A stretch of 64,000 nucleotides of DNA from Pseudoscleropodium purum (Eukaryota > Streptophyta > Bryopsida > Hypnales > Brachytheciaceae), in the NCBI GenBank assembly GCA_963969395.1, contig OZ017802.1:5892501-5956500 (forward strand). Reading direction: 5' to 3'. Under the pieces are notes generated by a model. That model was not told the origin of the DNA, made no database searches, and was given only the letters and a program-made list of their open reading frames with translations. A program made the position numbers and the translations under genes. Below, piece by piece: positions 1 to 64,000 of this stretch. Every line of letters starts with the position of its first letter. Position 1 is the stretch's first letter.

Positions 1-139
1 GAATTCAAGGAAAAAAAACACAAAAATTTGGCAATCCCCATGATTTCGATCTTCAAAAAATTTACATTGCCTTCTACTACTCCTCAACATGTGCTCATCC
101 ACAGATTGGTTTAGTGATTGACAATGGATCATGGTTCTA

Positions 140-2044
140 CCATACATGAAGAAGATTTTTAGAACTTGTGTTTACAATTCATTGATCAAGTCTTAAGAAG
201 ATGCAAGTATTTCAGCCTTCCAAAAAACATGTTTTTTTTTATTACAAGAAGTGTGAGTTTACTCGTACTCAAAGTGTTTGCAAAGACATGCTCAACAGGT
301 GAAAATCATGAATCACATAATTCTTGTTTGCATCGTTTTGTGTAGTAATAATTTAGTCAATGTGATGAAATACAAGGATCTCACATTCTATTAATTGTTA
401 CCCAATTTTGGTATTATCCATGTTGCTTAGTGAGCTCTCCTCTTGCAGACTTGCACGCAGCAAGTCCAAGAAATGACCATAGCTCAAAGTGTTCCTCTAC
501 CCCCAAATACGTATACAGAATTTATTATGGATTTGTTATCTCCAGTCTTGGCTTGAGTCCAACGACAAGTCACATACTGTACGTGAGCAGACTGACGACG
601 ATATAACTACAAAAGTATCTTTTCCTTCTGAGCATGGTTTATATGGAGCTCCACCTCCGTTCCTCGAGTACTCCTGTTTGGAGTTAGATGCGACGAGACC
701 AATCCTTGCATTCCGATCCCTCGCTGCTGCTGTTGAAGGTGATGCACATCTCTCACTCGCGTTTATATTTTGTTGCTTTTCTTAGACCAAACGTAACGCA
801 AACGGGGAGAGCTGACCTTGAGCTATTTTGTAGAGGAAAATAATTCGCACTGCAGAATTTGATGCTTGCTCTATCAAAGGAGTTGAATGCGTTGGGTACC
901 TTCAAGTGTCTGAGTTTGACGTTTGCTCTGCAGTCAAATATTTTGAACATGCCTCTAGGAAGAGATCACTTGCAGAGATAACTCTAAGGTTCTCAGAACC
1001 AATTCTCCATTTCCAGGAAGAGATCATCTGAAGAGATAATTCAAGCAGAACCAATTTTCCAATATTTCTTCTATTTGTTAATCATTTCGTGGATGCCAAA
1101 TGCTTCTTAGCACAGGGGCTGGCTACAGAAAGCTAGTTTCTAACTAGTGCAAGTTGAATAATATGCTTAATTCTTTCAATTCTAGAGGAGATTTGCTTCC
1201 CGTTTTTCAGCTGCCTGATACAAATAAACACTGTATCGCCACTTTCTTTTGCTCTGTGCAATCTTGATCGACAGTGCAAGATGAGGTAATTACAAGAGCC
1301 GACCTCATAGTTCATTAACTCAGTGGTTGTTTCACGTCTAGAGTTGATTAAGCTTGTATACAAATTCAACCTTCATCTTAACTTTGAAACATGCTCACTT
1401 GGAAGTGATTGTTATCATCTGGCTACAAGTGAGCAGTTCTCATTAAAGACAGATGCGAACTTAGAAATCTTGTGAACTAAGTGTTGTGGACTTGAGGTAT
1501 TTGTTGAAGTTCCCTTTGGAGATCAGTTTTTAGACTGGAATAATTCTCAGGCAAAGCAGTCGAAGATACGGTTGAACTCCGACCTTACTGAATGAATGCA
1601 TCCAAATGTCCTCGGACGCATAGGATGCTTATGTCAAGTTTGGAATATCTGAACAAACTTCATGGATCCAAGGTTTAGTCATTAGATCATCAAAAGTAGA
1701 TCTCCTGGAATTGGATGCTATAAGCTATTCCAGATGTCTTTAAATAATTGTGAAGTGTACATTTCATTTGTGAGTGCTTTCCTTCCAGGAGTCCTGCTTC
1801 ACATATGGCCATTCAATTTTGATCAATCTGATCGTCGCCTCCACTGCAAGACAATTAATCCTCACAAACTATTTCACTGTTTCTCTGGACTTTCACAACA
1901 GTGCTAGCTGTATAGTACTTATCTGCACACATCATTGATTACTTTTCTTATGAAATGTGCATGCATCAGGATTAAGATTTGTTGGATACGAATGCAGGTT
2001 ACTTGACCCCAAGGCGACTAAATGGGCTCCGCGGATTTCACACC
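140..2044 (+). repeat. FPF1-unit upstream region, copy 1
   Basis: About 1.9 kb of single-copy-looking DNA that recurs upstream of other FPF1 copies in the window (from about 29,588, 40,955 and 46,493 on the plus strand; from about 2945, 44,565 and 53,562 inverted). Shared landmarks include a stretch near 580-760 (plus strand), one near 870-960 and one near 1480-1690. It runs into the conserved 5' leader (about 1980-2044) just before the FPF1 start codon. Short ORFs here do not keep frame between copies, so I read it as promoter and leader rather than coding. Confidence 0.7.
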
Positions 2045-2410
2045 ATGGCTGGGGTGTGGACATTCTATTTCAGTGGCATTTGCTCTCTAGACGAAAATCC
2101 GATGGCTAAAACGTCGATTCCTGGGCCAGCAATGGGGCACAAGGTGCTGGTGCACAAAGCCAGCAACACCACCATGACCAACTACGAGGAGCTCACCAAC
2201 AAGCTCCAGTCGCATGGCTGGAACCCGTACACCCAGGACGAGGAGATACGACAGTACCACCGGGGAGCCTACTGCGTCGATCTCATCACCTTGCCTGCAC
2301 AGTTCTCCGACATCCGCACAACTCACATGTACGATGTGGTGGTGAAGACTTGGTCGGCTTTCGAGGTCCGAGATGTTACTCAGAGAGCTCAGTCTGTAGC
2401 TCTCTTGTGA
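2045..2410 (+). CDS. FPF1: FPF1-like protein (flowering-promoting factor 1 family), intact copy 1
   Basis: Encodes a 121-residue member of the plant-specific FPF1 family: small, probably soluble regulators linked in seed plants to flowering time and gibberellin response; the biochemical role is unknown. Family landmarks seen in order: N-terminal MAGVWTF, the LDENP turn, HKVLVHKASN, the YEEL...L.SHGW segment, a QYHRG stretch, VDLITLP, and the C-terminal HMYDVVVKTWSAFEVRDV signature. Length fits the family (about 110 residues) apart from a short C-terminal extension past EVRDV that the second intact copy lacks. The start at 2045 sits in a strong plant context (caccATGGc). The frame stays open upstream to about 1979, but FPF1 proteins begin with M(S/A)GVW, so the later ATG is chosen. 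Single exon, as usual for the family. No frame damage seen. The precise role in this organism is inference. Confidence 0.9.
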   Translation: MAGVWTFYFSGICSLDENPMAKTSIPGPAMGHKVLVHKASNTTMTNYEELTNKLQSHGWNPYTQDEEIRQYHRGAYCVDLITLPAQFSDIRTTHMYDVVVKTWSAFEVRDVTQRAQSVALL

Positions 2411-2845
2411 ATTCGAGTGGCGTGGGCGTCCTTGAACTTTGAACAGGAAGTGAGCCTAGCTATGCAAGCTACTTAAGGAGGTTTTAATGCTTGCAATACA
2501 CTGTAAGAGAATGTAGAGTTTGCAATACTTTTTGCAATGGTTTTGCAATACCCATAAGTTTTGTTTCAATGACTTTGCAATGATCCAATATAAAGTATTG
2601 CACTGTTATTGCAATGGTATAGAAATATAATAGCATGGATTCCATGTCCAATACTTTTACATTGAATGAATCACAACTTAGCAACAGTTTTGCAATGCAT
2701 TGTTTCTTTTGTGAGATCCAAATTGAGTTCCGTTACACATTGTTCCCTTGCAAAACCATTGCAAACGCCTTGCTATTGTGTTGCAGTCACTTGCTATTCT
2801 ATTGTAGTGAGTAATTATGTCCCGGCATGTGTGTTAGAATTGCTG
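2411..2845 (+). repeat. FPF1-unit 3' flank, copy 1 (contains a MITE)
   Basis: Downstream flank shared with 32,006-32,700, 45,537-45,880, 55,286-55,640 and, in decayed form, 6540-6850. The common sequence runs from just after the stop codon into a stretch ending in gttagaattg. A MITE interrupts it at 2499. Homology stops near 2845, where an inverted FPF1 fragment begins. Confidence 0.65.
2499..2809. mobile_element. CACTA-type MITE, copy 1 (non-autonomous)
   Basis: A 311-bp non-coding element starting CACTGTAAGAGAATG and ending TTGTAGTG, the CACTA-superfamily termini (plant consensus CACTACAAGA). About 80% of its length can be followed against the copy at 32,099-32,428. The unoccupied site is visible at 6640-6660, where the same flank reads through without the insert. 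The flanking ATA is imperfectly repeated (ATA and AGTA), so the target duplication is only suggestive here. No transposase is encoded, so movement would need a CACTA transposase in trans. Confidence 0.75.
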
Positions 2846-2849
2846 GCCT

Positions 2850-2945
2850 ACGTACGAGCCATGCAAATGCAGCTGGCTAGTGAGCTCCTCATAGCTTGCT
2901 CTGGTGGTGTTGGTCGCTCTGTGCGCGAGTACATAGCAGAACATT
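2850..2945 (-). pseudogene. FPF1 fragment, inverted
   Basis: On the minus strand this matches the middle of FPF1 (from the HKA.NTTM segment to the HGW segment) with several substitutions and no usable frame. It joins the plus-oriented unit to an inverted upstream region (2945-4925), so the two units meet 3' end to 3' end. Confidence 0.6.
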
Positions 2946-4925
2946 GATCAATGATGTGCGCACATAAGTACAGTACAGCTGTTGTGAAAGTACAGAGAAA
3001 CATTGAAATATTGAAATTTGTGCGGATCAGTTGTCTTGTTGAGGAGACCATGACCACATGCATGATCCGGCCTTGTTAAGGTTGATCGAAATTGATTAGT
3101 CCAATATAGAGGAGTTCTACAGTTCTATCGGAAGGAAAGCAATCACAAATGGAATGTATTCTTCAGAATTGTTCAAGGATTTCTCGAGTATTTAGTTGAA
3201 GCATACAAATTCCAGGATACCTACACTTGATGAATTGACACCTAAACCTCTGAATGATCCCTGAATTTGTTCAGATATTTCAAACTTGACATAAGCATCC
3301 TGCGTGTCCATGGACATTTGGATGCATTCATCCAGAAAGGGTCGGAGTCCAACCGTAGCTTGGACTCCTTGATTGAGAATTATATAGATCGTCTAAGAAA
3401 TGATCTCCAAATGAAACTTCCACAGGAACTTCAACAAATACCTCAAGTCCACAACACTCAGTTCACAAGATTTCTAAGTTTGTGTCTATCTATAATGAAA
3501 AGCTCTTACTTGTAGCCAGATGCTAACAATCGATTTCAAACAAGAAGGTTTCAAAGTTATGATGAAGATTGGATTGGTATACTCAATCATTTCCAAACTT
3601 GAAACAGCGAGTATGCGATTGGCTCCGCTCTTATATGTGACATCATCCTACACTCTCAATTATTGAAACAACATTTGTACAGAGCAAAAGAAAGTGGCTA
3701 TGTATATAGTGTTCATGTGCATCAACTCAAAAATTGGAAGCAAAACCTCTAGTAAGAGTTAAGCATAGCATTACTTCTAGTAGAAGCTAGCTCTATGTAG
3801 CCAGCCAGCCCCTTTGATAAGAAGCTTTTAGCATGCATGAAATGATGAACAAATAGAAGCTAGAATCAAGGATGTGGGTTTGCTTGAATATATTAGAAAA
3901 TGAAGAAAGAAGATGGCACAGCTAGCAAATTATGATATCGAGAGGAATGGAATATTTGACCAATGAGCGAATGCCAAAGTCAGACACTTGAAGCTACCTG
4001 ATTCATGCAATTCCTTTGAAAGATTGAGCAAGCATCAAAATCTGTCCTATGAATTCTCAGACTCCCTAACAAAATATATAGCGAGGTCAGCTCTTGCGTG
4101 GTCTAAGAGAAGCGACGAATAAAAACCTTATCAGGGGTCTGCTTCTTGTTTTATTGAACTATGATTTTAGTGAAACCTTTCGAGGTCAAAATTGTGGCCT
4201 TTTTGTTGATATGTCTGTAACAATGTGCTTCCGCAATTTCAGTAATTTTATGAGCAAGACACAGATCATATAAAAAAAAAAGTATGGGACCTTACTGCAT
4301 AGTTAACCACATAAAACGAATCCAATCTAGTTATCCTTTGTTGAACAAGTGGAACGTTCAAGAAAAGGAGTGATAGTCCAGGTTGTAGGAATGACCCAAT
4401 GAACCCATGTAAGGCAGATTACGCACTGAGGGATCCTATGCAGAGCTTTCCAACTCCAGCGATCCCATGTGAATCTCACCCCGCTTACACGACTTACAGA
4501 TAATCTTACATTAATAGCAGGTCGAATTCCACGATAAAAAAGTTCTGTTTCCAAAAAGATTTGTCCATTTGTAATGGAAATAACATTGGTCAGAATATAA
4601 GCAGATACATCTCCAGCTTGTGTTTCAATTACAGGTAATGCAGTCAAGCTACCTGCACCAATTTGGTCTGACATTTTAGCGGCAGCAAGGGATGGAATGC
4701 AACGATCGGTGTCGTCTTCAAAGGGTATTCCTCTAATCCCGGTTTCGGTTCAGAGAGGCGTTCAAATCCTCTCACAACTCCAAACAGAAGTACGCGAGGA
4801 GCGAATGAGGTGCTGCATGTGAAGTTCCATGCTACTGAACAGATATTTGATAGTAATATCGTCGTCGGTCTTGTCACGAATGTGATTTTTGTTAGGCAGC
4901 AAACTGAAAAAGAACCCTGCATGTT
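2945..4925 (-). repeat. FPF1-unit upstream region, inverted copy, interrupted
   Basis: Reverse-complement copy of the FPF1 upstream region. It can be followed from the leader (near 2950-3060), through the region matching 30,900-31,080, to the segment matching 30,060-30,300 in reverse (4684-4900). It is broken at 4130-4683 by an insertion containing mitochondrial DNA. The short ORFs on either strand here are not conserved between copies. Confidence 0.65.
4130..4683 (-). other. atp1: Insertion with mitochondrial atp1 fragment (NUMT)
   Basis: The FPF1 upstream repeat stops at about 4130 and resumes at about 4684, giving a clean insertion of about 550 bp. On the minus strand, 4486-4683 encodes 60-odd residues of the ATP synthase F1 alpha subunit, with motifs [20 protein letters not shown] and [16 protein letters not shown]. 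This is the mitochondrial atp1 version: the chloroplast protein differs at the LETELFYRG stretch. It is internal only, with no start or stop, ends at SVSRV, and carries substitutions. The remaining 350 bp (4130-4485) may be other organellar DNA but I do not recognise it. It is a dead organelle-to-nucleus transfer, not a gene. Confidence 0.8.
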
Positions 4926-4929
4926 TAGA

Positions 4930-6489
4930 ATTCATGAATAATATATAATTTCAGGCTACCAAGGCTTCTTTTGGCGGCCAATTGAAGTAGAAGCAGCAAC
5001 TAGCCTCTTCACTTTTGGTCACTTTCTGGCACTGCTTTACTCCTTAGCTCACTTCTCTCCATCAATTGCTAGTTCTATCAAGAGTTGACTTCCTAAGTAT
5101 GTCTTGCTAGATTTAACGTTTTAACCTTGAGCATTTTTATAGCGGACTAAAAATTGAACACCTTTAGGAGTAGATTAGAGAAAACTAATTTCCATCGTAA
5201 GCATTTGGGGATGGTGGACCATCTAAAGGAAATTAGGTCAAGAAAATTGTATGGCCAATCACATTTTCTTGAGGACAACAAGCCGGTGGAGCGCTTATGT
5301 CGGGAGCTAGATGCCAAGGAGATGCAATACTTTGCATTGATTTTTGGAAGAGAACATCAAATGAAGTAGTTTTTTGAAGCATAATTATATATAAATGATT
5401 TGTTGTAATTCAAGAATCATTGGATTGACATACATACTTTCCCATCAATTCTAAGTCTCGAGCGAAGCATCAAAAGCCTGATGATGGATTTGGATTTCTC
5501 TGAAACTTTTCAATCGCAGACATTGGAAAGAAACCGCTTGCAACTATTGAGAGTTTCTTCGATTTGAGTTTGAACACTATCTAGGCCTGACATGACACTG
5601 GATGTGAAGGAGTGCATTATTTTGTAACTTCAAAAGTAAATGATCGCCAACCAACCACATCTGGGATGCACTGGTGGTACATTGCAACTACTGATTCTGG
5701 TCATGCTTGCTATTATTGTAATTCTTACGTAGTAACACGGGCTTGTAATTCCAATGAATTCAAAAAATGGCCCACGCACCACATCTGGAATGCACTGGTG
5801 GGAATCAACTTGCATTGCAACCAGTAGCTTAACGACTCAGGTTCTGATCGATCATCAGCTCGGATCCACACATTTAACCGTTCGGTGCCTTTGCTGAGCA
5901 GTTGCAAGAAACTTCCCAGGCAAGCGAGGGTGCAAGATATTGGAGAGCCCATTTCCTGCAATTTGGACTGCCTCCGAACAAAGTCAAGGATCTAATCTAT
6001 CATGTTCACAGAAAGTTATTCTTGCTTCCTGAACAGAATCTGAGAGTCCATCGTTAGTCTTATCAGTGGGTGCTTGATACCGCTACGGATATGAAACCTC
6101 ACATTTCGGTTATTTTGGAAAAGAAAATCAGGTCAGTGTTGTGCGAGGTTAAATGGTACCGTCTTAAATGTTACAATCATGTTATCTTTCTCGTGTATGT
6201 TCTGAAGAAAGAAGTCACTTCTGAGCGAGCACTGTCTATCAAATCGACTACATAATTTCAGAGAATATATATAGACACTCTACTCTTTGCAAATTCACAG
6301 TTCAGGATGTCTGTTATTGGTGCCATTTTCTCTAATACATGTGATTTCTACAAGCATGGAATATGTAACTATGAATAGAATATGGGAAATTTTTGGCCAC
6401 TAAACTTTAAAATAGATGATTCCTGATTTCAAGATTTGTGATAGAAAAATTATACCTAGATTTTGGATTTTACAATTTATTCTCTTAAT
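4930..6489. other. Unassigned region with one small unknown ORF
   Basis: No recognisable gene. A 71-codon plus-strand ORF at 5154-5369 is rich in charged residues (for example HFLEDNKPVERLCRELDAKE) and could be a remnant of an unknown protein or a transposase, but nothing identifies it. Around 5650-5820 a short segment (including ATCTGG.ATGCACTGGTGG) occurs twice about 125 bp apart. The rest is AT-rich and featureless. Confidence 0.3.
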
Positions 6490-6850
6490 TAAGTCAGATG
6501 TGGTGAAGACTCAATCAACTTTCAAGGTTCAAGATGTTAAATAGCTTAGCTTTCAAGCTCATGAATCCAAATGGGGCACACATCCATGAATTTTGAACAA
6601 GAAGTGTGTGAACACAAGCTAATCATGGAGGTTTCATTGCTTGCAATAATTATGTCCAATCTTTGGCATATCCAATCTTGACCTCTAGAGTAGGGATTCA
6701 AAAACACCTCCACTTCCTTAATCCTCTTATGTATCAAGCTTCCCTCAGTGCCCATCTTCTAATTGTTTAAGCCACTTGTCCAAATGAATAGTACATTTTT
6801 CAATTTCTATTTAGGAACACCTTAAGTAGATTGAAGATTGGTAGCCTTAT
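6490..6850 (+). pseudogene. Decayed FPF1 3' end plus 3' flank
   Basis: 6490-6540 matches the last codons of FPF1 (the VVKT...F.V.DV signature) with many C-to-T-type changes. It is followed by the standard 3' flank without the MITE that occupies copy 1. The flank then continues into sequence shared with 32,700-33,000 and 55,640-56,480. No complete coding sequence remains. Confidence 0.55.
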
Positions 6851-7720
6851 TGAATCTACATTAATTCAATTTACATCCCATTAGAATTAGGGTGATTGCA
6901 AGAAACACTTGTCCTTTTGGGGTGTCCCCTTGATCTCCATGGAGGTGTTTTTTCCTCATAACTTTTGCGGTTTAAGTCCATTTTAGCTGAAATTTGGAGG
7001 AGAGGTGCGTGTTGTAGATCTAGAAATTCAATCATTTTTTTAATTTTTTTTAAAATAATTTAGTATTTTTAAGGTGGCCCCGATTGAGTGTCTACCTTGG
7101 TCGTTTTGGGGGTTCTTAGTCCTATTTGGGGATCAAAAATGCAATTTTGAAGCCAAGGTTTTGACCTATCGTAGGTGGACTAACATTTTAAAGATTTTTG
7201 ATGAGATTTTTGGCAAAGAACCTAGTGGAAGGGCTACACATGGGTTGAAAGTAAATACTATTTGCACAAGCACTATGAAGAGGGGAAAAAATTTATAATA
7301 AATTTTTTATTCACATGGGATTAGAGAGAAGATTCGAAATATGGATTTTTTTCTTTGAATTTTTTGAATTTTTTTGTAATTACTAAAAATGATCAAACGA
7401 AACTGCCTATTTTCACCTATTTTCAGGTCCAAGCATCTGATAGAGTCCTCCGAAGTGGTAACTACTACTTCTTAGTACTTAATAATTTGTGGTAAATGTT
7501 AAATTTGTCAAGACAGCTTGTCAAAAGTGATATTCACTCTCATTTGCCTAGTCAATTAGCTAGTCATTCAATCAATTAGTCAAAATGTCAGTCAATCAAT
7601 TGGTTTAGGTTCGCCTTGTACAAAAACTGTGCAAAACTTGTAGGATTGGGAGTATTGGTAGTACAATGCTAGAAAACTGCCATTTTGAGCCAAAATCATT
7701 AAGTGTTTCTTGTAATCACC
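6851..7720. other. AT-rich intergenic DNA
   Basis: No gene seen. The 74-codon ORF at 7074-7298 has no recognisable motif and sits in low-complexity sequence. Confidence 0.4.
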
Positions 7721-7723
7721 CAT

Positions 7724-8500
7724 TACAAGTGCTACTCTTAAGCATGATTATTGTGAAATTTTAGTTTGTTGGAGGTAATTTGGGTGGGACTTCAAACAAT
7801 AATAAAGATACATATAATTGCATATTGTCATATTGTTGAGGTAATAAACTACTTATCCTTCTCTTTGTCATTTTCATAGTTACATGCTATAATGGGGTTG
7901 AGATGGAGAGTGATTGAAAGAGCTTGTCCCATGGCTCCCATCTTTTTCATTCTCTTTAAATAGGTCATAGACATTCAAGATTAACGGTGAAGACTTATTA
8001 GTTTAAAGAAGATAATTCCTTAGCCGAGTGAGCCTTTTGTTCAAGTACTATATGAAAATGGCCAATGTCTATATTCATATATATTGACTTAGACTTTGGA
8101 TATTTTTCTCAACAAGAACAGCTGAGACCATGGGATGTTAGTAGAAATTTTACAATTAGGATATATAGACATAAAAGACAGTCTACATAGAGATTATATG
8201 TAAGTATTTAGAATTGCCTTCTTCATAGGAAAATACATTTGTAATGGGATAAAAAATAAAATGATAGAAATATTTGAACATAATCTTGATTTGACTAAGT
8301 CACAATAGAAGATCAAATGAATGAGTACCCTTAAAGGCCACATTAACTACTTTTGGACTTTTGAAAGTTCAAAGTTAATAATGGTTATGAAAAGAGAAAA
8401 CATGGTCATGAAGAGATAATCCAAAACACTAGAAATCTATGCAAATCATCAAAAGATCAAAATAAAACATTTGTAAATCTATACAAACATTGTGAGATCT
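7724..8500 (+). repeat. Dispersed block repeat, copy a
   Basis: Shares an ordered series of motifs with 8618-8960, 25,515-26,250, 32,717-32,970 and 56,230-57,100: the line corresponding to gagagacattgcccc, then ttcaagattaa.gg.gaagact, then ccttttgttcaagta. The last part (8160-8310) also matches the start of the two BAH-gene blocks (34,030 and 56,965). It looks like the heavily decayed flank of an ancestral FPF1-BAH block. Confidence 0.5.
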
Positions 8501-8617
8501 TATGATTTTATTATTTAAAAGATCTTCCAATGTTTAGTTCAAAATTCATTGAATAGCCTAGAAGTAGTTAAATATGATATTTAATTTAATCAGCCTTCAA
8601 GGTTAGTTCATTTCAAA

Positions 8618-8960
8618 TCCCATTGGAAAGTGTGAGTCTTTCTCATCATGATTGTAGTGAAACCTTCATTTATTGAAGTTAACTTTCAAGTATTGTAGGT
8701 GGGACAATGATAATAAGTTAACTACCATAGCATGTTATTATATTGACAACGTAGTAAATTACATGTCCCTCTTCTTGTGACTTTCATTGTCACATGATGA
8801 TGCAAAAGGGTTGGGAAGAAGGTCTCAAGAATAGTTGAGATATGTTGCCCCATTAAATTTTCTCACCACTTTGAAAGAGTTGTTAGTATATCTTCAAGAT
8901 TAGTAATGGTGAAGACTTCTTAGTTTAGAGAAGAAGGTTCCACAATGTATCTTTTGGAGA
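8618..8960 (+). repeat. Dispersed block repeat, copy b
   Basis: Second, tandemly placed copy of the repeat described at 7724, diverged and non-coding. Confidence 0.45.
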
Positions 8961-11900
8961 AGGAATATATTAGGTTGATATACTAGAGCTTACAATCATA
9001 TAATTAGAGGGGTAAGTATACACTAGACCTTTGTATTTTTCACCTCACAATTCAATTTTCCAAAAAAACATGGTTTTCTATTAAGTGGTGATACTCAAAG
9101 TTAATTTAAAAATTGTTTTTATAAATTTTGTTTTGTTTCCCTAAAATGATGCTATATTTATATGTATAGTTTGCATGTGCATTATTGGATCTCTTGACAA
9201 ACTCCTTTGAATGTGTTAAATTTATAATTTTATAGATTATTGGCAAAAAGTCTTAGACTTACTATAATTATATAGAAAGTACAAATTTTTTGGCCTTAAG
9301 AACCTCAATTTTGATTTTTTTTTCTACAAAAAAGACAACAAAGGATCCTCTATTGGAATATACTATTGAATTTATAACTTCATCACTTTTGTAGCAAAGA
9401 CCTAGGAAAATAGTACTATTTTAGTTGACAACGGATAATTTGGTAAAAATTGCACTTTTTTTGAATTGCCTAGAAAGCTCTCTAACCCAATAGTAATCCT
9501 AGCTTTTTTCTTGCTAATATTGGTGCACATGTTGTTCACTATAATATATTTGTTGGCTGGTCACATGGTAGCATTCGAAGAGTTTTGGGGGGTCCAGAAA
9601 CTTGTTTCGGGCTTGTTCCCCCGCAACTGTTCCCTACAACGAGGAGAACGGCCCACTGTCACAATTTTATTTTTCATAAAAATAAAAATAAAATCTTTTT
9701 AGTTTCCAAATGCAAAAAAAATAAAATAAAATAAAATAAAAAAATAAATTTTGGTCAATGACATGGCAGGGTCTTGGCCACGTTAGACCGCTCCATCGAA
9801 CCTGTTTCCTGTGTTCGCAGTCTGTGATAACTCACAGGCATCCATAGGCTCCAAAAATCTTCTAATGCTTTTGTCATTTGTTGGGCCACAACTTTACTCA
9901 CTTTAGTTGGTATGTAGGCCCTTCTGACTTCAACATTGGAGTGTCTTGCTTCTATACAAGTTTCAACTAAGTGGCATTATTTTTGTATTTGTGCTTAATC
10001 TATTGTTGTACAATATTAATGTACATTCTTACTTCTACATTGGGGTGTATGTGTGTATAGGTCCTACGTGGAAGGTAGAAAAGTTGTAGTGTGTAATTTT
10101 TCATTTCCTTGTTGTGCACTTTTTTGTAATATTTTTTTGCCATATAATATTCTGTAATTTCCATCTTAATCAAAAAAATTTCCACTCATCCTCTAATTGA
10201 TGGACTATGAATTGCTATGCCTTTGCACTAAATGTATGCATAATGGCGCTTTGTCTATACTAGTTTATAAAAGCAAGTTGCCACTTGGAGAAGCCTTTTC
10301 ATCTCAAAATTGACAAAATTCTCTCTAATCACAACTAAAAGGTCAACATTGAAACAAACCAATCAAAGCCAAAATATTGCCATTTGCACTAAAAAAATTT
10401 TAGTCCAGTTTGCCTTTTAGGCAATTTTCCAAAAATAAAAATAAAAATCGTGGTCGAATATCACTCCTACATTGACCACAATTTTTCCCCCAACATTAAG
10501 TCAATTTCCAAGCACTATACTCCATCATGATGGTCATCTTAAAATATCTCTACTCTACCATAATTTCACTTACAAAGTATTTGAATTCCATCTTTCCACT
10601 ATGACAACAACTTCAAAATAATTGTACATCATTTATTCCAACTACAACCTCAATTTCAAAATCTTTGTCTTCCACCACTACATCTATTTTTAAATACTTG
10701 TGCTCTGCCATGAAGCTAAATCAAAATAGTTGTACACCAACAACTCCTCATCCATGGGAATTGTCTACTTGCTTTGACTTCATCTTTGATTCAAAATCCA
10801 AAAAAATTCAAATTTGTTTTGGAGATTGGTGTGAATCAATTAGGAGAATTCACATATAAGGTCTCAAATGTACTATTAGTTATTGAATGTGGGATACCAA
10901 CATTACATATTTCATTGAAGAGAGAGGCTCTCTTTTTAGTATTATTATTGTTTTAAAATATTGTCCACTATTAGTAGCAATAATGTTATCAATAGAATTG
11001 TGAATGAAAGATGAGTATTCTTGGATATAGAGTATTTATGGATATGGATATTTAATGGTATTGATTTGTGCATGTAGAATTTATTGAGCACTTGAAAAAT
11101 CATGAATGATTTTGAGATCTCTTATACAAACTTCTTCTTCAATGATAATACTTTAGATTGTTTGTTTATTATGACCTTACTACAACATTTTTTCTACCAA
11201 TTGATGCCCCAAATATGAGGTGAGGGTGCATGGAAAAAGGGGGCCAATTCCAAGGAATGAAGAAGATATTAGATAAGAATGGACCATAGCTGATGTTTTT
11301 TAAATGTATCATGTAATAATGACCTTTTATATTTGTAACAATCATTGCAAATGTGAACTCCAAAAGATTGGCAATCAATGTCAACAAAGTGAGATTTGTC
11401 AATAGGTTGGAATGCAATTATTCTTGTTGGATGAATATAGGCACTTTGGGATGACGGTTTTTATCCATACTTGTCTTTTTTCATTCCCAATCATTCATGT
11501 CAACAATTTCATCTCCCAAGTGAATATTATTTTTTAGCATTGCCCAAAATGATTGATATCAAAGTACACTTGTTGTTCTGAAAATAGATTGTCTACATGA
11601 TTTTAATTATAGTAAAAACTAATTTCACATGACCTCACCCTATCTTAGTTTGAATACCTTTAATCTCACATCTCATACTGTATGGAAAAATGTAAGTTAT
11701 AAACTTCAAATTTTCTTAGACATTCAATCTTTGAACTCATATATATTTTTAAGACTACCCCCTAGAATCCCTTGAAAGAGTTCTTCAATGAATGAAAAAC
11801 ACTTCTTAGATGTTCATGATTCAAGAAGAACTATTGGGCTATATTAGATTACATTATTATAGTAGTGCTACTTACTTTATATGAAAGTGAGATTGATTTC

Positions 11901-12690
11901 TTATGTTTCTCCAATACTTGAAAGAAGAAGTTAATAAGTCCCATTAAGTAGGATAATAGATAAGTTTTTCTTTTTCTACTACTTTTCTACAACCTCACAC
12001 TAATTTTTGGAATATTAACAATGCTACTATTGATTTTTTAAATTAAACTTTTTAACAAACTTAGGAATACAAGCCAATGGCTCAAGTGCAATGTTGTTGT
12101 AGCATCTATGCTTGTTTTTTTGTTTCTAAAGCATTAAACGAAGGCATTGGCTTGTTCACTAGATTTTTTTTAATCTATTCTAGAACCACAAAAAGTCACT
12201 CAAGCATAAGGTTGCAAAGCATCTATCTAGATAATTTAGCTACTCTAATTTATTTCTATCGCAAGACTATTAATTTCTTCTCAAACTACAAACATTGATG
12301 ATGTTGGAATTCTTGCTTTTTAAAAATTTTGACAGAAGTAAAGGTTGGAATTTTTGCTTTGGAAATCTAATTTATCCTATAATATAGTCTCTATTCTAAT
12401 GTCCACTTTGATTTTTTGAGAAATATTCCCCACTGTCACATTTAAACCTCCTAACTATTCTTCAAACCTCGCTTGTGTACTTCAATTTTTGTTGCTCTTC
12501 CCTATTTTTCAACTCTTTAAGCGATTCTAACTTTTAAGTGATGCTCTTGGTTTTAGCAATGAAAGTGTGAGCTTGTATGTTGAGTGGTTTGTAGAATAAA
12601 AATTTCATTTGTGAAAAAAAGAAAAGAAACACCTTCATGTTATTCTATGTCCTTCAAGCTCTTCTCTACCTCCACAATACTCTCCTTTCA
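8961..12690. other. AT-rich intergenic DNA
   Basis: No supportable gene. A slightly GC-richer patch at 9590-9900 interrupts the AT-rich background without a recognisable product. An aaataaaata-type low-complexity run lies at 9715-9750. The short ORFs in this stretch have no motifs. Confidence 0.4.
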
Positions 12691-12699
12691 ACTCACTGT

Positions 12700-12895
12700 C
12701 CCGTCTTTTCTTTTCCTCCATCCTCTCTTCTCTCTCTTTCCTTGTCCCCTCTTCTCTCACTTCTTGTCCCCTCTTCTCTCTCTTCATGTCCCCTCTATTG
12801 TCTCCCAATGTCCCCTTACTTTCTCTCTCCCTGTTCCCTCAACTTCTCCCCTCTATCTCCCTTCTTATCTCCTCCCTCTCTCCTCTCTCCTCTCA
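12700..12895 (+). repeat. Polypyrimidine (CT-rich) tract
   Basis: Almost 200 bp of C and T on the plus strand with an irregular repeat around gtcccctcttctctc. Three overlapping ORFs run through it only because CT-rich sequence lacks stop codons. Such tracts can adopt triplex structures, but no function is shown here. Confidence 0.8.
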
Positions 12896-14149
12896 TGAAC
12901 TTCATGCCATTTCATTTATTTCTTTTCAAACAGGAACTATTGATTTACAAATATTATTAACCATAGAATTTAGTGAGTGGTACCAAATATTGCTTTGGAT
13001 TGCTTCTTTTTGCTTCTTTTTCTGTCAAAGTGCCTATGGTACTAGTCCATATTTGGTTATCTAAAGCTCACATAGAGGCACCTATGGCTGGATCTATAAT
13101 CTTAGGAGGAATCTTTTGAAATTAGAAACCTTATCTTTTTTTTTTCTTTTTTATGCTACAATCTAGCTACCTACTCGTTAATCCCTAAACACCCAAACTA
13201 AGTTTTTTGGCAATATAGAAAATTTGGGCAGCTCACTACAAATGGAGTTTGTTTGTTTTTTTGCTTAAATTTTGACACAAAATGTGCCCAAAGAGTAGCT
13301 TTAAGACTCAACAATTTTCATAACTTTTGACTTCATAGTTAAAAATTTATTGTATGATATATACTTTTCATTACTTGACGGGCAACTTGGGCAACAAAAG
13401 AAAACTTCTTAAAAATTTATTTTTTTAAGAAATTAAAATTTCAAATTGGTTCTTTAGATTTTTATACACTTGGAAAGCTTTGAATCATTCCATTTTGATC
13501 AATGAATCAAAAGTTATGAGGAGTTTTAGCTTGTGAAAGTTTGCGGGTCGTTATTGAATCTCTACTCTAAGACAAACCTTGAAGTCCTTCATTTAGTTCA
13601 ATTTTCAAATATTTGGATAAAAATAAAAAAATTTCATGTAGATTATATATTGCAACATTACAACCATTGGGATTGGCATTTTTCAATTCCATAAATAAAT
13701 TGTTAACAATTTAGTATTTTGAATCATTCTCTATTCTTTTCTACTTATTATTTTTTTTCCTATATGTTGTATGATTCCAATGATTTGAAATTTTCTTAAG
13801 CATGTAGACAACTTGACTTGAAGAATTAATTCAAAGAGTAACCACCATTTTGAACATTTTTTCATACAGATGTGACCTAAAGTGTAGCTGCCTAGATTTT
13901 TGCAAGGCCAAAAAAAGGAAATTCGTCACTTCACATGCTAATATCTTGCAATCTACATTGTGAAAATTTCTGAAATTTTTTTCACATGTTCTCAAACAAG
14001 CTTAATACAAGATCCTACAGTTACATGTGTCCAAAAATGTTTTTCATTTAAAATTTGGTGCTTGTCTTAGATATGGCAGTTTTAGAGTGTTTTTGGTGAA
14101 AACATAGTCTTTGACCTTTAGAGGTTAATCTAGCTACCTACTTATCAAT
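12896..14149. other. AT-rich intergenic DNA
   Basis: I see no gene, RNA or clear repeat in this stretch. Confidence 0.4.
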
Positions 14150-14400
14150 CTAAATACCTACTTCTACCTACCTTCTTCTCTCTTACTTAATTCTACCTAC
14201 CTTCCTCTCTCTTACTTAATTCTACCTTCACTCTTTTCTTAATTATTTTTCATCTCTGTTTTCTGTAATATCACTTTGAACCTCTATAATATCACTTTAT
14301 TTCCTTAATATCACTTTGTTTTTCTTAATATCATTCTATTTGCCATAATATCACTCTATTCTCTCTAGGTACTTATTCTCTCTAGGTACTTATTTACATC
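14150..14400 (+). repeat. Clustered short tandem repeats
   Basis: Two simple arrays sit side by side: an imperfect 45-bp unit containing tctacctacctt and ctcttacttaattc (14,160-14,230), and five or six imperfect copies of a 20-bp unit with core aatatcactttg (14,265-14,360), ending in a duplicated ctctctaggtacttatt. Confidence 0.7.
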
Positions 14401-15163
14401 ACTGTTAGGTAATTTGAGCTAGTCTCAAATGACAAATTTAGAAGAAATAAAACAAAAAACAAAAAAACAAAGGAAGAATTTGATGGATTGGGAAGGAAGT
14501 TGGTTTCTAAAATCTATCACCTATAAAGTACAAAGTTCAAAGTTTTGTCGTTTAACAAAAAAGCCCAAAAAATACAAAATAACATACAAACAAATAAACA
14601 CATGGACTTTACACAAGGACTTTGTAGTCAAGGCTTTAAAGAAATTCACAAAAATTTGGAATTCCCATTGAGGAGCTCATGCAACAAAAAAAAATCAAAA
14701 GATTCTAAAAAGCTCCAACTAGTAGCATTGTCAATCTTTGGTTAAAGACTCTAGGATAAATACTTGACCCAAAATTTCTACAAAACAACACTTGCACAAC
14801 TTTCAACTACTTCAAAACACATTTAAAGATTTCAAAACTTGACGGAACCATTAAGTTCTTTAAGGGTGACTATATTCAAACTAGAAAGATGGGCTAAAAA
14901 AGCTCTATAAACATCCAATATGAACACAAAATTGGCCAAATACAAAGATTAGATAGACTAATGTGAAAAAATGTGCACATTTGAGCTACTGTCACGGACG
15001 TGCCATACCGGGCCTTATTCAGTAGTTTTGACCCTAATAGAGTCTCCACCGCCTTTGCAACAAGGATGCCTCTTAAGAACCTTCTCAAAAGCGGTGGCCT
15101 AGTGTACAAGTTGTTTCCAATGATTCTAGTAGATTCCAATAGTCTTCATTAGTTTCTATTTGT

Positions 15164-15342
15164 TTCCGGAAGTTTCCATAAGCTTCCGGAAGGTTCTACT
15201 TAGTTCTACTAGTTTTCGGAAGCTTTCACAAGCTTCCGGAAGGTTCCATTTGGTTCCACTAGTTTCCGGAAGCTTCTACAAGCTTTTAGAAGGTTCCACA
15301 AGATCCTCCTAGTTTCCGGAAGCTTCCACAAGCTTCCGGAAA
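15164..15342 (+). promoter_or_regulatory. Heat-shock-element array in U3, 5' LTR
   Basis: Five perfect three-unit heat-shock elements TTCnnGAAnnTTC start at 15,164, 15,184, 15,234, 15,264 and 15,314. Additional half-matches at 15,214, 15,284 and 15,334 keep the same phase. Spacing alternates 20 and 30 bp, so the array is 3.5 copies of a 50-bp tandem repeat and every unit stays in the 5-bp register that HSF trimers need. The last element lies about 60 bp upstream of the TATA box. HSF binding is established for this motif; heat response of this LTR is inference. Confidence 0.85.
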
Positions 15343-15401
15343 GACCTATGGATATTTCCAAAGGTTTCTAAGGCCTTATTTCGGAAGGTTCTTTAGTCTA
15401 G

Positions 15402-15409
15402 TATAAATA
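15402..15409 (+). promoter_or_regulatory. TATA box of the 5' LTR
   Basis: TATAAATA downstream of the heat-shock array and 218 bp before the LTR end; it has the expected position for the U3 core promoter. Confidence 0.75.
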
Positions 15410-15627
15410 GAGAGTCGAGGGCCATTGTCCCTCATTCTCTTCAACACCAGTTGTACCCAATCATTCTTTGACTTCATGTTATCAATACATCTTCTAGTTT
15501 TCTCATCTTGAAGCACGTTCTGAGTCGTGTGTGAGGAATCCCCTCACTTCTAGCTTGTTCTTGTCTCTGTTTGAGGTATCCCCTCAAATTTGATCTTGGT
15601 TCCATCTAAGAGTTGCCGTCCGCAACA

Positions 15628-16025
15628 GTTTGAAGAGAGTGCATCTTTCTCTAGTTCTTTTTGATATCAGGGTCTATTCTTGCAAGATAGAGCGTGGATT
15701 ACCCCTCTTCTTCAAGAAATTGTGACGCCTTAGAGGTTGTGGATTACTCACTTCTAAGCTGATATTTTCCTTTTAGCCAGTCTTCATGAGAGTTAGTACG
15801 TGGACTTGAATCGTCTTCCTATTTCTACAACTCCAATTACTTTAGAAGTACGTTTTCTATTCAGGTCAAAGGCCGAACTAAGAGATATCATCATTCGAGA
15901 GCGAGGCGAAGAATTCTACTTGAATTTTTTGAGATCTTCACTTCCTGTAGTCATCCCAAGAGTACACGACGCAAAGATTTGTTACTTCATCTACTTGTAA
16001 GCCTTCAAGAAGTACTTTATCCGAG
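15628..16025 (+). other. Untranslated leader of the chromovirus
   Basis: 398 bases between LTR and gag. An open stretch at 15,800-16,000 shows no Gag features and I treat it as leader. Confidence 0.6.
15662..15673 (+). other. Candidate primer-binding site (initiator-Met tRNA type)
   Basis: TGATATCAGGGT matches 9 of 12 bases of the common plant PBS complementary to initiator Met tRNA. It lies 34 bases after the LTR, farther than usual, so this is tentative. No better match to a tRNA 3' end is evident directly after the LTR. Confidence 0.3.
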
Positions 16026-17011
16026 ATGGGTGACGTTTCTGCTATCTAGATGAACGACGTCTTGGCCATGCTGCAGCAATTGCAGCAAGAAAACGCCAAT
16101 CTGCGAAATACTTTGGAACAACTTCAAGTTGCCCACGCTCCAGTCCATATTTCGGCACCAACGACAAATCCAATTCCGCCGGCACCAAAGGAGCCTCGAG
16201 TAAGTTTGCCAGACAAGTTCGATGGGAACCGAGCAAAATTTCGAGACTTTGTGAATCAAAGTCGGCTTGTTTTCCGCCTTCAACCCTAAAGATATCCAAT
16301 CGCAGAAATACAAGTTGAGCTCATTGGAACCTTGCTTACCGGAACTGCGTTATCGTGGTTCTCGCCATTGTTGGAAAAAAATTCTCCACTTTTGGCAAAC
16401 CTCGATCAATTCTTAGAAGAATTCAATAATACTTTTGGAGAAAATGATCGAGCCCTCATAGCAACAACAAAACTTTGAACTTTGCAACAACGATCGCGTG
16501 CAGCCTCAACATACGTTGCAAAATTTCGACAACTCGCTTGCAATGTGGAGTGGGACGACAACGCTCTCATCAGCGCGTTTCGATGGGGACTGCGTGACGA
16601 TGTAAAAGACTTGCTATTGAACTTGCCCAGACCGACCACTCTATCTAAGGCCGTGACTCAAGCAGTTAATTGCGATAATCGACTGTTTGAGCGCCGACAA
16701 GAGCGACGATCAACACCTGGATTCTATCGAGCAGAGTATGCAGCTCCAACTCGCCAAACATTTCAAGTGTGGCAATGCCAGAGCCCATGCAAATCGACGC
16801 CTCAAGAGTCAAGAGATTGACTCAAGAAGAAAAAGACCGACGTCGAAAGGAAGACTTGTGCATGTATTGTGGAGGAAAGAACCACCGCGCACACAACTGT
16901 CCTATAAAGGTTGTAGTTCCAAAGTCGCACAAATTTCGATACACCTCAAGCACTTTCGAGCCGAGATGCGAAGAAATGGACTTGGGAAACGACATTAGCC
17001 AACCACAGTAG
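16026..17011 (+). pseudogene. gag: Gag of the chromovirus, disrupted
   Basis: Capsid/nucleocapsid precursor. The first ATG is at 16,026, but an in-frame TAG (16,047-16,049) follows seven codons later and directly precedes a second ATG (16,050). The coiled N-terminus (MLQQLQQENANLRNTLEQL) leads to the conserved Gag core: FDGNRAKFRDFVNQ, then LIGTLLTGTALSWFSPLLE, then the YVAKFRQLA segment. Further in-frame stops are TAA 16,287-16,289 and TGA 16,476-16,478. A one-base frameshift near 16,745-16,770 moves the C-terminus into another frame, where a CCHC zinc knuckle (CMYCGGKNHRAHNC, about 16,859-16,900) ends at TAG 17,009-17,011. Each stop is one C-to-T step from a sense codon. No functional Gag can be made from this copy without rescue in trans. 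Confidence 0.85.
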
Positions 17012-17016
17012 GGACC

Positions 17017-19107
17017 GTGCGGCTGGCAGATATTGTCAAGTCATCAGGTCCTATCCTATCCTCTAAAGCCTCTCCATGTTTTGATATTCCACTTAAAATA
17101 GATTTTTATCCGCATATCATAAAGGTCAAAGCCTTGTTAGATTCCGGAGCCTCTGCCTGTTTTATTGATAAAGACTTTGTAGAACAATATAACCTTCCCG
17201 TAATTCCTAAAAAATATCCTGTTGCAGTAGAAGTTATCGATGGTAGACCCTTGATCTCGGGAGATGTCACACACGAGACTAAACTCTTAGACATTAGTCT
17301 AGAAGGACATCAAAGCACCGTTGTTTTCAATGTCATCAGTTCCCCTTCTAATCCTCTCATTTTAGGCCTTTCTTGGCTAGATAGAAATAATCCTGATATA
17401 GATTGGAATAAGCGAAAGTTAACGTTCCAAACTACACCTAGATATCCTGTAGTTGCCCCAAAACTTCATTCACATCAAATACAAGGGACCAAGGCTAAAA
17501 CACCATTGATGGTCGGAGCCCGAGCTTTTATGAGAGTTGCAAAGAAGGGGAATACGTTTGTAGTGTATACAATTCCGACGCCTCAACCCTTTCAAGGATC
17601 AACCGAGTTACCAACACAATATGAGCAATATCGGGACGTATTTGAGAAGAAGAACGCCGATACGCTTCCTCAACATCGACCGTACGATTGCGGCATCGAA
17701 CTACAAGAAGGTGCACAACCGCCATTTGGCCCAATCTACAGTCTCTCCCAAAACGAATTTGCTGCGTTGCGAGATTATTTAGACGAAAATCTTGCAAAGA
17801 ATTTTATTCGGCACTCCAAATCACCGGTAGGAGCTCCTATCTTATTTGTGAAGAAAAAAGATGGTTCCCTTCGAATGTGCGTGGATTATCGTGGACTGAA
17901 CAAAGTCACGATCAAGAATCGGTATCCATTACCGCTCATCTCCGGACTTCTCGATCAGCTTGGCCAGGCAAAAATCTATACTAAGATTGATCTTCGCGGA
18001 GCGTACAACTTAATACGCATCAAAGAAGGTGACGAATGGAAGACTGCGTTCCGAACAAGGTATGGACATTTTGAATACAATGTCATGCCATTCGGTCTTA
18101 CCAATGCACCTGCTATCTTTCAACATTTGATGAACGATATCTTCCGTGAATTCTTGGACGATTTTGTGGTTTGCTACCTTAATGATATTCTCATCTACTC
18201 GAAGAACGAAGAGGACCACAAAAAACACGTTCAATTAGTGTTGAAAAAGCTGCGCAACGCTGGACTATACGCCAAGCTCGAGAAGTGCGTTTTCCACCAA
18301 CCCCATGTCGAGTTCTTGGGCTACATTGTTTCTAGAGAGGGTCTATTCATGGACCCAAAGAAGATCCAGACGGTGATCGAGTGGAAGAGACCGGCAACCA
18401 TTCGAGACGTTCAATGTTTCCTGGGATTCGCAAACTTCTATCGAATCTTCATCCAGAACTATTCCAAGATTGCTGCTCCGTTGACTCGATTGACTTGCAA
18501 AGACAAGCTTGAGTGGAGTACGGAAGCAGGCCAAGCATTTGAAACTCTGAAGAAGGCATTTACATCGGCGCCTATCTTGACACATCATGACTTTCAAAAG
18601 TCGTTCTTCCTAGAAACGGATGCTTCTGATTTTGCCCTTGGAGCGGTCCTCTCGCAATCTAGCAAAGACGGACGCCTCCATCCTGTCGCATTCCATTCAA
18701 GAAAGTTCACTGCCGCGGAGATCAATTACGAAATCCATGACAAGGAACTCTTAGCTATTGTTGATTCATTCCAAGAGTGGCGACATTTCCTCGAAGGAGC
18801 TCAACATCCGGTTACAGTCTATACCGACCACAAGAACCTTGAGTATTTCATGTCTGCTAAGGTGTTGAATCGACGACAAGCCCGTTGGAGTATATCGCTT
18901 TCGCGCTTCAACTTTGTCATCACCTACCGCCCCGGTTTCCAACAAATTCGATTTGACGCTCTTTCTCGACGAGCGTATCTTGCACCCAAAGAGGGAGACG
19001 CAACTTACGATCAGCAACGGTCTACTCTAATCAAGCCCGAACAACTCCAGCTCAAGGCTATGCGCACCACAACTTCGGTAGATACATCGTTTCTCCAAGA
19101 AATCTGA
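17017..19107 (+). pseudogene. pol: Pol part 1: protease, reverse transcriptase, RNase H
   Basis: A 696-codon open stretch in a different frame from the end of gag; the frame is already open from about 16,999. Aspartic protease: DSG at residues 42-44. RT: about residues 225-420, with the first catalytic Asp at residue 325 (KIDLRGAY), the FGLTNAP motif, and the active-site box reading YLND at 387-390 instead of YLDD. The codon at 18,181 is AAT where GAT is expected, so this RT is predicted inactive. RNase H: TDAS (Asp about 535), DKELLAI (Glu about 577), YTDHKNL (Asp about 604) and DALSRR, all present. The stretch ends at TGA 19,105-19,107, after which the same frame continues, so this is an internal stop within pol rather than the gene end. 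Confidence 0.9.
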
Positions 19108-20370
19108 GTGAGTTTGCAATCTGATCCTTTGGCCTTGAAACTCAAGAACAATGCTGGTAATCCCAGCCTTGGAGAAATCCCAAGAATGGATTCTCAAATT
19201 CCTGATTCAGAGGTTGTAGATTTGGAATCTCCGAACCAACCTACGTCTAGTCCGCAGATCTGTAGATCATATGGAGATGAGACACTCCGAGATGATTATG
19301 ATCCAAGATTCCAGTTCCAAGATGGGCTGCTATATTATCAAGGATTGTTTTATGTCCCTGAAGGCCCATGTCGGCTCCAAGTGCTCCAATCCCGACACGA
19401 TTTTCCATCGGCGGGACATTTTGGTTATAACAAGACCATAGAGCTCATATCTCGGGATTTCTGGTGGCCCCAAATGTGGCCCCAAATGTGGAAGGCCGTT
19501 AAAGAATATGTCACGACATGTGACACTTGTTCAAGGTCCAAGATTCCTCGTCATCGGCCATACGGACTACTTCAACCATTGCCAATTCCTGAAAAGCCAT
19601 GGACATCCATATCCATGGACTTCATAGTGGATCTTCCGCCATCCAAGACCTTTGATTCTATTTTTGTTGTTGTCGACCGGCTCACCAAGATGGCGCACTT
19701 TATTCCATGTCACAAGACAGTTACCGGCGAAGAAACGGCAAAACTCTTTGTAGACAATGTCTACAGAATCCATGGCTTACCCGCCGATATTATCTCTGAT
19801 CGTGGGACGCAATTCACATCCAAGTTTTGGCAATCCTTGTTCAAAATTCTAGGGGTGGAGATCAAATTGTCTTCAGCATACCATCCTCAGACCGAGGGAC
19901 AAACCGAGCGCGTCAACCAAGTATTGGAACAGTACTTGCGCTGCACCATCAATTACCATCAAGATTATTGGACGGACTTATTGCCACTGGCAGAGTTTGC
20001 ATACAACAATACATTGCAAGGGTCTATCCGACAGACGCCTTTCTTTGCAAATTACGGCCATCATCCAAAGTTTGATCAATTCAATCTCAACATCTCAGAG
20101 AATCTTGCTGCTACAGATCTTGCTACCCGACTATCTGATATCCAGAAGCAGATGAAAGAAAAACTTCTTGAAGCCCAAGAGCATCAGAAAACCAATGCAG
20201 ATAAGTCTCGCAAGCAACATCCTTTGATTTCTATTGGAGACAAGGTTTGCTCCGTCGAAATTTGGCTGCTCCGTCGAAATTTAAAGACTCAACGGCCATC
20301 TGACAAACTTGACTACCGCCGCCTAAGGCCGTTTTCAGTCACCAAACAAATCAACAAGGTGGCTTATTGA
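19108..20370 (+). pseudogene. pol: Pol part 2: integrase
   Basis: In-frame continuation of pol beyond the TGA at 19,105. The HHCC zinc finger has His 97, His 104, Cys 138 and Cys 141 of this stretch. The DDE core has Asp 171, Asp 231 and Glu 267, the last two exactly 35 residues apart as in retroviral-type integrases. A 12-bp tandem duplication (19,465-19,488) adds four residues (WPQM twice) inside the zinc finger. Near the C-terminal GPY/F region a 16-base segment occurs twice, 19 bases apart (20,248 and 20,267), adding five residues before LLRRNLK. The stretch ends at an internal TGA (20,368-20,370) in the conserved VAY.LELPPSMK region. Confidence 0.9.
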
Positions 20371-20682
20371 TTGGAGCTACCCCCTTCTATGAAGATTCAT
20401 CCCGTATTTCACGTCTCTCTCCTCGAGCCCTACAAAGAATCAACACTGCCAGGAAGGATTCAAGAATCTCCGCCTCCAATTGAAATCGAAGGTGAAGAGG
20501 AATTTGAAGTTTCAGAGATTCTTGACTCCCGCATCCATCGACGACGACTTGAATATCTTGTGCATTGGCAAGGCTACGAAGTCAGCGAAAGAACATGGGA
20601 GCCTACCTCTAATCTCGACAACGCCCCTGAAATGATTCAAGAATTTCATCGGCAATATCCGCAAAAACCAAGGAGCGTTTGA
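20371..20682 (+). pseudogene. pol: Pol C-terminus with chromodomain
   Basis: In-frame continuation after the TGA at 20,368. It begins with the end of the integrase C-terminal module (KIHPVFHVSLLEPY) followed by a chromodomain: FEVSEILDSR, YLVHWQGY, RTWEPTSNL. Chromodomains bind methylated histone H3 tails and steer chromovirus integration into heterochromatin (family knowledge). Natural stop at 20,680-20,682. The aromatic residues expected at the Y.V.W core positions are present. Confidence 0.9.
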
Positions 20683-20878
20683 GTTTAATGCGTCTGGACC
20701 AACACCAACACTAAGTTCTGCAAGATTTTTCTTGGTGCTGGTGCAGATGCAGAGATTTTGAACTAAAACGGTGGTGGTATCGACGAGGTAACAATATACT
20801 AGCTCAGTTTTGAGGGGACAGGCCTTCGAACTCACGTCGGCCGAAAAAGTCGATAACATCGTAATCACCACCTCGCTG

Positions 20879-21115
20879 ATGTCTCATATTGTCATTCACA
20901 CAACCTTATACTTCAGTTTAGCAGCGCTACTATTTTTTACCGCCGTCGGACTCGTCGCCATTCGCCGCCTTTTTGCTGCCAACATTTCGTCTAACGGTAT
21001 TCTGTACACCGAACATTCTTTCCTTTTGTCGCAGTCACGTGAAGTCCCACGTGAACATTCTCTTTTCTATTCATACTATTGGCCTACAGGTGAACTCGTG
21101 GAACTCATTCCTTGA
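20879..21115 (+). CDS. Small ORF with one hydrophobic segment between pol and the polypurine tract
   Basis: 78 codons from ATG 20,879, in a frame different from pol. Residues about 8-27 (LYFSLAALLFFTAVGLVAI) form one plausible membrane span followed by RR. Its stop (21,113) abuts the polypurine tract. Nothing identifies it. It may be a real accessory ORF of this element family or a chance reading frame; comparison of other family copies would decide. Confidence 0.2.
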   Translation: MSHIVIHTTLYFSLAALLFFTAVGLVAIRRLFAANISSNGILYTEHSFLLSQSREVPREHSLFYSYYWPTGELVELIP

Positions 21116-21123
21116 AGGGGGGG
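21114..21123 (+). other. Polypurine tract
   Basis: GAAGGGGGGG three bases before the 3' LTR; standard primer site for plus-strand synthesis. Confidence 0.85.
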
Positions 21124-21126
21124 TGA

Positions 21127-21764
21127 TGTCACGGACGTGCCATACCGGGCCTTATTCAGTAGTTTTGACCCTAATAGAGTCTCCACCGCCTTTGCAACAA
21201 GGATGCCTCTTAAGAACCTTCTCAAAAGCGGTGGCCTAGTGTACAAGTTGTTTCCAATGATTCTAGTAGATTCCAATAGTCTTCATTAGTTTCTATTTGT
21301 TTCCGGAAGTTTCCATAAGCTTCCGGAAGGTTCTACTTAGTTCTACTAGTTTTCGGAAGCTTCCACAAGCTTCCGGAAGGTTCCATTTGGTTCCACTAGT
21401 TTCCGGAAGCTTCTACAAGCTTTTAGAAGGTTCCACAAGATCCTCCTAGTTTCCGGAAGCTTCCACAAGCTTCCGGAAAGACCTATGGATATTTCCAAAG
21501 GTTTCTAAGGCCTTATTTCGGAAGGTTCTTTAGTCTAGTATAAATAGAGAGTCGAGGGCCATTGTCCCTCATTCTCTTCAACACCAGTTGTACCCAATCA
21601 TTCTTTGACTTCATGTTATCAATACATCTTCTAGTTTTCTCATCTTGAAGCACGTTCTGAGTCGTGTGTGAGGAATCCCCTCACTTCTAGCTTGTTCTTG
21701 TCTCTGTTTGAGGTATCCCCTCAAATTTGATCTTGGTTCCATCTAAGAGTTGCCGTCCGCAACA
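21127..21764 (+). repeat. 3' LTR of the chromovirus
   Basis: 638 bp. Same heat-shock array at 21,301-21,479 and TATA box at 21,539-21,546. Differs from the 5' LTR only at 21,363 (C), which restores a GAAgcTTC dimer in the array. Confidence 0.95.
21301..21479 (+). promoter_or_regulatory. Heat-shock-element array in U3, 3' LTR
   Basis: Counterpart of 15,164-15,342, in the same phase and with the same five perfect elements plus one extra intact GAA/TTC pair. If active, transcription from here would read out into flanking DNA beyond 21,765. Confidence 0.85.
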
Positions 21765-22985
21765 ACTACCAACAATAGAATTAAGCATTGTTTGACTTAG
21801 AAGGAAGAATACTATAGCAAATGAAATGTTTGAGGCCTTAAGAAAACCAAGGTCTCCAATGGATTGTATTGATTTTTTTGTGTTTATATCCATTCCTATG
21901 TTTGTGCCTATACTATTACTGTAACCTACTTATTCTAAATTCCAACCTAAAAGTATGTGTTTGCATTCCTAAATCTACTTGATACCATGTCACCCCTCAT
22001 ATCCCAACCTACAAAAACCTCTTGTATAGGAACTTGATGCCTAGCCTTGTGATTGTGCTTGTCTTTGCATCTTTGCTTATAGTAGCCTATACACCATCCA
22101 TGCCAAATTCAAACCCACAAAAACATATTGTATTTATGCCTATGCTTCTACACCTACTCTATTATGCCCCCTACTTAAATTCCAACCTACAAAAACTTCT
22201 TTCAAAATGAATTGACACCTTTAGGTTTGTGCTCTAACTCAACATCCCTAACTCAACTAGTCCTTATATCCCCACCTTTAGATGGTTGCAGTAAAGACCA
22301 ATTGGTTTCTGTAGCATTTTGTCAAAACTGCAATTTTTTTGTGTGGTACTATAAAATACAATTTCAGAAAATGAAAATCAAGTGTGCAAAACTTATGTGT
22401 CTTTATAGGCTTAGGCACAAAATTGTAGTTTCTAAATTTAGTATTACAATACAAAACAATCCTAATTATTGATCTGAAAAATCGACAACTAAAAGTATTG
22501 CTGTGAATACTATGACTATTTGCAAGTACTAAAACAATACTACTTGAGAAAAAAACAATTTATCATAGATTATAGATACAATGAGGTTTAAATTAATAAT
22601 AATTATCAAATTATGAAACAAGAAAACAAAAAATTGAAAATTTGTGAGTACTTGAAGGGGATTAGAATTCAAAAGAAAATCCAGTCAAAACCATCTTCAA
22701 TTATCATAAATGGACGTGCAAGGGAAACCTATTTGTGCAAATATGGAGGCCATAAAATAATATATTTCTAGATTCCCTTTGGTAGACACACGTCATCCTA
22801 TAGTGAATATAGACCACAAAAATTTCAACTTTAGATCATAAATTTTGGATGTTCCCGAGTACTATCCCCTAAACCTCAAAATTTGACAAATTAGCAAAAT
22901 TAATATATAAACGTAATATGATTTTTTCTTTAATTTCTAAAAAGCAAAAGAAATGATTGCAATCAAGTTAGCCATCCCAATAAAA
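21765..22985. other. AT-rich flank of the retrotransposon
   Basis: No supportable gene. Around 21,930-22,200 an imperfect motif (attccaacctacaaaaac) recurs three or four times at irregular spacing. The two ORFs at 22,022-22,472 show no family features. Confidence 0.4.
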
Positions 22986-23610
22986 ATTTCAAGTTTACCG
23001 AGTTGCACTGTACCATCTACATCTTCAGATCAGTGTGTCTGGGCACCCTTCGTTTCCATTCAGAAGCATTGCAGCATCGGAGCATTTCTGCTACTTACAG
23101 ACCAAGGAGTGTGAGATCCAGCATCTCTACCGATTCTTGCAACTCGTGCTTTTGTGCGTTTCCCAAGGGCGGATCGCTGCTTTCATTGTCACTGATGACC
23201 TGAGCTTAATACCGGCGTTTCCATTGTTAATTTGCAGCTCTTCCTTGTTTACAATTTCCTGTGCAAGAGCTTGAGCTACTTAGAAATGGCCCGCACATCT
23301 GCTTGTCTTCCCTGCGACAGCACCTCCTTCACCATCATGTGAGTCATTCCCAAAGCAAGATTTCTAGTTTGTTCTTAACGACCAAAGCTGGTGTTTGCAA
23401 CTCCTACCTAGCTGCTTGCATTGTGTATCAGTTTCCAATGGCAGAATCTCCATCGATCAGGCATGTCATTAGCTAGTGAGAAACTTGCGATATTCGTGCT
23501 TTCTTGCTAGCTTATCGGTCCCCAGCACTTGTTTTCAAGACTGTTTGCAACTGTAGCTTACCCTGTTTGCGAAAGCATGTTTCAGAAATTCTGTCGCAGC
23601 AGGAGCGCCA

Positions 23611-24033
23611 ATGCCGATATACATGACTGGGTCGGCGATAGCTGACTATATCACATGGCTGGACTCCGAGCCCAAGTGCAAGTCGCATCTGGCGAGGTGC
23701 CTGGCGCACATGTACGACTACCAGGAGGAACCTGGCGCCGCGCCACTTCCGAACTTCAACGAGTTTCTGATTGCCTTGGCTCGCCCGCGCTGGAAATGGA
23801 CGCCCCAGGCAAGCACTCTCTACCGCCGCGTCGGCCGCATCATTCACGTCCTTCACCGCTCAGGTCCCGTGCAAGTGACACGACGTGAGATCATGCAGAG
23901 GCGGCGAGCGTCACTCCGGCGTCGTAACAGTAACCGCCCAATCGCAAAATTTGGGAGAGAGGCTTCCGAAGCAGCGGTGTCAACGACTGAAGGCTCGGTG
24001 CGCTGCTGCGACGAAGGGTCCCAAGTGAGTTAG
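23611..24033 (+). CDS. Unknown 140-residue basic protein in a GC-richer island
   Basis: Starts at ATG 23,611 (alternative ATG 23,623). The island 22,990-24,900 is visibly GC-richer than its surroundings, as expected for a gene in this genome. The first half is acidic to neutral and contains three Cys/His-bearing segments (SEPKCKSHLARCLAHMYDYQ) and aromatic PRWKWTP. The second half is strongly basic (REIMQRRRASLRRR), perhaps a nucleic-acid-binding or nuclear-localising tail. I do not recognise the family. No promoter is certain; upstream DNA at 23,003-23,476 has GC-rich open stretches in several frames that could be exons or decay. It could equally be one exon of a larger gene or a decayed gene. 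Confidence 0.35.
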   Translation: MPIYMTGSAIADYITWLDSEPKCKSHLARCLAHMYDYQEEPGAAPLPNFNEFLIALARPRWKWTPQASTLYRRVGRIIHVLHRSGPVQVTRREIMQRRRASLRRRNSNRPIAKFGREASEAAVSTTEGSVRCCDEGSQVS

Positions 24034-24535
24034 TGCGAGGGTATTCACATGGAAGGGGGTGATACGCGATAGTTGGGAGAGTTGATTTGGCAATTTTGTG
24101 TTTCAATGTCATGTCGTTCAAAGTAGTCCCTCGTCCTCCAAACATTGGTGATCAGAAGAGTTGTATTCACCGCGAGCTTGTGAGGTTGGATTTGTGGAAC
24201 TCTGAATTTTGAATGCCAGATCAAACAGAACCCAGCTTGTATCCGTTTTGTGAGAACTTGATGACTCTTTTGGCTTGTTTCGCTTAAGAATGCATGGTTA
24301 TTATGCTCTGCGTTTCGAAACTCAATAACACTCTGGTATTTCTAATATCTTAACCGGCAACTTTTACAAACAAAGAGAGTGCTTTGGCAAATGGAGTTTA
24401 GTAGTAACTGATGGAGAGGCTGTGGAAACATATTCAACGGACATGCATGATATGCAACCTTGTGCATTTGCAGGTTCTAGTCACTCGTGTTTGCCAAATT
24501 AAATACATGTGACCACTTCACTGTTCGGTAGTCCT

Positions 24536-24735
24536 AGCTGCTCACTAGCGCCTGGTTTGCCTGAGACTTGCTGTGGCTATGGCTTCTGTGAAGAAGCTCA
24601 TCCATGTTTGCAGCTAGTTCTCTGTGAATCCTTCGCAAAGTGCGTCGTACTTAATTTGTGACGACGACTTCAGGCCATCACTTAGCTGTTCCAATGTCGT
24701 CCTTTCCTACTGAAACGTCCATTTCGTTCAGCATG
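24536..24735 (-). pseudogene. Possible broken coding fragment, helical
   Basis: On the minus strand two frames give protein-like sequence in succession: LEQLSDGLKSSSQIKYDAL, then, after a frame change, RRIHRELAANMDELLHRSHS. Both look like amphipathic helices. The split by a frame change and an in-frame stop suggests a decayed exon of an unknown protein. Weak evidence. Confidence 0.2.
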
Positions 24736-24899
24736 CAGATATTCGAGACTTTAGCAATATGTGAATTATGAATGTCTTAATTTCAAACAGTGACCCAGAA
24801 TTGCACCAATGGATCCATCGAAATGGACGATTTTCGCAGCTACTGCCGTGAGGTTGCAGTCACTGCACAGTACGTTTAAATACTCATTGCAAAGTGCAG

Positions 24900-25514
24900 T
24901 ACCATGGATCGCTACAATCTAGTAAGAGTCCAAGATTATCAATGCTATCAACTAGTTCTAAAATGACTAAACGACAAAATTTGAAAAATATTGTGTTTCC
25001 ACCTTTCATTTTATTTTCTTTATTACATTTGCACTTTTATTACACCAACATTTTGCTAAAAGTGTATGGGGTCTAGCATACATTCACCTAAATTTTAGAT
25101 GTTAATCTTGAAAACAATATAGACTATAGGATGTTAATACAAAACTTACAATCAAGGCATATAAACATGAGGGACACATTGGAGTTGACTTAAAGACTAT
25201 TTTAGCCAAAAAGAGTCATATGCATAGTAGGTTTAGGCAATTCGGGCATTATTCACTCAATATTTATAATTTCTATTATTTTTGGATTTTTAATGTATTC
25301 ACTTATAGGATTTGGAATTATTTTAGGTAAAATTCTCTATTTGGACCAAATCCTAGAATAGCATATGAAATACCTAGTTTGATTTAACACTCTTTATTGG
25401 GCTTTTTTGCATGATAAACTCACATAAAATTGTAAAAACGAAAAATAAAATAAAAAAAAATACTATGAGTTCCAAGTGACAAATGAGAAGCTTACATCTC
25501 AATTTCTTTGGCAC
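24900..25514. other. AT-rich intergenic DNA
   Basis: No gene or clear repeat seen. Confidence 0.4.
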
Positions 25515-26250
25515 ATGGTCAAACTTTAGTTTATAGAAGTTTGCATTTGAATGGGCAAGATGATAATAGGATGAATATACAAGTTATATATTAATGTTGT
25601 TGAGGTAATAAGTTACAATCATCACTATAAATGGCTTTCTTTGGCACTTTCATTATTATATGGCACAATGGAATTGGAAAGAGAAAAAGTAGGTGAGAGA
25701 CATTGCCCTATCCTTCTCATTGTCTTTGAAAAAGTTGTAGATGCTCAAAATTAAGAGTGAAGATTTTGTTTGGACTTTGGAGAAGAAGGTTCTTAATTGA
25801 GTGCACCTTTTGTTCACATATTGTATCATATAGGTGTGTTTTTCAAGGTCAATCATATCTTTAGAGTTTAGATATTACTATTGATTTTCTACTAGTATCC
25901 TTTAGCCTATTAGTATTGAAAATCAATAGTATAGGCTAAGGGATACTAGTAGAATTTTTTTAATTAGAGCACATAGATATAAGAGACTCTATAGATATTA
26001 TATATAAGGATTAGGAAATGACCATCTTAATTGAAAATACAAATACGTTGATATCAAAAGTAAAGTGGTTTAATGATGTGAACATATCATTTACTTGACC
26101 AGCTAATGTAGAAGCTACATAATATTAAAGCCGAAGACCTTAATTGTATGGACAACAATGATTGACATTTGTGGTAGAAATTAGCCTATACAAATGAAAT
26201 CCTATAGATAAAGAAATCTTTCAATCATTCACTCATAGAGTTTCTAAGTA
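25515..26250 (+). repeat. Dispersed block repeat, copy c
   Basis: Matches the repeat at 7724-8500 in order, including the piece that overlaps the start of the BAH blocks (25,970-26,100). A short foldback interrupts it at 25,886-25,956. Confidence 0.5.
25886..25956. repeat. Foldback (inverted repeat), about 30-bp arms
   Basis: Left arm core ttctactagtatcc.ttagcctat and right arm its reverse complement, with one mismatch, one indel and a short loop. Possibly the remnant of a small MITE. Confidence 0.75.
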
Positions 26251-27440
26251 CTAAGGCCCATAATTAAATATTCAAACTACCTAATTTTAAATGTCTATTT
26301 TTTGTAAACCTTATACCCATATCTACACACACATATACACACACATATATGTATGATAATTCCTATTTTTGAACCTTTAAATTGGTATTAGTGTAACTCA
26401 TGCTATTGCCATGATCAAAAAAAGAAAAATTAATTTTTTAATTTTTTTAATTCAAAAAAACTTTGAAATTCTATAATTTTCACATCATAGTTTCAAATAT
26501 CACAAAACAAAGCCTTTGCACTCTTCCTCACTGAGAGCTTTCCAATAATATCAAAAATGCAATTGAATAATACACGATTTGAGAGATCTAAATGTAACAA
26601 ACAAAACATACAAAACAAACAAAACAAATAGCCTCTTTTAAAGTATGGACTAGGGTGCTTTGTGCCATTGCCACAACCAAAATAAAAATAAGAGTAATCT
26701 TTTCATTTTTTTATCCATTAAAACTTTGAAATTTAATAATTTGGATCCACAATGACCTTAAACTTCCCTAAGTGATGAGTAGGTGATAGGGACTTCCAAT
26801 GGAATCCATGAAGTTCCCGGTTCAACTCCCTATACTAATGTTGCTTGTGTGGGGCTCTTCGTGTTGACGCACAAGGAAAAGGATTGTCCTTCCATTTCTT
26901 CTTGACGAAGAGGTCTATAAATTGTTATGGTAGAGTGTTTGTCTTAATTGCATCCCTAGAAGGTCACAAAATTGGCATAAATAAAGAGCCTTATCCATAA
27001 AGGATTGTAAAGACTTTGTCTTGAGAAGTTTGAACATACAATGCAAAAGTTATGAATTGTAAAGCTTTTGAGCAATATCAAGAACACCATTGGATGCCTC
27101 ATGGTTTGTTAGACCTCAACATATCAAATCAAATAAAACAAAATAAACAACCTAATTTAAGGGTATTGAAGTTAATAAATTTTTCAAAGTAAAGGACAAT
27201 AATTTAATTCTATTTTTAGATTTATAAAAACTTTGAAATTCAATAATATTTGCATTTTAAGTTGAAATGCCATGAAACAAAGTCTATGCATTTCTTTGAG
27301 CAAAGAGCTTTCGAGCGGCACCAAGAACGTTGTTGGGCATCTCTTGGTTTGTTAGAATGATCTCAATGTATTAAATTAAATAAACAAAACAAACACTTTA
27401 ATTGAAGAGTATTGTTTGATATGAATCACTTGCCATTTTC
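26251..27440 (+). repeat. Decayed tandem repeats in AT-rich DNA
   Basis: Three related segments (about 26,440-26,660, 27,040-27,180 and 27,220-27,420) share the order: aaaactttgaaattcaataat, a segment with caaagcctttgca, gagagctttc, then a run of aaacaaaacaaac. They are diverged and non-coding. A cacacatata simple repeat lies at 26,325-26,355. Confidence 0.5.
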
Positions 27441-27484
27441 TTGTAGTACATTAGCATACATAATCCTTAATTTTTATTTCAAAA

Positions 27485-27555
27485 ATTATAAATATGTATG
27501 TATATATATACATACATACATATATGTATATGTGTATATGTGTATATTTGTAAGA
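27485..27555. repeat. ATAC/TATG microsatellite
   Basis: Alternating purine-pyrimidine simple repeat (tatgtatgtatata...catacatacata...tatgtgtata). The minus-strand ORF through it is a by-product. Confidence 0.8.
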
Positions 27556-29540
27556 TATTATTTCTAGGCAAGGCATTGATATAGTATAAATAGTTTCTAA
27601 AGTGTATGTTCTATTGATAATTATGTTCAATAAACAAATCAAACCTAAGTAAACAACCCTACTTTGATTATTTTGGAAAATAATGTTGAATTATTCAAAA
27701 TGTATACCACAAATCCACAATAACTTACTAAAATAACAATTCACCAAATAAATAACATGATGGATATCTCAATATAAAATTGAAAACTAAACTAATAGAT
27801 ATTAAAACCAATATGAGGATTTATCCTATTGTTATAAGTGACACTAATTTACCTGGATCATAATATTTTTAGTTATTATAGGTTAAAATATTCTTGTAAT
27901 GCACTACTTTCTACAAAAATTCATTTTTTAAAGGTGACACTTAAGTATTATGAAGTAATCTCATAAGACATAAATTCAAATCTTAAATCTAAAAAATCTA
28001 AGTCTTAAAATGGTTTTAGGATTCCTTGACTTCATTTTTTTATCACATGATCCATACTTTGAAAGTTTCATAAAGTCAAATATATTTATTTTGAACGATA
28101 TAAAGATAAATTTTTATAAAGTTAACTTCAAGATCCTTTAATTATTTTTCTAATTTTTCATATTTTGGAATTTTGGTAAAAAGACACTTCTACAACTATG
28201 ATGAAGATTGTACAATTTTATCAAAATATCCAAAAGAATTCTAGAGCTTGACAAAAAAATTTCCATAAAATATATATTGTTTTTGGTCCTATACCATTCA
28301 ACTTTTAAAAGTTATGAATTGTAATTGAAATAATAAATCATGCTTGGAAAGTATTTATAAACAACTAGATGGCTACATATTATTAGTTGTATATATAGAA
28401 GGTCCTTTTAACTTGAAAGTGAACCATGCATGAATGTTCTTCCTAAGGAAGAGGTGGCATAAGTCCATAGCTTATATGAAAGATGATTCCACCATGCTTT
28501 GAGCCTATCTTCTTGAGTCTTTAATCCTAAGTAGACAATTGAAATCTTGGGAGAGCTACCCAAACTTAAATTTCAAAATCTTTCTTAAATGGACATCATA
28601 TAGCATTGTAGCTTGTTCAAATGACCAATGAATGATGATTGGACTTAGACTCTCCTTAAAGCTACTATTCAAAAACTTTATCAAACTTTCCTATGCAAAA
28701 ACTATGGGTATAAATTGTGATTCAAAACTCGACTTAGATTGATAGATGATTAGATGCATCTTTTGAAGACAATTAGAAGAATATTTACTTAGGAAGTTTA
28801 CATGATGTAGTTGAGAATCAATGATGCTAGTACATGAGTGCAAAGACATGAGTCTACAAGCCTTGAACCTAGTTGTATATCGGTATGTATCTAAAACTAT
28901 TTGAAGGTATTTATAACACATGTATCTATTACATAGGTATACTAAAATATGAAAATAATTTATAACATGGGACCTATAATGTAGACACATGTAACAATAG
29001 AATATGTCTATAATATACACTCTTAGGGTGACAATTGGACTTATAGATTCTTTGCTCATATGCTAGCACTCCCTGTTGGTATTGCCTATGGAGGAGTTTC
29101 CTTGAAGGTTCTCTAAAAACCCACCTTTAGAGATTGGGTACATGGACGATTTAAACTAGGTTAATACTTAACATTATTTTGGAGGTTCACATACACAATT
29201 CTAAATTGTTCTATATATATTAGAACCTCTTTCAAGTAATAATATCTTCAAGGTAGTATTCATTGCCCAATTCTAGCTTGCATGCAAATACACAAAAATC
29301 ATTAATACAATGACTTCTAATGTAATAATCTCTCTAATGTTTCTATCCAACTTTAGTCTTATTACTTGAGAGAGGTTCTACTATTAATACTCTTTGGATT
29401 CTTTAGATTGCTCCATACAAATTCCTCATATTTCAAATGAATCTAACTATTGTAATCTCTTGCATAGCGAAGATTGATAACTTGGCAATTAATAATTATT
29501 TCTAAATGTTCATCTGATATAATTTATAATGATAACTTAA
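27556..29540. other. AT-rich intergenic DNA
   Basis: No gene seen. The 122-codon minus-strand ORF at 28,691-29,059 is composed of low-complexity AT-rich codons and has no recognisable domain. Confidence 0.4.
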
Positions 29541-29587
29541 TTTTAATCGTGTTCCCCTACGTACTGTATTTTTACATTTATACATAA

Positions 29588-31669
29588 TACAGCCAAAGCT
29601 AGTAAGAGTGTGAAACTGGAAAGGGTGTAAGGCCGGCTGGGTAACAAAAATATTGGTCGTCCATCGGTATCAGAGATGAGTAACATGACCGTCGCAACTG
29701 GCCTGCGTTCAAGATCAACATGTCCGGTGAGGAGCGCATTCAAAGGGAATGTGATGTGAGCTTGTTTTCCGTTCAATCCGTTCTGTGTGTGGCCGTCTGT
29801 CATGTGCGGATCATATATTGCCCGTCATTTTCATCTGAACGTGTAAGAGATTATAATCTGGTACTAAGCAGAACCAGTCCAGCAGTCATCCTTGTGAAGA
29901 AGGGACAACCGGTGACGGTACGATGGGAAATTAATTTGGAATTAACTTCGTAAGTTTTTGTAACTTGGAAAAAGATAATTGAAAGGACAGTGACACGCAC
30001 AGCAAGAATAACTACGTTATGGATTTGTTATCTCCAGTCTTCGCTTGAGTCCAACCAAAAATCACATACTGTACGTGAGAAGATCGATGACGATATTACT
30101 ACGGAAGTATCTTTCCATTAGCATGGTTTATATGCAGCACCTCCTTCGCTCCTCGAGTACTTCTGTTTGGAGCAGTGACAGGATTTGAGCGCCTCTGCCT
30201 CTGAACCGGAACCGGGATTCCAAGGCATGCCCTATGAAGACGAAACGATCTTTGCATTACGATCCCTCGCTGCTGAAGGTGATACACGTCTCACTCGTGT
30301 TTTTGTCGCGTCTCTTAGACCACAGCACTTCGAACGGCGAGAGCCGACCTCGCTATTTTGAAAAGGAAAATAATTCGTAGGACAGATTTTGATGCTTGCT
30401 CTATCAAAGGAATTGCGTGCATCCGGTAGCTTCAAGTGTCTGAGTTTGGCATTCGCTCTTTGGTCAAATATTTCATTCCTCCAGGAAGAGATCATTTTCT
30501 GGGTGTGTCGTCTTCTTTCATAATCTAATTCAAGCAGAACCAATTCTTCATTTCTTCCGTTTGTTAATCATTTCGTGCATGCTAACTGCTTCTTATCCAA
30601 GGGGTGGGCTTGCCTACAGAAAGACAGTTTCTAGTGTAAGCTGAATGCTACGCTCAATTATTTCTGGAGGAGTTTTGCTTCCCGTTTTTGAGCTGATACA
30701 CATAAACGCTGTGTCGCCACTTTCTTTTGCTCTATGCAATCTTGATCGAGTGCAGGTTGATGTTTATTACAAGAGTCGACCTCAGTCGCTGTTTCACGTC
30801 TGAAGATGATTAAGCTTGTGTACAAATTCAACCTTCATCTTGGAAGCGATTGTTAGTATCTGGCTACAAGCAATTGCTTTTCATTAAAGACACGCACGAA
30901 CTTAAAAATCTGGTGAACTGAGTGTTGTGGACTTGAGGTACGTACTTGTTGAAGTTCCTGTGGAAGTTCCATTTGGAGGTCAGAAATCTTTGAATGTGAA
31001 GTATAGATTCCATTGGTTTGTGAGTGCTTTCCTTCCGGTAGGACTCCTTGACATTGCGCCATTACATTTCGCTCATTCTTACCAAGGCCGGATCAAGCAC
31101 GTGCTCGTCTTCGTCTCCACCAAGTAGAAGACTCACTACAACCACTATAAGAGAATGTAGAGTTTGCAATACTTTTTGTAATAGTTTTGCAATGCCCATA
31201 TATTTTGTTTCAATGACTTTGCAATGGTCTAATATGAAGTATTGTATTAATGTGTTTGCAATGGTTTAGCAACAATTTAGAAATATAATAGCATGGATTC
31301 AATGCTCAATACCTTTACATTGAATCCATGCTATTATATTTCTAAACTGTTGCAATTTCTAAACCATTGCAAACACAGTGCAATAGACCATTGCAAAGTC
31401 ATTGAAACAAAATTTATGGGCATTGCAAAACCATTGTAAAAAGTATTACAAACTCCACATTCTCTTATAGTGCTAATCCGCACAAACTATTTCAATGATT
31501 CTCTGCCCTTTCACAACGTACTTACAGTGCTGAACTGGACTAATCTGCACAGATCATTGATTAATTATATTCTTATGAAATGTGCATGCATCAAGCTTAA
31601 CATTTGTTGGGTACAAATTCAGGTTACTTGACCCCTGGTCGACAAATCTGGCTCCGAGGATTTCACACC
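29588..31669 (+). repeat. FPF1-unit upstream region, copy 3 (most complete)
   Basis: Full upstream unit of about 2.1 kb in plus orientation, ending in the conserved leader before the FPF1 start. It matches copies at 140, 40,955 and 46,493. It is interrupted at 31,135-31,472 by a foldback MITE. Short ORFs (for example 29,720-29,953) lose frame in the other copies. Confidence 0.7.
31135..31472. mobile_element. CACTA-type MITE rearranged into a full-length foldback
   Basis: Begins CACTACAACCACTATAAG and ends CTTATAGTG. The two halves are near-perfect reverse complements over about 160 bp each (31,144-31,306 and 31,311-31,472), meeting at a short centre flanked by gcatggattcaatg and its complement. 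Each half equals the first half of the MITEs at 2499 and 32,099, so the element is a head-to-head duplication of one end. The empty site is visible at about 51,583 (gactaatccgcacaaac). A transcript through it would form a long hairpin. Confidence 0.85.
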
Positions 31670-32005
31670 ATGGCTGGGGTGTGGACGTTTTATTCTGATG
31701 GCGTTTACTCTCTAGACGAAAATCCGATGTTGGAAACGTCAATTCCTGGGCCAGCAATGAGGCACAAGGTGCTGGTGCACAAAGCCAGCAACACCACCAT
31801 GACAAGCTACGAGGAGCTCAACAGCAAGCTCCAGTCGCTTGGTTGGTACCCGTACGCCCAGAACAAGGAGATGCGGCAATACCGGGGTGTCAACTGCGTC
31901 GATCTCATCACCTTGCCTGCACTTTTCTCCGACATCCGCACAACTCACATGTACGATGTGGTGGTGAAGACTTGGTCCGCTTTCGAGGTCCGGGATGTTA
32001 CTTAG
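31670..32005 (+). CDS. FPF1: FPF1-like protein, intact copy 2
   Basis: Encodes 111 residues, the typical FPF1 length. Same landmarks as the copy at 2045: MAGVWTFYSDGVYSLDENP, HKVLVHKASNTTMTSYEEL, LQSLGWYPYAQ, VDLITLP and the C-terminal HMYDVVVKTWSAFEVRDV before the stop. Start context caccATGGc is conserved. It is over 80% identical by eye to the 2045 copy and lacks that copy's C-terminal extension because its stop comes directly after EVRDVT. Frame fully open, so it may be functional. A foldback MITE lies about 200 bp upstream and a CACTA MITE about 95 bp downstream, so its promoter and 3' region differ from copy 1. Expression is unknown. Confidence 0.9.
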   Translation: MAGVWTFYSDGVYSLDENPMLETSIPGPAMRHKVLVHKASNTTMTSYEELNSKLQSLGWYPYAQNKEMRQYRGVNCVDLITLPALFSDIRTTHMYDVVVKTWSAFEVRDVT

Positions 32006-32700
32006 ATAGCTCAGTCTCGAGCTTGTGAGTTCAAGTGGCACGGGCATCCACAAATTTTGAAAAGGAAATGAGCCCAAGCTACTTAATTAATTAAGGAGCA
32101 CTACAAGAGAATGTAGAGTTTGCAATACTTTTTGCAATGGTTTTGCGATGCCCACAAATTTTGTTTCAATGACTTTGCAATGGTCTAATATGAAGCATTG
32201 CACTACATTTGCAATGGTTTAGAACTTACAAGAGTGTAGAAATATAATAGCATGGATTCAATGTCCAATACTTTTATATTGAATTAATCACAACTTAGCA
32301 ATGGTTTTGCAAGGCATTATTTCTTTTTAGAGATTCAAACTAAGTTCTGTTATACATTGTTTCATTGCATAACCATTGCAAACGCCTTGCTATTGTGTTG
32401 CAGTCACTGCTTTCTATTTATTGTAGTGGAGGGTCAGTGCTTGCAATAATTACAGTATGTCCCTGCATGTGCGTTAGAATTGGCATAATTTCTAATCTGG
32501 ATCTCTGGTAGAAGGATTCGGAAACACCTCCATTTCCGTCGGTTGATACTTCCAGGGAATTGAAATTTGTGTGTTTAATTCCTGCGTCTCCTGCTTTCCC
32601 CGATCGAGCATTCTCTTGTTGGAACGAGTACTCGTCTGCATGAATATGACATTCTCCAACTTCTGGTTGGGAACACCTTAAGCAGAAGATCAGCAACTTT
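32006..32700 (+). repeat. FPF1-unit 3' flank, copy 2 (contains a MITE)
   Basis: Standard 3' flank, split by the MITE at 32,099-32,428. After the MITE it continues with the segment containing gttagaattgg, then cctccatttcc, then gggaacacctt. Confidence 0.65.
32099..32428. mobile_element. CACTA-type MITE, copy 2
   Basis: 330 bp, starts CACTACAAGAGAATG, ends TTGTAGTG, flanked by the exact 3-bp duplication GAG (32,096-32,098 and 32,429-32,431), as expected for CACTA elements. Internal sequence is collinear with the copy at 2499. No coding capacity. Confidence 0.85.
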
Positions 32701-32716
32701 GATTAATCTGCTTGAG

Positions 32717-32970
32717 ATCATTTCACATTGGAAACCACGAGTGCATGATTGTGGTCACTTGATTTCTGTTTGTTGAAGTCACTTTGAATTTGGGTGGGTG
32801 GGTGTATGTCATGTAGTGATGCTGTTGATTTCCCTCTTCTTGAATGTCAGTCACTTTCAATGTCACATGGTGCAAATGGGAAGAGGGAGAGTGGTTGAGA
32901 GACATTGCTCATCTTTCTCACTGTCTTTGAGAGAACTGTAATATCCAAAAGACTTATGATCAAGACTTAA
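32717..32970 (+). repeat. Dispersed block repeat, copy d
   Basis: Directly follows the FPF1 3' flank, as in the block at 55,640-56,480, and shares the gagagacattgc and ctgtctttgagaga landmarks with the other copies. Confidence 0.5.
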
Positions 32971-34029
32971 GGCCGTTTCCCACCTGGCGTTTGCAAACAG
33001 CATGTGCTTAAGATAAAACTTCGGCATTAAAAAGAAATCATTTTTTTTTCCCAAGCAGTTCAGTTTCGGAACTGTAGAGATTGCTTCTTAATGAGGTGGA
33101 GTTCCCACATACTTGGTAACTTACTTTATTCAGCTGTTGCAGGAGACCTCACGTAAGTTACCCCCGCACATCCCATTACTGATTTTGATCTAATAACCAA
33201 AAATAATCAAAATTTGAATGATTTTGAAAATTAAAAATCCATCTTTCGTAATCTAAGGAATTGTAGTGAAATTACAAGAAATGGAAAAGATTTCACTACA
33301 ATTCAATGCCAACGCATGTGCTCCAGGGAATGTGTGGAGGGATTGTTTTTATAATGAAATTCATTGTCCATAGTGAATCTTCAAAGGATATGGGACAAAT
33401 TAGAAGATGAGAGCTTGAGTACTCATTGTCAAAATGCAGGAATTGCGTGCAGTGTAGAACTGCAAACCTCATGTAGGCATAGTAAAATAACTCTTTTCAA
33501 GAAACTTTGAACTAAAGAAAGTTGGTAAAGTAAACTAGTTTTCATCTCCAAAAATCCATTTGAGATTCCAAGACTCTAATAAAAAGTTTGAGACAGAATT
33601 CAAAGAGGGGTTGGAACAAATCTCTATAGTTTATTCCATATTAACTCCTAAATGCCCAAGGCTTTTTTTGAGCTTCTTGAGACTTTCACTAAATTGAACT
33701 AGAAACCAAAGTTTTGATAAGTTGTATTAGTTTTTTTTAATTGTATCCATACAAATTCAAACCAAATATGTTAAGTATCACATGAGAAAAGAGAAGTTAA
33801 CAATATAATCTATGAATTGAAAGATTGTAATATTTGATCATGAGGGTATTAAAACTATGACATCAAATTGAAGTCTTGCAATCCTCTTTTCACATGTCAA
33901 ATCTAAACAATTGGTCACCTAAAAAATATGAGGGTTAAAGGGCAAAATGTGCATAACTCCAATCAATTTACAACTTTTCAAAACCTCTTCTTTTATTTTC
34001 TTAAATGAATTTTTCATGTTCTTTTTACT
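32971..34029. other. Intergenic DNA with one shared repeat
   Basis: 33,300-33,620 matches 49,290-49,560, the flank and left arm of the foldback there. Otherwise no gene seen. The sequence separates the FPF1 flank from the BAH block, where the duplicate block at 56,480-56,965 has different filler. Confidence 0.5.
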
Positions 34030-34249
34030 TCTTTCATACAACATGAGGGACACTATATATAGACATTATACATAAAGATTTTACCATATGAAAATAGAGT
34101 TGTGATGGTATCAAAAATGAAGTGGTTAAATGATTTATAAATATATGACTCAATCGACTATCAGATGCACTAATGCAAGAGTCAAAAATAATAATTGCAT
34201 TTAAAGAACAATGGCATTTGTCTAGGAATGTTTTGAATTACAAGAGCAT

Positions 34250-35339
34250 GTGCTACAAGGTGTTTGGTACAACCTATACAACTGTGTCTCGTGCAAGTCA
34301 GGGATAAAGCTCCCATTCCTTGAGAAGTTGATGAGGTTGTTTGAGGATGAAGGTGGTGTTAGAAAAGTGAGAATGAGATGGGTTTTTTGTTCATGCAAAC
34401 TTCCAGCAAATGTAATTAAAGATTTATTGAAAGACATCCACAACTCAAATGAGCTTTTCATTGCACTTGGGAATACAAAAGGCGTAGAGAATGAGAACTT
34501 GGCAAAAGTGATTTGTGCAAAGGCAATGGTACTTTGGACAGTGAGGTATGGAGGGAATATGATGCCATCATGTGTGCATATTGATGCAACTAACTATGTC
34601 TTTAATAGAGCATATGATGTGGTCAACCAAAAAGTAGTGAAAATGATGTACATCAATAACAATCATCTTGGTAAGGTCTAAACTCTTTGCTATAGATAGA
34701 AGTCAACACACGCAAATAGAATTGATTGTACCTATATATCATTAAGTTTGTCAATAATTTCAATATGTATATATGTCTTAGGAGTATTTTACTTTTGTAT
34801 TGATCTAAACTATGATGTTTTTTTTAAGTTGTGTAGCACAAAAGTTAGCGAACAAGTTAGACTGGAAAGAATTTATTGCATTTATATATCATGAAGTTTT
34901 TCAATAGTGCTAATATGTATATTTGTCTTAGGAGTATTTCACTTTTGTATTGTTCTAAACTATGATGTTTTTTTAATTGTGTAGCACAAAAATTTGCAAA
35001 ACAAGTTAGAGTGGAAAGAATTTATCTTATTTATATATCATGAAGTTTGTCAATGGTGCCAATGTGTATATGTCTTAGACTCTTAGGAGTATTTTACTTT
35101 TATATTGTTCTAAACTATCAATGATGTTTTTTAATTGTGTAGCATAAAAGCTTGCAAACAAATCAGAGCGGGTATCAATGGCTGAAAATGTGGAAAATGA
35201 AGAATTGAAATCACCAACTTCAAAAGATAATAAACCATCAACATCAATAACAAATTTTGGTGTTGTAGCAACAAAGTGTCAATTATTGAGAACATCATCA
35301 ATGGATTCTACAATAGCGATTTTCAAGGCAAGAAGATGA
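34250..35339 (+). pseudogene. BAH-domain gene fragment A (ASI1/SG1-like)
   Basis: The first coding segment (34,250-34,670) gives a BAH-like domain: YNLYNCV, KLPFLEKLMRLFEDE, RKVRMRWVF, then KDIHNSNELFIALGNTKGVENEN and a C-terminal NYVFNRAYDVVNQKVVK. The order and the NELF.A.G.GV.N.N motif resemble the plant ASI1/SG1 family, whose members bind chromatin and RNA and affect transcripts of TE-containing genes. A donor GTAAGG follows at 34,671 and an acceptor AG at 35,141-35,142. The spliced frame meets TAA right after the junction, where block B has CAA. The downstream exon (35,143-35,339) is otherwise similar to block B (VENEELKSPTSKDNKPSTS) but ends early by frameshift. The N-terminus is missing or decayed, so it is a pseudogene. 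Family assignment is moderately sure. Confidence 0.6.
34717..35165 (+). repeat. Tandem repeat of the intron end, three copies of about 150 bp
   Basis: The segment from tatatatcat.aagttt through cttaggagtattt, cttttgta.tg.tctaaactat, ttaattgtgtagcacaaaag to the start of the next exon occurs three times in a row. Each copy brings its own potential acceptor (gtgtag at about 34,840, 34,985 and 35,142). Block B has two copies. Confidence 0.8.
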
Positions 35340-38300
35340 AGGGAAAAGAACAAGTGTAATTGGCAAAGTCTAAGATATTGCCAAGTGAACTTGAAAATGA
35401 TAGCTTTGGATATGATGTCAAACTAGAGTTTAAATGAGAACATTATTCATAGCAATGGTGTGAAGTATGTATCAAGGCAAAAAGGTGAGGGTGATAGAGA
35501 ATAGTACATAACTTATAGTCAAGTCTACAATACTGCAAATGTGAAAATTACAGATTTCAATATGAATGTGTTAGATTAGATCTCAACAAGTTTGAGTAGT
35601 GCATTGACTTCATATAGGCTTTCAAGTAGAAACATCCAAAATCATCAATCTTAGCAATTTAGCATAGTTGAGGGCAATTTTTTCTAAAAGAAATATTTTT
35701 TTCATATTGGCAATTGAAATTCATGAATTTAAAAAAAATATTTGATTTTTAGATAAGGCATTTAATTTATTCAAATTTTCAAAGTAGAACTGTATAGGCC
35801 ACCCAAAACCACACTCTTCTAAATCTGCCTCGATTTTAGTACCAAAATCTGAAAAAATCAAGGCCCATCAACTACAATTGAGCATAGAGATGATTTGAAG
35901 GTACTTTGAACATGGTTCCAAGGTACTATTGGGACACTTTAAGGTAACTCTACCCTCAAAGTATGGGTACACTAATTATTATAGGTGTTCCTACCTTATG
36001 CTAAATTTGATAGATTTGGATATGCTATCAAACTAAAGTTTAAATGTGAACATCATCTATAGTGTAAAGTATATCTTAAGGCAAGAAGTTGAAGGGAATA
36101 GAAAATCGTACATATAGCCAAATCTACAATACTACTAATGTAAAATTATAGATTTGAATAAGTTGTCAAATCAAATTTCAATGCATTTGAATTGTGCATT
36201 TAATTTATATAGACTTTATGATTATATATTTGTCAATAAAAGAATCAAAGAAACAAATTGGTGGACAAGTAGAAGTGGTTATATAATTCTTTATGTTCTA
36301 ATTTAGTCCATTAAATTAAAAAGTTAAATATTATAAAATTCGTCAAAAGAATACTCAAAAATATAAAAAATAGACATTTCATAACTTTTGTACTTTAAAA
36401 TATATAAAGTTTTCTATTTGTAATCAAGTACAAGATTATATAAAGAGGCATTTTTTGCAAGGATTAAGAATGATTTTTTATATTTGTAGAAATATATTTT
36501 AAATATTATACATTAATTTTTAATCATATATATAAAATATTTATGATTTTTTCTTAAATTTTGAATTATTATAAGCTTATAAATATATATTCAAAAATAA
36601 ATTATAAAACTTATTAAAAGTGATAACATTTATTTATATTTATTCATGATTTATTAATTCCAAATTACATCCTCAAATATCTAAAATTATAAAATTGCTC
36701 CTATTTTCATTCTAACTTTTCATATCTTTATCATTTATACATTTTCAAGATCTTTCAATTTCTTCATGAAGATATATTACTTCTCAAGATTTTTTGAAGC
36801 TAAATTTCCTAAAATTCTTTATTGTTAAATGAAGTTAGAGGTAAAATGAAGGGTTTTCATGTCTTGTCAATATTAGTGATGAAGCAATCCACAATGTTCA
36901 CTTGTCTTAATTTTTCATTCTGTCATAGTTACCAATCCATTATTTTCATAAATAATGTTGTATCTTTGTGTCTATGATAGTACTAAACTACTAAAAGACT
37001 ACAATAATTTCTTGATATAGCAAATGATGAAGAGTGGAAGCTTTAAAATCTTTGACATAGAGTGCATTATGCAAGTTTGAAATTTTTTGGTTGATCTCTA
37101 ATTATTATTGAGTTTTGTGATAAAATCTCATGTAGGATTGATCTTCATTGATATATAAGACATCAACAACTTTCAAGTCATTCGCTAATTTTGGTTTGTG
37201 GCATTTCATACAAGTTAGTGTCTTGACTATCAAAGAAATGATCTATTTGCACCCCAATATCAACTTTCAACACCCCATTAATTGAAGATTAACGCCTTGG
37301 CATAGCGTATAAGGTTTCAAAAGGCATTGATGATGCTATATGCCAATAAAGTATTGCATTTAGGTTGTATAAATTGCAAACAAAGTATTTTGTGGGTTAT
37401 ACCAATTGACTCAAGTTTGCTTGAAGTGCAAGTTAAGTAATTTTCCTTCTTTACAATGCAAGTGATGTAATTTAAAGTTAAAATTACCATATTAGTAACA
37501 CATTTCAAAAACTAAAGTCCCTTAATGTGTGAAAAAACAAAATATTTGTTGACATCACTTGTACCCAACTTTTGTTTTTGTTTATCAATAAAAGTCTTTT
37601 TTTTTAAATTTCTTTCTTAATATACTCTTGTTAAGGTTTTGTTCTAATCATTTTAATTTTAGAAAATAGTCAATTTTGGTTTTGGTTTCATCAAGCATTG
37701 TGTTTGCAATGACCTGATGATATTTTATTTCATTCTAAAAAAATACAAGAAAAAATTCTATAAGAGATTAAAAAACACTAAAAAAATAAATATTTGACAA
37801 TTTCTAATTACTAAAGAAATTTTTTGTAAGAAAAATGATTTGCATTCAATCAAATCAAATTTAATTTAAAAAGACATTTTGAAAGCTAGAGGAGTTAAAC
37901 CCAAATTTCTAAAGCACTTAAATAGTTGTGAGAAAAGAAAAATAATCCATGTCTAGTTAATAAATATCAAATTCTAATATTATTTTAGTCACATATTCAT
38001 ACACTAATCATCTACAATATTGATTGTTCTTAGAAACAAGTGTAAAATCCATAAGTAAGGACACTATTTATTCAATATTTTTAGAACTAAAATCCTTCAT
38101 AACTTTTGAAATATTAAACTAAATCATGTTTTATAAAATAGAGATGAAAAAAGGCATTTACAAAAATCTACTTACCAAAATTTAAAACATTAGAATGTTC
38201 CAAGGAGATATTAAAGAGAAAATTTCTAAAAATAGAATTTGATGGAAGTCTCAATAATCTATTATGGACACATTTGAACAAAGAAATAGAATTTCAAGGG

Positions 38301-38871
38301 ATTCATTTTCAAGATTAAAGAATAATCTTTGGTTCAATTTCCTTATATATTTACTACTATTTACAAAGTTTATAGTAAGCTCAAAAGTGATAGGTAGCTT
38401 TCAAGAAGCTTCCACCAATTGTATATATTTTTCAAATAATTTCTATGAAAGAAACTACTCAAGAAATTTTCATTTACCTCTAAGCTTTATTGTACATTTT
38501 TTTTAATCAAACTTCTTAAAGAATGTAAGATGCATGTCCATGAATTCCAAGAAAAGACAAATTTAAGCCATTTTATTGATCAACAACTATTTGGCATTCC
38601 TTGATTTCTATTGAAAATGCTAATTTGTCATTCTAAGACAAAAATATCTTCAATCCACTTGATTTGAATTTTTATTGAAAATATATTATAAAATATGATG
38701 TACACAAATGATATGGTCTATTTACAAATTTGCAAATGAGATGTATAGATTTTTTATTCTAAAACATGCCGACATAATTGAATGTTGTTTTGTTTTTGGC
38801 TTATTGCCAATATTATGTTTTTTCTTATATTGTAAAGTTGAAGTAAAAAAGAGTACCTAGGTCTTTAGTAT
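35340..38871. other. Non-coding remainder of block A
   Basis: AT-rich, collinear with 58,220-61,004. Two small ORFs (37,317-37,508 and 38,264-38,506) are not preserved in block B. Confidence 0.5.
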
Positions 38872-38884
38872 AAATGATCATAGA

Positions 38885-39060
38885 AAGTGTTACTAAAGTC
38901 AATTGAATGAAAGTTAGAAAAATATGCAAGTATAGAGTGTTCCATTAGAGTAGATTGGATGTAAGTTCAGAAGGATGTGCAACTACAAAGTGTGCTACTA
39001 AAATAGATTGGTTGTAAACTTGTAGAATGAGCAAATCTATAGTGTATCATTAGAAGAGAT
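38885..39060 (+). repeat. Tandem repeat, about 52-bp unit, 3.4 copies
   Basis: Units begin agtgtt/agtgtg/agtgta and share (a/t)tagatt(a/g)ga or tggatgtaa..tt. A diverged further unit lies near 39,405-39,500. Confidence 0.6.
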
Positions 39061-40954
39061 TAGGTATTATTTAGGATAATTCATGTGATAACTTTTAGGT
39101 CAGAACCAGGTTGGTTAATATCTAGAGGTGTATATATTTCTATATTAATAAATATAAGTGTGTACTAGATGTGAAGAGTTACACAATTAAAATAATGAAA
39201 TGAAACTACTAAATGATACATGTATGGAACTATGAAATGAAGCCACAAAATTTGTGTGCCCCTTCAATGACAATTGTTTTATTTCAATAGAAATAGATTT
39301 TTGAAGGATTTTTGATGCCAATCCTCCTATCTTCGATTGATTTCAGTTGTAGCCCAAAGATTTAAGGAGTTTTAGTCTGCTTTTCTAAATAGAGTTATTA
39401 CAATAGATTAATTGGGTATAACTATTGGCTAGAGATATGTGCCATTATAGATTGTACCATTAGATTTGATTGGATGTAACTTTGGCAAACTTCTATGCAC
39501 TTCAAATTGACCAAATCTTGTATGAAAGTCCAAAAAAATTAAAATTATATATAAAAGAGTGCAATAGTTTATAGTTGCAGCTTGCAAGGAGAGAATAAGA
39601 ATTTTCCGTTAACAAAATTGTTAGAGAGGCTCATAAAAAGTAGGGGAGAAACTTTTAGGTGTCTTAGATGTCAAGATGTGAAAATGGAATTTGGAATACT
39701 GCCAATTTAATGAAATTCCTTATAAGTTTAAATTGCCCTTCCAAAGACTAAACTTTGTCCAATCATAACTTCTTCTAAGAACATACAAATTCAATGAACT
39801 TTGTATTATTCAAAATAGCATTTACTTAGAAGTGATAGATTGTAATCATAAACTCTTGATCCAAAAATCACAATAGCTTTATCACCTTATATAGTGTGGT
39901 TGATTGGCACAAGTTGTGTTTTTATCAAGTTTTGTTGGTTTATCTTGCAGTTCACATTCAATAGGCAATAAAAAAGATCTATCACTTGGAGGTACAATGG
40001 ACTACATCCAGACATCCAATTAACAATAATTTTTATATAAACACTAAAACTTGGTTGTTCTCATTCAAATATCAAGGGTAGTTGTTGAAAAGAAGCACTT
40101 GTGGTTTTCAATTAGATGTAAAATGAACCAACATATCCTAATTAAGGATATTAATCTTCTAAATTTTTTCCAAGTAGAAGTTAGAGAATCCTAATTCCTA
40201 AAAGACAAAGGCCATTTTTTTTGTTATAAAACATTAAAAATTGCATTTTTTATTGTGTTTATTCAAAAAAACAAAAATAACACTTGCTTTGGAAAATAAA
40301 ATCACATGGTAAAAATCTCACCAAGTTTGATTGTACAAATTAGAGGATATGAACATTCAAAATTGGAAAAAAAATTTGAATGCTGCCTTATAATTCCAAT
40401 GTTGACTTTGACCACTATTTGTGAAAAAAATTTGCATCGAAGATTTTGAATTAAAAAATCTACCATAACAAGAATAATGTTATATATATGTTATCCAAAT
40501 TTCACTTCAAAAATTCAAAAAATATATCAAATACATCCAAAAATATCTTGCAATTGAGACAATGCAAATTTGATAATATACTAGTCATTTTTGCTAACAT
40601 GTTTTCTTTGACCATTTAAGAATACAAGGCATGAATTCTTGTTTACATGCTAAGTTTTCAGTAATAAGTAATAAGATATATTAAAACAAATGTATGATGA
40701 CTTTTTTAGAAGTGTTAAAATTAGGTTGTTGGCTCGTTGCATCCAACTTATGAAAGGTGATTTTTTATTAATTTCAGATACCTTGCTAGAGGGTAAATGT
40801 CAAAAATTGCCCCCTATTTTGTGAGGCTTAAATTTTGTATTTCATTGTGTCATTGAGCTCATTTGGGGTCTATGATTGCAAATATGAATTCAAAATTTGC
40901 AAATTTGATCATATGTGGCAACAGTATTGCCGTGTGTGTAAAATAAATAGAATA
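39061..40954. other. AT-rich intergenic DNA
   Basis: No gene seen. A short segment near 39,655-39,735 (cttagatgtcaagatgtgaaaatgg) recurs at 56,740-56,800. Confidence 0.4.
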
Positions 40955-43900
40955 CAGCCTAAAGAGGGAAGGACAACCCAAAGTTAGTAAGAGACAGTGT
41001 GAAACTGGAAAGAGTGTAATTCAAGGCCGGGTGGGTAACAACAGATTTGGTCGCCGTCGGTATCAGAGATGAGTCTGTAACGTGATCGTCGCAACGTACT
41101 GGCAGGCGTTCAAGATCAACTTTTAACATGGCCGGTGATTAGCGCGTTCGTGATGTGAGCTTGCTTGACGTTCAATCCCTTCTGTGTGTGGCTGTCTGCG
41201 GATCATTCTGCGGATCATACATTGCCCTTTCATTTTCATCTGAACGTGTAAGAGATAATTATCTGGTACTAAGCAGAACGCGTCCAGCAATCATACTTGT
41301 GAAGATGGGACAACCGATGACGGTGCGAACGCGATTGAAAAATTTCAAATTAAACTGCGTAAGTTTTTGTAACTTGGAAAAAAGATAATTAAACGGAGAG
41401 TGAAACGTACACACAGCAGGAATAACTACGTTAGGTACAAACCGAACGAGAATCATTCAGCTCCTTCACAGACAGAGTTGAAAGTCCACTGCATGAGTGT
41501 GTTATCTCTGACTTTGGTCATTCCACATGTTCACATTTTTAAACACAACTTGGGTTTTTCTGTGTGTTTGACATAGAACTCGTATGAATTGAGGTATAGA
41601 ATTATACTGACAAAAATTTCTATTCGTGTTGCGTTGAAACCTGACACGTGAGACTCCTGATTTGAATGTTATTTATTGATCCAATCATTCAATGATTTCT
41701 GTGTTAGGCTCTTTTTGAACTCTTAAGTTACATGAAGAAGATTTTAGAACTCATATTCACAATTAATATTCTTCAAAAAATGCAAGTATGTCATGATAAT
41801 CTCTATTGCGTAAAGTGTGAGAGTGTACTCGTACTCCACGAGATTGCGAACACCTGAAATTGGGTGAAATCATTAATCAAATAATTCTGGTTTGCATCCT
41901 TAAGTCTAGTAACAATTTAGTCAATGTACAGTAATGATATACATGGATCTCACATTGTGCTGTTGTCCAATTTTGGTAATCGGTGTTGCTTTGTGAGCTC
42001 TCCTCTTGCACACAGCAAGTCCAAAATTTGACCATAGCTCAAGATCTTCCTCTACTCCCAAATACTTGCACAGAATGATTATAGATTTGTTATCTTCAGT
42101 CTTTGCTTTGAGTCCACCGAAAAATCACATATTATAAGTGAGAAGATGGACGACGATATTACTGTGGGAGTATCTTTTCCTTTGCAGAGTTCATATGCAG
42201 CACCTCTGACCGTCGCTCCTCGAATACTTTTGTTTGGAGCTGCGAGAGCGTTTGAGAGCCTTCTGAACCGAATTCGGGATTCAAACGTATCCCCTGTGAA
42301 GACAAGACCGATCCTTGCATTCCGATCCCTCAAATAAAAATTTTCAAATAAAAAAAAAACACTTACTTCAAATAAAAAATTGTAAAATCATGCAAACTTG
42401 TGATCAAAACTTACAAAACTTCTATTTCACTCTGCACAGAACCGACAGACAGAAGTTGACAGAACTAAGATATAGAAGAACTGAAGAAACTGAGTATCAG
42501 ATTTTCTTCAAATCATTAACGTACCAACACTCAGACCTGCCAATTTTTTATAAGTTATTACAAAACAGGACAGGCAACAAATCACTAAGTACAGGACCTT
42601 ATGCATACCTGATTTTGAAGTACACCCAGCTTACACCTCTGAGGTTACTGTAACTTATTATTGCTAAAGGTAACACAAGTGTCTCACTTGTGTTTTTACT
42701 TTGTCGCTTCTCCTAGACCATAGATCTTCAAATGAATCTAACTAAAATCTTGCATTGCGATTTAGAATTATTTCTATTGTTTCAGTTCGCAGCCTGACAA
42801 AAATCACATTCGTGACAAGACTGATGACGCTATTACTGTGAAGTATCTTTTCCGCAGCATGGAACTTCATATGCAGCACCTCCTTCGCTCCTCGAGTAGT
42901 TCTGTTTGGAGCTGTGTTAGGATTTGAGCGCCTCACTGAAACCGAAACCGCGATTAGAGGAATGCCCTGTGAAGCCGAGACCGATCATTGCATTCCAATC
43001 CCTTGCTGCTGAAAGGTTTTTATTTGTCGCTTCTCTTAGACCACAATTCTTCAGCAAGAGCTGACCTCGCTATATATTTTGTAAGGGAATATGAGAATTC
43101 ATAGGACAGATTTTAATGCTTGCTCAGTCTTTCAAAGGAATTGCATGCTTCGGGTAGCTTCAAGTGTCTGACTTTGGCGTTTGCTCTTTGGTCAAATATT
43201 TCATTCCTCTCGATATCAGAATTTGCTAGCTGTCCCGTCTTCTTTCTTCATTTTCTAGTATATTCAAGCAGAACCAATTCCTTGTTTCTTCTATTTGTTC
43301 ATCATTTCGTGCATGCTAAAAGCCTCTTATCAAAGGGTCTAACTGGTTACAGAAAGCCAGTTTCTACTGTAAGTAATGCTATGCTTAACTCTTTCTAGAG
43401 GTTTTGCTTCCAGTTTTTGAGCTGATACACATGAACATTGTATACTTAGCCACTTTCTTTTGCTCTGTGCAATTGCTATTTTGCAAGATCGAGCTCAGTG
43501 CAGGATGATATCACACACAAGAGCCGACCTCATTCTCACTGTTTCAAGTCTGGAGATGATTAAGTAAGTATACAAATCCAATCTTCATCTTAACTTTGAA
43601 AGCGATTGTAAGCATCATTCTGGCTATAAGTAAGCGCTTTTCATTAAAGCTATACACGAACTTAGAAAGCTTGTGAACTGAGTGCTGTGGACTTGAGGGA
43701 TTCATTGAAGTTCCCTCGGACGTTCCATTTCGAGATGACTTCTTAGACCTGAATAATTATAAGGCAACCAATCGAAGCTACGGTTGAACTCCGACCCTAT
43801 CTGGATGAATGCATGAACGCTCAGGATGCTTAAGTCAAGTTTGGAAGATCTGAAAAGTCTTCACGGATTCGAGGTTTAGGTGTAAGTTCGTCAAGTTTAG

Positions 43901-44280
43901 GTTTCCTGGAATTTGTGTTATGCTTTGACTACTTATTCCAGATATCCTTGAATAATTGTGAAGCAAACATTCCATTTGTGAGTGCTTTCCTTCCAGTAGT
44001 ACTCCTTTACATTCTGCCATTCAATTTCGATCATTCTTTCGCGCATTCTAAGGCCGGAGCAAGCATGTGGTAGTCGTCTCGACCACCAGACTAGTCCGCA
44101 CAAACTGTTACAATGTTTCTTTGGACTTTCATAACGGTATTGTGCTTTTCTGCACACATCAATGATCAATATTTTTCTCTACATGCATTAGCATTAATGT
44201 TGGAAATAAATTTCCGTTGACCCCAATGCGACATGTACTACACTTCAAAACCAGCTCCGAGGATTTCACTTCATGTCTTA
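40955..44280 (+). repeat. FPF1-unit upstream region, copy 4, interrupted
   Basis: Plus-oriented upstream unit, longer than copy 1 and collinear with 29,588-31,669 and 46,493-47,965. An insertion of about 320 bp at 42,337-42,657 splits the segment that in other copies reads through from gatccctc to gctgctgaagg. Ends in a rearranged FPF1 fragment. Confidence 0.7.
42337..42657. other. Insertion of about 320 bp of unknown origin
   Basis: Present only in this FPF1 unit. AT-rich, opens with an A-rich stretch (aaataaaaatttt, then ten A). An open frame runs through most of it on the plus strand but has no recognisable domain. Confidence 0.5.
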
Positions 44281-44560
44281 ATGTCTGAGGTGTGGTAGTT
44301 TGATTCCGACGGCGTTTGCCATCTAGCTCGTGCACAAAGCCACCAACACCACCATGACTAGCTATGAGGAGCTCATCAGCGAGCTCCATTCGCATGATTG
44401 GCTGGAACCCGTACGCCCACAACGATATTATATTCTCATCTAGAAAGCAAACGCCATCAGAATAAAACGTCCACACCCCAGAAGCCCAGCCATGGTGTGA
44501 AATCCTCGGAGCCGGTTTTGTCGCCCGGGGGTCAAGTAACCTGAATTCGTATTCAACAAA
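44281..44560. pseudogene. FPF1 fragments fused in opposite orientations
   Basis: 44,281-44,428 is plus-oriented: ATG, then a stop at the sixth codon (MSEVW then TAG), with an internal deletion that joins the start to the LVHKATNTTM region and runs to the NPYAHN region. From about 44,430 the sequence is an inverted 5' part of another FPF1 copy (minus-strand ATG at 44,491-44,493, with its leader up to 44,560). The two pieces meet without a spacer. Confidence 0.75.
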
Positions 44561-44564
44561 TGAT

Positions 44565-45005
44565 AATCCTCATGCATCTACATTTCATAAGTATGTTAGT
44601 AGTTGATGTGTGCAGATAAGCACAGTACAGCACTGTTGTGAAAGTGCAAAGAAACATTGAAATAGTTTGTGCGGATTAGTCTTGTGGTGGAGACGACGAT
44701 ATAATGGAGTTCTACCGGACGGAAAGCACTCAAAAATGGAATGATTACTTCATAACTGTTCAAAGATTTCTCGAGTAGATAGTTGAAACGTACAAATCCT
44801 AGGAGACCTACACTGATCCGTGAAGTTGTTTCAAACGATCAAACAAACAGAAGAAATGGGAAATTGTTTCTGCGTGAATTAGAATATGGAAGAAAGAAGA
44901 CGACACAGCTGGCAAATGATCTCTTCTTGGAGGAATAAAATATTTGCCCAAAGAGCTAATGCCAAACTCCGACACTTGAAGCGGTCCATACAAGTCACTT
45001 TTTTG
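44565..45005 (-). repeat. FPF1-unit upstream region, inverted partial copy
   Basis: Reverse complement of the unit near the leader and of the segment matching 30,400-30,500, ending abruptly at about 45,000 next to another inverted FPF1 fragment. Confidence 0.6.
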
Positions 45006-45009
45006 GAGA

Positions 45010-45112
45010 TATGTCGGAGAAATGTGCAGGCAAGGTGATGAGGTCGACTGATGAGGTCGACTGAGTGGGGACCGCGGTGGTATTGCCGCATCTCCTCGTT
45101 GTGGGCGTACAT
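45010..45112 (-). pseudogene. FPF1 3'-half fragment, inverted
   Basis: On the minus strand gives AHNEEMRQYHRG and the start of the VDLI segment, with a 13-bp tandem duplication (gatgaggtcgact) that breaks the frame. It abuts the leader of the plus-oriented copy that follows. Confidence 0.7.
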
Positions 45113-45190
45113 GTATGAGGATTCACATTTGTTAGGTACGAATTCTGGTGGACCTCCGGTGATCAAATCCGGCTCCGAGGACTTCACGCC

Positions 45191-45536
45191 ATGTCTAGGG
45201 TGTGGTTGCTTGTCTCCAATGGCGTTTACTTCCTAGACGAGAATCCGATGGGGGAAACGTCGATTCCCGGGCCAGCGATGGGGCACAAGGTGCTGGTGCA
45301 CGAAGCCAACAACAACAGCATGACAAGCTATGAGGAGCTCACCAGCAAGCTCCATTCGCATGGCTGGGGCTGGTACTCATACGCCCGCAACGAGGATCTC
45401 GATGCGGCAGTACCACCGGGGTGCTCACTGCGTCGATCTCATCACCTTTCATGCACATTTCTCCGCACGTCTTACACATGTGTATGATGTTGTGTTGAAG
45501 ACTCGGTCGGCTTTCCAGATTCGGAATGTTACGTAA
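45191..45536 (+). pseudogene. FPF1-like pseudogene, one frameshift
   Basis: Starts ATG 45,191 and keeps the family sequence through YEELTSKLHSHGW. A small insertion in the NEE.MRQYHRG region (near 45,390-45,400) shifts the frame. The rest (MRQYHRGAHCVDLI, VYDVVLKTRSAFQIRNV) continues in a second frame to 45,536. The most recent-looking of the broken copies. Confidence 0.8.
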
Positions 45537-45880
45537 TTAGAGAGCTCAGTCTCTAGCTCTCTCGTGAATTGATTCGAATGGCGTCGTCCACGATTTCTGA
45601 TCAGGATGTGAGCCCATGCTAATTTTTAAGAGGTTCAATTCAGCGGTTGCATGTGTGTGTTAGAATTGGCATTTCCAATCTCGACCTCCGGTGGGAACAC
45701 CTCCGTTTCCCTCAGTTGATCCTCCCAGGGAATTTGTGTGTACAATTCCTCTGTCTCCTGCTTCCCCGAATGCCCAACTTCAGTCCCGTGGAGCGACTCG
45801 TCTGGATAAATAGTACGTTCCCTTACTTCTGTTCGGGAACACCTTCGGTAGTAAATCAGTAACCTTAACTTGAGCTCGTG
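45537..45880 (+). repeat. FPF1-unit 3' flank, copy
   Basis: Collinear with 55,286-55,640 and 32,430-32,700, without a MITE. Confidence 0.65.
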
Positions 45881-45928
45881 TCCTGTTCAGAGTCACATGG
45901 ATGACCCATATGGATGATTTTATGAATT

Positions 45929-46280
45929 TTATGGGAGGAACCATTCATCAACGACCAGAGAGAGATTGTCATCTCCTGACGAGAAAAATTCCCGACCCAA
46001 ATCGGAATTCCAATCGTTCCTTGACAACTGAATGCGATTTGGCCTCCTAATCAGGTCGAGCAGTTCGTTGAGACTGTCTCGCGAACAAGTTCTTCTGCAA
46101 CATTCTTGCTCATCCATGCTTTTGATTTTATTCCGTGGCCACCGTTCATAATCGTCAAATGCATGCTCTCTGCTTCTGTGCCAGTTGCAGCTTTGCCAGT
46201 TTCGACTGGGATTAGCTGTCTTGGATTGTCTTTTTCAATCAGTTTTCTGAGGCTCATTTTGAATCAGAGGAGGCGAGATT
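45929..46280 (-). pseudogene. Unknown coding-like fragment, broken by frameshift
   Basis: The minus strand gives MSLRKLIEKDNPRQLIPVET and onward to KSKAWMSKNVAEELVRETVS (46,257 down to 46,051). A frame change then leads into IRRPNRIQLSRNDWNSDLG and REFFSSGDDNLSLVVDEWFL (to 45,935). Composition is protein-like and GC-richer than the flanks. The two parts probably belonged to one exon. Family not recognised. Confidence 0.4.
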
Positions 46281-46492
46281 TTCATCTTCTTGTCAGAATT
46301 TTCAGTAACGCAGTAACTTATTGTACGTAGCGGAATTCAAGTTTTAAAATCAAATGCTTGAAACGTTGGGCGCCGACATTAGCTGAATGAGGTGGTAGCC
46401 TATTCTTACATTAATATGATATAGATGAAGAATACTTAATTTTAACCGTGTTTCCCTTTGGACAGTACTACCACGTGTGCATGCATATATTC

Positions 46493-47965
46493 TACTGCCT
46501 AAAGCGGTAAGAACAACCCAAAGTTAGTAAGAATGTGAACTGTCAAGGGTGTAAGGCCGGCTGGGTAACTAAAATACTGGTCGTCCATTAGTATCCGAGA
46601 TGAGTAACATGATCCATTCGTCGCAGCTGGCCGGCGTTCTTGATCAACATGCCTGGCTATGAGCCCATTCAAAATGAATGTGATGTGAACTTGATTGACG
46701 TTTGTTTTTGTTGGTGGCTATCTAACTGTCATTCTGCGGACCCTTGCCCGTCATTTTCATCTGAACGTGGAAGAGATAATTATCTGTAAGCAGAACGAGT
46801 CCAGCAATCATAGTTGTCAAAAAGGGACAACCTATGACGGTGCGAATGCGATTGGAAATTATGGAATTAACTTCGTAAGTTTGTGTAACTTAGGAAAAAG
46901 ATACTGTAAACGGAGAGTGACACGCACAGCAATGATAACTACGTACAAACCAATCTAGAATCATTCAGCTTCTTCACGAAGTTGAAAGTTCACTGTATAA
47001 TCTCTGACTTTGGTCATCCCACGTGTTCACATTTTAAGACTCAACAAGGTATTTTTTGTGTATTTGACATAGAAGGTGCATGCTGTAAGGTATACAATTA
47101 TACGAAAAATAAATTGCATTCGTGTTGAGTTGAAACCACTGATTCATGAGACTCCTGATCTGAATTATATTTATTGATTCAATCATTCAATGATTTCTGT
47201 GTTAGCTTTCGAACTCCTACATGAAGATTTTTAGAACTCGAATTCACAATTACTTGCTCAAGTCTTAATAAAATGCAAGTATTCCATCCTTTCAAAAACA
47301 GGATGTTTTCTATTGCAAAAAGTGTGAGAGTTTACTTGTACTCCAAAAGTTTGCAAAGACCTGAATACAGGTGAAAATCATATATCACGTAATTTTTGTT
47401 TGCATCTTTCAGTCTAGGAACAATTTAGTCAATGTAATGAAACACATTCAGCTGCTGTCCAATTTTGGTAATTAGAGTTGCTTTGTGAGCTCTCCTAGCT
47501 TTTGCACGCACCAAGTCCACAAATTCACCATAGCTCAAATACTTACATAAAATAAAAATTATAGATTGCTTATCTTCCGTCTTCGCGTAAGTCCAACGAA
47601 AAATCACATACTGTACTCGAAAAGACCGACGGCGATATTACTGTGAAGTATCTTTTCCTTAGCAGGGTTCATATACAGCACCTCCTTAGTTCTGTTTGGA
47701 GCTGTGACAGGATTTGAGAGCCTTCGGAACCGAAACCGGGATTCCAACGCATGCTTTGTGAATACGAGACCGATCCTTGCATTCCGATCTCTTGCTGCTG
47801 AAGGTTTTTATTTGTCACTTCTCTTAGACCACAAAACTTTGGCGAGAGCTGACCTCGCTATTTTGTACTTAAGGGAAAAGAACTTGATGTAGTACGGATT
47901 TTGGTGCTTGCTCAGTCTTTCAAAGGAATTGCATGCTTCGGGTAGCTTCAAGTGTCTGACTTTGT
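46493..47965 (+). repeat. FPF1-unit upstream region, copy 5, first part
   Basis: Collinear with 29,588-30,440 and 40,955-43,175. It breaks off after ...gtgtctgactttg and resumes at about 50,325, so the intervening 2.36 kb is an insertion. Confidence 0.75.
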
Positions 47966-47986
47966 GGTAATAAAAGCTTAAGTTAA

Positions 47987-48790
47987 CCCTTTGGAATTGA
48001 CCCGGGGTGTGGAAAGCCAGAGTTTAGTAGCCTCTTACAATGTACAAATGGGAGTGTTCTTGACCTGGCGCCGGATTCGGGAGTTTATCCTGTTCAGTCC
48101 GTGGATGACGCCAAGAAAACTCTCACGCTGAAGGATACATCAATGACAGCGTGTAGTGGAGGGATTGTGCACGGGAGAAACTTCACTGGCAGCCCAGGAA
48201 GCCGACTGTTTCTCTCGAGAAACGCACAGCTCTTGTTGCTGAATTGCGTCGAACATGCGACACTTGTGAAGTCTATGGAATTCAACTCTAATGCTTCGGC
48301 ATCCGTTTGCAGCGCGTTCAAGACGTGTGCGGATTATGGCATTTCGGATCCTGTCAAACTCGTCACTGAATGCTGTCAACTGACGCAGAAATCCAACAGC
48401 TCCGTCGATCTTTCTCTCCTAACGTAAAATGATTCGGACCCGGCATGTTCTTAATGAAATAATCTTTGGGATGGCGATTTCCCATCTCCTTCTGTAAATT
48501 TCCAGTGCAATCATGCTTTTGGTACCCTTCATTGACGGTGCTTTTGAAACATGGGTGCAGATGTGCTGGATACTCAAGTGTGCTTAACTACAATCCGCAA
48601 GTTCACATCAGCAAGTTTATTTTCTTCATTGAGCTCGCCTGGAACGAAACGATCGTGGGAAGTCAGACTTGTGCTCGATGCACTCGTGAACAGCTCAGGG
48701 GCGTGCGGATACAACAGCACGAACGGGTTCTCGTGCCTTTGCGAAAGCTCCAATACAACCTCCATATGCCCTCCAGAAATGAAACTCTAA
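47987..48790 (+). pseudogene. WAK/LRK10L-type receptor ectodomain fragment (GUB_WAK_bind)
   Basis: Opens in mid-domain with PFGIDPGCGKPEF, the hallmark of the galacturonan-binding domain of wall-associated and LRK10-like receptor kinases, preceded directly by a stop, so the 5' end is missing. It continues through YPVQSVDDAKKTLTL, ACSGG and FLSRNAQLLLLNC to TAA near 48,427. Downstream, after a possible intron (gtaaaatg ... tttccag at about 48,424-48,505), comes the C-terminal WAK-associated module: LAWNETIVGSQTCARC in one frame, then, one base out of frame, SSGACGYNSTNGFSCLCESS. No membrane span or kinase domain follows. A partial, frameshifted gene copy carried by the insertion. Confidence 0.75.
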
Positions 48791-49419
48791 GTTACATTTG
48801 CTGAAGTCTTGAAAGTTCTCAATTATAAGCAATCAACTGACTACAGGATTTCTTGTTGTCTTGTGAAGCCTCGTCCGACGCAACAAATAGGAGGCGGGCT
48901 ATCATCGGAGGTATGGATGCCTTCCTTAGACGCTAAAGTTTATGTTTTTCAATGCAATGAAGAAGAGCATCAGTCTACAGTATACTTAAGGTATGTCCGC
49001 ACCTGGACTTTGGTAACAACGACTTAAAATTGTAACAGCTCTGACAAAAGCAGTAAGGTGCAAGCATTTGGTCAGAGGCGGTTTGGCATTGGTTTGGTTA
49101 AGTTACAGTAATATGAAGTTATCAACCGTTCAGACCTGGGCCATAATATTCAACTGTCCTCACAAGACCTGTCTTTCCCTCTCAAGAGTAATACACTCAT
49201 CCACAGATCATGAAGAACAAAAAGTGAACTTTAACAACAATGTCATTTGACCATCTCCCATCAAGAAAATTTTTTCTCGGCAATCCAAACGGAAACTTCA
49301 ATGGAATCTGAAAGAGTGGATTGTGGAGACATCATTTTTATGATGAAACCCTTCGTTCATTACAAATCCTCAAAGGTCATGGGATAATTTGAAGATGAGA
49401 ACTTGATCACTCATTGTCA

Positions 49420-49805
49420 AGACCTAAGAATTATGTTTGAAGTAGAATTTCAGACCTCATTTAGACATAGTAAAAAAAACAATTTCAAAAAATTTTGAAT
49501 AAAGAAAAGTTGTTAAATTAAGTTAAAATTCATCTCCAAAAATCCATTTGATATTTCAAGTCTTCAACCAAAAATTATAAACAAAAGTTGAAGAAAGTGT
49601 TTGAAAATGTCAAAGAAAATATCCCTTCCAACACTTCTTTGAAATTTGTTCATAACATTTGTTTGAAGACTTGAAATATCAAAAAGAAATTGGAGATGAA
49701 TTTTAACTTGATTTAACAGTTTCTTTTTGTTCAAATTTTTTGATAGAAGTCATTTTAATATGTCCAAATGAGGTTTGAAATTCTACTTCAAACTCAATTC
49801 TTACT
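49420..49805. repeat. Foldback with arms of about 140 bp
   Basis: Left arm 49,425-49,570 and right arm 49,655-49,800 are diverged reverse complements (tgaagtagaattt...acctcat at both ends, and ttgatatttcaagtcttcaa at the inner side). The left arm plus flank also occurs once at 33,300-33,620 without the right arm. Confidence 0.75.
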
Positions 49806-50325
49806 TTTAAGTTAACTATGAGTAGTTGAGCTCTTACAATTTGAGTTCATATATCCCACATTGTTTCTTCTACTTCCTACCACCCCATATGTATATAAAA
49901 AAATTGTCTTCTCCTTCCCACATTAAATATGAACGGCTTTTGAAGCCACGGAGGTGGGTCATACTATTTTATGTGAGAGAGTTCTGTAAAGGCCCAGATC
50001 GCCTTGCATTATGAAAGAGCGTTTTTAGTGCACAGGAATCAACAACATTGGAAGATTTTAATTTTTCTAACAACAACCTGCAATGTCAGAGAGCAAGGAA
50101 TTGTTAGGAAGTTCCCTCTTGTTAACAATGCTTGTAAACCTCGTCAGCTCTGCAGCCACATAAGTTTGGTGGATACAAACGAACGATGGTCTAAACATGT
50201 CAAAGAAAAGTAGTGTAACATCATTGCAAAGAACGCTGGCTCAACCCAGGTGTGGACATACCTTTCGGGTTTTCAAGAGTTGATAAATACATTATCTGCT
50301 CAATGGCACTGGACCAGGTGTGGAT

Positions 50326-51757
50326 TCGTTCTTTGGACAAATATTTCATTGCTCTCGATATCATATTTGCCAGCTGTGTCGTAGTCTTTCTTTATTTTCT
50401 AATATATTCAAGCAGAACCTAATCATTTGTTTCTTCAGTTTGTTTATCATTTTGTGCATGCTAAAAGCTTCTTATTAAAGGGTCTAACGAGTTACAGAAA
50501 GCCAGTTTAGACCTATTATAAGTAATGCTATGCCTAATTCTTTCTAGAGGTTTTGCTTCCAGTTTTTGAGCTGACACACATGAACACTAAACACTTAGCC
50601 ACTTTCTTTTACTTCGTACAATTTCTGTTCCGCTAAATCAAGAGTGCAGGTTGATGTCACTTGTAAGAGCCGACCTCATTCTCGCTATTTCAAGTCTAGA
50701 CATTAAGCGAGTATACAATCCAATCTTCATCTTAACTGAGCCGAAACCTGCTCGCTTGGAAGCCATTATTTTAGCATCTGGCTAAAAGTAAGCGCTTTTC
50801 ATTTATAGACACACACGAACTTAGAAATCTTGTGAACTGAGTGTTGTGCAGTTGAGGTATTTGTTGTTGTGTATTTTGAGGTACACATGAACACTGTGGG
50901 GCCACTTTCTTTTGCTATATACAATTGTTACTTCGCTTGACCGAGCATGCAGGATGATGTTGATTACAAGAGCCGACCTAATAGAAACTCGCCGTTTCGG
51001 GTCTGGAGATGATTAAGCTAGTTTACAAATTCAATCTTCATCTTCATTTTGAAACCTGCTTTCTTCAAAGCAACTGTTAGCATCTGGATGCAAGCAAGTG
51101 CTTTTCATGAAAGATACACACGAACTTAGAAATCTTGTGAAAGTGTTGTGGACTTGAGGAATCTGGTGAAGTTCCTGTGGAAGTTCAATTTCGAGTTCAT
51201 TTCTTAGACCTGAATAATTATCATGCAAGCAGCCAAGCTACGGTTGAACTCCGACCCTTTCTGGATGAATGCATCCCAAGAGTCCATAGATGTGCAAGAT
51301 GCTTTTGTCAAGTTTGGAAGATCTGAAAAAACTTCACGGATCGGAGGTTTAGGTGTAGTTTCATCAAGTGTAGGTCACCTCGAATTTGTACTATGCTTCA
51401 ACAACCTATTCCAGATATCTTTGAATAATTGTAAACCATACATTCCATTAAGAGTCCTGGAATGTATCGCCCTTCTTTCATTCCTGTAAGAGTCCTTCAC
51501 ATTAATTCTGCCATTCAATTTCGATCGTTCTTTCTAAGGCCGGATCAAGCATGTGGTCGTCGTCTCCACCTCGTACAAGACTAATCCGCACAAACTACTT
51601 CTTTGCACTTTCATAACATTACTGTACTTTCCTGTAAACATCAATGATTAATGGTCTTCCGAAATGTACACGCATTAGCGTTGTGTTGGATACGAATTTC
51701 GGTTGACCCCGGGCGACATGTACTCCACTTCAATACCCGCTCCGAGGATTTCACACA
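50326..51757 (+). repeat. FPF1-unit upstream region, copy 5, second part
   Basis: Resumes where 47,965 stopped (attcgttctttgg) and runs to the leader. It contains an internal partial duplication: the stretch around 50,880-51,170 repeats 50,580-50,860 (gatgattaagc, cacacgaacttagaaat). Confidence 0.65.
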
Positions 51758-52065
51758 ATGTCTGGGGTGTGATCTTTTGATTCCGAAGACGTTTGCCACC
51801 TAGACGAGAATCCTATGCATGGAGGAAACGTCGATTTGGGGTCAGCATTCAGCAATGGTCACAAGATGCTCGTGCACAAAGCCACAAACACGACCACGAC
51901 AAACTATCAGGAGCTAACCAGCACCATTCGCATGGCTGGTACCAGTACGTAACGCCCACAAGGAGGAGGAGATGCGGCAATACCACCGGGGTGCCCACTC
52001 GTCGATCACTAGTCGATCTCATCAACTTGCCTGCATGTTTCTCCGACCTCCGCACGACTGCGTGA
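51758..52065 (+). pseudogene. FPF1-like pseudogene, early stop and frameshifts
   Basis: ATG 51,758, then TGA as the fifth codon where intact copies have Trp. Several indels follow. Recognisable pieces include VHKATNT, EEMRQYHRG and LPACFSDLRTT. Confidence 0.75.
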
Positions 52066-52084
52066 CATGTATTGCCCGCTTCAA

Positions 52085-52341
52085 GTGCCGGAGTTTAACA
52101 TTGATGGCCGGGGAATGGACGTTCCCTCCATCGGATTTTCGACTAGAATGAAAACGCCTTACGATCATACCCATACATGGCGTGAAATCCTCGGAGCCAG
52201 TTTTTGTCTCCAGAGGGTCAAGTAACCTTAATTTGAATCCAACAAATGCTAATCCTGATGCATGTACATTTCATAAAAATCTTAATCAATGATGTGTGCA
52301 GATAAGTACAGTACAACACTGCTATGAAAGTGTAGAGAAAC
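52085..52341 (-). pseudogene. Inverted FPF1 5' fragment with leader
   Basis: Minus-strand ATG at 52,175-52,177 with degenerate N-terminal codons below it, and the conserved leader running up to 52,341. Meets the plus-oriented pseudogene at about 52,070. Confidence 0.65.
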
Positions 52342-53562
52342 GTCATGGTACATTTCGCTGCTAAGTGGATTGCTAGGTTGTCGTGGTGGTTTTTCTTCAC
52401 AGCAACCTCATGCTTGTAACCCAGACTCTCAGCCTCGAAAAAAGCATCCACAACGTTTTGAAGACCCCTTGCTACTGTATAATGGAGTCCTGTATTGCCG
52501 AACCGATCTCGCATTCCGAGAAACTGGAGGATGCTTCTGACTTTCTGAGAATCTGGGATATTCGATTTCGTCCACTTGATCATCTTGCGTGTTGTTTGAT
52601 CACTGGTCTCTTTTGAGCTAGCGATGCAAGCAACGTGGAGAGAGGTTTGCTTGTTGTAATTCACGGCCGCTTCATTGACTCGTGGATCGTCCAGGAGAAT
52701 TTCTACAGAGGCTACAGATAAAGCTCTCGCAGCAGAGTGCAGTGGACGTTCTCCTTTGCTATTCCCCTTGTTAGAATCCATATTAGGTCGTTTCAGAATC
52801 AGTCTGAAAGAGCCCGTGCGGTTTTCTTCAGCGTGCATTGACACTGCCAATTAAGTGCAGGAAGGTATTCCTTTCTTCATCGCCGAGTTCAGACAAGTTC
52901 ACTTGGGTTTCTGGCTGCTCCAGAAACACGGGCATGACTTCGAGAGGTTTCTTGTTGAACTCCATGGCACGTGCGATGGCGATGTGTCCATCCATTCGGA
53001 ACCACTCAGTCCATGCGTGTCAAGAGCTCTTGAATTTGGGACGCCGAGCACAAGTAAGAGTAAGCTTCCGGGGTTGCACCCAGGAGGTATTAGTATTGAC
53101 GCCATCGATCAGCTCGGGGGTGGCAAGGAAACTCCTGATTACGCACAGGAGACATGCAAATTATATGATATGGTTTATTGCATTCAAGAATCTCATTCAA
53201 ACTCTAAGCAACTAGAGCTCCAAGTTCTAAGAAATTGAATTGATACTTGAAAATATGGGACAAGTTCTGGTTGCATACATTCAGTAGATTTGCGTAAATA
53301 AATTTGACAATCATTTGAAAAACAGTTAGACCTCAACCATGAAACCGTGCCTTTCAAGCGTCAATCTAGCACTCGAGCAATGAACAGCATCTGTTTCCGA
53401 CATGCGCTTGAAATCTCAGATCTTTAGAAATATTCGGCTATGAGGTTTGCAATTGTATCAGGTAAAGAAGTACTAAAACCCACTTGAACTTGCTATAGTT
53501 CAGCTCTTTGACCGCGCTGAAATTTACCAAATGAACGAGAATTCAAAACTACAACACTCGTA
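52342..53562. other. 1.2-kb insertion into an inverted FPF1 unit
   Basis: The inverted unit stops in the segment gagaaac and resumes at aatagtttgtgcag (53,563). CGT is present at both edges. The insertion carries an ankyrin-protein fragment (52,353-53,147) and about 400 bp of unassigned DNA. Confidence 0.65.
52353..53147 (-). pseudogene. Ankyrin-repeat protein fragment
   Basis: The minus strand encodes ankyrin-type repeats: ERPLHSAARALSVASVEILL, KQTSLHVACIASS, FGNTGLHYTVARGL and NLAIHLAAK, ending exactly at 52,353, where coding sequence stops against the insertion edge. Upstream, in another frame, lie HAWTEWFRMDGHIAIARAM and VNLSELGDEERNTFLHLIG, separated by a one-base frameshift near 52,845. 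A TGA (about 53,020) splits off a further piece with FLATPELIDGVNTNTSW. Truncated at both ends. The parent would be a multi-repeat plant ankyrin protein; no other domain is visible. Confidence 0.75.
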
Positions 53563-54483
53563 ATAGTTTGTGCAGATTAGTCTTGTGGTGGAGTCGACGA
53601 CCTCATGCATGATCCGGCCTTGTTAAGATTGATCGAAATTGCTTGGCACAATATAAAAGGGGGTTTACCAGACGGAAAGCACTCAGAAATGGAATGTATA
53701 CTTCATAATTGTTCACAGATTTCTCAAGTAGTTAGTTGAAACGTAAAAAATTCAAGGGGACCTACATCGATCCGTGAAGTTTGTTCAGATAATCCTTGAT
53801 ATAAGCATCTCGCGCGTTTATGGACCCTTAGATGCATTCATTAAGGATCGGAGTTCAACCGTGGCTTACACCGCTTTCCTGAAAATTATTCAAGTGTAAG
53901 AAATCATCTCCAAATGGAACTTCCACAAGAACTTCAACAAATCCCTTAAGTCCACAACACTCAATTCACAAGATTTTTAAGTTAATCCGTGTCTATAAAT
54001 GAAAAGCACTTGCTTGTAGCCAGATACTAACAATCACTTACAAGCGAGCAGGGATAGGTTTCAAAGTTAAGATGAAGATTAAATTTGTATATTAGCTTAA
54101 TCATCTCTAGACCTAAAACACCGAGTAACTATGAGATCGACTCTTATATGTAACATCATTTTGCACTGTCGATCAAGATTGCGCAACGCAAAATATAGTA
54201 GCCCTACACTGTGCATGTGTATCAGCTCAGAAATGGGACGCAAAATTAAATCTCTAGAAATAGTTTAACTAGCATTCAACTTACACTAGAGACTGGCTTT
54301 CTGTAGCCAGCTGCTGTGATAAGAAGCAGATAGCATGCATGAAATGATCAACAAGTAGAAGAAATGGGGAATTGCTTCTGCATGAATTACAATATGAATT
54401 AAAAAAGACGACAAAGATAGCAAATGATCTCTTACTAGAAGAATGAAATATTTGACCAAAGAGCTAATGCCAAACTCCGACAC
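53563..54483 (-). repeat. FPF1-unit upstream region, inverted copy
   Basis: Reverse complement of the unit, collinear with 2945-4000 and 44,640-45,000. Confidence 0.65.
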
Positions 54484-54590
54484 TTACATGTCAGTCGTGT
54501 AGAGATCGGAGAAATGTGCAGGCAAGGGGATGAGGTCGACGGAGTGGGCACCGCGGTGGTATTGCCGCATCTCTTCGTTGTAGACATTTG
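54484..54590 (-). pseudogene. Inverted FPF1 3'-half fragment
   Basis: The minus strand reads YNEEMRQYHRGAHSVDLIPL and on to FSDLYTT. It abuts the leader of the next plus-oriented copy, the same junction type as at 45,010-45,115. Confidence 0.7.
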
Positions 54591-54641
54591 TTAGATACGA
54601 ATTCTCCCGGGTGACAATCCCAGCTCCAAGGATTTCACGCC

Positions 54642-54975
54642 ATGTCTGGGATGTGGTATATTTATTCCAATGGTGTTTGCTCCCTCGACGAAAATCCGAT
54701 GGAGGATATGTCGATTCTCGGGTCAGCAATGACAAGGTGCTTGTGCACAAAGCTACCGGCCAACACCACCATGACAAGCTAATTATGAGAAGCTCAACAG
54801 CAAGCTCCATTCACATGGCTGGTACCGATACGCCCTCAACGAGGATCGAGATGCGGCAGTACCACCTCAGGATGCCCACTCCCTCGACGTCATCCCCTTG
54901 CCTGCATTTTTCTCCGACCTCCACATGACTGACATGTAAGATGTGGTGGTGAAGACTCCGTCGGCTTTTGAGGTC
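54642..54975 (+). pseudogene. FPF1-like pseudogene
   Basis: ATG 54,642, reads MSGMWYIYSNGVCSLDENPM, then loses frame through a small deletion in the GHKVLVHKA region (near 54,735). Later pieces match the HGWYRYA, FSDLHMT and VVVKTPSAFEV stretches in shifting frames. Confidence 0.8.
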
Positions 54976-55026
54976 ATGCTAGGATTGTTGCATAAATTAG
55001 CTCTCGAGCTCGTGAATTGATTCGAT

Positions 55027-55285
55027 TCGAAGAAAATGGGGCATAAGGTGCTCGTGTACAAAGCCAGCAACACCACCATGACAAGCTCATTATGAAGAGC
55101 TCACCAGAAAAAACGAGGATCGAGATGAGCATGCGGCAGTACCACAGCGGGGTGCCCACTGCGTCGATCTCATCATTCCCCTTGCCTGCATTTTTCTCCG
55201 ACCTCCGCACGACTGACATGTACGATGTGGTGGTGAAGACTCGGTCGGCTTTCGAGGTCAAGGATGTTGCACAAATTAGCTCTTT
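55027..55285 (+). pseudogene. FPF1-like pseudogene, 5'-truncated
   Basis: Lacks the first third. Begins at GHKVLVYKASNTTMTS, then out of frame to MRQYHSG, FSDLRTTDMYDVVVKTRSAF and EVKDVAQ. Lies in tandem 50 bp after the previous pseudogene, which suggests unequal exchange. Confidence 0.75.
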
Positions 55286-55640
55286 TAGCTCGTGACTTGC
55301 AATTGATTCGAACGGCGTCGTCTACGATTTTTGATCAAGGAAGTGATCGAGCCCAAGCTAATTTTAAGAGGTTCAATTCAGCGGTTGCATCATGTGTGTT
55401 AGAATTGGCATTTCCAATCTTGACCTCCGGTTCAGGGATTTAAGAACGCCTCCATTTCCTTCAATTGATCCTCCCGGGGAATTTGTATGTAAAATTCCTC
55501 TGTCTCCTACTTCAATTCCCCGAATGCCCAACTTCGGTCCCTCGGAGCGACTCGTCTAAATGAATAGTACGTTCTGTTCGGGAACACCTTCGATAAATAG
55601 AAGATCAGTAACCTTAACTGAACTTAATCAGGGTTAAATC
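55286..55640 (+). repeat. FPF1-unit 3' flank, copy
   Basis: Collinear with 45,537-45,880; leads into the dispersed block repeat. Confidence 0.65.
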
Positions 55641-56964
55641 ATTTTACATCCAATTGGAAACCACAAGTGCTACTTTTAACCTGTAATCATGTAAGCAACC
55701 ATTTCTTGGTCACTGTTCAACTTTGGGCAACATTTTAAGGTAGAAATTTTATTTTTTTTAATTATTTTTTTAAAGATTGGGTTGTCTTTCAATATTTATA
55801 TTCAACACTAAGATCACTGCAATCAAACAAAAAATTATAAAAGAACTAGCATAAAGTATTTTGAATTTGTTTAGTGCTGGAAAACTTCTTAATTCTTTAG
55901 GGAAACTATTGGACATGTATTCTCATTACCAAATCTTATGCATTTTTTCACACAGCCATAGAAATCACAATTTTGACCAATCAAAAAAACTTCAAAATGC
56001 TAAAAAGAAATTTTTTTATTTATGGTGAATTTTATAAGTCATATCTTCAAAATTCATTTCAATAGAATCTAAATATAGTTTATAATTTCAACAATACAAA
56101 TACTTTCTACTTTTCATGCTTCACATTATCTTTCGTGATGCAAAGTTGAAAACTTCAAAAAAGTTATGGAACTTATATATTATAACACATTTGTATTTTG
56201 CCCAAAATCCTAGGGCTTTTAGAAGTTAAACATGATTGTAAGTAAAAATTTAGTTTATTGAAGTGAATTTGCATCTAGGTGGGAAGACAATAACAAGTGT
56301 ATGCATGTCATGTCATGATGTTATTGATATAGTAACTTACAAGTCCCTCCGTTTGGCACTTTTATTGTCACAAGGCACAATGAGGGTGGGAAGAAGAAGA
56401 GTATTGAGAGACATTGCCCCCTTCTTCACAATGTCTTTGAGAGAGCCATAGATGTTCAAGATTAATGGAAAAGACTTAGTTTGCAAAAATGGCAAATTTT
56501 GTTAAAACGGCAATATTTCATTAATTTGGTGGATTTAGCAATTTAGATCGCACAGTTTGAAGTGTTTTTTCTATACTAGAATCTATATTAGTTCTAGATT
56601 TTTGAAATCTACATGTCTCCTAGATATCTTAAATCTATACCTATTCTAGATTTTTCAGACCGCTTGGTCTAATATCTATATTTGTCTTAGATTTCTAAAA
56701 TCTAAAATTGATCTAGATGTTAGCAATGTACACTTGTTCTAGATGTCAAGATGTGAAAATGGCATTTGGAATATTGTCAATTTAACAAAATTTCCTATAA
56801 AAGAAGGTTCTAAACTAACTACACCTTTTGTTCAAGTATAATAACCTATAGAGGCTTTGTCTACAATCTGTACTCATATTGGCTTAAACCTAGGATATTT
56901 TTCTTAGTGAGAATAATATAAACCATAAAATGTCAATAGCAAATTTACAATAAATCTTTCATAC
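55641..56964 (+). repeat. Dispersed block repeat, copy e, with filler
   Basis: 56,230-56,480 and 56,810-56,964 match 7724-8160 in order (landmarks: gagagacattgcccc, gttcaagattaa, ccttttgttcaagta, gatatttttctta). The stretch 56,480-56,810 is an insertion absent from 7990-8010. No gene. Confidence 0.5.
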
Positions 56965-57193
56965 AACATGAGGACACTCTGGACATTATACGTAAAGACT
57001 TTGCCATATGAAAATAGAGTTGTGATGGTATCAAAAATGAAGTCGTTAAATGATATAAATATAAGGCTCGATTGACTATCGATGCACTATGGATGCACCG
57101 ATGCTCGAGTCAAAAATAATAACTACATTTGAAGAACAATGGCATTTGTTAGGGACTATTAAAAGTTTCTAGAACATATGCTACAATTGAAGG

Positions 57194-57872
57194 GTGTTTC
57201 AAGTTATGAGAGCATGTGCTACAAGGACTTGGTACAACCTATACGACTATATCTTATGCAAGTCAGGGATGAAGCTACCATTTGTTGGGAAGCTGATGAG
57301 GTTATTTGAGGATGAAGCCAATGTTAGAAAAGTGCACATTAGATGGGTTTTTTGTCCATACAAACTTCAGGCAAATGTAATTAAAGATTTATTGAAAGAC
57401 ATCCACAACTCAAATGAGCTTTTCATTGCACTTGGGAATGTAAAGGGTGTAGAGAATGAAAACATTATCGAAGTGATTCAAGGAAAGGTAGTGGTGTTAT
57501 GTACAATGAAGTTTGGAGGCAATATTTTGCCATCACATGTGCACATTGGTGTAGCTAATCATGTCTTCAATAGAGCATATGATGTGGTCAACCAAAAAGT
57601 AGTGAAAATGATGTACACCCATAACAATCATCTTGGTAAGGTTACAACTCTTTGCTATAGATAGAAGTAAATACACATAGATAGAATTGATTGTACTTAT
57701 ATATCATTAAGTTTGTCAATAGTGCCAATATGTATATATGTCTTAGGAGTATTTACTTTTGTATTGTTTTAAACTATGATGTTTTTTTAATTGTGGAGCA
57801 CAAAAGTTTACAAAAATGTTAGAGTAGAAAGAATTTATTGCATTTATATAAGATTAAGTTTGTCAATAGTAC

Positions 57873-57945
<73 letters not shown>

Positions 57946-58219
57946 TTAAACTCTTAGGAGTATTTTCCTTTTGTATTGTTCTAAACTGTGATGTTTTAAT
58001 TGTGTAGCACAAAAGTTTGCAAACAAGTCAAAGTAGATGTCAATGGTTGAAAATGTCGAAAATAAAGAATTGAAGTCATCAAATTTAGAAGATAATAAAC
58101 CATCAACATCAATGACAAATTTTGTTGTTGTAGCAAAAATGCGTCAATTATCAAGAACATCATCAATGGATTTTAATGATTCTCAAGGTAAGAAGATGAA
58201 GAGGAAAGAACAAATGTAA
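57194..58219 (+). pseudogene. BAH-domain gene fragment B (ASI1/SG1-like)
   Basis: Exon 1 (to 57,637) is the counterpart of 34,250-34,670: WYNLYDYILCKSGMKLPF, KVHIRWVF, NELFIALGNVKGVENENI, HVFNRAYDVVNQKVVKMMY. A further upstream piece (TFEEQWHLL at about 57,126) is separated by stops. Donor GTAAGG follows exon 1 and acceptor AG is at 58,006-58,007. The spliced frame reads AQKFANKSK, then TAG at 58,034-58,036, then MSMVENVENKELKSS to 58,219. Block A has CGG-based sense codons where this TAG sits, so each block has its own lesion. Both are pseudogenes or fragments. BAH domains bind histone tails; the specific relationship to ASI1 is inferred from the NELF.A.G.GV.N.N motif. Confidence 0.6.
57877..57942. 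repeat. (AT)33 microsatellite
   Basis: 66 bp of pure AT repeat inside the tandem intron repeat of block B. The matching position in block A has only a short tatatg, so the expansion happened after the duplication. Confidence 0.95.
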
Positions 58220-61004
58220 ATGGCCAAGTCTAAGATATTGCCAACTTGAAAATGATAGGTTTGGATATGATGTCAAACTAGAGTTGAAATGAGAACATCA
58301 TAGCAATGGTGTGGAGTGTGTATCAAGGCAAAAGGGTGAGGATGATAGAGAATAGTACATAACTTATAGCCAAGTCCACAATACTGCAAATGTGAAAATT
58401 ATAGATTTTCACATATGAATGTGTTAGATTAGATTTCAACATGTTTGAGTAGTGCACTGAACTCATATAGGCTTTAAGGTAGGAACATCTATAACCATCA
58501 ATCTAAGCAATTTAGCATAGTTGAGGGCAATTTTTTCTAAAAGAAATATTTTTTTTTAGTATTAGCAATTAAAATTCATGAATTTAAAAAAAAAATAGAA
58601 GTTTTAGACAAGGCATCTAATTTCTACAAATTTCTTAAGTTGAACTCCATAAGGCACCCAAAACCACACTCTTCTAAATCTATTTCAATTTTAACACCAA
58701 AATCTAAAAAAATCAAGGCCCACCAACCACAATTAAGCATAGAGATGATTTTAAAGTACTTTGACACGGTTCCAAGGTACTATTGGGACACTTTAAGGTA
58801 ACTCTACCCTCAAAGTATGGGTACACTAATTATTATAGGTGTTCCTACCTTATGCTAGATTTGCTAGATTTGGATATATTGTCTGAAAACTAAAGTTTAA
58901 AGGTGAACATCATCTATGGTGTGAAGTATATCTTAAGGCAAGAAGTTGAAGGGGATAAAGAATAGTACATATAGCCAAATCCACAATACTACTAATGTAA
59001 AATTATAAATTTGGATATGTTGTCAGATTAGATCTCAATTCATTTGAATAGTGCATTCAATTTGTACAGGCTTTATGATTATATATTTGTTAGTAAAAGA
59101 ATCAAAGAAACAAATTGGTGGACAAGTAGAAGTGGTTAAATAATTCTTTATGTTCTAATTTAATCAATTAAATTACAAAGTTAAATATTATAAAATTTGT
59201 CAAAAGAGTACTCAAAGATACAAAAAACAGACATTTCATAACTTTTGTACTTTAAAATATATAAATTTCTCTATTTGTAATTAAGTACAAGATTGTATAA
59301 TGAGGTATTTTTTGCAAGGATTAAGAATAATTTTTTATATTTGTAGAAATATATATTAAATATTATTTATATATATATATATATATATATTCAAAAATAA
59401 AATTATAAAATTTATTAAGAATGATAACATTTATTATATTTAGTCATGATTTATTAATTCCAAATTACATCTTCAAAGATCTAAAATTATAAAATTGCTC
59501 CTATTTTCATTCTAACTTTTCATATCTTTATCATTCATCCATTTTCAAGATCTTTCAATTTCTTCATGAAGTTATATTACTTTTCAAGATTTTTTGAAGC
59601 TATTTTCAAAAATTCCTTATTGTTAAATGAAGTTAGAGGTAAAATGAAGGTTTTTCATGTCTTGTCAATATTAGTGATGAAGCAATCTACAATGTTTACT
59701 TTGACATTAATTATATCCAAATTTAGATTAGGTTTATTTTCAAAAGTTTAATGTTGAAATCTCTAATTGTAGTTTTTGCTCTAAATTCATGTTGTTATCA
59801 TTAAAATTTTGAAAAATCTCCTAAATTTTGATTTTTGTTTCATTTACAATTGCATTTTTAACAATATCAAGATATTTTAATTCAACTTTAAAAAAATACT
59901 AGAAGAAATTACATTCTATAAGAGATGAAAAAACACTAAAGAAATTATCTCTAGAATTTCTAAATACTAAAATGATTTTTGATAAAAGAAATAATTCACA
60001 TTCAATCAAAAAAACTTTAATAAAAAACAACATTTTGAAAAAAAAAAAGTTAATCCCCCATTTTTGAAGCATTCAAGTAGTTTTGAAAAGAAAAAGAATC
60101 CATATTCAATCAATAAATACCAAATTCTAAAATGATTTTAGTGACATACTCAAGCACTAATCTTGGCACTAATCATCTCCAATATTGATTGTTTACAGAA
60201 AACAAGTATAAAATCTATAAGTTCAAACACTATTTATTCAATATTTCTAGTACTTTAAGCCCTTATAACTTTTAAAGAACTAAACTAAATTAGGCTTTGT
60301 ACAACAAAGATGAAAAAAGGCATTAATAAAAATCTACATACCAAATTTTAAAAGATTATAATATTGTATGGAGAAATTTGACAACAAAATATTTAAAATA
60401 GAATTTGATGAAAGTCTCAACAATCTATTATGTACATACTTGAACAAAAACTAGAATTTCAAGTGATTCATTGTTTAGATTAAAAATCACATCTACTTCA
60501 ACTTCTTTAAATACTATTATTTAGGAAGTTTTTCAATAAGTTTAAAAGTGCTTAGGTAGCTATCAAGAAGCTTTTAGTGATTAAACATATTTTTCAAGAA
60601 ATTTCTATGAAGGAAATTGCTCAAGAAATTTTCATTTACCTCTAAACCTTTCTGTAAATTTTTTATCAAACTTCTAAGAGAATCTTAGATGCATATCCAT
60701 AAATCCCTACAAAAGAAAGAAATAAGATAATTCAATGATCAATGACATTATTTGATTTTTTTGAAAATGCCCATTTGATATTCTACAACAAAATTGTCGT
60801 CAATTGACTCTATTTGAATACTTATTTAAAATAAATTATATAATATAATATACATAAATGATGTGGTGTGAATTTTCAAATGAGATTCATAGATTTCTGT
60901 TCTAAATCATATCCATATAATTGAATGTTGCATTATTGTCATCAATAGTATGTCTTTCTTTGATTGAAAAGTTGATGTAAAAAAGAGTAGGTCTTTAGTA
61001 TAAA
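58220..61004. other. Non-coding remainder of block B
   Basis: AT-rich and collinear with block A. A short ORF at 59,566-59,751 has a partner in block A only as non-open sequence. Confidence 0.5.
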
Positions 61005-61879
61005 CAAACAAATATTGTTAAGTACACAACAACCAAATTCTACAATACTTGATGCCTAAGGTAAAACCACCTATTACTAGCCAGTACCCCATTGCCGACC
61101 AATAGGGAGGCAAAAATGTAGTAGAGGTTGAGACTCATTTGGAGGGGAGAATGGCTTACAAAAACTTCTTACTAAGATGGCATGACACATGGTATTTTCA
61201 TTACCAAAGTGCATGATACATGTGCTTCTTTTACTGTGCCTAAATTAACAAGAACTAGTTTATGTGATTGAGCAATTTTGTATGACTCTAGACTTTAGAC
61301 ATGATCTAGATGCACTAGAACTTTCATAATTCCTAGTAATTTTGAATCATAGTGTAAAATTACCAAAATTTTGGCAATCTTCACTATTTCTATGTTTGCA
61401 TTGACAAAAGTATTTGTTTTGCTTCAAAGCACTAGAGATCATGTCCAAAATTACTTAAGTGGTTGACTATAGGTGGTTCTACCTTAATTAAGCCAACAAC
61501 TATTGAAGAGACAATGACTATGAACATGCAAGACAAATTAGCCAAAAAACCTAATTAATGACTATTTAACTGCTAAAAGTTCAAACTCATAGAATGAAGT
61601 TTTAAAGATTTTGGGCAAGTTTATATAATGTCAAATTTTGTAGTGATTAGTTCAATTTTTTTGAAGGTAAAGGAATGCCGTATTAGCTTTCAACCTTAAA
61701 ACTTTGTAGTGTAAAATATTTAGGTTAAGGAGATTCAAAGTATGAAAATTTAATAAAGTTAGATATAAAAATATATTTCTTTTCCACTATAAGCTACTGA
61801 CCTTGCAATCTATATGGTCAAAATATTTCAAACACATACTCCCACATCCTTTTGAAACCAAGTCATTCATGGTCCATTT
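61005..61879. other. AT-rich intergenic DNA
   Basis: No gene or clear repeat seen. Confidence 0.4.
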
Positions 61880-62082
61880 ATTACAAGAGAAAGGGGTGTT
61901 TTGAGTATAGTCCTAGTAATATAGTCTTTTAAGTAATTACCTTTAAGGCATCTTTTTAGTAAAATTTTATTGAAAATACATATATTTTCAGTAAAATTTT
62001 ACTAAAAAGATGCTTTAAAGGTAATTACTTAAAAGACTATACTACTAGGACTAGACTTAAAACACCCCTTCTCTTGTAGTAA
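61880..62082. mobile_element. Foldback MITE, about 95-bp arms
   Basis: Arms 61,880-61,973 and 61,988-62,082 are near-perfect reverse complements, with ends tacaagagaa.ggggtgtttt. The end resembles the CACTACAAGAGAA terminus of the CACTA MITEs here, although the outer CA is not kept. No coding capacity. Confidence 0.75.
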
Positions 62083-64000
62083 TTTTAATGCTCACCATCA
62101 AATGATATTTTTTTTTCTTTTATAGGTTCAAAACCCAAATGTAGTTTCAATCTCCAAAGTAGGTTTACTTAAATTTCCTATTGGTATATGACTCCTTATA
62201 TCCTATTTGGTTTATATTTATATTATACATCTACTTTTCTACATAGTTGGCCATAATCAACTATCTATAATATCAAATTGGCTAAATGAACACTCGAATA
62301 TTGCTTTTACAACAAAAATAAAATTTTCAAAATTCAAGGAAATTAAGAAGTCTACAAAATTCTAAAATATTCTAGGAGTTTTTATAATATCTATAAAAAA
62401 TTTGTAAACACTATTAAAAAGTTACTTAAATATTTTGACCAATTTCAAATAGTATATCATGTATTGTATACATATCTACAATCTTACACTAATTTTTGAA
62501 TATTACTAATTAACAAATTATGTGTTAATTTTTTTTTAATATTTCGATGAGATTTTAGGTATATCTTTCATCAAGCTATATATATTTGTCTAGTAAATAC
62601 AAAAATTTCAAGAGCAAAAAACTAATCATTATATAAAGGCAATAGTAAGTTATCATTTGAAAATAATATTAATTCAATTTTGCATGTTAAAAAATATTTA
62701 GATCACTCTACTTAATTCAACTAGTCAAAATTCATTAAGACATGACCAAAGTCTTACTTTGTACTAAAGACAAGACACTTGTAATCCAGATCAAAATTTA
62801 AAATGGATATTCAAATGATGAATTAAACATTTGTCATTCTAAAATAAAAAACCAAAGGTTTCATCTTTGACAAAGTATGAATATCAAAATATTGCATCCA
62901 TTTTACTAATCCTTTTTTTGATTAGTTGACTTTTTAGCTCACTCAACGTACTATTCACTTTGGTTATGTGTGTGATATAAGGGTGATTATTTTTAGTCAT
63001 TCCAAATGCCTCATAGTCATCCACAATATGTATTTGCAACCTTATAAAAATATCATCAACAATATGAAATGCTTGATTATTGCTTCAAATTTTATTGAAA
63101 ATTTTTGCATTATTTGAGGGATCATTTTCTTAAAAGGTTTAAAAGTAAAGCTTTGAGGTTTTGAAGATACAGTTCACATTTCATTTGCAAACTCAAAAAT
63201 GTACTATACTTGAACAATTTTTTTATGTGAATCACATTAAAAAATATCCTTGCATGAGCAATTGTGCTCACAATTCTAGCTAGCATGATTTCTTAGGAGA
63301 GAGACATTTCTACACAAAACAACATTAAGTCATCCTATGATGTCATTTGACTTTTGAGACTTGAAAGTACAATGACAAGTTTTTCAATAGAGTCCATAGA
63401 CTTTAAAGATATGTGGCTAAGTCGTTAGCTATGAAGGACAACCGCATTTTGAAAGTATTTTTTGATTTTTTTCTATGTTCATGTTCAAAGAAAATGCTTT
63501 CACTTACAAGTTACTTTGTTTACAATCCAAACAACCTAATTAAATGCATTACTTTGTGACATAAAAGACTTATTGCATGTGGTAATTATAGCCTTAAATT
63601 TTCTTTATTAGTACTTCAAATAATCTTAAGGCCATTGGTTTAATCTACTAGTAACTTTATTTACAATCCAAACAACTTAAATGTAATACTTTGTAGTATA
63701 AGGTACCCTTATTGCATCTTTAAACTTTTGGGGCTATCCTTGGGCATTGATTTTTGATTGATGATGGTTGAAGGTTGATATTTTGGTGCAAAATATCATG
63801 TCCACAAATAAAGGTGAAGACACTAATATGTTTGATTTGCTCTATATCAAAGATTGACAATGTTTTGAAAGCTATTGAAGTCTTGTTATTGAAAATTAAT
63901 CCCATATTAGATCTTATCACAAAGCTCAATAATAATTAAGGATCAACTTAAAGATTTCAACTTTCTTTCATATACTTCAATTCAAATTTTTAAGCTATAA
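62083..64000. other. AT-rich intergenic DNA
   Basis: No supportable gene up to the window edge. The 69-codon minus-strand ORF at 63,720-63,929 has no recognisable motif. Confidence 0.4.

Follow-up and report, generated by a model that had tools for sequence, protein, structure and literature searches.

A length-variable array of heat-shock-element-like decamers in the LTRs of a plant chromovirus family

The window, a 64,000-nucleotide stretch of DNA, contains an LTR retrotransposon at 14990-21764 with a 179-bp array of TTC and GAA units in each of its LTRs. The array is HSE-like beyond chance. Its best explanation, which we regard as probable, is that it constitutes a compound heat-shock enhancer and that the element would be activated in heat by HSFs of the host. 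HSF binding, heat activation, the start site and an advantage to the element are what we infer from the sequence.

The element and its array

The features of the element and its LTRs are as follows.

14985..14989, + strand: presumed left target-site duplication, four of five bases as in 21765-21769
14990..15627, + strand: 5' LTR, 638 bp, TGTCAC...GCAACA, from self-comparison
15124..15163, + strand: upstream arm, four decayed decamers, from triplet positions and the decamer print
15164..15342, + strand: HSE array of the 5' LTR, 18 decamers with five perfect TTCnnGAAnnTTC, 179 bp
15402..15409, + strand: presumed TATA box TATAAATA, from sequence, 60 bp downstream of the array end
15436..15444, + strand: presumed R start (5' end of the RNA), with its complement directly downstream of the 5' LTR
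15628..15639, + strand: presumed self-primer binding site, placed by a 9-base complement
16999..19104, + strand: pol open stretch with protease, RT and RNase H (PF08284/PF13650, PF00078, PF17917/PF17919)
19108..20367, + strand: pol open stretch with integrase zinc-binding and core domains (PF17921, PF00665)
20503..20652, + strand: chromodomain after the integrase (PF00385, E 3.5e-17)
21114..21126, + strand: polypurine tract adjoining the 3' LTR, from sequence
21127..21764, + strand: 3' LTR, from self-comparison
21301..21479, + strand: HSE array of the 3' LTR, a single base different from the 5' copy

By its domain content the element is a chromodomain Ty3/gypsy retrotransposon (chromovirus), as the first-pass annotation had called it: chromodomain, RT, RNase H and integrase were all found. 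The Pfam domains at 16999-20367 follow the order PR-RT-RH-INT, which is the gypsy order and not that of Ty1/copia, and 7948 of 7950 scored proteins match the pol piece. The best PDB match of the chromodomain is that of CBX5 (E 9.7e-13), with matches of the HP1/CBX type. Each of the two pol stretches closes at an in-frame stop. The LTRs are 99.84% identical, their sole difference being one base inside the array; despite this near identity, gag and pol of the window copy contain in-frame stops. Either this copy was already defective when it inserted, or it became so recently. The integrase zinc-binding region contains a 12-bp tandem duplication (19464-19491; 2.3 copies, 100% match, in frame). 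Perfect 5-bp repeats were found at the ends of three other family LTRs (L009, L010 and L011). The presumed R start is a perfect 9-base complement of the stretch directly downstream of the 5' LTR, and its position, 15436, is 34 bp downstream of the first base of TATAAATA at 15402. A complement between R start and primer site is the arrangement of self-priming Tf1/Tcn1 elements. The element is probably self-priming and likely belongs to the Tcn1 clade.

Perfect copies of TTCnnGAAnnTTC start at 15164, 15184, 15234, 15264 and 15314 in the 5' LTR (n = 5) and at 21301, 21321, 21371, 21401 and 21451 in the 3' LTR (n = 5). All eight GAA and 14 of the 16 TTC triplets of the 179-bp array share one mod-5 class (22 of 24 triplets), which confirms the earlier claim of five perfect elements and half-sites in one register at 15164-15342 and 21301-21479. 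In-register TTC falls at 0 mod 10 and GAA at 5 mod 10. Printed in tens, the array resolves into decamers with TTC at positions 1-3 and GAA, or a decayed form of it, at positions 6-8; in the window copy no more than 8 of the 18 decamers contain GAA itself. The TTC register starts about 40 bp upstream of the array, and in this upstream arm the triplets at 15124, 15134 and 15154 are in the array register while the one at 15145 is one base off. TRF reports 3.8 copies of 50 bp and, overlapping with them, 11.8 copies of 10 bp. The basic unit of the array is 10 bp. The first-pass annotation had described 3.5 copies of a 50-bp repeat in a 5-bp register; the 50-bp repeat and the single register stand, the copy number is about 3.8 and the basic step is 10 bp. 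Its distance of about 60 bp between the array and TATAAATA agrees with the positions of the array end and of 15402-15409. The window copy has five 3-unit sites upstream of the presumed TATA box, and its longest perfect run is shorter than four units.

In 2000 dinucleotide shuffles, 3-unit HSEs occurred at a mean of 0.0105 per shuffled array and a maximum of 1. Because a tandem repeat multiplies one accident, a null of random tandem units was simulated too. At least three perfect HSEs within 179 bp arose at a frequency of 0.00045 from random 50-bp tandem units (20,000 units of LTR composition) and a continuous 5-bp HSE at 0.0028 from random decamers (2,000,000 decamers); both frequencies are for one LTR, and scanning many LTRs would raise them. 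The best 6-unit chain of alternating GAA and TTC in the LTR matches 17 of 18 bases, a score reached in none of 300 shuffles (best 15). The best 4-unit score of the window LTR, 11 of 12, was reached in 4 of 300.

Taken together, the array and its upstream arm comprise 23 majority decamers. TTC is among their most constant positions (22, 22 and 20 of 23), and positions 6 and 10 are nearly free; the G at position 9 is as constant as TTC (21 of 23), and the decamers are non-independent. In the family arrays, which have a strict 10-bp period, the commonest decamer is TTCCGGAAGC (114 of 898) and CCGG recurs. The second commonest, TTCCACAAGC (95 of 898), is without CCGG and keeps TTC.

Other repeats were seen in the window. 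Two related stretches of about 2.5 kb (34243-36912 and 57209-59712) are 86-93% identical in pieces and make up an unnamed repeat family; each has an open frame of about 150 aa, for which no Pfam match was found. Repeats in direct and inverted orientation, most of them 73-83% identical, form a network that involves 1036-4134, 30056-32418, 40953-47964 and 50318-54985. It includes an ankyrin-repeat frame at 52218-52850 and consists either of old duplicated genes or of repeats. No relative was found in a protein search with 52218-52847.

Array length and phase in the family

We compared 80 family LTR loci, namely the best 40 of 193 found with the array as query and the best 40 of 191 found with a query from below the array. 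These are the closest copies only, with seven places present twice and 72 distinct sequences. The array interval, measured between fixed flanks and with 53 bp of the upstream arm included, ranges from 122 to 282 bp, and 72 of the 80 loci fall on one 10-bp ladder; off-ladder lengths partly reflect where the flank alignment ended. Among the 40 loci found without the array query, the interval is 232 bp in 13, 182 bp in six, 212 bp in five and 252 bp in three, with two loci each at 122, 172, 202, 233 and 242 bp and one each at 132, 162 and 223 bp. The LTRs of these 40 loci have 1-7 TTCnnGAAnnTTC sites (median 4). At least one three-unit site is present in all 80 loci, with up to nine in one LTR. 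The longest perfect run is three units in 71 loci, four in four, five in three, seven in one and eight in one, i.e. runs of 4-8 perfect units occur in nine of 80. The locus with eight perfect alternating GAA/TTC units, L063, is a stronger canonical HSE than the window copy.

Fifteen LTR pairs lie about 6 kb apart. Array length is equal in 13 of them, a flank-end shift in L028 being set aside, and differs by 100 and 40 bp in the other two. Divergence within pairs is 0-1.6% in 14 cases and 3.1% in L057/L070, which may be two different elements rather than one pair. L006 and L060, with 0.57% mismatches and arrays that differ by exactly 100 bp, look like one young element, which would mean that array length changes around or after insertion.

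The family alignment that the first-pass annotation had proposed as a check gave the expected picture, in that array length varies and phase is largely kept. Its further suggestion, selection for phase-keeping amplification in 5-bp multiples, was not supported. Steps of 10 bp are expected from slippage between decamers, or from their recombination, under neutrality, and selection on phase is unproved. Three independent single-base phase breaks were found by eye inside the arrays (L009, L053 and L023/L024), in about 14.6 kb of distinct intervals, as compared to nine small indels in 28.9 kb of flanks; the two rates are thus similarly low. L023 and L024 are the two LTRs of one element, and since both carry the phase-breaking insertion, this element very likely moved with it. 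For substitutions we compared the 232-bp arrays, of which 45 of the 80 loci supplied 34 distinct sequences, and excluded CpG sites. Per site and sequence, triplets show 0.0176 raw differences and linkers 0.0273; singletons number 11 in 72 triplet sites against 18 in 57 linker sites (Fisher p 0.06), and shared variants five against nine. Split by base, the sign is mixed (for C, 0.039 in triplets and 0.052 in linkers; for G, 0.059 and 0.031). We do not claim constraint on triplets over linkers, as the raw advantage goes once the base is considered. The 29 LTRs found by the array query (triplets 1.6%, linkers 2.2%) are biased by that query and were left unused.

The 25 bases of the core promoter around TATAAATA have 189 matches genome-wide at up to three mismatches, and the double-HSE pattern TTCnnGAAnnTTC-7-TTCnnGAAnnTTC has 230 in 313 Mb; both reversed controls gave 0. 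The two were compared over the first 100 places listed of each, with contigs C1, C40 and C41 covered in both. On these three contigs a double HSE lies within 700 bp upstream in 36 of the 43 LTRs with an exact promoter and is absent in seven, and 49 of 52 distances from double HSE to promoter are equal mod 10. Of the 96 double-HSE matches there, 52 were placed in this way next to an exact promoter and 44 were not, with a promoter list that covers exact sites. By a coarser count among 100 listed matches, 45 of 67 sites either are near a family match or have a partner at 5-9 kb. Eight double-HSE matches, several of them 20 bp apart, occur at 33337080-33337522 on the minus strand of C1; this is perhaps an array much longer than those of the 80 loci. 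Protein and pattern searches of viral contigs found no relatives, and none were found among plasmids.

An RT search in which 150 of 900 candidates were scored gave at least 61 matches at 83-100% identity; the other RT matches listed scatter at about 64-81%, with a large group at about 55-63%. Six relatives with RT identities of 74-81% were followed up (L102-L113). The LTRs of the sister elements L102, L104 and L108 (RT 81, 79 and 77%) begin like the LTR of the array family, with TGTCACGGATGG in L102 and L108 and TGTTACAGATGG in L104. The L102 LTR was delimited at 254 bp; those of L104 and L108 were recognised, each covered by two overlapping pieces. No 3-unit HSE was found in the LTRs of these three sisters. 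For L106 and L110 no LTR was found. The older relative L112 has a single 3-unit site in an LTR-like stretch, and its 3' partner L113 is without it. The 1.6-kb 5' regions of L114 and L115 (RT near 59%), in which LTRs were undelimited, contained no 3-unit HSE. Because the three sisters are without the array, its gain in the family of the window element is the simplest reading; loss in the sisters is the alternative.

Host promoters and competing explanations

From the character of its contigs the host is a plant, presumably a bryophyte. One contig starts with plant-type telomere repeats (108 CCCTAAA in 800 bases, L087), and a 115-kb contig begins with plastid group II introns and has frames that we take to be rps12, rps7 and ndhB. 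Five HSF DNA-binding exons were found among ten candidates. Small-HSP matches number 18, and promoters were read at eight of these loci (L094-L101). HSEs are present in six of the eight, five of the six positives being related copies (L094-L098). All five copies have GAAGGTTCTAGAG, which in four of them stands 50-60 bp above a matched TATA box; four of the five also have a distal TTCTGCAAGCTTCTGCAA, which is like the LTR decamers, and L094 has a variant of it. The promoter of L100 has a perfect 4-unit HSE. No convincing HSE was found in L099 (none) and L101 (weak). Chain scores were set against 300 shuffles each for seven of these promoters, L098, which is like L097, being left out. The 6-unit scores of L094, L095, L096, L097 and L100 (14-16 of 18) were reached in 0-2 of 300 shuffles, those of L099 and L101 in 289 and 35 of 300, respectively. 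The 4-unit scores are 10 of 12 both in L095-L097 (reached in 10-16 of 300) and in L101 (4 of 300), and the 4-unit contrast is weaker than the 6-unit contrast. In its placement above the TATA box the LTR array resembles these small-HSP promoters.

If the array works as a compound enhancer, host HSF trimers would bind its TTC/GAA units in U3. The units mix perfect (TTCnnGAAnnTTC), gap and step types (the last with one TTC per 10 bp) on one helix face; step units would be offered nearly throughout the array and perfect 3-unit sites at intervals, at least 60 bp above the TATA box. Heat would then set off transcription from about 15435, followed by copying of the element. The array may have originated in the family LTR by decamer duplication and duplication of 50-bp blocks, and slippage or recombination between decamers would keep shifting its length. 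Phase would stay intact during such changes, since the unit is one helical turn. According to the available text of PMC4552642, HSF trimers read perfect, gap and step arrangements, and the step HSE, nTTCn(5)nTTCn(5)nTTCn, has lower activity. In Brassicaceae, as far as PMC5059998 could be consulted, transcripts in heat rise as much as a hundredfold where the HRE has three units and as much as a thousandfold where it has four, and gap and step types are mostly insufficient for heat induction; the same source describes how duplication of a proto-HRE makes an HRE in COPIA elements and how heat induction tracks HRE type. The LTR has 18 CG and 14 CHG sites, so methylation or silencing could override HSF, and DNA methylation could block heat activation of the LTR.

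The array may instead be a neutral minisatellite, in which slippage multiplied an accidental TTC/GAA decamer, with phase as a by-product and no part for HSF. The 10-bp ladder of 72 of 80 loci, the exact 100-bp difference between L006 and L060 at 0.57% mismatches, the triplets without clear constraint and the phase-broken array in both LTRs of L023/L024 all fit such a history. Against it, random 50-bp tandem units yield at least three perfect HSEs at a frequency of 0.00045, the array stands above the TATA box as in host small-HSP promoters, and TTC is among the least variable parts of the decamer (22, 22 and 20 of 23), with the reservation that decamers are non-independent and the G at position 9 reaches 21 of 23. 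We consider the neutral origin unlikely.

LOB-domain proteins are factors that read TCCGGA. An enhancer for another regulator, such as a reader of this motif, or a 10-bp-periodic nucleosome-shaping stretch with constitutive promoter activity would account for the prevalence of TTCCGGAAGC (114 of 898), the recurrent CCGG and the strict 10-bp period, but not so readily for TTCCACAAGC (95 of 898), which keeps TTC without CCGG, for perfect HSE grammar of up to eight units in one LTR, or for the HSEs of the host small-HSP genes; we judge it improbable. Still less credible to us is that HSFs bind the array with an output other than heat activation, i.e. developmental, oxidative or desiccation expression, or repression via some HSFs. 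In the consulted part of PMC7466625, heat is one of several cues, besides development, ABA and dehydration, to which expressed TE families of P. patens respond, and PMC4552642, in its available passages, has an atypical step-type HSE that appears to repress the human UBC promoter. Perfect 3-unit sites near the TATA box, however, resemble the activating HSEs of PMC5059998 (available part).

Known systems and meaning

The sources cited in this section were available in part, and the comparisons are limited to those parts. HSE-driven heat-responsive LTRs are already known in copia elements, as are heat-induced gypsy elements, and a similar role has been suggested in TCN3/TCN12. ONSEN/COPIA78, COPIA37, TERESTRA and ROMANIAT5 likewise have clustered nGAAn/nTTCn units in the LTR, and the strong HRE of ONSEN came from a duplicated proto-HRE (PMC5059998); HSFA2 binds the ONSEN LTR (PMC3907296). 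The Brassicaceae COPIA elements are copia elements of flowering plants with clusters of up to six units (PMC5059998), whereas the present family is a gypsy chromovirus with a length-variable decamer minisatellite. The ONSEN promoter is free of CG and CHG (PMC3907296), in contrast to the 18 CG and 14 CHG sites here. The Cryptococcus elements TCN3 and TCN12 also have putative LTR HSEs and mobilise more at 37 C; they differ in being fungal. TCN12 has a single putative site and TCN3 has two, and an array is not mentioned in the text available (PMC12810828). Caenorhabditis Helitrons likewise spread HSEs through a genome as a transposon family, but they are DNA transposons of an animal (PMC6927752).

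The P. patens family RLG1 belongs to Tcn1, the clade in which we would place the window element. This chromodomain family is heat-repressed (PMC7466625), which counts against heat activation of the window element. Tcn1-clade chromoviruses of mosses and lycophytes share with the window element a chromodomain and, should its host be the presumed bryophyte, non-seed plant hosts, and their descriptions do not mention an HSE array in the parts available (PMC6317226, PMC2864245). Most moss and club-moss Tcn1 elements are without tRNA-type primer sites and are predicted to be self-priming, unlike other plant chromovirus clades (PMC6317226); in SM-Tcn1 of Selaginella neither priming mode was found (PMC2864245). 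RLG2 of P. patens and conifer gypsy elements are likewise Ty3/gypsy, and their RNA rises in heat; an HSE array is not mentioned in the accessible passages (PMC7466625, PMC9780303). Among open-licence PMC papers, as far as their text was available, we found none that describes a chromovirus LTR with an HSE array.

It is conceivable, though we give it little credence, that the family has spread nearly two hundred portable heat-shock enhancers, graded in strength as a 10-bp dosage series, through the genome, with array length tuning heat transcription of both the element and neighbour genes and solo LTRs serving as host heat promoters.

Should HSFs drive the array, heat capture by HSEs in LTRs, known from copia elements in flowering plants, would take in a chromovirus from a probably early-diverging land plant as well. 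It would also be built differently, as a length-variable decamer minisatellite instead of one fixed HRE. The variants of 122-282 bp in otherwise similar LTRs form a series in which HSE number can be set against heat output, and an LTR so rich in CG and CHG offers a case for asking whether heat activation remains possible.
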